A DNA stretch of 27,474 bases from positions 1 through 27,474 of IMG/VR virus record IMGVR_UViG_3300009285_003279; one strand, written 5' to 3'. How positions within the stretch are numbered: position 1 is the stretch's first letter; each line of letters opens with the position of its first letter. This stretch comes from a virus. Of this stretch, positions 1-27,474 are shown piece after piece. The translations under genes were made by a program, and so were the position numbers. The notes below the pieces were generated by a model. That model saw nothing but the letters and a program-made list of their open reading frames with translations. It ran no database searches and was not told the origin of the DNA.

Positions 1-1217
1 AGATTGGCGGCAGCTCCGGCACTCAACAGGCAAGCAGACATTCCCGCCACCGCTGTTGGCAGTATCCACGTTCCCGCCCCGGTAGCGATAAACAAGGTTC
101 CGTACATGCCCGCCGCAGTCATGGCTGCTGCGTCCATGCCGTCAGCGTCAGAGGAGATTTTGATCCCGCCCTGAATAGTGCCGGTAGTGGCATGGTTTAA
201 GGCCGACCAGTTAATATCCGTCACGCCGGTATTTGTCCCAACGATGACATTGTTAGCGGTAGAGCCTACCCGAAGATATAAATCCTCGCTATTTGCGCCG
301 AAGAATAGATATTTATCTGTTCCGTCAAATCCGACTTCCCCTGGAGAATCGGGGGTTGCGTCTCCCATTGCGATCCCGCCAAGAGTCAGGGAGCTAAGGC
401 CAAAGGATGCGCTAACCCGCCCGATCTCATACCAGACGCCATCCTTGAACTGCACCGTAAGGGATTCATTCAGGCCCATTGCAAAAGGGCTGCCCTGTAT
501 GAGATACAGTTTCCCCGCCGCCGTGGTGAAGGTCAGAGTTTCCGCCGCTGCGTCGGAGCCGTTCTTGATTATCGCAATCGTGCCTTCAACGGCGCTGGTG
601 TCCTCCATCGTCACCGCACAGTTCGCGTCGCCTGTTTGGGTGATAGTCGCATTGACTATGCCGAGGCCAGCGGTAGGCGTGAAGGTCAAGGCGTTTGCCG
701 TGCATGAGGCCGTCTGGACTGCCGTGGGACCGTAAGAGACAACGGAGGTTGAACCAGCAGCAGGGGCCGCGCCGATGTTGCTTACAATGGCTGCGTTGTT
801 TGCGCTGCCAAGCATGGTCTGCACATCCGCGCTCGGCGTGATCCCGGCGTAAGTAGTTAGATCGGCGTCGGCTGCCTGTTTAGTCTCCACTGCCGTCTCA
901 AGCGACTGTATCGCAACCTTTGCAGTCTGATTATCCGCTATTGTTGACCCTGTGAAAGTACCGAAGTGGGTCGCCTCAGAAGCAATGCCAAGGGCTGTTA
1001 GGATGTCGTCGATGTGATAAAATGATCCCGTCATTGCTTCAATCTTATCCCTCACCGCGTTCTTGGAGGGGGCTATCCCCGTCACCCCGTCCCATGAGGT
1101 TGCGTTGTAGGCGGTGTCGTCTGCGCCTCCTTGCGGCACCCCGTCAATAGAAGTCGCGGCGTTCACCGATGCGGCCATCAGCATTACAGCCGCTATAAAC
1201 ATGATCATTTTTTTCAT
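1..1217 (-). CDS. fibre-like secreted or tail protein, C-terminus beyond window
   Basis: The frame is open from the ATG at 1217 to the window edge (405 codons, no stop), so the C-terminus is missing. The start is chosen because AAGGAGG lies 5 bases upstream. An in-frame ATG at 1238 overlaps the previous stop but has no such site. The N-terminus MKKMIMFIAAVMLMAASVNA looks like a classical Sec signal peptide: a lysine pair, a hydrophobic core and an AxA-like cleavage site near residue 20. The mature part is rich in Ala, Gly, Thr and Ser with short beta-type segments. It contains an APSKNAVRDKIE segment near residue 50, a motif common in phage tail-fibre and appendage proteins. It is last in the visible tail operon, directly after a possible peptidase gene. 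I infer a fibre or surface protein. The signal peptide is unexpected for a virion protein assembled in the cytoplasm. Confidence 0.6.
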   Translation of the reverse strand, partial: MKKMIMFIAAVMLMAASVNAATSIDGVPQGGADDTAYNATSWDGVTGIAPSKNAVRDKIEAMTGSFYHIDDILTALGIASEATHFGTFTGSTIADNQTAKVAIQSLETAVETKQAADADLTTYAGITPSADVQTMLGSANNAAIVSNIGAAPAAGSTSVVSYGPTAVQTASCTANALTFTPTAGLGIVNATITQTGDANCAVTMEDTSAVEGTIAIIKNGSDAAAETLTFTTAAGKLYLIQGSPFAMGLNESLTVQFKDGVWYEIGRVSASFGLSSLTLGGIAMGDATPDSPGEVGFDGTDKYLFFGANSEDLYLRVGSTANNVIVGTNTGVTDINWSALNHATTGTIQGGIKISSDADGMDAAAMTAAGMYGTLFIATGAGTWILPTAVAGMSACLLSAGAAAN

Positions 1218-1234
1218 ATTGCCCTCCTTGTCAC

Positions 1235-2128
1235 TCATAATATCGCGTCCCAATCAATTACATCCCGATAGCTCAAGTGCATGTGCAAATTGTGCTTCAT
1301 CAGGTGGTCGGGATCGTCATCCCCATTGATGGACGCCATGATAATATCTTGCGCCTCGCTTCCGTGAACCTGCAATGCGGCAGCCATCAGGGCCGTCTTG
1401 ATCGTAGAGTCCATCATCATGAACGCTTTCGGGAAAACCCTTTTGTAAAGCAGCGCGAACTCCATGTTCCGCTTGGCATCAAACATGTTGCTCAAATTCA
1501 CGGGATCGGTCCATATCGAGACGAGCCCCGCCCCTCCGTCGAGTTGTGTGTTGTTTGTCGCGCCAAAAGTGAAGTAGTGGAAATCCGAATCGTCACCGGC
1601 TGAATGCGATCCGGGAGGATGGCCCGGCGCATCTCCGGTCAGTGGGGTCGCATCCACAACCTCCAGCTTCTGAGCTACCCTGTCCGGGTATTCGTAATGC
1701 AGAGCCCTTGCGATCAGCTCCAGCGCTGTAATGTATCTGGCATGGAGGAAGTTGCTCTCGGCGTATGTCTTGACAAATCTTGAGTCGGATATAGGAGTTT
1801 GCACCTTGCTGTCCTGGACGACATTTTTGAGGATCAGTTCCCGCTTCTCAACGGGATAGCCGCTTACAGACTTTCCGACTTCTCCTATAATTTCTACGAT
1901 TGTAACATTTTCCTCTGTGAAGGCCCTTGCCCATCCATAAGGAGGCCCGGCAAGGAAACGGGTCTGACACCCAGCGCCGAGAGGGATCTCCTGCGCTCCC
2001 GCCTGCCTTCCGTTGCTATGATAGTATTCAATCAGCACGGTCGTGGGCTTGAATGAGTGATTTGTGACATTCAGTCCGGCCCACCACTGAGAATCTTGTA
2101 ATACGTATGAGATGATGTGTTCTTTCAT
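1235..2128 (-). CDS. tail-region protein, possible LAS/MepA-like metallopeptidase
   Basis: This 297-residue protein sits between fibre-type genes. Residues about 10-85 look like a beta-sandwich (WWAGLNVTNHS, then alternating strands and TEENVTIVEIIGEV). The C-terminal half carries a metal-site-like pattern: H170, S174-H175, D179-D180 and D182 in a GSHSAGDDSDF context, then H279, H282 and H284 in HNLHMHLSYR. The order S-H-x3-D followed late by H-x-H resembles LAS-type peptidoglycan endopeptidases (MepA, VanY), although the spacing is not canonical. If correct, it would be a virion-associated enzyme that opens peptidoglycan during DNA entry. It overlaps the upstream 63-aa gene by ATGA, and its stop lies 18 bases before the next start. 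It could instead be a structural protein with chance histidines. The real-gene call is firm; the function is tentative. Confidence 0.6.
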   Translation of the reverse strand: MKEHIISYVLQDSQWWAGLNVTNHSFKPTTVLIEYYHSNGRQAGAQEIPLGAGCQTRFLAGPPYGWARAFTEENVTIVEIIGEVGKSVSGYPVEKRELILKNVVQDSKVQTPISDSRFVKTYAESNFLHARYITALELIARALHYEYPDRVAQKLEVVDATPLTGDAPGHPPGSHSAGDDSDFHYFTFGATNNTQLDGGAGLVSIWTDPVNLSNMFDAKRNMEFALLYKRVFPKAFMMMDSTIKTALMAAALQVHGSEAQDIIMASINGDDDPDHLMKHNLHMHLSYRDVIDWDAIL

Positions 2129-2316
2129 TTTTTCGTCGCCACCTTGATTGCCGCAATTTCGACGGCCATAGCGTCAAGTTTTACGTTGATCGCCGCCAGA
2201 GGGTCGACCGGGAGGCCCTCGCCCACTGGCGTTGTCTTGGCTACCTTCGTATAAGGCGGTTCGGGGTAATTTTCAGAAACCTCAAAAACAGTTCCGTTTT
2301 CAATAACCTCTTTCAT
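2125..2316 (-). CDS. small phage protein of unknown function (63 aa)
   Basis: The start at 2316 is preferred over upstream ATGs because it forms an ATGA overlap with the upstream stop and has GAGGAGG just upstream. The product begins MKEVIENGTVFEVSEN, has a proline-rich middle (YPEPPY) and ends in a helix with a lysine tail (INVKLDAMAVEIAAIKVATKK). No family is recognised. Its position between two structural genes and its coupled start suggest a small tail accessory protein. The C-terminal helix could be an oligomerisation segment. Confidence 0.6.
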   Translation of the reverse strand: MKEVIENGTVFEVSENYPEPPYTKVAKTTPVGEGLPVDPLAAINVKLDAMAVEIAAIKVATKK

Positions 2317-2816
2317 ATCGTCACCTCCTCGTACACAATCTTCCCGGCATAAACATACGATCCGGCCTGATCGATAGTCCCATGTTTCCATAGCCGCGTG
2401 CGGACGCGGGATTTGGCGTAGTTAATGCCAAACGGCGTACTGTTCCCGGAGACAGCGGCCCTTACCCCTCCTACTGTTTGCGCCTTGCTCGCACCAACTG
2501 AAATGTCGATCACCACTGCCCCATCAACCTCGATCTGCGCCCGCACATAGTCCCCTGATGTCTCCGCAGCCAGATTGATTTTCAGGGGAAATTGCCCGGT
2601 TTGATGACCAAGAAACTGATACCGGAATGGCGTCCCTAAATTGATATCTTGAATGTCAGTCCATGTATCAGGGGCAAGAACGTCTATTGCCGTTCCATTC
2701 GCATAGGCGACTTCGGGGATTTGCACATTTCCGACCGTGATGATATTGGCCGCGTCAGCGGATGACAGCAAATTCCCTTTCGTTACTATCGGTTCAGTGA
2801 ATCCAAAGAGTCCCAT
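2313..2816 (-). CDS. phage tail structural protein, unknown family (167 aa)
   Basis: This is a 167-residue, beta-rich protein with no signal peptide or membrane segment. The N-terminus is MGLFGFTEP, followed by many short alternating strands (for example YVRAQIEVDGAVVIDISVG). The region around residues 85-125 is compatible with a beta-sandwich. The ATG at 2816 has GAGGAGAT a few bases upstream. It lies between a fibre-like protein and a 63-aa protein within the distal tail genes. I infer a minor tail or appendage component; no specific family can be named from sequence alone. Confidence 0.6.
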   Translation of the reverse strand: MGLFGFTEPIVTKGNLLSSADAANIITVGNVQIPEVAYANGTAIDVLAPDTWTDIQDINLGTPFRYQFLGHQTGQFPLKINLAAETSGDYVRAQIEVDGAVVIDISVGASKAQTVGGVRAAVSGNSTPFGINYAKSRVRTRLWKHGTIDQAGSYVYAGKIVYEEVTI

Positions 2817-2825
2817 GATCTCCTC

Positions 2826-3524
2826 CTATTCGTCGTATTTGATGGGTCCGTTCAGGGATGTGACGATCCATTCCGTGCCCGACCATTCAATCGTGAAACA
2901 CACCCCGATAACATTGCTGCGAATGTACCCGCCCGCCGCGCTTTGCAGCGTGTGGTATCGAAACTTCTCCGTGCCGTTCGCCACGAATTTCATATAATTC
3001 GATTCCGTGACCATGACATTTACTTTGAGGCCGTCAGCTCCGGGGGGAAGATTAAAAACAATATCAGCAACCGACGTTGTATTTGTATAAGTCTTGAATC
3101 CATCACAGTCGCCGACCGTCATCGAGACGGGACTCTCCATATCCGTCAGATTCACCCTTGCGTAATATCCGCTGATGACAATCCACTCCGAGTCAGTTCC
3201 GGGAGTTTTCGCGGTGACATCCGCCAAGTTGCTTGCAAGCTGCCAATATTTTCCGATATGCGATACCGCATACGGAACCGCCGCCGCGCCGGTCTGATCG
3301 GCCCACGGCCCCTTATAGTTTGCCGCCGCCTGCGCGGTATTCTTTGCCGCCACTGCCACCGCCTCGGCTGCAACGACAACGACCTCAGCCGCGTTGACCG
3401 TCGTTTCAAGGGCGTTGGCCTCCGTGACGAAAGTAGCCAGTGCTCCCAAAAGGGCATCCCCTTTACTTGCGAATGTTGTCGGATCGGATCGTGACGGCGC
3501 GGCGGGTAAAGTTGTGATCGGCAT
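2826..3524 (-). CDS. tail-fibre-like protein (232 aa)
   Basis: Residues about 25-68 form an Ala/Val/Glu-rich helical or coiled stalk (for example AAEVVVVAAEAVAVAAKN). A segment starting YKGPWADQTG follows at about residue 69 and includes HIGKYWQLASN. Modules of this type (Y-x-G-x-W plus an aromatic Y/W-rich turn) are common near the stalks of phage fibres and receptor-binding proteins. The C-terminal half is beta-rich and ends with a W-containing segment (TIEWSGTEWIVTS). The gene follows the 308-aa tail gene by 9 bases and has an AGGAGG site upstream. The likely role is a trimeric fibre or distal tail protein that contacts the host surface. Confidence 0.6.
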   Translation of the reverse strand: MPITTLPAAPSRSDPTTFASKGDALLGALATFVTEANALETTVNAAEVVVVAAEAVAVAAKNTAQAAANYKGPWADQTGAAAVPYAVSHIGKYWQLASNLADVTAKTPGTDSEWIVISGYYARVNLTDMESPVSMTVGDCDGFKTYTNTTSVADIVFNLPPGADGLKVNVMVTESNYMKFVANGTEKFRYHTLQSAAGGYIRSNVIGVCFTIEWSGTEWIVTSLNGPIKYDE

Positions 3525-3533
3525 TTGCTCCTC

Positions 3534-4460
3534 CTACGTAAGCCCCTCGACTTCAAGGGAAAATTCAGTATATTGCGTGTCAGATGTCACGAACTCAAAC
3601 CGCTTCCAGAATCCGTAAACAATCAGACAGGTGTAATCCTCCGATCCGATCCACACCAACGGAGTCGCCCGGTATAGGGCGAGCTGCCGGAATATCTCAT
3701 CGATGATCGTGTTTTTGATTATCAAGTCTCCGCTAAGGCGCTTTGAAAATGCCCGTTCCGTGATGGTATAATTCCCATCATCGTCCGCCTCTTTGGTCGA
3801 ATAGTCCGTGATTCCGACGGCTGCATCCAGCGTCAGCGTTCCGATTTCTGACTTGATCCCGATGACAATCTCCCCGCACTTCACCATTCCGCCGGGGTAT
3901 GTGATCGTAACTGATAAAGTAGCCAGCAGATAGGGCGGAAGGTTAACCTCAGCAAGATCGGATTGCACGAGGTCAACGGCCCTGATGATCGGTTCAAAAA
4001 AGTATGTGTACCAATCGATGACGTTGACGGTCGATATCAGGTTGATGGATTTGTTAAAAACCTCCCCTTCCACCGGATCGGTCATGACCATATGAACGTT
4101 TGTGGCGTCCAGATTCCCAAAGAAGGCGCTGTCTATAAGGCCCGGAGTGAAAACGTAATTCATGGAATCCGCTTTCTCTGTCTGCGATCCCACTTTTCCA
4201 TCGAAGACCTTCCAACGATTCGTTGCGGAAACTTCTTTCCAGTATAACGGGACGGCCAGGGCGCAATCGACAACCGGATCATGGTTCAGATTCGCCCCGG
4301 CCAGGGATTCGTAAATCATATGGACGTTCGGCGTCGTGACGATGCATCTTTCCGCTGCGGCATAAGTTGTTCCGCTGTTCCACGCCGCATAGTCCGCCTC
4401 GGTAACATCCGACGAAGTCAGAATCGCATCCGTGATCGTTGTGGGGCGAATTATATTCAT
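3534..4460 (-). CDS. distal tail protein downstream of tape measure (308 aa)
   Basis: The start at 4460 is chosen because its ATG shares one base with the tape-measure stop (TAATG). An upstream in-frame ATG at 4496 would lie inside the tape measure. The N-terminus (MNIIRPTTITDAILTSSDV) leads into a region with W-N-S-G-T-T-Y and H-M-I-Y-E-S-L, a carbohydrate-binding-like turn. I recognise the pattern from many prophage proteins placed just after the tape measure, usually annotated only as tail or hypothetical proteins. The rest is a long beta-rich body ending in FSLEVEGL. It may form part of the tail tip. No gpJ-like hub or NlpC/P60-type protein lies beside it, so it may do part of their work. 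Confidence 0.65.
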   Translation of the reverse strand: MNIIRPTTITDAILTSSDVTEADYAAWNSGTTYAAAERCIVTTPNVHMIYESLAGANLNHDPVVDCALAVPLYWKEVSATNRWKVFDGKVGSQTEKADSMNYVFTPGLIDSAFFGNLDATNVHMVMTDPVEGEVFNKSINLISTVNVIDWYTYFFEPIIRAVDLVQSDLAEVNLPPYLLATLSVTITYPGGMVKCGEIVIGIKSEIGTLTLDAAVGITDYSTKEADDDGNYTITERAFSKRLSGDLIIKNTIIDEIFRQLALYRATPLVWIGSEDYTCLIVYGFWKRFEFVTSDTQYTEFSLEVEGLT

Positions 4461-7400
4461 TATGTCCTCACAGGAGGGGTGCCGACCGTATCCCATTGTT
4501 CGGTATAGCCGAGTTGCTTCCCGGCGTAGGAAGCGATCTTTCGAAGCTCGCCCCGAAGTGCCCGGATTTCAGCCACCAGCTCCCCGCTATCCGCCCCGCC
4601 TCTCCACTCCGCTGCATCCCTGGCATTCAGTACCGCCTCGCCCCTGTGGGCCGTTATGCCGAAACCATCATAGGGTACATAGTCAAGGCCGTTGCGGGCT
4701 TGGAAGCCGAACTGAGTTGATGACGGCGCGATTTTGCCCATTGAATCAGCCAGCCACGACAGGTCGCCGCTGATCCCCTCAAAGGAAATACTCCCAGCTC
4801 CACCTTCGCCACCATTGATGGCGTTTCCTATATAGTTAAAGGCAAGGCCCAATGCATATTTTTTCGCCAGGTCTGTTCCAATACTTTTTGCGGCATCGAG
4901 AAGCGACGTGACGCCACCCGCCGTTGCGGAATAACCGCCAACCCCGCCACCTATGGCCCCCTTCAAAGCGGCATTCCAATCGCCGCTGGAATATATCAGT
5001 CCCGACATCCCCCCCATGCCCGCGCCTATTCCCGCCCCGGCCAAACCGCCCCCGACGTAACCGGCAGCCCCGCCTGTTGCATAGGACATGATGGCAATTG
5101 CGAGATACTTTATCCATTCCCCGGTTGACCAAAATCCCTTATTGATGGTGCTCATATCCATGTCTTGGATTGTCCCATCTTCATAGTGGACCCGCCTCAT
5201 ATTCTCACTTAACTGCTCATAACCGAGTATATCGTTGTATCGTAGATTTATAGGCGCTCCAAATTGATCGACTGCATTCCCCGATTCAGTCGTGCTGGAA
5301 AATGCGGGAGATGAGGCTCCTTTGGTAAGATACACATTGGCCCAATCCATGAGGGCCTGAAATGTTTCAAGGTTTGGTGGAACAGCCGGGGGGCGGTATC
5401 CTAAACTTCTGGCGAGGTCATAAGCGGAGGAGTAAATGTATTGTGGCGTCACCATCCCGCCATCCGCAAATCCCGGTATGTACCCGCCGTTTTTCGCGGC
5501 ATAGGCCATCGATTGATTGTGCTCCATCACATAGCCCGGACCGCGCGGGAAGAGAAGCTCAGGCCCGCGCTCGCCGACCCATACGGGCTTGCCGCCGATA
5601 GGACCGCCCTCCGCCGCAAAGTCTGCAAATTCAGTCCCGGAGGTCCCGCCTCCTGCCGTGCCGCCCCCACCGCCGGTCCCGATTGCGTTCCATAAATCCC
5701 AGCCTTTATTGATGATGCCGAGAATAGAGGAGGAGTCGGAAGTCCACGACCCCTTGAACATCATCAGGATGTCGTTGGCGGCGGCCTCAACGATCATGTC
5801 GCCGATGCTTTCGCCCAGCTTTGTCAGCATGTTGTCCCAGACGGTTGACCACGCGGCCTCAAGATTGCTAAAGTCTCCCTTTACGATGTCCTTGAAATTA
5901 GAGCCGAACGCTTTCGCGGCATCCGTTGAAAACTGTTTCGTCAGATTGTAGGCCGTCGTGCCCCAAGTGGTGTGCGCCGTGGTGATTTCGAGCAACCCGC
6001 CCTTGACGCCATCAAAAAAACCATCGCTGGCCTTGAGCCTCTTGATTTCTTCCTTCTCCAGTTCTTGCGTCACCCATTGAGCGACGGCTACCTCATCAAC
6101 GCCGAGTTCGCGGTATTTCTGCGCCTGAGATTCGATAAGGCCCACCGCTGCCGAAAAGTATTGATCGGCATAGCCCCGGAGATCCTTGTAGATTTCCCGC
6201 TCGGCCTCACCGCGTTTTTTGGCACGTTCGATACTATCCATCGTGAGCTTGACGCCCATTTCGATCTGTTGCTCCATCCCGTCGATGGCTTCTCTCGTTG
6301 CTTTCTCGTTTTCCCTTATGATCTTATCCGCAGCTTCATGTTCGATTCTCAGTATTTTGTCCGTGCTCACCTTCGCCCAATGAACACCATCATCCCTCAT
6401 ATCCTCTTCGGCTTTGGCCACGGCGAGGAGGATTTTCATTTCATCCGCGTATCTCTTATCGAGCAGCTTTTCGTATTCCTCTGCGGCCTTCTTCCGCGCC
6501 GCTGCCGCTTTTTCGTCGATTGCCACCGTCCGCTGTCCGGCGATCCCCATCTTGTCAATGGCCTTGGTGACGTTATCCGTGGCCAGCATCGCTTCCTGTT
6601 GCTTTGCGGTCCACGCCATTACCCCTTCTTTGGCCCCCTTGATGCTGCCAGCGGCTTCATCGGTTGCGGTAGCTATGGCTCGCAAGGCATCCGCCGTTCC
6701 GGTCATACCGGCGAAGTCTGCGATCCCGGCCATACCCTTCAACATGAGGTTAAGCGGGGTCATGACGAAATTGATCGTTTCAAGGACGGTCTGCCCGGCG
6801 GTGAGGAACGTTATTCCAATCAGCCCCGCCGCAACATTCACGCCTTGCAGGGTCTTTAACAATCCGAGGCCGAGCACTTCCTGAATGTCTCCCCACTGAT
6901 TCTGAAGTTGTTTCCACTGCCCGGCGTAAGTGACAAGGCTGGCCTGAGCCGATCCGCCGAAGCGTTGCTCAAGCTGCTTCATGACCGAATCGAATACTTC
7001 TCCCGCCGTTGCGGTCTCGGAAACTTGGATGCCGAGCCGTTTCAGGCCGGTTGTCTGTCCCAAATATGCCTTGCCGAGAATTTCAGATGCCTTTTCAACG
7101 GTGATCCCCTCGTTGGCCTTTGCCGTCGCATAGTCAAGGGCCACCCGCGTCGCGTTTTTCACTTCTGCATTCGACATTCCGAAAGACTTCAAGTTCCCCA
7201 TGACGGCAAGCGTGAAGTCGTCCTCATAGGATGTCACCTTTTGAATATGTTCTGCAAAGTCCTGCATGTCCTTCAGGGCGGCGCGGGAGAAATCCCCCTG
7301 ATTTTTCAGCGCCATGCCCATTTTGAGCAGAGCCGTTTCGGATTCCATGTAGGCTTTGATGGGGGCTTGAGCTGCGTTGGCTACCTGCTGAAATAGCTGT

Positions 7401-7531
7401 GTTGCCTGATTGACGCCCGTGGCCATGACCTGCCAGCTTTTCGCAAAGCCATTGATAGAGGTCTGGGCATCGGCCATACCCTGCTGAAGTTTGGCTATAT
7501 TCGTGCTGATGTCAATCAGGATTCCGGGCAT
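4460..7531 (-). CDS. tape measure protein
   Basis: At 1023 residues this is the longest gene in the window. It fixes tail length and is probably involved in DNA ejection. Residues 1-110 are helical (ANAAQAPIKAYMESE-type repeats). A hydrophobic stretch occurs at about 225-270 (AAGLIGITFLTAG), and long charged helices fill about 320-500. A Gly/Ala-rich hydrophobic region (YATGGAAGYVGGGLAGAG) lies near residues 800-850. Two tape-measure signature segments are visible: VGERGPELLFPRG near residue 650 and AHRGEAVLNARDA near residue 975. The start overlaps the upstream chaperone stop as TAATG, with GAGG upstream. Placement directly after the frameshifting chaperone pair is the standard siphovirus order. 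Confidence 0.92.
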   Translation of the reverse strand: MPGILIDISTNIAKLQQGMADAQTSINGFAKSWQVMATGVNQATQLFQQVANAAQAPIKAYMESETALLKMGMALKNQGDFSRAALKDMQDFAEHIQKVTSYEDDFTLAVMGNLKSFGMSNAEVKNATRVALDYATAKANEGITVEKASEILGKAYLGQTTGLKRLGIQVSETATAGEVFDSVMKQLEQRFGGSAQASLVTYAGQWKQLQNQWGDIQEVLGLGLLKTLQGVNVAAGLIGITFLTAGQTVLETINFVMTPLNLMLKGMAGIADFAGMTGTADALRAIATATDEAAGSIKGAKEGVMAWTAKQQEAMLATDNVTKAIDKMGIAGQRTVAIDEKAAAARKKAAEEYEKLLDKRYADEMKILLAVAKAEEDMRDDGVHWAKVSTDKILRIEHEAADKIIRENEKATREAIDGMEQQIEMGVKLTMDSIERAKKRGEAEREIYKDLRGYADQYFSAAVGLIESQAQKYRELGVDEVAVAQWVTQELEKEEIKRLKASDGFFDGVKGGLLEITTAHTTWGTTAYNLTKQFSTDAAKAFGSNFKDIVKGDFSNLEAAWSTVWDNMLTKLGESIGDMIVEAAANDILMMFKGSWTSDSSSILGIINKGWDLWNAIGTGGGGGTAGGGTSGTEFADFAAEGGPIGGKPVWVGERGPELLFPRGPGYVMEHNQSMAYAAKNGGYIPGFADGGMVTPQYIYSSAYDLARSLGYRPPAVPPNLETFQALMDWANVYLTKGASSPAFSSTTESGNAVDQFGAPINLRYNDILGYEQLSENMRRVHYEDGTIQDMDMSTINKGFWSTGEWIKYLAIAIMSYATGGAAGYVGGGLAGAGIGAGMGGMSGLIYSSGDWNAALKGAIGGGVGGYSATAGGVTSLLDAAKSIGTDLAKKYALGLAFNYIGNAINGGEGGAGSISFEGISGDLSWLADSMGKIAPSSTQFGFQARNGLDYVPYDGFGITAHRGEAVLNARDAAEWRGGADSGELVAEIRALRGELRKIASYAGKQLGYTEQWDTVGTPPVRT

Positions 7532-7770
7532 TACCGTTTCCTCAGCTTCTTTTTTCCGCCTGCCGCTTTATGCGCCGCAAAGAGGTTTTCCAGTTTACTC
7601 ACCACTTCTTCAGGTTTCTGTTTCACTTCCGGCTTCTTATTCATTACCCGGAAGAATACCTCCCACATCGTCAATTCGTAACTATCCATGCTGTTCAAGA
7701 GCTGCCGCCGGGTCATTTTGAGTTCGCGGGCAAGGGACATGATGAAAAAATCCCTCCCCCGCAAACTCAT
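7531..7770 (-). CDS. tail assembly chaperone, -1 frame extension (GT-like T part)
   Basis: This 79-codon frame begins exactly where a -1 slip on A_AAA_AAA would continue from the upstream gene. Slipped reading would give a 198-residue fusion (119 + 79). No ribosome site precedes the ATG at 7770. A second ATG at 7740 lies in the loop of a strong stem whose 5' arm hides its GGGGAGGG, so independent initiation looks weak. The sequence has a SYELTMWEVFF segment typical of short proteins before the tape measure and ends with many lysines (KAAGGKKKLRKR), suited to binding the acidic tape measure. By analogy with lambda G/GT, the fusion would chaperone the tape measure and recruit tail-tube subunits. 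Confidence 0.75.
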   Translation of the reverse strand: MSLRGRDFFIMSLARELKMTRRQLLNSMDSYELTMWEVFFRVMNKKPEVKQKPEEVVSKLENLFAAHKAAGGKKKLRKR

Positions 7771-7776
7771 TTTTTT
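7723..7776 (-). promoter_or_regulatory. programmed -1 ribosomal frameshift signal
   Basis: On the minus strand the upstream gene ends GAA AAA AAA TGA, placing the heptamer A_AAA_AAA (7776-7770) exactly in the zero frame. A 15-position stem follows: the 5' arm is 7765-7751, the 3' arm is 7737-7723 and the loop is 13 bases. It has 12 Watson-Crick pairs, two G-U pairs and one G-G mismatch. The spacer is 4 bases to the A-U/G-U base of the stem, or 7 bases to its G-C core, which matches known -1 frameshift signals. The new frame reads ATG AGT TTG and continues 79 codons to the tape-measure start. Confidence 0.85.
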
Positions 7777-8126
7777 TCAATGGCGTCCTGTTCCGCTTTC
7801 GATATGCCGTTCAAATCCTGGGCTGCATCGAAAAGCCTCTGGATCGCCTTTGCCGACTTCTTACCGAGAAGATCGATTTCCTTTTCAGTGAAAAGCCGCA
7901 ATCCCTTATCGTCCGTGATAGCCCTTGAAAGAAGGTTCGCCCGGAAGTTCTTCCGGTTGATATTCACCTTCCCCGCCGAGTCTGTTTCATAGATTGACGC
8001 CTCAAACGCATCCCGATCCGCCGCCGTCATTGTCGACACCCGGACATCCCCGCCCCATTCGGGAACAGCAATATCCTTGAACGGCAAATCATCCGCCTTC
8101 AAAATCTGATCCTTGTTCAATAGCAT
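7767..8126 (-). CDS. tail assembly chaperone, upstream frame (G-like)
   Basis: The start at 8126 (MLLNKDQILKADDLPFKDI) is preferred because GGAGG lies 7 bases upstream. A longer frame from 8174 would overlap the preceding tube gene. The 119-residue product has an N-terminal strand region and a helical C-terminus rich in charge (LFTEKEIDLLGKKSAKAIQRL). The motif VSTMTAADRDAFEAS is typical of the short proteins between tail tube and tape measure (tail assembly chaperones). It ends in Lys-Lys-stop directly on a slippery A run, and a minority of ribosomes should continue into the next frame. It would bind and protect the tape measure during tail assembly. Confidence 0.8.
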   Translation of the reverse strand: MLLNKDQILKADDLPFKDIAVPEWGGDVRVSTMTAADRDAFEASIYETDSAGKVNINRKNFRANLLSRAITDDKGLRLFTEKEIDLLGKKSAKAIQRLFDAAQDLNGISKAEQDAIEKK

Positions 8127-8143
8127 AGCCCTTCCTCCCTTGT

Positions 8144-8809
8144 TTACGATGACACCGGCAGGATAAACTCGCACCCGCTTGACAAGGTGATCGAAATATC
8201 CGCCTTCAATGCCTGATCTACTGCCCCCGTAATGCTGAATCCTGATACATAGCCATTGAAGAACATGGCCCCTTTGTGCGTTGTCGGATGGGTTTCAATG
8301 ATGTCATACCAACGCTTCGTTCTGGAAACCATATCGCTTTCCAGCGCCCGATGGATCTCGGAAGATGTCTCGACGTTGAACAGCACCGACAAAGACACTT
8401 GGCCGGGGTCTTGAAGCCCGACCAGCTTTTCCTTCGCCGTACTCTGCAAAGTAGTAACATCAATCACGTTGGCCGTGATGCCTGGGCCGTTGAAACTGAC
8501 AACCTCTCCGATGGCCTGCATGACATGGCCGGTAAGCGTGACCGTTACCCCGGATGCTTGGGCCGCCACTGCATCATAGACCCCAAGATGCGTTGTCGCT
8601 GCGGTGGCCGACGATATGGTGAATACCTTGTTGTTAAGGCTTGCGTTGCTGAAAACCCGCATCCCTGCAACAAAGTCTGTGAATCCGGCCTGCCGCCGAA
8701 TCTCCTTTGATACATTGTCAAAAGAGATTGTATTCGTCGACAGGTATGCCGTCGTCCCTATGACCGTGCTTTCTCGGCGTATCACTACGCCCTGTGAATT
8801 TAATGCCAT
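8144..8809 (-). CDS. major tail (tube) protein paralogue with inserted domain
   Basis: The 221-residue protein shares its N-terminus (MALNSQGVVI) and about 120 C-terminal residues with the next upstream gene product. The shared signatures are GEVVSFNGPG, ANVIDVTTLQSTAKEKLVGL, GYVSGFSITGAVDQALKADISITLSSG. These resemble the lambda gpV-type tail tube fold. Compared with its neighbour it has an extra block of about 75 residues (roughly 17-93) including GFTDFVAGMRVFSNASLNNKVFTIS, a beta-rich module that resembles repeat domains found in other phage structural proteins. It may form a decorated version of the tube or be the main tube subunit. Spacing to the chaperone gene is 17 bases. Confidence 0.75.
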   Translation of the reverse strand: MALNSQGVVIRRESTVIGTTAYLSTNTISFDNVSKEIRRQAGFTDFVAGMRVFSNASLNNKVFTISSATAATTHLGVYDAVAAQASGVTVTLTGHVMQAIGEVVSFNGPGITANVIDVTTLQSTAKEKLVGLQDPGQVSLSVLFNVETSSEIHRALESDMVSRTKRWYDIIETHPTTHKGAMFFNGYVSGFSITGAVDQALKADISITLSSGCEFILPVSS

Positions 8810-8831
8810 GATCGATCCTCCCTCTCTTTCG

Positions 8832-9257
8832 TTACGTCGAGAAGACGACCCCGCCGGAAATGAGAATAGTCACATCGCTTGTCAGCTTCTGATCGACCGC
8901 CCCCGTAACCGAAAGGCCGTTGACATACCCCTCCATCTGCATGGATTTCGCCGTGGCTGAGGTTGATAACTGAAGCAGAAGGATGCCCTTGGTCCTGTTA
9001 ACCATGCACTCCCGCAGAAGCCGCTGACCGGGACTGTCAACATCGAAGTTGCAGTTAAGGGTCATTTGCCCTGCATCGTAAAGGCCGATCAATTTTTCCT
9101 TTGCCGTGGATTGAAGGCTTGAAACGTCGATGACATTCGCACTCATGCCCGGCCCGTTAAAGCCGACAACTTCGTCGATCACGTTAGACGACGCCGTTGC
9201 CACCGCTACCGTCGTTGTCGTCCAATATGCGATAATTCCCTGAGAGTTCTGAGCCAT
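8832..9257 (-). CDS. tail tube protein, short paralogue
   Basis: The 141-residue product MAQNSQGIIAYW... carries DEVVGFNGPGMSANVIDVSSLQSTAKEKLIGLYDAGQ-type sequence, followed by MEGYVNGLSVTGAVDQKLTSDVTILISGG. The GYVNGLSVTG..D....SDVTI pattern is typical of phage tail tube proteins that end with a beta-hairpin packing into the tube wall. It is the simpler of two tandem paralogues and probably the ancestral form. An AGGAGG ribosome site precedes the ATG. The two gene products may mix in the tube, or one may cap it. Confidence 0.75.
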   Translation of the reverse strand: MAQNSQGIIAYWTTTTVAVATASSNVIDEVVGFNGPGMSANVIDVSSLQSTAKEKLIGLYDAGQMTLNCNFDVDSPGQRLLRECMVNRTKGILLLQLSTSATAKSMQMEGYVNGLSVTGAVDQKLTSDVTILISGGVVFST

Positions 9258-9272
9258 ACTCTTTACCTCCTT

Positions 9273-9608
9273 TTAAGTTACTGAGATCGCCGCGATGGTC
9301 AATCCCGTATGGGTCGTGTAGGTCATCTGCACGCACCCGCTTGAGTCGTTGTAGGCGTCACGGTCAAAGAATCCTGACATCCTCTCACCGCTTGCGCTCA
9401 CGTCGGCTGTTACGTTAATTGCCACCAGCCCTTTCGGAACAGGGGCCACCTTTGACGCTATAATCACGGCATTCGTCGCCGCTACCGAGTTCTTGATGTG
9501 TACGAACGTATGGCCGTCATTTAGAAATTCATCCCCGGAAACCGATGCCGCCGTGAATACCGGTGTCAATCCCGCCGTCGATAAGGTCTGCACTGTTATC
9601 CTGGCCAT
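9273..9608 (-). CDS. small virion structural protein (111 aa)
   Basis: The protein begins MARITVQTLSTAGLTPVFTAAS and continues with DEFLNDGHTFVHIKN and VAATNAVIIASK. I recognise this pattern (ITVQ-x-S/T-x-A-G-L, then a D-G-x-T-F-h-x-h-K-N strand) from small beta-sandwich proteins near tail-tube genes of prophages, though no experimental role is known to me. It is placed between a tail terminator-like gene and the tube genes and is separated by 3 bases from the upstream stop. It could be a head-tail joining or decoration protein. Confidence 0.6.
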   Translation of the reverse strand: MARITVQTLSTAGLTPVFTAASVSGDEFLNDGHTFVHIKNSVAATNAVIIASKVAPVPKGLVAINVTADVSASGERMSGFFDRDAYNDSSGCVQMTYTTHTGLTIAAISVT

Positions 9609-9611
9609 AGG

Positions 9612-9983
9612 CTATACCTCTGCATTCCAACAACTGTAGTCCTGAGACACCACAAACAGATTGATGTCCGGGTCATATCCGTCAAGATCATTCGTCAATA
9701 CGTTCTTCATCGCCGCTGTATTCATCGCCGTTCTGACATCCTTCGCCAGTGCCTTCGCTTCCCCGTATTCAGTCGCCCATGAATTGATGACGACATGTGC
9801 GTTTAGCAATCCTGAGTATCCGCCCAAATGGTTCACCGGGGCCGCCGAAATCCGCTGATAAGTGATCGCTGGCAGGACAGGGTTTTGAGGCATGACGATG
9901 GGATATATCCTCGCATTCACCCGCCGCTTTACCGCCGCATTAGCAGTCAAAACCGTATTAATTGTCGTCTCCGTGTCTGCCAT
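9612..9983 (-). CDS. tail completion/terminator-like protein (gpU/DUF3168 type)
   Basis: The start at 9983 (MADTETTINTVLTANAAVK) has GAGG 6 bases upstream; a longer frame from 10040 would lack a comparable site. The 123-residue product has the layout of small tail-terminator proteins: an N-terminal helix, the segment ARIYPIVMPQNPVLPAITYQRIS, a strand with HVVINSWATEYGEAKALAKDVRTAM, and a C-terminal FVVSQDYSCWNAE strand. The Y-P-x-x-x-P-Q-x-P-x-L-P-A-I-T-Y pattern and the later alpha helix are characteristic of DUF3168. Such proteins form a ring that ends tube growth and joins tail to head. Its position after the gp10-like gene fits. Confidence 0.75.
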   Translation of the reverse strand: MADTETTINTVLTANAAVKRRVNARIYPIVMPQNPVLPAITYQRISAAPVNHLGGYSGLLNAHVVINSWATEYGEAKALAKDVRTAMNTAAMKNVLTNDLDGYDPDINLFVVSQDYSCWNAEV

Positions 9984-9997
9984 TTCAATCCTCAGTA

Positions 9998-10068
9998 GCT
10001 TGTCAGCAGGTCGTGGGCTATCGGATGGGAAGGAGAGCATCCGCCGGGGAGTCGCCCCGCTGACAAGC
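9998..10068. repeat. 10-bp inverted repeat with nested hairpin
   Basis: GCTTGTCAGC (9998-10007) and GCTGACAAGC (10059-10068) are perfect inverted copies. A second 5-bp GC-only stem, CGGGG-AGTCG-CCCCG, occupies 10045-10059. The element fills most of the 88-base gap between the gp10-like gene and the terminator-like gene. The arm nearest the terminator-like gene ends 4 bases before its ribosome site. In mRNA it could tune initiation or act as a processing site. There is no U tract, so it is not a standard terminator. Confidence 0.5.
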
Positions 10069-10071
10069 CGT

Positions 10072-10569
10072 TCATTTTGTTGCTCTCAATCCAGCCCTCG
10101 CCGCCGCATCGACGACCCCTAACTGTAAATCGGTTACGAACACACTCAATGCCTCTGAATAAGCCCGGTTAAAAGCCGGAGCTATGAACGGGAACGGAGC
10201 CACGAATCCGCCCTTGCGCTTATGTCCCTTTTCCACCCATCCTCGATAATACCCAGCACTCGACGGACCGGCTAACCAGACAATCTTCCCGCGAGGTACG
10301 CCCTTCTTCTGCTTGTAATAACCAACACTCCTTTGGAGAAATCCGGGGTATCGTGTCCCCGCACTGAATTTCTTGACATCCCCTTTGTCGCCATAAGACC
10401 GGCCAGTCCTCCCCCGTACCGGCGTGGCGCTCCGCACAGCCGCCGCCATGACCCGCGCACTCGCCGCAAGGGACTCTGATGCAATCCGGCGCTGCACCCG
10501 GTAGGAGAAATCATTAAGGGCCGCACTGACTTCCTCAAGCCCTTCGATTTTTATTTCGACATCGCTCAT
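10072..10569 (-). CDS. HK97 gp10-like neck/tail completion protein
   Basis: The 165-residue protein starts MSDVEIKIEGLEEVSAALNDF, the I-x-G-L-x-E-x-x-x-x-L signature of HK97 gp10-like proteins. Helices with RIASESLAASARVMAAAVRSATPVRGRTG follow; the A-P-V-x-T/R-G-x-L/T turn is typical. A GYYRGWVEKGHKRKGG segment matches the usual Y-x-x-h-x-E-f-G-t motif, and PFPFIAPAFNRA matches the usual P-F-h-x-P-A-h motif. The family acts at the head-tail joint. It overlaps the upstream head-closure stop by 4 bases (ATGA). Confidence 0.85.
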   Translation of the reverse strand: MSDVEIKIEGLEEVSAALNDFSYRVQRRIASESLAASARVMAAAVRSATPVRGRTGRSYGDKGDVKKFSAGTRYPGFLQRSVGYYKQKKGVPRGKIVWLAGPSSAGYYRGWVEKGHKRKGGFVAPFPFIAPAFNRAYSEALSVFVTDLQLGVVDAAARAGLRATK

Positions 10570-10913
10570 TCAACAAACCTCGTACACATGATCTGCATTT
10601 CCCGGTTGCGTTCATTTACGTTGATAATCGATTCAATTAGGTATTCATCTCGCGTTGCGATAGAGCAGACGCAAGTTGGGCCGTGGACGATTTTCATTTT
10701 AACCGACAAATCTGTCCGGTAGCGCATCCAGATACGAACCTCCGCCTCGGCCTGAATCTGCTTGGCCGCGAAATACTCCCGACCTCTCAAGGGATCAATG
10801 CTCGCCCATACCCCGCTTGCCACGTCCTGCCAGCGGACAGTAGGAGACCCATAGCCGTCCTGCGTCTCTACCGGCGTCTGAATCGTCACTATGTGTCTTA
10901 GTCTCAAGGTCAT
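10566..10913 (-). CDS. head-tail adaptor (head closure protein)
   Basis: The 115-residue product MTLRLRHIVTIQTPVETQDGYGSPTVRW fits the SPP1 gp16/HK97 gp7-like head-closure family. It opens with L-R-x-R-h-x-I-Q and D-x-x-G-x-x-x-x-x-W. WASIDPLRGREYFAAKQI is the family's A-x-I-x-P-L-x-G-R-E-x-x-x-A-x-Q motif, and VRIWMRYRTDLSVKMKI and ESIINVNERNREMQIMC complete a small beta barrel. It forms the ring that closes the portal after DNA packaging. The gene is coupled to its neighbours by 4-base overlaps on both sides. Confidence 0.9.
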   Translation of the reverse strand: MTLRLRHIVTIQTPVETQDGYGSPTVRWQDVASGVWASIDPLRGREYFAAKQIQAEAEVRIWMRYRTDLSVKMKIVHGPTCVCSIATRDEYLIESIINVNERNREMQIMCTRFVE

Positions 10914-11524
10914 GGCGTCACGTCGATCAGAACATAAGGGTCAAGGAGGCCGTCAACAAAGGCGTGGGGCAGAGGAAGGATGTTCCCCATTCCCGCCGCC
11001 TGCATCGGCTCCCTGAACTCGTAGCCCTGTTTGACCCGCATCTTAATCCAGGTCTCTATAGCCTCCGGGCAGGTGTCAGTTGATGCCGAGGCCGTATAGC
11101 CCGCAACAAAGGTGATCACGACAGCATTCGGCGATTCCCAATGTTCCGGCCAATCCTGTCCATCCTTCAGGTAAACACGGGGAGGCTCTGCTTCGGTATC
11201 GACTCCGTACACGGTTGAGGACAGCGTGGTTGAATCCCCGGTAGTGGGGTCCAGGTAGGTGATCACCACATCGGTTGATGCAAGTACCGGCGCGCGCATC
11301 AAATTGAAGTTGCCGAACTCCGGGTGGGTTTGCCGCCACGTTTCGGGGAGTAAGGCCCGCTTGGTGTAATTTTCAACGTGCTTTCGCGCTCCCTTTTGAA
11401 GCGCAAGCAAGAGAGAGTCCTCTTTAGTCTCGACGGTAGAAAGCCCGATGAAGGTTTTCAGGTCCGCTATACTGACCGGCTCGGCTGTTGCGTCGGTTAT
11501 GAGGCGAAGGGTTTTCATGGCCAC
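10910..11524 (-). CDS. head-tail connector (gp6-like)
   Basis: The 204-residue protein begins MAMKTLRLITDATAEPVSIADLKTFIGLSTVETKEDSLL, the P-x-S/T-x-x-x-h-K-x-h-h motif of gp6-like connectors. LLALQKGARKHVENYTKRALL follows, the usual I-x-A-A-R-x-x-x-E-x-x-T-x-R-x-L helix. The C-terminal half contains strand-rich segments and FVAGYTASASTDTCPEAIETWIKMRV, the common F-x-A-G-Y ... P-x-x-I-x-x-h-h motif. The family forms a 12- or 13-fold ring beneath the portal. The protein is longer than the smallest gp6 forms because of a middle beta domain (about residues 75-135). Confidence 0.9.
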   Translation of the reverse strand: MAMKTLRLITDATAEPVSIADLKTFIGLSTVETKEDSLLLALQKGARKHVENYTKRALLPETWRQTHPEFGNFNLMRAPVLASTDVVITYLDPTTGDSTTLSSTVYGVDTEAEPPRVYLKDGQDWPEHWESPNAVVITFVAGYTASASTDTCPEAIETWIKMRVKQGYEFREPMQAAGMGNILPLPHAFVDGLLDPYVLIDVTP

Positions 11525-11527
11525 CCC

Positions 11528-11875
11528 CTACGCTTTCACGTTGATTAAAAGACCCCATGCCTTTACATCCGCGCCCGCATCATTCGTCCATGCCGCCGTA
11601 ATGCGATCCGCGCCATTCAGCTTGACAGGTCTTTCCGGCTGCCAGAGGACATCCTGAACGCCAACCATCGCCTGTGAGAATAGTTTCGTATCATATTGGC
11701 TGCCATACTTTGACCGGAGCGTGACGACAAACGTACTCGCACCCGTAACCGCCGCGGAGATATGGAGCTTTACCTCATCAAGTTCTGCGGGGTTTGCGGA
11801 TCCGATGCCGCCGAAGTCAACGGCCACTGCCATGTTTAAGGATGTTTCCGAATGCGCCTTCGTGATGGGCTTCAT
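11528..11875 (-). CDS. small beta-rich virion protein, unknown family (115 aa)
   Basis: The product MKPITKAHSETSLNMAVAVDFGG has a short N-terminal tail and then alternating strands: ELDEVKLHISAAV, TFVVTLRSKYG, VLWQPERPVKLNGADRITAAWTND, AWGLLINV. This fits a jelly-roll-like or beta-sandwich module, as in small decoration or joining proteins. It lies between the 62-aa gene and the connector gene and is coupled to the former by an ATGA overlap. I do not recognise a named family. Confidence 0.6.
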   Translation of the reverse strand: MKPITKAHSETSLNMAVAVDFGGIGSANPAELDEVKLHISAAVTGASTFVVTLRSKYGSQYDTKLFSQAMVGVQDVLWQPERPVKLNGADRITAAWTNDAGADVKAWGLLINVKA

Positions 11876-12060
11876 TTTGTGCGCCTCCTGTATTTCAAGA
11901 CTCTTGTTTCCGGCTGTTCACTCATTGCCGTTTCGATGATTTTCACATACCCGCGTTTCGCGTATCCCTCAGCATCACCCCGATTGAAATTCTCCACGTT
12001 CCCCGGCTGATGCCACTCGCCGCTTTCGTCCTTGAAGTATCCGGTGACCAAGCATCTCAT
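11872..12060 (-). CDS. small phage protein of unknown function (62 aa)
   Basis: The start at 12060 is chosen because its ATG overlaps the stop of the upstream Rossmann-type gene (ATGA). A longer frame from 12102 would run inside that gene. The product (MRCLVTGYFKDESGEWHQPGN...) has a strand, a G-E-W-H-x-P-G turn, and GDAEGYAKRGYVKIIET. The pattern of a strand, W-x-x-P-G-D/N-x and A-x-x-h-x-x-R-G-x-V/A resembles many short virion-region proteins. The C-terminus is basic (LKYRRRTK). Function unknown. Confidence 0.6.
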   Translation of the reverse strand: MRCLVTGYFKDESGEWHQPGNVENFNRGDAEGYAKRGYVKIIETAMSEQPETRVLKYRRRTK

Positions 12061-12884
12061 ACCGGGTCCGTCCATATCTTCGTGTCCATGAGGTTCGACC
12101 ATACACGCTCAATTTCCTTCGTGGCCTCCATCGCCCCGACATATTGCTGGATTTGCTTGTTTGCCGTCTCAAACTGCATCAGTGCCTTCTGCTTCCGGCC
12201 CTCCATCGCTTCGAGCATCTGGGTGATCTTCTTTTCCCAGGCGCATTGCTCCCTTTCCTCAAAACCGTACATGAACCGGGTTTTCAAGAGGTCCGCCTGT
12301 TCTGGCATGGTGACCTTGATCCCCAGGCCAGTGGCTATTCCTAAGAAATATTCACAGCTTGGGCGCTGCGGCCCCCACTCACTTCCAGTTGACATATCTA
12401 CCCCCCAGCATCCGATCTCCTTCGCACCTTGCAGAATAGCCAGCGCGATCATGTAGGATACCGAGTTGGTGAAATACCGGCCAAAACGACCGACGATTTC
12501 TTTCAGGGGGAATGCAACAGACTTCGGAACGATATCCCAATGCTGCTGCATGTAGACGGGGCAATCCAGGGCTGCGATTGCCTTCAGATACGCCGTCATT
12601 TCCTGGCCCCGGAACTCCGGCGACCATTCAAATATCCCAGGCCGGATCAGTTTCCTGCGAAGGAAGTTCCCGTTGACCATTTTGATCGGATGGATCTCAA
12701 ACCACGCATCTGCCTTCTTGATATGACCGAAGGCGTTATTCATGGCCCATATCTGCCATGATGGATCATTGTAGGGTGCAAGGTTTTTCGTGTCCGAGCA
12801 CCCCACAATGGCAATCCGTTTGACCGGGGCGGCCACGATAGCCGCCTCCGGTTTTGCTTTTACTGTTTCCTTCCGCTTCGTCAT
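12057..12884 (-). CDS. Rossmann-type protein, possible glycosyltransferase, with C-terminal coiled coil
   Basis: Residues 23-205 form a Rossmann-like domain: RIAIVGCSDT at 23-32, IWAMNNAF at 45-52, AWFEIH at 60-65, then NSVSYMIALAILQGAKEIGCWGVDM around 140-164, QRPSCEY at 173-179 and GLGIKV at 186-191. Residues 205-270 are highly charged and helical, probably a coiled coil. The core is paralogous to the cassette protein at 17733-18404 (shared W-S/A-x-N-N, R/A-W-F-E-I-H, QRPSxEY, G-x-G-I-K-V). The arrangement resembles MptE-like (DUF115) and GT42 sialyltransferase folds, but that is pattern memory, not a search result. It lies between capsid-linked and connector genes, which is an odd place for an enzyme. 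A sugar-transfer role on the virion or host surface is an inference. Confidence 0.7.
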   Translation of the reverse strand: MTKRKETVKAKPEAAIVAAPVKRIAIVGCSDTKNLAPYNDPSWQIWAMNNAFGHIKKADAWFEIHPIKMVNGNFLRRKLIRPGIFEWSPEFRGQEMTAYLKAIAALDCPVYMQQHWDIVPKSVAFPLKEIVGRFGRYFTNSVSYMIALAILQGAKEIGCWGVDMSTGSEWGPQRPSCEYFLGIATGLGIKVTMPEQADLLKTRFMYGFEEREQCAWEKKITQMLEAMEGRKQKALMQFETANKQIQQYVGAMEATKEIERVWSNLMDTKIWTDPV

Positions 12885-12909
12885 GTTAACCTCCCCTGTG
12901 GTTTAATGG

Positions 12910-13707
12910 TTAAGGAGCCTCGGTCCTGTTGGCGTTGGTTGCCTGATAGCCCGTCACGCAAATAACGCTTGCCGTCACCGCAAACGTGCCGGTAGATTTG
13001 AACCGGACGCCGAAATGAGTGTAACTGGCATTTGTCGCCAGCACCTGAGAAGGCCGGAACTCGATGATCCCGCTTTTCTTGATGCCTTCGCAGTAGACAC
13101 ACCCCGTCGAAGCCGAGGCGCCGATGGTCTGGATGTCGATGCCGTGTGCCTCGCCGGGTCCATAAGACTTGCGCCGAATCCTGAGGGATGCTTCCGAAGA
13201 CGAATCCGCCGCCGTGGTGACGGTGTAGGTCTCAAGATGCGTGCAATACAGCGCAATCGCGGAGGCCAAGTCCTCGATGAGGATACTGTTTGCACTCGCG
13301 CTGATCTGCTTGTCAGACATCGTTGCGGCCTCTTTGATCAAGAACGTCGTTCCATCGATGATGATGGTTCGGCTTGCCGCCTTCTGGGCGGTCGCACCCG
13401 CCCCCGCCACAACACGAACGGTCTCCCATTCGTTGAACACAAGGGCCGTTGCCTCTCCGAGTCCGATCCCGGCACTTGTCAGGGCGGTGAAGGATGAGAC
13501 TCCCTGCCCCGCCGTACCGCATACGATGGTAAATGATGCGGGCGCTGCGGTGAAGGTTTTGGCCGTTGCCAGGTCGCCGAGAATCCCGCAATGAACGGTT
13601 ACTCTCGACACGTCACGCAGCGCGATGGGTTCCGAGTCGGCTGACGAGACCGCAGCCCCGATGATCGCCTGCGTGAGTTTCGCGTGTTCTCCAATAAATT
13701 TACTCAT
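12910..13707 (-). CDS. capsid-associated structural protein, unknown family (265 aa)
   Basis: This gene directly follows the major capsid gene (19-base gap with a GGAGG site). The N-terminus MSKFIGEHAKLTQAIIGAAVSSADSEPIAL leads to a long beta-rich protein with no membrane segment. Repeated short strands (VTVHCGILGDL, FTIVCGTAG, VRVVAG, TIIIDGTTF, YTVTTAADSSSEASLRIRR, SVICVTGYQ) suggest at least two beta domains. It has the size and position of a head decoration or fibre protein. It could also be a minor capsid component. No family is recognised. Confidence 0.6.
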   Translation of the reverse strand: MSKFIGEHAKLTQAIIGAAVSSADSEPIALRDVSRVTVHCGILGDLATAKTFTAAPASFTIVCGTAGQGVSSFTALTSAGIGLGEATALVFNEWETVRVVAGAGATAQKAASRTIIIDGTTFLIKEAATMSDKQISASANSILIEDLASAIALYCTHLETYTVTTAADSSSEASLRIRRKSYGPGEAHGIDIQTIGASASTGCVYCEGIKKSGIIEFRPSQVLATNASYTHFGVRFKSTGTFAVTASVICVTGYQATNANRTEAP

Positions 13708-13726
13708 GTTCTCAATCCTCCTTTGC

Positions 13727-14992
13727 TTATGCAGCGTTCAACACGACAAATGGACTGACCGTGTTGCTGGTTGCGCCTTCGAGCGGGAGCGGAGCCGACA
13801 GCCAGGGCTTGCCATCCACGTTCCAGAAGGCTTTGATGACGGTTTTGTTGCTGGTGAAAAAGACGTGCTGAGACGCCTCGACAAACGGGCCGCTACCGTC
13901 TTTGATCAGGTAGTAGCTCATGTCCACCAGAATAAGGTCGCCGGTAGAGCCGAGAGCCGGGGAGCGATCCGCAAACATCAAAGGAATACCAAGCAGGCTC
14001 ATGGGGATCGGGTTCGCATAGTTTGTCACGAACAGGTTGAACGAACCGGCGTCACGCAGCGTCAGGAGCTGCGGAAGTGTCGTCTGAGAAGCTACCCAGA
14101 GATAATTCCCGCCCATCTTGATTCGGGCAATCATGTTGTTGATGTCCGCCGTCACGATGGTTGAAGCCGTACCTCTCGACACGTTGACCCGCGCCGGAGC
14201 GTTGATGACCCCCAGCGGGCCGCCGATGCCGTTCCCGGTCAGGATTTGAGTGTCTTCCCAACCGATGATCGCCTTGCGGAGCTGATTCCCCAACAGACCT
14301 GCACACGCCTGCCAGTTGCGAAGCAACTTGTCGGATACAGTGATGTACCCGGCGGCCTCGCCCGGCTCAAGGGAGACTTCCTTCAGCCTGAGGTCTGTCT
14401 CGGACTTCGTTCCGCCTTCCGCCGTCTTTGCGATGACGACACCGCCATAGACGTTTTCACCTGCCGTCTGGTCCAGAGCGGGCATGGTGATCTTGCCGTC
14501 CGGGGGGTCGCCTGCGGGGATGACGGTACAGCGGGGCCGGAAAATGGCCTGCTGCGGGGTCACTGACAGAAGCGTGGGCCGGAACACTTCGGGAAGGGCG
14601 AACCCACCTTCAACGCCCGAACCCATGCTCTGTTCGCGGGTCTCGAACTGCCGATATTCGCAGTCCTGCAAACGGGGATCGTCACGGTTGAACCGCACCG
14701 CAAAGATGAACTCCCCGATATTCCGCCATTCCTTCGGGGTGTCCTTTGACCGTTTGAAGTTCGCACGGTAGGGCTTGTCGTCCTTCGCTCGCGCCTGTTC
14801 CTCTCGCTCTTCCAGCTTTTCCAGCCGGTCGATGTCCCTCTGGGTCGTGTCGGCCTCGGTTTCGAAGGTCGCGTACTGCGCGGCTTCCTCCGCTGTTAAA
14901 TCCCGCTTCTCTGTGTCTGCAAGGTCCAGCAGACTCCGCATCTTGGCAATCAGCTCCTCTGCCTTTGCCCTAAGTTCTTTCAACTTTTCCAT
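13727..14992 (-). CDS. major capsid protein (HK97 fold)
   Basis: The product is 421 residues long. Residues 1-75 are a charged, helical delta/scaffold segment (MEKLKELRAKAEELIAKMRS, DLTAEEAAQYATFETEAD, RLEKLEEREEQ), which the prohead protease normally removes. The coat begins near residue 110: GVEGGFALPEVF is the standard G-G-x-h-v-P-x-x-h motif, PRCTVIPAGDPPDGKITMP leads to the E-loop, and WVASQTTLPQLLTLRDAGSFNLF and LLGIPLMFADRSPALGSTGDLILVDMSYYLI are classic HK97 coat features. The C-terminus closes with a strand pair (TVIKAFWNVDGKPWL). An AAGGAGG site precedes the ATG. It follows the protease gene by 69 bases. Confidence 0.95.
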   Translation of the reverse strand: MEKLKELRAKAEELIAKMRSLLDLADTEKRDLTAEEAAQYATFETEADTTQRDIDRLEKLEEREEQARAKDDKPYRANFKRSKDTPKEWRNIGEFIFAVRFNRDDPRLQDCEYRQFETREQSMGSGVEGGFALPEVFRPTLLSVTPQQAIFRPRCTVIPAGDPPDGKITMPALDQTAGENVYGGVVIAKTAEGGTKSETDLRLKEVSLEPGEAAGYITVSDKLLRNWQACAGLLGNQLRKAIIGWEDTQILTGNGIGGPLGVINAPARVNVSRGTASTIVTADINNMIARIKMGGNYLWVASQTTLPQLLTLRDAGSFNLFVTNYANPIPMSLLGIPLMFADRSPALGSTGDLILVDMSYYLIKDGSGPFVEASQHVFFTSNKTVIKAFWNVDGKPWLSAPLPLEGATSNTVSPFVVLNAA

Positions 14993-15031
14993 TGGATACC
15001 TCCTTAATTACGCTCTAATTGTTTATATTCT

Positions 15032-15054
15032 GTGGCGCGGTTCAGGCACGCCAC
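15032..15054. other. small hairpin between protease and capsid genes
   Basis: GTGGCG (15032-15037) and CGCCAC (15049-15054) form a perfect 6-bp stem around an 11-base loop. It lies in the 69-base gap between the protease stop and the capsid start. There is no U tract in either direction. It might stabilise the highly expressed capsid mRNA after processing, but could be chance. Confidence 0.25.
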
Positions 15055-15061
15055 CACGCCG

Positions 15062-15670
15062 TTATAATCTTCGTAAATTAAATTCCCGACGAAGCAATGA
15101 TGCCCGCAGTCCAGCAGGGATCGAGGCCCTTCGCTGTGCGATAGCCCATGCCTCACGGGAATGCAGGGAAACGTCCGTCTGGGCGTAAAACGGGAACGTG
15201 ACCGGAGAGACGTCCCAGAGTTTGACCTCTTCCAAAGTAAACAGGTCCAGTTCCCCGCCCTCGCCCTTCAGCCGTGACTCTTTTTGAATCTCAAACCCGA
15301 AGGACATCTGCGAAATGTCTCCCCTGGCAATGCTTATTTTCAGGTCCCGCGCAAATTGCGTGTCCGGCGGGTCCACCTCTATCCAGAGGCCCTTGTCATC
15401 CTCACGCATGACCAACGTGCCCGCCTTATTGCGGCCAAGCACAAAGTTCGGATCATGGTTGAACAATGCCCGAACATCGTCCTGCTGAATGGATTTTGAA
15501 AATGCACCCGCCGCGATCTTCTCCCTGAACCAACCGCCGTCGCCTATGGTGTCGAACACCGCCGCATGGCCAACAATCTTTTCCGGCTGGTCGGCTTCGC
15601 GCCTCTCGATTGCAAGGCTGTCAACGGCGAAGGTTCGACGCTCCATTTTCGCTTTCTCTCGTTCAGGCAT
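15062..15670 (-). CDS. prohead maturation protease (HK97 gp4-like, S78)
   Basis: The 202-residue protein contains the family pattern GHAAVFDTIGDGGWFREKIAAGAF near residues 34-57, LFNHD at 69-73 with the predicted catalytic His72, and DISQMSFGFEI at 118-128 with Ser120/Ser123 as candidate nucleophile. The later KLWDVSPVTFPFYAQT is the standard E-V-S-V-V-T-x-P-A-Y motif. It cleaves the delta domain of the capsid protein during maturation. The start at 15670 overlaps the portal stop by 8 bases; an internal ATG at 15646 is an alternative with a weaker site. The C-terminus is arginine-rich. Confidence 0.93.
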   Translation of the reverse strand: MPEREKAKMERRTFAVDSLAIERREADQPEKIVGHAAVFDTIGDGGWFREKIAAGAFSKSIQQDDVRALFNHDPNFVLGRNKAGTLVMREDDKGLWIEVDPPDTQFARDLKISIARGDISQMSFGFEIQKESRLKGEGGELDLFTLEEVKLWDVSPVTFPFYAQTDVSLHSREAWAIAQRRASIPAGLRASLLRREFNLRRL

Positions 15671-16955
15671 TGTCTTTGTCTCCTTTGGGCTTAATCAGTG
15701 GTTCTTCCTTCTTCGGCTCCGGTTTCTTCCCGGCTTCTGTCATATTCATCGGCTCCAGATAGATTTCCCCTTTTCCATTGGGCAGCGGGTTAAGGTTTTC
15801 CTTCGCCCGGATTTCATCAACATTCATCCATCCCCACTGCCGGGCCGTGGCGAATGCCTGGTTGCGCCCCGCTGTGTCGCCCCTCAACAGGCCGTCAAGG
15901 TTGAACTCAAAGAAATACCGGACCCGCTCCCGGTCGTTCAGCAGGTAACGGTTCATGGACTGTTCAAGGCGCACGCACCAGGGCCGGATAGTGAACATCA
16001 CAAAGGCGAGGAAAAGCTGTTCCGCCGAGGCAAATGTCATGGTGTTTGTCGGATGCCCGATCATGATGGGCGGGACGCGGAAGATTCGGGCGATCTCCTC
16101 AATCTGAAATTGCCTCGACTCAAGGAACTGATTGTCCTCGTTGGACATCCCGATTTTGACCAGCTCCCCGCCGTTCTCGGTTATGATCGACTTGAATTTG
16201 TTTTCAGGTTTGGCGTATTCGGCGAGGCTTTCCTTGAGGAACGTCCGCGCATTTTCTGACAGCACCACCCCGGCGGGGAACTTCGCGTTCAGGCCGACGG
16301 ATGCCATGTTGCTGAAAAAACGGCCACCATAGTCATCCGCCGCAAGGGATAACCCGACGGATTCACGGGCAACAGAGATAGGGGAGACTCCCCGCAAGCC
16401 TTCCGGGGTCGATCCGTTATATGTGCAACTGATCGGCATATTCTTCGTATGCCAAATCTTTTCAGCGTCAAAAACCTCCTCTTTGTTATCTTCATGCTTG
16501 TATTTATAGACAATCTTCCCGTCGACCCGCTCGACTTCCATGCCGATAGGTCTCAGCGGGATCAATTCCTTAATTTTCCCCGATCCGGTAAAGACTTTTT
16601 CGTTATAGGAATCCCCCCTCAAGGCGATATGGGCGACAAGCCCTTCCCGCCATTCAAACGAGGTCATATAGTCATTGGGGGCATCATGCAGCAGGGAGTA
16701 GAGAGAGTGCTTGTAGGCGTGTTTTTTGCCTTCCCCGTCACGCTCATAGAGCATCAGAGGCAGGGAGGCGATAGTCTCCGCCAAGACCTTGACGCACGCA
16801 TAAACGGCGGAAACCCTTAACGCGGAGTCCGCCGTGACGTTTGAACCTGAGGCAGTTTTGCCGCCGACTATTCGGGCAAGCCAATGGTTAGGATCGGAGA
16901 TACCACGAATTAAGATTGCGTCTTTTATGTTGCGAAGTCTTGACCCAAAGGACAT
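15663..16955 (-). CDS. portal protein (HK97 gp3-like)
   Basis: The 430-residue protein has the HK97 portal layout: VTADSALRVSAVYACVKVLAETIASLPL at about 40-67, HSLYSLLHDAPNDYMTSFEWREG at about 82-105, and MPISCTYNGSTPEGLRGVSPISVARES in the middle. These are followed by FQIEEIARIFRVPPIMIGHP, TFASAEQLFLAFVMFTIRPWCVRLEQSMNRYLL and the terminal LNPLPNGKGEIYLEP. Twelve copies form the vertex through which DNA is packaged. In relatives it directly follows terL; here 8 kb intervenes. AAGGAG lies 8 bases before the ATG. The N-terminal ILIRGISDPNHWLARIVGG region is ordinary for the family. Confidence 0.95.
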   Translation of the reverse strand: MSFGSRLRNIKDAILIRGISDPNHWLARIVGGKTASGSNVTADSALRVSAVYACVKVLAETIASLPLMLYERDGEGKKHAYKHSLYSLLHDAPNDYMTSFEWREGLVAHIALRGDSYNEKVFTGSGKIKELIPLRPIGMEVERVDGKIVYKYKHEDNKEEVFDAEKIWHTKNMPISCTYNGSTPEGLRGVSPISVARESVGLSLAADDYGGRFFSNMASVGLNAKFPAGVVLSENARTFLKESLAEYAKPENKFKSIITENGGELVKIGMSNEDNQFLESRQFQIEEIARIFRVPPIMIGHPTNTMTFASAEQLFLAFVMFTIRPWCVRLEQSMNRYLLNDRERVRYFFEFNLDGLLRGDTAGRNQAFATARQWGWMNVDEIRAKENLNPLPNGKGEIYLEPMNMTEAGKKPEPKKEEPLIKPKGDKDNA

Positions 16956-17046
16956 GGAATATACTCCTTTGGGATATATGATAACTTGTGGTTATATTGA
17001 ATTGATACAGACAATAATGGGATAAAATATAGACAAAATGAGACAT
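16956..17046. other. AT-rich spacer with imperfect direct repeat before portal
   Basis: This is the widest gap between genes in the window (91 bases). It is visibly richer in A/T than the flanking virion genes. On the minus strand TTGTCTATAT (17036-17027) and TTGTCTGTAT (17014-17005) repeat with a 22-base offset, about two helical turns. I cannot draw a convincing -35/-10 pair with a 16-18 base spacer. The repeats could be operators for the small HTH protein just upstream, or chance in AT-rich DNA. The final bases hold the portal ribosome site. Confidence 0.3.
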
Positions 17047-17223
17047 TCATGAAGACATTATCTGTAATCTCCACGAATCAACCATCTTTTTATCTATAAC
17101 CGGATGTCCTGCTGGGTCTTTTTGAACAGGAAGAGACCTATCCTTTAGGTAGCGTATAGCCGTTTTTTCACTGACCCGCAAATAAATGGCGATCTCCTTC
17201 CACCCCACGAGGATGCTTTCCAT
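17047..17223 (-). CDS. small HTH (MerR/excisionase-like) DNA-binding protein (58 aa)
   Basis: The frame begins ATG at 17223 with AGGAGG 5 bases upstream and ends TGA at 17047, giving 58 residues. Residues 6-26 (VGWKEIAIYLRVSEKTAIRY) form a helix-turn-helix of the kind that opens MerR-like and excisionase-like proteins: W-K-E-I-A-x-h-L-x-V-S-x-x-T-A-x-R-Y. A short wing follows, with LPVQKDPAGHPVIDKKMVDSW matching the usual P-x-x-x-x-x-G-x-h-x-h-x-x-x-x-h-x-x-W. It is the last gene of the inserted cassette before the portal. It may regulate late or cassette transcription, or recognise DNA ends during packaging. The call as a gene is supported by the motif and the strong ribosome site. Confidence 0.75.
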   Translation of the reverse strand: MESILVGWKEIAIYLRVSEKTAIRYLKDRSLPVQKDPAGHPVIDKKMVDSWRLQIMSS

Positions 17224-17236
17224 CTATACCTCCTTT

Positions 17237-17749
17237 TCAGCGTAGCGTTTTGTTCAGTTTTGGCTGGTAAAGATCGATCATCTCAACTTCCTGAAGATCG
17301 AGATACATAGCCGGAACGTTCATATAAAATACCCGGTCGAAATCCTTCAAGGTAATGTGTGTTCCAAGCCTACTCGAAAGGTTTATAGATTTTCCGATGT
17401 AAACTACCTCATCGTTTTTGCATAGAAAGTATATACATGGACCCGAGGGGGCAAGAAATATTTCGTTTACCGGAAGTGATTCAATCGAAGCGGGGACCGA
17501 TCTGTTTTCGTAAACGTATATGATTTTTGGTCGCAGATACTTGCGGACCGCTGACTTTACCCCATGTTCTATATCGTCCATGACAATTTCATCAACGGCG
17601 GCCCTTATTTTTTTCGTCATCCTGTCTCTATATTTGAAATCCGATAACATAGATTCGATGATGCGATGGATCTTTAGCCCCACCTTATCATCCAATAATT
17701 TTTCCGCCTGTTTCATTACTATCGCTTCAAGTTCAATTTTTTCGGTCAT
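17237..17749 (-). CDS. GIY-YIG domain protein
   Basis: Residues about 100-168 carry a GIY-YIG nuclease domain: PCIYFLCKNDEVVYIGKSINLSSRLGTHI with Ile106-Tyr107, Tyr117-Ile-Gly119 and Arg127. Glu156 lies in EVEMIDLYQPKLN, followed by the conserved P-x-x-N near Asn166. These are the expected catalytic residues, with the first motif changed from GIY to CIY. Residues 1-95 are helical and charged, possibly a DNA-binding or dimerisation part. The gene sits at the edge of the sugar cassette, overlaps the upstream Rossmann gene by 17 bases, and is AT-richer than the virion genes. It may be a free-standing homing endonuclease or a nuclease used by the phage. Confidence 0.85.
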   Translation of the reverse strand: MTEKIELEAIVMKQAEKLLDDKVGLKIHRIIESMLSDFKYRDRMTKKIRAAVDEIVMDDIEHGVKSAVRKYLRPKIIYVYENRSVPASIESLPVNEIFLAPSGPCIYFLCKNDEVVYIGKSINLSSRLGTHITLKDFDRVFYMNVPAMYLDLQEVEMIDLYQPKLNKTLR

Positions 17750-18404
17750 TCATCACCCCCGCACAAAGATAATCGCTTATTTTTTGCTGAATTGCCGTCA
17801 GGATTATTTCCGATACCTCCCTTGTCGCCGCGCCGTGTAAAAGGTAAATGAGGTCATAGTTTTCTTTATAGGCATAAGCATAATCGGCCTTTAACAGCCC
17901 CGATGTGCCGTGAATAAAAACCTTGATCCCCATTCCTTTTGCAAGACCAATCAGATATTCGACCGACGGCCGCTGGTAATAATATTCGTTACCGGCAAGG
18001 GCGACACCAAAAAAACCTATTTCGTCCGCGCCCTCCTCGATTGCAAGGGCAACCATCCATGCAAGAGAACAGCCGAAATATCCCCCATATTTCTTCATTA
18101 TTTCCCGGAAGGGAAACACCACAGACTGTTTAACTCTCCCGTATTTCCGGCGCATATAGACTGGAATTTTCAGGCCGTTGAGTTCTTTTAGGTATCGGTT
18201 TATTCCTATTCCCCCGAACGTCGACAAGCCCCGCCGTGAGAATATACCCCCCTGGCACGAAAATTCGTGAATCTCAAACCACCGCGAAAACCTCACGGCC
18301 GGAAAGCTCTTGTAAAGATTATTGACACTCCATAAATCCCACTTCTTTTCATATCTTTGCAATTCCGCTTGACTTATCGCCGCTCCAACGATTCCGATTT
18401 TCAT
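17733..18404 (-). CDS. Rossmann-type protein, possible glycosyltransferase
   Basis: The 223-residue protein matches the core of the gene product at 12057-12884: KIGIVGAAIS at 2-10, LWSVNNLY at 24-31, RWFEIHEF at 41-48, PVYMRRK at 81-87, SLAWMVALAIEEGADEIGFFGVAL around 113-136, YYQRPSVEYLIG at 142-153 and GMGIKVFIHG at 157-166. It lacks that paralogue's coiled-coil tail. The arrangement resembles MptE-like (DUF115)/GT42 transferases. It is translationally linked to FkbM (ATG at 18404 shares a base with the FkbM stop region) and lies in the same run as the CMP-sugar genes. It is therefore the best candidate for the sugar transferase of the cassette. I cannot see defined catalytic residues, and related proteins occur in phages without sugar genes. 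Confidence 0.7.
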   Translation of the reverse strand: MKIGIVGAAISQAELQRYEKKWDLWSVNNLYKSFPAVRFSRWFEIHEFSCQGGIFSRRGLSTFGGIGINRYLKELNGLKIPVYMRRKYGRVKQSVVFPFREIMKKYGGYFGCSLAWMVALAIEEGADEIGFFGVALAGNEYYYQRPSVEYLIGLAKGMGIKVFIHGTSGLLKADYAYAYKENYDLIYLLHGAATREVSEIILTAIQQKISDYLCAGVMNDRKN

Positions 18405-19108
18405 TATGGGTGCCTCATGAAAACGATGTTCTCAGCGTCTATGCCTTCAGCGGCCCTTCTCTCGCGGCTGTGGGGCGTCATGGTATTGAAACGATTATCC
18501 GTTGTAAACCCGGCTTTCAGCATAATCTCCATGATCGGCTCTTTGCTGGCCTTTGATACTTCAATCAGGGCGGACTTGATAACCGGGAGCGTTTTCATCA
18601 TCCCCTTGACGACCTCAAGCTCCTGCCCGTCGATGTCGATTTTGATGTGTGTTGGATTGGGAAAATCGAAGATATGTTGACCGTGATACTCATATTCACG
18701 CAGATAGTCGATCCCGCACATTAGAATATCTTCGCCAACTTTTCCTACCTGTCCCCCCGAATACCCAGACTCATTTCTTTCTGTATAGAATTTAGCTACG
18801 CTGGTGGGTTGGCTTCCAACTGCCATCCACACGGAAAAGATTGAACGAAATCCATTGATCCTAACGTTATCAGTGAAGCTGTCAAAATTACCGGGCATCG
18901 GTTCAAACGCATAGATAGATATCTCCGGAAACAGGCTGGCCGCATACAACGAATACACCCCCACGTTCGCGCCCACGTCAAAGAAGACATCATGGGGGGA
19001 GAAGGATTCGATCCACGCGATAGTCTCCGGCTCCTTCGTCCAAAAAGTCTCCGCTCGATATTTTTCCATCGGTGTTTCTGTGCGCATCTTGAAGGGTAAG
19101 GGCTTCAT
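18404..19108 (-). CDS. FkbM-family SAM-dependent methyltransferase
   Basis: The 234-residue protein shows VFFDVGANVGVYSLYAA at 41-57 (SAM-binding motif I, D44-V-G-A-N-V-G50), IYAFEPMPGNFDSF at 65-78 (E69 for the SAM ribose), and HIKIDIDGQELEVVKGM at 154-170, the FkbM-specific K-I-D-x-x-G-x-E motif. ALIEVSKAS follows. FkbM-type enzymes methylate hydroxyls on sugars and natural products. The start overlaps the upstream 61-aa gene by ATGA. In this setting it may O-methylate the sugar product or glycan, protecting it from cleavage or recognition. The exact substrate cannot be read from sequence. Confidence 0.92.
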   Translation of the reverse strand: MKPLPFKMRTETPMEKYRAETFWTKEPETIAWIESFSPHDVFFDVGANVGVYSLYAASLFPEISIYAFEPMPGNFDSFTDNVRINGFRSIFSVWMAVGSQPTSVAKFYTERNESGYSGGQVGKVGEDILMCGIDYLREYEYHGQHIFDFPNPTHIKIDIDGQELEVVKGMMKTLPVIKSALIEVSKASKEPIMEIMLKAGFTTDNRFNTMTPHSRERRAAEGIDAENIVFMRHP

Positions 19109-19290
19109 AATTGCCCCCTTATTACAATCAACTCATTGAGGCAATTCGCTATGATCACTTTATAGGGATGAATAAAATCATCGGCTCCCCAGCATTGATC
19201 GATCACAATCTTCCCTAAGTGCATAATAGCACTTTGCACATCTTCCTTAGCTTTTTCTATATGTTCCGTCGCTTCGGTGTTGACGCTCAT
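19105..19290 (-). CDS. small helical protein of unknown function (61 aa)
   Basis: The start at 19290 forms an ATGA overlap with the transketolase stop, and GGAGG plus GAGGAG lie just upstream. The product (MSVNTEATEHIEKAKEDVQS...) is mostly helical, with acidic and basic residues alternating in its first half and a hydrophobic second half (AIMHLGKIVIDQCW, VIIANCLNELIVI). There is no membrane segment or known motif. It is coupled on both sides, so it is translated with transketolase and FkbM. It may be a small accessory protein. Confidence 0.55.
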   Translation of the reverse strand: MSVNTEATEHIEKAKEDVQSAIMHLGKIVIDQCWGADDFIHPYKVIIANCLNELIVIRGQL

Positions 19291-20549
19291 CTCCTCATTC
19301 CCTCCATTTCCCAGCATCGGATTGACACATAGACCGGCCCCGTGGCCTCATTGACCGCCCACTCCATCGCCGCCCGGAGCTGATCCGGCGTTTCAGGCAC
19401 AAGGACGGTCATCCCCGGCATGGTTTTCATCAGCGCGATATCTTCAAGGCACTCGTGAGACGTTCCCGGCCCCGTGGGGAGCATCCCGGCCATTGCCCCG
19501 ACAAAAACGATATGCCGCCGTTCGAGACAGGCGTTGTAGATTTGCTCGTTTGCCCGCCGACAGAGGAAAGCCGCGAAGGAATGGACGATGGGGACGAATC
19601 CCCCCGCCGACAGCCCCGTCGCCATGCTCACCTCATCTTGTTCGGCTATGCCGCATTGAATGAAGCGCTCCGGGAAGGCTGTCTTGAAGGCGGCCAGCCC
19701 GCAGTCCGGCTCAAGGTCGGCGTCCATGACCACGACACGCGGGTTTGCGCCAACGTCCACGAGGATGTCCGGGTAAGCTTTTGCAAGCTCATGGACCGGG
19801 CAGGGGCGGGGATAGGGTTGTTTTTCGGTTTCCTGTATCCCTACAAAAGGAATCCGTTCCCGTATCTCATGGACAGCCCGTCCATATAGGCCAGGGGCAA
19901 GGTCGCCTGCGTGATAAGCGTTGTTGCCCTCCATGAAGGAAATACCGGACCCTTTCGTGGTCTTGTGGATGATCCACTCAGGCGGGAACTTGAAGCGGTT
20001 ATTGAATCCCAACGCATTCGATAGTTGGAATCCGTTGTAATCGAAATGGACGATCACCCGCGAGTCCAGCCGTTGAAGCGCCTCCCAATTCTGCCCCTCT
20101 TGCAGCTCCCCGTCACCAACAAGGACGTGAATCTTCCGCTTGATGCCCTTCATCCGATCCGCCGCCGCGAGTCCGTTGGCCTTTGAAATCCCCATGCCAA
20201 GCGATCCGGTGTTGAACATGATCCCCGGAACGTCAATAGTCGGATGTCCGGGCAGTCCTCCGGGTCGGCGAAAGGTATGGATGCTGTCAAACGGGATGAT
20301 CCCCTTCGCCTGAAGGATGGCATAGAGGGCGGGAGCGTCATGGCCTTTCGATGAAATGAAGACGTCGTTCAGGCCCATGCTGCCAAAGAAAAGAGGCACC
20401 ATGATGGTCAGAGACGACAGAGAACCGCCGAGGTGGCCGCTGCCTGCGGCTTGGATCATATAAATCAGATTAAGCCGCAGCGCATCCAGCATGACGGCCT
20501 GATCCGTGATCTTATCGAGTTCCGCTTTTGGAACATAGTAGAGTTTCAT
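19287..20549 (-). CDS. compact transketolase (TPP and Pyr domains, no C-terminal domain)
   Basis: Residues 30-230 form the TPP-binding domain: GHLGGSLS at 38-45, SKGHDAPALYA at 67-77, PGHPT at 100-104, and GDGELQEGQNWEA at 145-157 with a downstream N172. Residues 250-415 form the pyrimidine-binding domain, with RFIQCGIAEQDEVSMATGLSAGG containing the catalytic Glu303 and TSHECLEDIALM at 364-374. Usual transketolases are about 620-670 residues with a third domain, or are split in two genes; this 420-residue chain joins N and Pyr parts and omits the third domain. The key catalytic residues are present, so two-carbon transfer is plausible. Neighbouring NeuB, SDR and CMP-transferase genes suggest it supplies a sugar precursor. 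It overlaps both neighbours by 4 bases. Confidence 0.9.
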   Translation of the reverse strand: MKLYYVPKAELDKITDQAVMLDALRLNLIYMIQAAGSGHLGGSLSSLTIMVPLFFGSMGLNDVFISSKGHDAPALYAILQAKGIIPFDSIHTFRRPGGLPGHPTIDVPGIMFNTGSLGMGISKANGLAAADRMKGIKRKIHVLVGDGELQEGQNWEALQRLDSRVIVHFDYNGFQLSNALGFNNRFKFPPEWIIHKTTKGSGISFMEGNNAYHAGDLAPGLYGRAVHEIRERIPFVGIQETEKQPYPRPCPVHELAKAYPDILVDVGANPRVVVMDADLEPDCGLAAFKTAFPERFIQCGIAEQDEVSMATGLSAGGFVPIVHSFAAFLCRRANEQIYNACLERRHIVFVGAMAGMLPTGPGTSHECLEDIALMKTMPGMTVLVPETPDQLRAAMEWAVNEATGPVYVSIRCWEMEGMRR

Positions 20550-21478
20550 CGTGTTTTCACCTCATAATCTTTCATTACAACCCCGTCTTTATTTTGCCCT
20601 CTAACGTGGGGTTGCCACCAATAAAGTCCGGTATAGTGTCCAAACAGGGGATGCTCCGCCGTGTATTCCTTGAAGTGGCCCCGGCATAAGTGGACACGGT
20701 TATGGGATAACGGTTCTGTTGATTCGTGGTATCCGCGTTTTTTGGAGGGAACGACTACGTTCAAAACGTGATAGTCAAAAAGCTCTTGTTTGCCTGCCTT
20801 GCGGCGTTGCTTATTTAAGACGGGCGGAGCTAACACTTTTTCGGCCTGGATATTTTTACAATTCAATAATCTCAGTGTAGTATAAATCGTAGTTAAATCT
20901 CCCCGGTCTTCGTCTACCTGTGCTTCCCATCCTGATTGGGATGAAAACCGGTTATCATTTATATTAGGGCAGGGAATAACTCCGCATCGGTTATGGATTT
21001 TTTCTGGATACCTTCCCATGCTAATTTTCTCGAATCTTTCTCCTAATGATTTTGGCGCACCTACATTGCAATAGTATGATGCATTCCCTATCATCCATGT
21101 TTTAGTTACTCCATGAAACCAAAAAAAGAATATATTGATAAAATCATAGGGTAATGAGGTTATTAGAGCTGCTCTTTTATTTGTCGGCCAGAGGAATACA
21201 TTATCAATCATTTCTGCCTTATCTCCGTCGCGGGCCCTAGTATAATCAACCCACATTTTGGGATAAGGAAGTTTAATTGGGTTATTGTCAATAAACATCT
21301 GCTGCCCGAATAATGATTTCGATAACTGTATCATGTCATCCATCTCTCCTATATGAAATTTCTGTGTATTTCTTATCATATCGGGGAGTTTCCGGAGAAG
21401 CATATTAACAGGGTCAGTTGGTTTAAGGTTATATTGCGTGGTTTTTAAGTCCTCAATCACTTGATGCGCAAACATCAT
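20546..21478 (-). CDS. phage protein of unknown function with RGH..Y....HVRG tail (310 aa)
   Basis: The ATG at 21478 overlaps the stop of the cytidylyltransferase gene (ATGA); the adjacent ATG at 21475 is equally possible. The N-terminal two thirds are mixed alpha/beta with aromatic segments (PYDFINIFFFWFHGVTKTW). The C-terminal part carries YHVLNVVVP, RVHLCRGHFKEYT and GLYWWQPHVRG. I recall similar C-terminal H-x-C-R-G-H-x-x-x-Y ... W-W-x-P-H-x-R-G arrangements in unrelated tailed-phage genomes, but know no function. The gene is AT-richer than the sugar genes around it, which suggests separate acquisition. Its middle position may be accidental to the sugar pathway. Confidence 0.6.
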   Translation of the reverse strand: MMFAHQVIEDLKTTQYNLKPTDPVNMLLRKLPDMIRNTQKFHIGEMDDMIQLSKSLFGQQMFIDNNPIKLPYPKMWVDYTRARDGDKAEMIDNVFLWPTNKRAALITSLPYDFINIFFFWFHGVTKTWMIGNASYYCNVGAPKSLGERFEKISMGRYPEKIHNRCGVIPCPNINDNRFSSQSGWEAQVDEDRGDLTTIYTTLRLLNCKNIQAEKVLAPPVLNKQRRKAGKQELFDYHVLNVVVPSKKRGYHESTEPLSHNRVHLCRGHFKEYTAEHPLFGHYTGLYWWQPHVRGQNKDGVVMKDYEVKTR

Positions 21479-22158
21479 TCCCTCCCCATCAGCCATTCGG
21501 CGAAAAGTAAATCTCCCGGCGTGTTCACGTCCCGCCCCTCGTTTCCTTCCGTGAAAAACGGCCTGATCCGCTGCCCTGATACATTGTTATACAGCTCAAG
21601 CGTTTTGGTCCATGCGACATGGATGCAACCGTTTTGCACATAGACGTTTCCAAGGGATTGCGTCGATAGGTCATAAGACGGGAACCCGTTGAAATCGATT
21701 TCGTCATACGGGTACATGAACACTTCGCCCACTTCCCATGATTTCAGCGGGTGCGCGGACGTGCGCTCAACCGCTCGCATGGAATCGCACGGCGTAAGGC
21801 TGAACTCCCGCATGGCCCGCTTGATTGTCTCCGCTGTCCTGAATGGGGATGTAGGCCGGAGGATCACGAAGACATCGAAACCCGGAAAGGCGTCAAGGGC
21901 GTGTTTCACCCACTCATAGTCATGCGAGGCGTCTTGACAGAGCTCGGCGGGTCTCTCGATAAACGACACCTGCATCCGCGCCGCCAGCTTCGCGCAATCA
22001 AGCCAATCCGTTGAAACGACGATCTTCTCAAATATCCCTGCATGGGCCGCCCCTTCAATCGCATATTGCAGGAGAGGCTTGCCGCCAAGCATTGCCATAT
22101 TCTTGCCGGGAATGCGTTTGCTGTTCTTTCTACAGGGGATCAGCCCAATAATCTTCAT
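21475..22158 (-). CDS. CMP-nonulosonate synthetase-like cytidylyltransferase (NeuA/LegF/PseF type)
   Basis: The 227-residue protein opens with LIPCRKNSKRIPGKNMAMLGGKPLLQYAI (residues 6-34), the nucleotide-binding P-loop-like R-x-x-S-K-R-I-P-x-K-N of CMP-sugar synthetases. KIVVSTDW at 45-52, ILRPTSPFRTAETI at 99-112 and a D125-S-M-R-A-V segment follow. The C-terminus has YVQNGCIHVAW and DVNTPGDLLFAEWLM, the usual G-x-x-Y ... D-I-N-T-P-E-D-L motif. These enzymes activate Neu5Ac, legionaminic, pseudaminic or KDN-type acids with CTP. The size matches LegF/PseF types better than long animal forms. Together with NeuB two genes upstream it defines a nonulosonic acid pathway; the exact acid is unknown. 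Confidence 0.93.
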   Translation of the reverse strand: MKIIGLIPCRKNSKRIPGKNMAMLGGKPLLQYAIEGAAHAGIFEKIVVSTDWLDCAKLAARMQVSFIERPAELCQDASHDYEWVKHALDAFPGFDVFVILRPTSPFRTAETIKRAMREFSLTPCDSMRAVERTSAHPLKSWEVGEVFMYPYDEIDFNGFPSYDLSTQSLGNVYVQNGCIHVAWTKTLELYNNVSGQRIRPFFTEGNEGRDVNTPGDLLFAEWLMGRE

Positions 22159-22397
22159 GACCCGATTCCTCCCCCCGTCGCCTTCTCTTGCTGCGGCACT
22201 CCGTAATTGAGCTGGACCGTCTGCGTGATGGCCGTTCCTTTCGGCCCCGGCTCCGCCATGGCATCCACCTTGATTGCAACGATGATATGGCCAGTCTTTT
22301 TCAGGAAGTCACCCAGCATGGCCGCAATCTTCCGCGCCGTGAGCTGGGCAACTGTTGCCGGGTCCGCTGGTGCTTGTGGTCGTTTCTTTTTCACCAT
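22155..22397 (-). CDS. small protein of unknown function (80 aa)
   Basis: AAGGAGGG lies about 9 bases before the ATG at 22397, inside the last codons of the HNH gene. The product is basic at first (MVKKKRPQAPADPAT), then has helix (VAQLTARKIAAMLGDFLKKTG), strand-like HIIVAIKVDAMAEPG, TQTVQLNYGV and a Gly-rich end. It fits a small alpha/beta protein and has no signal peptide. It overlaps the cytidylyltransferase start by 4 bases (ATGA), so it is cotranslated with it. No function can be assigned. Confidence 0.55.
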   Translation of the reverse strand: MVKKKRPQAPADPATVAQLTARKIAAMLGDFLKKTGHIIVAIKVDAMAEPGPKGTAITQTVQLNYGVPQQEKATGGGIGS

Positions 22398-23050
22398 GAC
22401 AATAACCCTCCTTCCAGATTGCTTGAATAACGATAATATCGGTGGCTATAATGAACATGGCTATGACATTTCATGCAAAGCGTGATTAGGTTTGCAGGGA
22501 CACAGTTCTTTTTGTTCGCATCTTTATGGTGAACTATAAGTTTCGCATTACTTTCTCCGCAATTTTGACACATCATATTATCCCTTTCTTTTATCGCTTC
22601 TCGTACTTCTTTCGTCCATTCCTTCTGTGGATACCCATCCTTGCGCCCACCCGTCCAGTGGGGATGTTTTTCTCCACTGATATAAAAGCTGATTAGCTTT
22701 TTCTTACATGCCATTGAACAAACCTTCGCTCGATTGTTCTTTAATACGGTCATCGGTGCATAAAATTCTTTCAAACATATAAGACATTTGACTATTTTTC
22801 CGCGCCGCATTGAACTAAATAGGCATCCTCTGCTACAAAAACGCGCATTGTCGTAGGACGGAGTAAATTCTATGCCGCAATATTCACATTTGACCGGAAC
22901 CCTATATTTCTTTTTCGATTTTCCATGACAATATTGAGAACAAAACCTTCTCATTGCCCATGATCCATCTGGTAATTTTACAGATGAATACTTAAGCGTA
23001 AAAGGATTGCCGCAATATTCGCAATTAGATAGCAAGGTAGCCTCCGTCAA
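22391..23050 (-). CDS. HNH endonuclease with N-terminal zinc-finger modules
   Basis: The N-terminal half has paired C-x-x-C and C-x3-C motifs: CEYC and CSQYC, CEYC and CSRGC, CLIC and CSMAC, three likely zinc ribbons. HPHWTGGRKDGYP and KEVREAIKERDNMMCQNCGE follow, then LIVHHKDANKKNCVPANLITLCMKCHSHVH, the HNH core with C-x-x-C, HH and N/C-x-x-C-H. It has the form of a free-standing homing endonuclease. The frame from ATG 23050 overlaps SDR by 26 bases, but TTG at 23035 has GGAGG 5 bases upstream and could be the real start (214 residues). It is AT-rich compared with SDR and NeuB. It probably entered the cassette as a mobile element and may help spread it. Confidence 0.9.
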   Translation of the reverse strand: MTEATLLSNCEYCGNPFTLKYSSVKLPDGSWAMRRFCSQYCHGKSKKKYRVPVKCEYCGIEFTPSYDNARFCSRGCLFSSMRRGKIVKCLICLKEFYAPMTVLKNNRAKVCSMACKKKLISFYISGEKHPHWTGGRKDGYPQKEWTKEVREAIKERDNMMCQNCGESNAKLIVHHKDANKKNCVPANLITLCMKCHSHVHYSHRYYRYSSNLEGGLLSW

Positions 23051-23750
23051 TCATAATGGTTTGCCCCGCAAACTCCGGGCAGGTTAAGGCAAAGACCAGC
23101 GCCGCCTTCGCCGATGCTCTCGATACCGGCCTTCCAAGAGGCACGTTTTTCAGATACTTCTCCAAGAAAACCGGGTCGAGCTTGCCGCCGTCATACGCCC
23201 CAAAACCAATGCAGCAAGCGCGGATACCGAACCGGCCATACTGTACCGTGAGACTCCGGGCGTATTGTTCAAGGGCGGCCTTGCTCAGATTATAAGCAAC
23301 GGGCTTTTGGAACGCGCCTTCATAGTTGCGATAATCCGCGCCTACCCGGCCCATAATTGACACAATCCCGACAATCACCCCGCCACCGTTTTCGATCATG
23401 GCCGGAAGAAACGCGCTGACCGTGTTCATGGCCCCGATAAGGTTGACATCGATAATCCGGCCAACATCGTTGTGGAACCTCGCAACGGAGCCGGGGGGCG
23501 AGTCTATCGCGGCATTCAAAACGACCACCGAAGGCGCTCCCTGCCCCTTGATGCACTCATATGCCGCCGCCTCGACATCCACCATCCGGCTGACATCGCA
23601 CTCAGGAAGGTCGATCTTGAACACATCCGCGCCCATTTCCACCAGCGTGTCGCACCAGACAGGACCAAGCTGGCCACCAGCCCCGGTGACGACCGCCACC
23701 TTCCCGGCCAGCGACCTGCTGTCAATCGCGCCCTGCTCCCATCCGATCAT
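23025..23750 (-). CDS. SDR-family oxidoreductase, PtmA-like
   Basis: The 241-residue protein has VAVVTGAGGQLGPVW (TGAGGQLG at 22-29, the NAD(P) site), KIDLPECDV with D47, VVVLNAAID at 76-83, S131 in IVSIMGRVG and YNLSK at 153-157, giving the Ser-Tyr-Lys triad. MIDGGYLAI ends a standard short-chain dehydrogenase/reductase. The TG-x-G-G-x-L-G form and the neighbouring NeuB and CMP-transferase genes resemble the ptmA-ptmB-neuB2 arrangement of flagellin nonulosonate clusters, from memory. It may reduce or oxidise the sugar precursor. It starts with ATGA overlap to a tiny membrane-protein frame, and its 3' end overlaps HNH. Substrate unknown. Confidence 0.92.
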   Translation of the reverse strand: MIGWEQGAIDSRSLAGKVAVVTGAGGQLGPVWCDTLVEMGADVFKIDLPECDVSRMVDVEAAAYECIKGQGAPSVVVLNAAIDSPPGSVARFHNDVGRIIDVNLIGAMNTVSAFLPAMIENGGGVIVGIVSIMGRVGADYRNYEGAFQKPVAYNLSKAALEQYARSLTVQYGRFGIRACCIGFGAYDGGKLDPVFLEKYLKNVPLGRPVSRASAKAALVFALTCPEFAGQTIMIDGGYLAI

Positions 23751-23878
23751 AAATGTCCCCCCTTCCCCTTCAATAAGTTTCTAATTTCGCTAATTTTCGC
23801 CATCGTTATCAACGCCGCAACCGTCGAAATCAATAAGAGGGCGAAGATTACCTTCAGCCAGTAAACCACTTCCGCCAT
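23747..23878 (-). CDS. hidden one-helix membrane protein overlapping NeuB 3' end (43 aa)
   Basis: From ATG at 23878 to TGA at 23747 runs a 43-codon frame in a different frame from the end of NeuB, overlapping it by 89 bases. AAGGGGGAT precedes the ATG. Residues about 6-26 (YWLKVIFALLLISTVAALIT) form a clear single membrane helix, followed by MAKISEIRNLLKGKGG, a basic C-terminal tail. Its stop overlaps the SDR start as ATGA. It bridges what would otherwise be the only 39-base gap between NeuB and SDR, and coupling of starts and stops is the rule in this operon. NeuB's last 29 residues, read over this stretch, look non-conserved. I infer a small inner-membrane protein. Confidence 0.6.
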   Translation of the reverse strand: MAEVVYWLKVIFALLLISTVAALITMAKISEIRNLLKGKGGHL

Positions 23879-24920
23879 ACATCCCCCTTTCCAAAGCCAC
23901 CCCCGTTGACAGGTCGGAAATGAGCGCCTTCCCGATGACTTCCCCTATTTCGTGCGGCTTCATCCCCCCGGCCGGAGACTTGACGCACAAATCGTCCGAT
24001 TTAATGACTGTCCCTGCCTTTAATGGCCTTATCAGATAGACACCCTTCCCCATCTTGGATATAAACCCTTGTTTTTCGATCTCAAGCGGCTGTTTTCCCC
24101 CGTTTCCCATCATATCCCGGACCCGTTTCACGTCCTCAACGGCCTGTGCAAGCCCTTTGGGCTCCAAAGAAAAGCCGTGATCCGTCCCCCTTGATGCCCG
24201 ATTCAGCGTGAAATGGACTTCAAAGATCGACGCGCCGAGCGATCGCGCAAGAATCAGCGGCAAAATTCCCGGATGATGGGAGCTGAATCCAATCAAATTC
24301 TTAGGGAAAACGGCTCGCAAAGCGCTGATTGAACGCAGATTTACAGTCAAATCCGTGTTGGGATAGGTCGAAACACAGTGCAAAAGGGAGAAATTGTCAT
24401 TGATTTTGCTGATTACCGCCACCATTTCCTCGATTTGGGGCATGGATGCCCCCCCGGTGCTGATAATCATCGGCTTGCCATACCCGGCAACGGTTCTGAC
24501 AAGAGGGATATTCGTCACGTCGCAAGAGGCTATTTTCCAGAGAGGCACGTCCAAACGGCGCAAGAACTCCGCTGATTTTTCCTCAAACGGGGTGGCAAAG
24601 AACAAAACGCCATGCTTTTCAGCCGTCGCCTTGAATCGGATGAACTCTTTCTCCCCGAACCAGTCCAAAGCCGCCCGATGCTCGCCGTATGTCCGGCCAT
24701 AGCTGAACTCGTTTTCATAGGGCCGGGCAAGGGCCGTCTTTGTGAACATGGCCGCGTTATCCCGCTTCTGCAGCTTGACTGCATCCGCGCCGCATTTTGC
24801 CGCCGCGATTATCATCTTCTCGCAAAGGTCCGGGTCGCCGTTGTGGTTTGAGCCGATTTCAGCGCAGAAAAAACAGTAGTCGTCGGTTATAACGTGTCCA
24901 GCTATTTCAAGTTTTCGCAT
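23790..24920 (-). CDS. NeuB-family nonulosonic acid synthase
   Basis: The 376-residue protein has FCAEIGSNHNGDPDLCEKMI at 18-37, DAVKLQKRD at 46-54, LHCVSTYP at 180-187, GFSSHHPG at 211-218, FEVHFTLNRASRGTDHGFSLEP at 233-254, and a C-terminal SAF/antifreeze-like domain GVYLIRPLKAGTVIKSDDL at 293-311 and GEVIGKALISDLSTGVALERG at 326-346. His215 and His236 are the expected metal ligands. Such enzymes condense an aldose (ManNAc, a bacillosamine-derived or plain sugar) with PEP to give a nine-carbon keto acid. The GTDHGFSLEP form is closer to sialate/KDN synthases than to the PseI D-S-x-F-S-L type, by memory. The first gene after terL and its small neighbour; AAGGAGGG precedes the ATG. The real domain ends near residue 347, after which the reading overlaps the small membrane ORF. 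Confidence 0.95.
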   Translation of the reverse strand: MRKLEIAGHVITDDYCFFCAEIGSNHNGDPDLCEKMIIAAAKCGADAVKLQKRDNAAMFTKTALARPYENEFSYGRTYGEHRAALDWFGEKEFIRFKATAEKHGVLFFATPFEEKSAEFLRRLDVPLWKIASCDVTNIPLVRTVAGYGKPMIISTGGASMPQIEEMVAVISKINDNFSLLHCVSTYPNTDLTVNLRSISALRAVFPKNLIGFSSHHPGILPLILARSLGASIFEVHFTLNRASRGTDHGFSLEPKGLAQAVEDVKRVRDMMGNGGKQPLEIEKQGFISKMGKGVYLIRPLKAGTVIKSDDLCVKSPAGGMKPHEIGEVIGKALISDLSTGVALERGMYGGSGLLAEGNLRPLIDFDGCGVDNDGEN

Positions 24921-24929
24921 AAGCCCTCC

Positions 24930-25097
24930 TTAACCAACACTATTTCGCGGATAAATAATCGGCATGGATTCTTTAATTTCTTTAAGCCCTGCTTCTATAT
25001 CGATCCCCCCGCACCGAATTTCTTCCAACTTATCGACGATTTCCTGCTTCATTAACTGCAACTCATAGATCAGGTTCTGTAACTGGTTCTCCGTCAT
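24930..25097 (-). CDS. small coiled-coil protein of unknown function (55 aa)
   Basis: The ATG at 25097 has GGGAGGGG 4 bases upstream; longer starts would run into terL. The product (MTENQLQNLIYELQLMKQEI...) has a heptad-like pattern from residue 5 to about 45 (L-x-x-L-I-x-E-L-x-L-M-K-x-E-I-V-D-K-L-E-E-I), likely a coiled coil, with a CGGID turn in the middle. It ends MPIIYPRNSVG. It separates terL from NeuB. It may be a packaging accessory or the first gene of the sugar cassette. Function unknown. Confidence 0.6.
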   Translation of the reverse strand: MTENQLQNLIYELQLMKQEIVDKLEEIRCGGIDIEAGLKEIKESMPIIYPRNSVG

Positions 25098-25110
25098 AAC
25101 CCCTCCCATA

Positions 25111-26946
25111 TTAGATGATCTCGAAGCCGTGCGTTTCGTATGGACTGATTTCTCCCACCGTCCGCAACATCCTATCCAGGCCAAGCAGAATTCCGATGAT
25201 CCCGTCAATCTTCCCTTGCGAGGTAGCCTTGTTTGGTGACTTCCCCCCGCCTGTTGGATTTATCTTTACGCTTACATTGTCGGCCATCCATCTAAGAACC
25301 GGATTTCCGCCGTGATTGAGCTTCTTCAGCAGGAGGAGCCGTTCAAATTCCTGGCAAGGGCCGTTCATTGAAACCCACCCCATCCCGCAAGCGATTACCT
25401 TTGGATTCTTCACGTCGCCGCCTAATTCCTGGTCGAGCTTTTGTGAAAACTCATACCCTTGAAACCCCCGGTCAACCGATATGCTGTTGATGCTGAATTT
25501 GAGATTGTCGGCTACGATTTGCGCCCGGATGAAATCATAATCCATTGCATCGCCTTCTGTGGTAAGGAGAAACCCCTGCTTCTGCCAACCCTGATATTGA
25601 TCCCGATATTTGTTTTTCGTGTCAAACAGGCGAGCTTCCGGGCACCATACCCGGATTAAAATGTCGATCAGGTCTTTGTCTTGAAGATCCGGGAAGAGCA
25701 TCACCCATATTGTCAGGTCGGAAACGGCGGAAAGATCGATCCCGCCATAACAGGGACGGCCGGCAAGAAGCTCCTCCGTCACCGGACGGATATTATTCCG
25801 ATCCCAAAGAGCAAGATCGATCCATCTGTTTTCTTGCTGGGTCCAGACATTTAGGCGCTTTGTCAGGAAATTGTTTTGGGCCGAAGGCATCTGTTTGGCG
25901 ATCCGGGCCTTATCTCTCATATCCTCGATCTTTGTCATGTATCCCGGTATCGGATTCCCCTTCCCGTCTATACCGAACCGCTTTCCGCTTTCCGTGATCC
26001 CGATCAGCCCCGGCGCCGCCTTTACCCAGCAATCCTCGTTTGTCCAGTCATCTTCGGCCTGTTCGCCTGATTTGACTTCCTCCTTCCGCTCCTTGAGGTC
26101 CGGCCAATCCTTTTTTGTGTCCAGGGTGTAGATGATCCCGAAGAATGAGTCGTCTTGAACTGTTCCCTTAAGAATTTGCGTCAGGTATTCCCGCGTTTCA
26201 TAACAGATCCCGGTCTGATTAAATCCCGCCGTGGTGATGATCAAAATCAAGGGCTGGGAGCGGGCGCCTATGGAGTCGTCTATCAAGTCATGAACTTCCC
26301 GCGTCGGATGGGCGTGCAGTTCGTCAAGGCTGGCAAAATGAGTATCGAGGCCATCAAGGGATTTTGAATCAGATGCAAGGGGTTCACACTTAGCGTTCAT
26401 TTCCGCAATCGACATATTGTGCATCTGGTATGTGACTTTTTTAGCGAATCCTGAATTGATCGTCAGGTTTCGGATATTCATCCAAACAATCCGTGCCTGA
26501 TCCTTTTTGACCGCCGCAGCGTAAATCTCAGCGCCATGCTCGCCGTCGGCGATAAAGAAATAGGCGCCAAGCCCGCCCGCGTATGTCGATTTCGCTCCCT
26601 TGCGGGCCATTTCAATATATGCCTTCCTGAATCGGCGCGTCTTGTCCTCCCGATACCACCCCATCAATACCCAGGTAATGAACATCAAGTGCGGCGCAAG
26701 GATAAACTCTTTCCCCTTATATTCCTTCCCTTTCCATAGTTTCAGGAAGGAAAAGAACTTGACGGCGTGCGCGGCCTTGCAACGGTTGAAGGAAAGCCCC
26801 CTGCTCGGCCCTTGATCTAAATCATTAAGGTGCCGCTGACAAGCCAGCTTAACAAAACGGCAAGCCATAACCTTTCCCGACAACACGCCGTCAATATAGG
26901 CATGAACCTGTTGCTCGATTTTCTTTATGTCGGCTTCCGGCATCAT
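25111..26946 (-). CDS. terL: terminase large subunit (HK97-like TerL)
   Basis: The 611-residue protein shows YIEMARKGAKSTYAGG (residues 110-125), a Walker A variant with R-K-G-A-K-S-T, IYAAAVKKDQARIVW at 141-155, and FASLDELHAHP at 204-214 (Walker B D208-E209). The nuclease part contains YGGIDLSAVSDLTIW at 400-414 with Asp404 and Asp410, ISVDRGFQGYEF with Asp492, and a terminal DGIIGILLGLDRM. It packs DNA into proheads using ATP and cuts concatemers. The start overlaps the small terminase stop (ATGATG). Its downstream neighbour would normally be the portal; here it is a sugar cassette. Confidence 0.95.
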   Translation of the reverse strand: MMPEADIKKIEQQVHAYIDGVLSGKVMACRFVKLACQRHLNDLDQGPSRGLSFNRCKAAHAVKFFSFLKLWKGKEYKGKEFILAPHLMFITWVLMGWYREDKTRRFRKAYIEMARKGAKSTYAGGLGAYFFIADGEHGAEIYAAAVKKDQARIVWMNIRNLTINSGFAKKVTYQMHNMSIAEMNAKCEPLASDSKSLDGLDTHFASLDELHAHPTREVHDLIDDSIGARSQPLILIITTAGFNQTGICYETREYLTQILKGTVQDDSFFGIIYTLDTKKDWPDLKERKEEVKSGEQAEDDWTNEDCWVKAAPGLIGITESGKRFGIDGKGNPIPGYMTKIEDMRDKARIAKQMPSAQNNFLTKRLNVWTQQENRWIDLALWDRNNIRPVTEELLAGRPCYGGIDLSAVSDLTIWVMLFPDLQDKDLIDILIRVWCPEARLFDTKNKYRDQYQGWQKQGFLLTTEGDAMDYDFIRAQIVADNLKFSINSISVDRGFQGYEFSQKLDQELGGDVKNPKVIACGMGWVSMNGPCQEFERLLLLKKLNHGGNPVLRWMADNVSVKINPTGGGKSPNKATSQGKIDGIIGILLGLDRMLRTVGEISPYETHGFEII

Positions 26947-27416
26947 CCTAAAAATGCCTCCTCTGCAGACTGTTTAGGTTTTGCCTTGAACAGCCCCGCC
27001 ATGCTGTCAGCAGTCAGGCCCCACGACTTTTCAAGCCGATAGACAGCCACTGTTAAATCCCTTGATAACTTTGAATATGCCGACTCCCGGAAACTGCTAT
27101 GCTCCTGGCCGGACTGATCAACGAACTTTGTCTCCTGGAGAAGCGAGCGATTGTTTTCATCCAGAAAACGGTTCACCTCTTCAAGCCTTGATTTCATCTT
27201 TAAGAGGACCAAAAAAGAAGGGACTGTCATCACGGTCAATTTCCCAATCTCTGAAAGCGGCGGCGCCCAAATCTTCCAATACTTCTTTTCAAGTTTCGAC
27301 AAACCAGGAGGACAACGAAGAGATGCAATCGGAACCTCATGTTCTGCCGGCAAAGGGCGCTTACCGGGATTCCCCCGGCGTGCCTTATCTTCTGATGAAA
27401 TCCTGTTCCGTCCCAT
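26943..27416 (-). CDS. terS: terminase small subunit (P27 family)
   Basis: The 157-residue protein has the P27-type layout: a basic RGNPGKRPLPAEHEVP motif near residues 14-29 (G-N-P-G-K-R-P-L is diagnostic), CPPGLSKLEKKYWKIWAPPLSEIGKLTVMTVPSF with the L-x-x-x-x-x-x-W-x-x-h-x-P-x-L pattern, and helix repeats RLEEVNRFLDEN and KLSRDLTVAVYRLEKSWGL. It recognises viral DNA for packaging. The ATG shares one base with the upstream stop (TAATG), and GGAGG lies directly before it. Its C-terminus overlaps terL. Confidence 0.93.
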   Translation of the reverse strand: MGRNRISSEDKARRGNPGKRPLPAEHEVPIASLRCPPGLSKLEKKYWKIWAPPLSEIGKLTVMTVPSFLVLLKMKSRLEEVNRFLDENNRSLLQETKFVDQSGQEHSSFRESAYSKLSRDLTVAVYRLEKSWGLTADSMAGLFKAKPKQSAEEAFLG

Positions 27417-27474
27417 TATTCCTCCGTTTTGCGCTCCCCCGTGCCCTGAAATTTTGCGTCAATGAATACGTTGG
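27416..27474 (-). CDS. C-terminal end of an unknown upstream gene
   Basis: One minus-strand frame runs from the window edge to TAA at 27418-27416 and shares one base with the small terminase start. It would encode the last 18 residues (NVFIDAKFQGTGERKTEE). The coupling pattern matches the rest of the operon, and a short upstream gene (often an HNH or packaging factor) is common at this place. Too little is visible for a family call. Confidence 0.4.
   Translation of the reverse strand, partial: NVFIDAKFQGTGERKTEE

Follow-up and report, generated by a model that had tools for sequence, protein, structure and literature searches.

Gene organization of the tail region

The window, i.e. the whole 27,474-nt stretch of an IMG/VR virus record that was analyzed, carries all of its head and tail genes on the minus strand. 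This set comprises the terminase, portal, protease, major head protein, tail terminator, two tail tube homologues, a chaperone, a T-like ORF and an ORF of 1023 codons. Locally, the order is tail tube, chaperone, T-like ORF and a long ORF of tape-measure size, as follows:

8144..8809, minus strand: major tail (tube) protein homologue, just upstream of the chaperone (phrog_158, E 3e-19; Pfam Phage_TTP_11)
7767..8126, minus strand: tail assembly chaperone (G-like), 119 aa, zero frame, ending in ...IEKK-TGA (phrog_344, E 7.1e-25)
7531..7770, minus strand: T-like extension in the -1 frame, 79 codons (tail protein family phrog_337, E 2.3e-4)
4460..7531, minus strand: 1023-codon ORF in the tape-measure position, so called by its size and position only

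The chaperone gene starts at ATG 8126 and stops at TGA 7769-7767, and its product is 66-70% identical to those of its closest relatives. The identity as a tail chaperone, which had been proposed in an initial annotation, is supported by the phrog_344 match, by the phrog_337 match of the -1 ORF and by the gene order. The same annotation described a -1 frame of 79 codons extending up to the tape-measure start and giving a fusion of 198 residues, which we confirmed (ORF 7770-7531; 119 + 79 residues); the predicted junction reads Glu-Lys-Lys-Met. The stop codon of the -1 ORF, TAA 7533-7531, overlaps the ATG of the 1023-codon ORF (7531-4460), for which no match was found in PHROG or Pfam.

The two tail tube homologues are arranged in tandem (8144-8809 and 8832-9257, minus strand) and share 49% identity over 116 residues, with approximately 70-100 additional N-terminal residues in the downstream copy. 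This pair was also found in the related loci L002, L004, L007, L008, L009, L082 and L083, and one match each was found in L010 and L013.

Sequence features at the junction of the two reading frames

The chaperone gene ends with the codons GAA AAA AAA TGA on the minus strand. Around these codons, the following features were identified:

7786..7789, minus strand: AGGA, a Shine-Dalgarno-like sequence 9 nt 5' of the heptamer and a candidate upstream stimulator
7770..7776, minus strand: slippery heptamer A_AAA_AAA in zero frame, its last base abutting the TGA; also present in L002/L003, L004, L007 and L082
7767..7770, minus strand: ATGA, in which a -1 ATG overlaps the zero-frame TGA, a possible reinitiation start
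7719..7769, minus strand: stem-loop directly 3' of the heptamer, with 19 pairs, a G·G mismatch (7757/7731) and a loop of 11 nt (7749-7739)
7752..7760, minus strand: GGGGGAGGG, a Shine-Dalgarno-like run for ATG 7740, buried in the 5' arm of the stem (mean paired probability 0.89)

The position of the heptamer, in zero frame and ending at the stop codon, was as originally described, with AAAAAAA at 7776-7770 followed by TGA at 7769-7767. The run of As at the slip comprises eight in the window and its close relatives and nine in L082. At 6-18 nt 5' of the heptamer, AGGA, GGAG or GAGG was present in 59 of the 85 relatives that carry a canonical heptamer (see below), whereas offsets chosen as controls gave 0-26 of 85; a coding bias for Glu-Glu possibly contributes to this difference.

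ATG codons occur in the -1 frame at 7770, 7740, 7716, 7689, 7668 and 7644, and the earlier description of a single internal ATG was therefore wrong. The associated proposal, that the stem hides the ribosome site of this ATG, holds for ATG 7740, the G run of which has a paired probability of 0.89, but not for a sole internal ATG.

A stable stem-loop lies directly 3' of the heptamer

The full stem pairs 7769-7750 with 7738-7719 and has a folding energy of -34.6 kcal/mol. It contains the stem with 14 of 15 paired positions that had been noted initially (7765-7751 with 7737-7723, beginning 4 nt past the heptamer), which was borne out as part of this longer structure. When the heptamer occupies the P and A sites, the lowest pairs would lie inside the ribosome, leaving the upper stem at the usual spacing.

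We compared this stem with synonymous recodings in which the -1 frame protein was kept and codons were drawn at the window's own usage. None of the 2000 recodings was as stable as the observed sequence (mean of -13.9 versus -29.4 observed, for a 57-nt part). Sliding windows on the minus strand were equally stable in only 7 of 5484 cases, a count that may reflect overlapping windows at the hairpin itself. The stability of the stem is far beyond chance. In 50-nt windows of the minus strand, it ties for strongest with one other hairpin near 4302, which has an energy of -29.9 kcal/mol and lies within the ORF following the tape-measure-sized ORF.

The stems of L004, L003, L082, L009 and L083 were likewise more stable than their synonymous recodings (p 0 to 0.013); those of L007 (p 0.10) and L008 (p 0.22) did not differ significantly from them. 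Over 84 relatives, the mean folding z-score was -1.58 at the site, as compared to -0.12 and -0.28 at downstream and upstream controls, respectively. Compensatory stem changes among relatives, which the initial annotation had put forward as a test, were found at three pairs that changed on both sides among five sequences, but 56 to 110 of 500 shuffles matched this result, and covariation on the exact 19-pair stem is only suggestive. This is partly because the best stem of some relatives forms in a shifted pairing register. For the 19-pair stem, the synonymous-recoding test was more informative than pairwise covariation.

A search of the whole window against Rfam revealed no family at the gathering threshold. 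Read on the plus strand, 7719-7777 consists of the hairpin followed by CATTTTTTTT, and resembles a terminator. We rejected an antisense terminator, because no gene is expected on the plus strand and frame conservation explains the sequence; the resemblance probably just follows from the A8 run and the stem. A terminator scan did not list the hairpin, the loop of which exceeds the limit of the scan.

Conservation of the junction among relatives

To compare the junction among relatives, 80 viral loci, two more obtained via the -1 ORF and 57 from bacterial genomes were pooled, which gave 100 dereplicated junctions, the window included. A canonical in-frame heptamer was found at the junction, near the start of the -1 protein, in 85 of these 100, versus 3 in-frame matches at 9382 positions elsewhere in the same genes. 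The fair figure for conservation is 85/100, as the 85 were selected for having the heptamer. The sequences in these 85 were A_AAA_AAC (38), G_GGA_AAC (21), A_AAA_AAA (10), G_GGA_AAA (7), A_AAA_AAT (6) and three others. The heptamer is conserved in relatives, a check that the initial annotation had proposed.

In 60 of the 85, the -1 frame lacks ATG, GTG and TTG throughout the stretch that opens after the preceding stop and ends nine codons beyond the slip, and the -1 protein is nevertheless conserved right after the slip, with an RPERRF-like sequence that becomes RGRxYF in the window's clade. In these relatives, the conserved peptide is reachable only by a change of frame. Because the start is missing from 60 of 85 relatives in which the protein is conserved, frameshifting appears to be the ancestral decoding of the -1 frame. 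Within the window's clade, residues R4, G5 and F9 of the -1 protein, all encoded upstream of ATG 7740, are invariant. L083 and L008, which are close to the window, carry A_AAA_AAT and no start, and they retain the RGREYF motif together with R4, G5 and F9.

Fifteen relatives lack a canonical heptamer. Approximately 11 of them keep the -1 frame protein, including L045 and L059 (..GGRF..) and L139, which has A_AAT_TTC at this position. In L137, L138, L143 and L145, the junction seems to be truncated or unrelated. Six loci (L045, L053, L056, L059, L069 and L072) keep ..GGRF..RPERRFYFRLA without a canonical X_XXY_YYZ heptamer at the junction, and it is possible that a single tRNA slips on a G run there. 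The Sphingomonas-derived loci L144, L147, L148 and L149 have A-rich runs with A_AAA_AAA, which in three of the four overlaps A_AAA_AAT.

Proposed programmed frameshifting and alternative routes of expression

We interpret the site as one of putative programmed -1 frameshifting by the ribosome, as in lambda G/GT, which would join two small siphophage tail-assembly proteins, and we assign this reading a probability of 0.92. Ribosomes translating the chaperone mRNA would arrive at AAA AAA with TGA as the next codon and would be stalled there by the downstream hairpin, perhaps together with the upstream Shine-Dalgarno-like AGGA. In a minority of them, both lysyl-tRNAs would re-pair one base back, and translation would continue as ...Glu-Lys-Lys-Met-Ser-Leu-Arg..., giving a 198-residue G-T fusion next to a short form of 119 residues. 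The lambda proteins suggest that this short form may coat the tape-measure protein and that the T part of the fusion may recruit the tail tube protein. The heptamer, its frame, the stem and the family-wide conservation of the heptamer and the -1 protein are direct observations; the occurrence of the shift, its rate and the roles of both proteins are inferred, and frameshifting would presumably supply most of the second-frame product. Counting against a shift, A_AAA_AAA is reported to shift far less readily than A_AAA_AAG when placed in constructs in E. coli (PMC5009743).

An alternative is that ribosomes terminate at TGA 7769-7767 and restart at ATG 7770-7768, which would give a free T-like protein of 79 residues instead of the fusion. 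The window's clade has ATGA at the junction in each of its six members; one of them, L009, has its heptamer (A_AAA_AAC) two codons further upstream, so that nothing there imposes the ATG. In other families, both routes can coexist in one gene (PMC3711429). However, wherever TGA directly follows A_AAA_AAA, an ATGA arises by necessity, and with it the -1 ATG at 7770, so that five of these cases carry no independent weight. Of the 79 other relatives, which must rely on the fusion, only L052 has an ATG near the slip. The closest AGGA of Shine-Dalgarno type ends 15 nt 5' of ATG 7770, and this ATG sits at the foot of the strong stem, with a paired probability of 0.61. We therefore regard reinitiation in place of the fusion as highly improbable. 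It may contribute some free T-like protein in the window's clade, but it cannot be the ancestral expression route of the -1 frame. A two-way junction in this clade, at which A_AAA_AAA-TGA would yield the G-T fusion by shifting and ATGA the free T-like protein by reinitiation, so that three products are made in set ratios, is conceivable but unlikely.

The same Glu-Lys-Lys-Met junction would arise if RNA polymerase added one A on the A8 run, with the result that some mRNAs encode the fusion. The length of the run in the window, its close relatives and L082 is consistent with such slippage, poly-A runs of n > 7 having been implicated in programmed transcriptional realignment (PMC3711429). Nevertheless, the frame change is kept with short A runs, of three As in 22 of the 85 (G_GGA_AAC and the like) and six in 27 of the 85, which makes ribosomal shifting the better general explanation; moreover, transcript slippage needs neither a downstream hairpin nor an in-frame heptamer. 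Its chance of accounting for the site is very slight, and mass spectrometry alone cannot separate it from ribosomal slippage, because the peptide across the junction is identical when one A is inserted. Translation starting independently at ATG 7740, within the -1 frame, from GGGGGAGGG, a good Shine-Dalgarno-like run 11 nt upstream of this codon, is scarcely credible, as the run is paired in the stem and the product would lose the clade-invariant residues R4, G5 and F9.

The programmed frameshift proposed here constitutes a new example of the lambda G/GT kind, the mechanism of which is already known, and this known device is unusually well marked in the window by the eight-A run and the 19-pair hairpin. 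Biologically, a frameshift is the expected device at this locus. Its recognition would allow the second protein to be annotated correctly, since gene callers would give a separate ATG-started gene in the window's clade.

Comparison with known frameshifting systems

The initial annotation referred to -1 shifting as known for lambda G/GT and many siphophages, in agreement with a review according to which lambda G/GT and many dsDNA phages frameshift at the tail chaperone locus (PMC5009743, with Levin 1993 and Xu, Hendrix and Duda 2004 as sources cited there for lambda). As in lambda, the site in the window lies between the tail tube and tape-measure genes, the -1 shift falls close to where the first ORF ends, and a short and a fused product are made, here by prediction. 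The lambda slippery site is G_GGA_AAG, whereas the window has A_AAA_AAA abutting the stop codon, a 19-pair hairpin and a junction ATGA, and the two are likened here by their arrangement.

Streptomyces phage Dubu gp13/gp14 (NC_070828) has a chaperone 40% identical to that of the window, a heptamer directly before TGA and an annotated two-piece joined CDS. Its heptamer differs (G_GGA_AAC), and it has no junction ATG. The E. coli dnaX cassette also combines an A-rich heptamer with a 3' stem-loop and a 5' Shine-Dalgarno-like element, but its heptamer is A_AAA_AAG and its frameshift makes a shortened protein, whereas the shift in the window would give a longer one. In the HK97-like tail chaperone cluster of GeneTack, which is compared with the window by gene type, the frame transition also occurs in the tail chaperone, and shifting of 6-7% was measured in E. 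coli for two genes (PMC3711429).

Follow-up and report, generated by a model that had tools for sequence, protein, structure and literature searches.

The phage genome analysed here (27,474 nucleotides of IMG/VR record IMGVR_UViG_3300009285_003279, hereafter the window) probably enables its phage to make a 3-deoxy-ulosonic acid late in infection, to activate it with CMP and to attach it to an acceptor, for which a virion protein is the most plausible candidate.

A predicted sugar-acid cassette between terL and portal

Between TerL (25111-26946) and portal (15663-16955), the minus strand carries six named genes as intact open reading frames (ORFs) that overlap or nearly touch their neighbours: a NeuB synthase, a short-chain dehydrogenase/reductase (SDR), a CMP-sugar synthetase (CMPsyn), a transketolase-like protein, an FkbM protein and a Rossmann-type protein (called Ros1; its paralogue is Ros2). 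The same six genes had been named in the first-pass annotation, and matches in Pfam, NCBIfam and PHROGs confirm NeuB, SDR, CMPsyn, transketolase and FkbM. Its description of a single coupled run holds for the overlapping or near-touching genes, but the run also contains HNH and GIY-YIG endonucleases, three small ORFs, u316 (a phage protein of 316 aa) and a 58-aa helix-turn-helix (HTH) protein. These interrupting ORFs are mostly missing in relatives, the exceptions being the HTH protein, which L004 and L005 have in similar form, and an HNH gene in L041/L042, likewise at the SDR/CMPsyn junction (L-numbers label the compared loci or contigs; L101-L180 are bacterial operon loci). As a cassette enzyme u316 was rejected: it is missing from the cassettes of relatives, and a similar ORF lies upstream of terL in L204. 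The features are as follows.

26943-27416, minus: terminase small subunit (context); phrog_83, E 4.5e-11
25111-26946, minus: TerL, upstream border of the cassette; phrog_9, E 3e-135
24930-25097, minus: small ORF, about 55 aa; no relatives found
23790-24920, minus: NeuB-family ulosonic acid synthase, TIM barrel plus SAF domain; Pfam NeuB, E 2.8e-66
23025-23750, minus: SDR; Pfam, E 2e-20, SDR motifs kept
22391-23050, minus: HNH endonuclease, probable intruder; phrog_1271, E 2.4e-25
22155-22397, minus: small ORF, 80 aa; weak relative in L023
21475-22158, minus: predicted CMP-ulosonate (sialic/pseudaminic-type) cytidylyltransferase; CTP_transf_3, E 9e-18; PseF, E 1.8e-25
20546-21496, minus: u316, 316-aa phage protein, not a cassette gene; phrog_20769, E 4.7e-27
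19287-20549, minus: miniature transketolase, TPP (N) and pyrimidine domains; Transketolase_N, E 1.6e-13; Transket_pyr, E 9.5e-27
19105-19317, minus: small ORF, 70 aa; no relatives found
18404-19108, minus: FkbM-type SAM methyltransferase; FkbM, E 1.7e-18; TIGR01444, 67.4 bits
17733-18404, minus: Ros1, GT42/CstII-like putative transferase, cassette copy; AF2 model and Foldseek
17237-17749, minus: GIY-YIG endonuclease, probable intruder; Pfam, E 6e-5; phrog_1111
17047-17223, minus: 58-aa HTH protein, adjoins portal; look-alikes in L004 and L005
15663-16955, minus: portal protein, downstream border; phrog_12, E 2e-108
15062-15670, minus: head maturation protease (context); phrog_80, E 7e-53
13727-14992, minus: major capsid protein (context; basis of the phage tree); phrog_10, E 4e-42
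12910-13707, minus: head-region protein between the capsid protein and Ros2; 37-82% identity in L099, L024 and L023
12057-12884, minus: Ros2, second GT42/CstII-like putative transferase, helical C-terminal tail; AF2 model and Foldseek

A scan of the run for promoters and terminators gave no excess over shuffled sequences, and none of the cassette's own was detected. The PHROGs search returned no match for NeuB, CMPsyn, the transketolase or Ros. Some stretches of the cassette have a G+C as low as 0.42-0.48, yet the value varies gene by gene; composition was not taken as evidence.

Predicted enzymes of synthesis and activation

Both the NeuB and the SAF domain of the synthase scored above their Pfam cut-offs, which places the protein in the NeuB superfamily, and the metal/PEP residues Glu25, Lys53, Gln55, His215, Glu234, His236 and Asp247 are invariant among 29 phage NeuBs. 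The window protein carries two substitutions, Glu134 to Asp and Arg314 to Ser. Arg314 of the SAF domain positions the N-acetyl group of the substrate (PMC6795526); it is replaced in 29/29 phage and 79/79 bacterial members, the phage residues being Ser, Ala, Thr or Ile. The loss of this arginine makes a non-N-acetylated acid the likely product. In a NeuB tree the cassette synthases form one phage clade (24 phage rows and 1 bacterial, SH-aLRT 98); L031, whose NeuB falls outside this clade and whose locus shows neither terL nor portal, was rejected as a cassette member.

CMPsyn exceeded the CTP_transf_3 cut-off (65.3 vs 22.6 bits), placing it in that superfamily, retains the Arg, Ser, Asn, Arg-Pro-Thr and Asp motifs and matches CMP-Neu5Ac synthetase in the PDB (E 4e-17). 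Its best NCBIfam model is PseF (E 1.8e-25), at 89.9 bits against an equivalog cut-off of 205.7. NeuB likewise stayed below the NCBIfam equivalog cut-offs of NnaB (250.9 vs 399.7 bits) and PseI (222.8 vs 340.3 bits). The SDR retains its Gly, Ser and Tyr-x3-Lys motifs, and the FkbM protein its SAM motif, with a TIGR01444 score above the cut-off of 37.7 bits.

The transketolase is a miniature. In six phage proteins the TPP/metal site and the catalytic His, GDG, Asn, Glu and His residues are all retained; all phage versions measure 417-433 aa, against mostly 617-672 aa for the bacterial ones. The phage chains stop after the pyrimidine domain, and no ORF for the C-terminal domain was found in the viral loci searched. 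Wherever this small enzyme was found, NeuB and CMPsyn genes formed its context, and the bacterial relatives sit in the same type of operon.

Nonulosonic-acid pathways (Neu5Ac, legionaminic, pseudaminic) use NeuB and a CMP synthetase (PMC7371886, PMC7591256), and the cassette resembles them in pairing a condensing synthase with CMP activation, followed by predicted transfer; it differs in lacking amino-sugar genes and in missing the NnaB, PseI and PseF equivalog cut-offs. Of the nonulosonic acid proposed at first pass, the NeuB-type origin stands; a nine-carbon chain is a possibility. That annotation had also offered a choice between a host-supplied intermediate and a non-amino acid; the second option is the better supported one. 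In L030 a KdsC-like phosphatase of the HAD type lies between NeuB and SDR, above the cut-off of TIGR01670 and below that of the KDN phosphatase model; the window has no HAD gene. Together with the loss of Arg314, this phosphatase favours a non-N-acetylated acid derived from a sugar phosphate. The KDN pathway, with a KDN-9-P synthase that uses Man-6-P and a HAD phosphatase, would be similar in that it turns a sugar phosphate into a non-amino acid, and HAD genes of KdsC/KDN type occur in L030 and in bacterial loci; the pathway is not known to include an SDR or a transketolase.

Ros1 and Ros2 are predicted to share the GT42 fold

The Rossmann-type protein had been noted as a possible transferase; structure prediction supports this assignment and refines it to a GT42/CstII-like fold, and a second copy, Ros2, had been missed behind the capsid genes. 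AF2 models reached pLDDT 88.5 (Ros1) and 84.4 (Ros2). In Foldseek searches of the PDB, ranks 1-7 for Ros1 were all CstII (probability 0.99-1.00, best E 5e-3) and ranks 1-12 for Ros2 were all GT42 sialyltransferases (probability 0.99-1.00, E 1.1e-4 to 1.5e-2), so that both proteins are predicted to fold like GT42 CMP-sialyltransferases, their best PDB matches including CstI, CstII and the Pasteurella enzyme. The models nevertheless differ from CstII (TM 0.36-0.48, identity 13-17%), and of the CstII residues Arg129 and His188, the alignment shows the first not at its place and the second without a clear counterpart. Given the low TM and identity values and these mismatches, transferase activity of Ros stays a prediction. 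By sequence, no GT42 family match was obtained (profile match to CstII, E 1.3), and no Ros member exceeded a Pfam cut-off, PF01973 matching weakly in 2/20 members (best E 0.0057); a match to Shiga toxin B (E 0.84) was rejected as chance. PF01973 is the family of Maf flagellin glycosyltransferases, which attach CMP-activated acids to Ser/Thr and are predicted to be cytoplasmic (PMC11339370, PMC3426422). The central domain of Maf resembles Cst-II, and KDO is among the acids that Maf uses (PMC11339370); Ros differs in being a single domain.

Ros2 was present in 15/15 contigs with the cassette and 0/19 without it (Fisher p 5e-10); the capsid-protein tree shows a single event, so this p-value does not count independent cases and gives no independent support. 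Ros also lies beside NeuB/CMPsyn genes in other phage types, in the order NeuB-CMPsyn-Ros (L068, L070) or Ros-FkbM-NeuB (L054, L069), and L284 has NeuB-CMPsyn with Ros.

The cassette marks one phage clade

That terL and portal normally touch, as had been stated, is borne out: 24 other related loci have the two genes near each other and no cassette genes there, and they adjoin in Caulobacter phage Kronos, one of the nearest isolates by capsid protein (40%), which has the same morphogenesis order and lacks the sugar genes and Ros2. TerLs with 71-78% identity occur in NeuB-free phages. The survey of related phages that had been recommended for the insertion found TerL, NeuB and portal in the same order in 21 other contigs; the cassette is thus placed between terL and portal as described, but it is not a one-off insertion. 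Misassembly or chance was rejected, the cassette recurring in independent assemblies. On the capsid-protein tree its carriers form one clade, and with dN/dS of about 0.06-0.3, resembling that of capsid genes, the cassette is under purifying selection. The proposal of a phage-encoded NeuB-type synthase, CMP activation and a transferase is supported by this selection, by the placement with late genes, by the retained catalytic residues and by conservation in relatives.

Reduced versions exist: L004 has a 59-aa SDR remnant and no CMP synthetase, L060/L064 have only NeuB and Ros2, and L204/L209 only FkbM and Ros transferase(s). Misassembly, unrelated functions and decay, named at first pass as possible refutations, mostly fail, with L004, L204 and L209 as the reduced cases.

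The L024 record carries an integrase, and this phage is probably temperate. L165, binned as a Bacteroidetes MAG, was rejected as host evidence: the contig is phage throughout and its binning is uninformative on the host. A capsid-profile prophage search of 395 genomes of Desulfosediminicola's phylum gave distant matches and no cassette genes in the short loci returned. Among 50,697 phage records no isolate with the cassette was found, the NeuB matches being one bacterial capsule contig and two uncultured/single-cell viral records, and we found no report of the cassette in the open full-text literature.

A bacterial sister operon

An operon of NeuB, SDR, aldehyde dehydrogenase (ALDH), CMPsyn and transketolase occurs in Chloroflexota, Desulfobacterota, Acidobacteriota and others (L101-L180); Desulfosediminicola flagellatus and Bosea sp. 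AAP35 are two of its carriers. Among 47 long bacterial loci, SDR was present in 35, CMPsyn in 42, transketolase in 35, ALDH in 36, FkbM in 11 and a KdsC/KDN-type HAD in 22; none of the operons read showed an amino-sugar gene. We found no description of this operon in the literature. The phage cassette is a cut-down form of this widespread operon. Both have a NeuB of one subfamily (Asp134, and Ser at position 314) with SDR, CMPsyn and transketolase as partners; in the phages ALDH is missing, the transketolase is shorter by the C domain and some 40 aa, and FkbM and Ros are additions. The Ros family is absent from the bacterial loci (0/79).

Proposed pathway and alternatives

In the pathway we propose, NeuB would condense PEP with an aldose that is probably a sugar phosphate and lacks a 2-acetamido group; building or tailoring of the carbon skeleton would fall to the SDR and the miniature transketolase; CMPsyn would use CTP to form a CMP-activated 3-deoxy-2-ulosonic acid; FkbM would O-methylate the acid; and while the late genes are expressed, Ros1, in the cassette, and Ros2, beside the capsid genes, would transfer it to an acceptor. 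The likeliest acceptor would be a virion protein whose Ser/Thr residues are glycosylated in the cytoplasm, in a Maf/flagellin-like manner, and the head-region protein at 12910-13707 is a candidate by position only. Homology and retained catalytic residues argue for the predicted steps up to CMP activation, and fold and genome linkage suggest the transfer step; what the acid is chemically, what SDR and transketolase contribute and what accepts the acid are inferences. Besides the single-event linkage and the limited resemblance of Ros to CstII, the missing ALDH of the bacterial operon and the parts missing in some relatives count against the pathway.

The main alternative keeps the same pathway and places the acid on LPS, capsule or S-layer glycan of the host's envelope, as a late or prophage-borne receptor change that would block superinfection or keep progeny off debris. 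It is in keeping with the action of CstII on lipooligosaccharide, with the frequency of FkbM genes in envelope-sugar loci and with the integrase of the probably temperate L024 phage; we regard it as possible but unlikely, since the genes lie within the late morphogenesis run with no promoters or terminators of their own detected, Ros2 directly follows the capsid genes, and the cassette has no recognisable membrane transferase, flippase or polymerase. Doubtful is a scheme in which the host supplies most steps and the phage tops up or swaps the last ones, the acid being ordinary legionaminic or pseudaminic acid: the cassette has no epimerase, dehydratase or aminotransferase, PseF is the best model for CMPsyn and some relatives retain only Ros/FkbM, but the PseF and NeuB-type cut-offs were missed, Arg314 is replaced and the bacterial operons read showed no amino-sugar genes. 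That the genes are passengers from a host capsule locus, functionless for the phage, is improbable; variable gene content, remnants as in L004 and the existence of the bacterial operon would fit, but a single phage clade with conserved gene order, dN/dS well below 1, a phage-specific miniaturised transketolase with its active site intact and the absence of Ros from all 79 bacterial loci stand against it. A role in general host metabolism such as pentose phosphates, for which transketolases among known phage metabolic genes and the generic nature of SDRs could be cited, is very improbable, as every miniature transketolase found lay in the NeuB-CMPsyn context, its bacterial kin belong to the same operon, and for NeuB and CMPsyn no other use is known.

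Implications

Transfer to a virion protein remains our preferred reading. In its fullest form, which we put forward tentatively, a tailed-phage lineage may decorate its virions with a 3-deoxy-ulosonic acid that is chemically new, carries no amino group and depends on the transketolase. The phage itself would encode the minimal pathway for this acid, and a phage-specific branch of the GT42/Maf fold would attach it. Such virions would be a phage counterpart of sialylated particles, with an unusually small transketolase-type enzyme. More broadly, the data, from an uncultured lineage with the cassette inside its capsid-gene operon, suggest that phages can 'sialylate' their own particles or the host surface. 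If so, sialic-acid-like glycosylation of virion or envelope would be a clade-defining phage trait and would hint at particle or receptor masking by such phages; the cassette would offer new CMP-ulosonate enzymes as well as small transferases, and attention would be drawn to a widespread, apparently undescribed bacterial operon whose product could now be searched for.

Gene order and insertions in the cassette

The window is a genome fragment of 27,474 bases from an IMG/VR record, in which all recognised genes lie on the minus strand. The first-pass annotation had placed six cassette genes between terL and the portal gene (NeuB, SDR, CMP-sugar synthetase (CMPsyn), transketolase-like protein (TKT), FkbM and Ros1), and gene and domain annotation agreed with it on both the genes and the borders. 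The order, 5' to 3' on the minus strand, is:

TerS
25111-26946, TerL
small ORF
NeuB
SDR
22391-23050, HNH endonuclease
small ORF
CMPsyn
20546-21496, 316-aa protein
TKT
small ORF
FkbM
17733-18404, Ros1, a Rossmann-type protein
17237-17749, GIY-YIG endonuclease
58-aa HTH protein
15663-16955, portal
protease
capsid protein
head-region protein
12057-12884, Ros2, another Rossmann-type protein
connector and tail genes, one of them encoding a protein of tape-measure size

The 316-aa protein is kin of phrog_20769 and resembles an ORF upstream of terL in the viral locus L204; it seems to have been relocated into the cassette in the window phage. Two endonucleases (HNH and GIY-YIG) lie within the cassette, and since the near-duplicate contigs L041/L042 carry an HNH gene at the same SDR/CMPsyn junction, homing endonucleases may target the cassette.

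Recurrence, descent and selection

Viral contigs were gathered by searching with NeuB and its alignment, and annotated with the window proteins and profiles derived from them. The order TerL, NeuB, portal recurred in 21 other contigs (including two near-duplicate pairs, L041/L042 and L043/L044), with SDR, CMPsyn and FkbM between TerL and portal in nearly all and TKT and Ros1 in several. NeuB was 58-66% identical to that of the window in phages with TerL identity of only 23-30%, whereas phages with TerL 71-78% identical (L006-L015) were without NeuB. Because the two identities disagree, terL was swapped while the cassette remained, or vice versa. Two cassette contigs, L023 and L024, have identical portal genes and FkbM 99.6% identical but NeuB 66% identical, a contrast which would reflect recent mosaic exchange around the cassette. 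In L018 and L020 the TerL gene is broken into two or three segments that lie about 1 kb apart, as though split by inserts (e.g. introns). In a different phage, L284, NeuB and CMPsyn lie between the protease and capsid genes, together with a Ros-type gene, apparently the same idea assembled independently.

In a NeuB tree computed by a quick method and containing some long branches, 24 cassette proteins and one bacterial entry formed a set (starred; SH-aLRT 98) beside bacterial NeuBs. In the capsid-protein tree (39 loci), a branch with support of 98 separated all 20 cassette phages from the 19 cassette-less ones. Pairwise dN/dS of the cassette genes was about 0.06-0.29, similar to capsid genes, with distant pairs carrying lower weight as they are close to saturation. 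Catalytic residues are retained in NeuB, TKT, CMPsyn, SDR and FkbM. These data point to a single origin and functional maintenance of the cassette.

The closest isolates by capsid protein are Caulobacter phages (40% identity); Kronos, the one examined, differs in having no cassette. A cassette-bearing contig binned into a Bacteroidetes MAG (L165) was dismissed as host evidence, its binning being uninformative because the contig is phage from end to end.

Ros1 and Ros2 as candidate transferases

Neither Ros protein gave a family match of meaningful score in Pfam, NCBIfam or PHROGs. Their AlphaFold2 models were good (pLDDT 88.5 for Ros1 and 84.4 for Ros2): the top 12 PDB matches of Ros2 were all GT42 sialyltransferases (CstII, CstI and one from Pasteurella, with E values from 1.1e-4 and probabilities of 0.99-1.00), and the top 7 of Ros1 were CstII. 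A Ros profile matched CstII weakly (E 1.3) at the expected place, and two Ros members weakly matched the Maf/MptE-like family. The Maf central domain resembles Cst-II, and Maf proteins move CMP-activated acids, including KDO, onto flagellin Ser/Thr (PMC11339370). CstII Arg129 is absent at the aligned place in Ros and no counterpart of His188 was located, and for this reason Ros was not placed as a GT42 member; its likeness to GT42 is one of fold and context.

Among cassette contigs that extend far enough to include its position, 15/15 had Ros2, vs 0/19 cassette-less relatives, a linkage that amounts to one evolutionary change on the capsid-protein tree. Phages of other types, in which Ros adjoins NeuB, CMPsyn or FkbM (L054, L068, L069, L070 and L284), lend some independent support. 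In the isolate Microcystis phage Mvi-Yong1342-1 (L285:5902-6705), a Ros-family protein immediately ahead of the terminase genes is labelled 'type 11 methyltransferase', probably wrongly.

Nature of the acid and the miniature transketolase

The nearest cellular NeuBs were found in 79 bacterial loci. Their operon, which is widespread in bacteria (L101-L180), comprises NeuB, SDR, aldehyde dehydrogenase, CMPsyn and TKT, often with an added KdsC-like phosphatase; our literature search found no paper describing this operon. Arg314 is reported to be the only residue of the SAF domain that extends into the active site, and to position the N-acetyl group of ManNAc (PMC6795526). It is substituted in all phage and bacterial members examined of the window-type NeuB subfamily, in nearly all of which Glu134 is replaced by Asp. 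One cassette phage, L030, encodes a KdsC-type HAD phosphatase (3398-3886) between NeuB and SDR. Taken together, the two replacements, this phosphatase and the bacterial operon suggest a non-N-acetylated acid derived from a sugar phosphate, which may be KDN-like or other and of any carbon number.

Phage TKTs are 417-433 aa long, ending after the pyrimidine domain, whereas their bacterial kin mostly have 617-672 aa; they also lack about 40 residues between the GDG and TKG motifs. All active-site residues tested are kept in the window TKT and in five others (47-76% identical to it), and the viral loci searched contained no stand-alone ORF for the C domain.

Proposed mechanism

The cassette would be transcribed late, along with the portal and capsid genes, from transcripts that run through terL; no internal promoter stood out in a promoter scan. 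NeuB would make the acid, SDR and TKT would modify it, CMPsyn would activate it, FkbM would methylate it and the putative transferases Ros1 and Ros2 would transfer it to an acceptor. How SDR and TKT act is a guess: TKT may provide or lengthen the aldose and SDR may alter the redox state. Some relatives are reduced to FkbM and Ros (L204, L209) or to NeuB and Ros2 (L060, L064), which suggests that a host is able to furnish parts of the pathway. An envelope acceptor is possible; the position next to the capsid genes favours a virion component as the acceptor of the acid.
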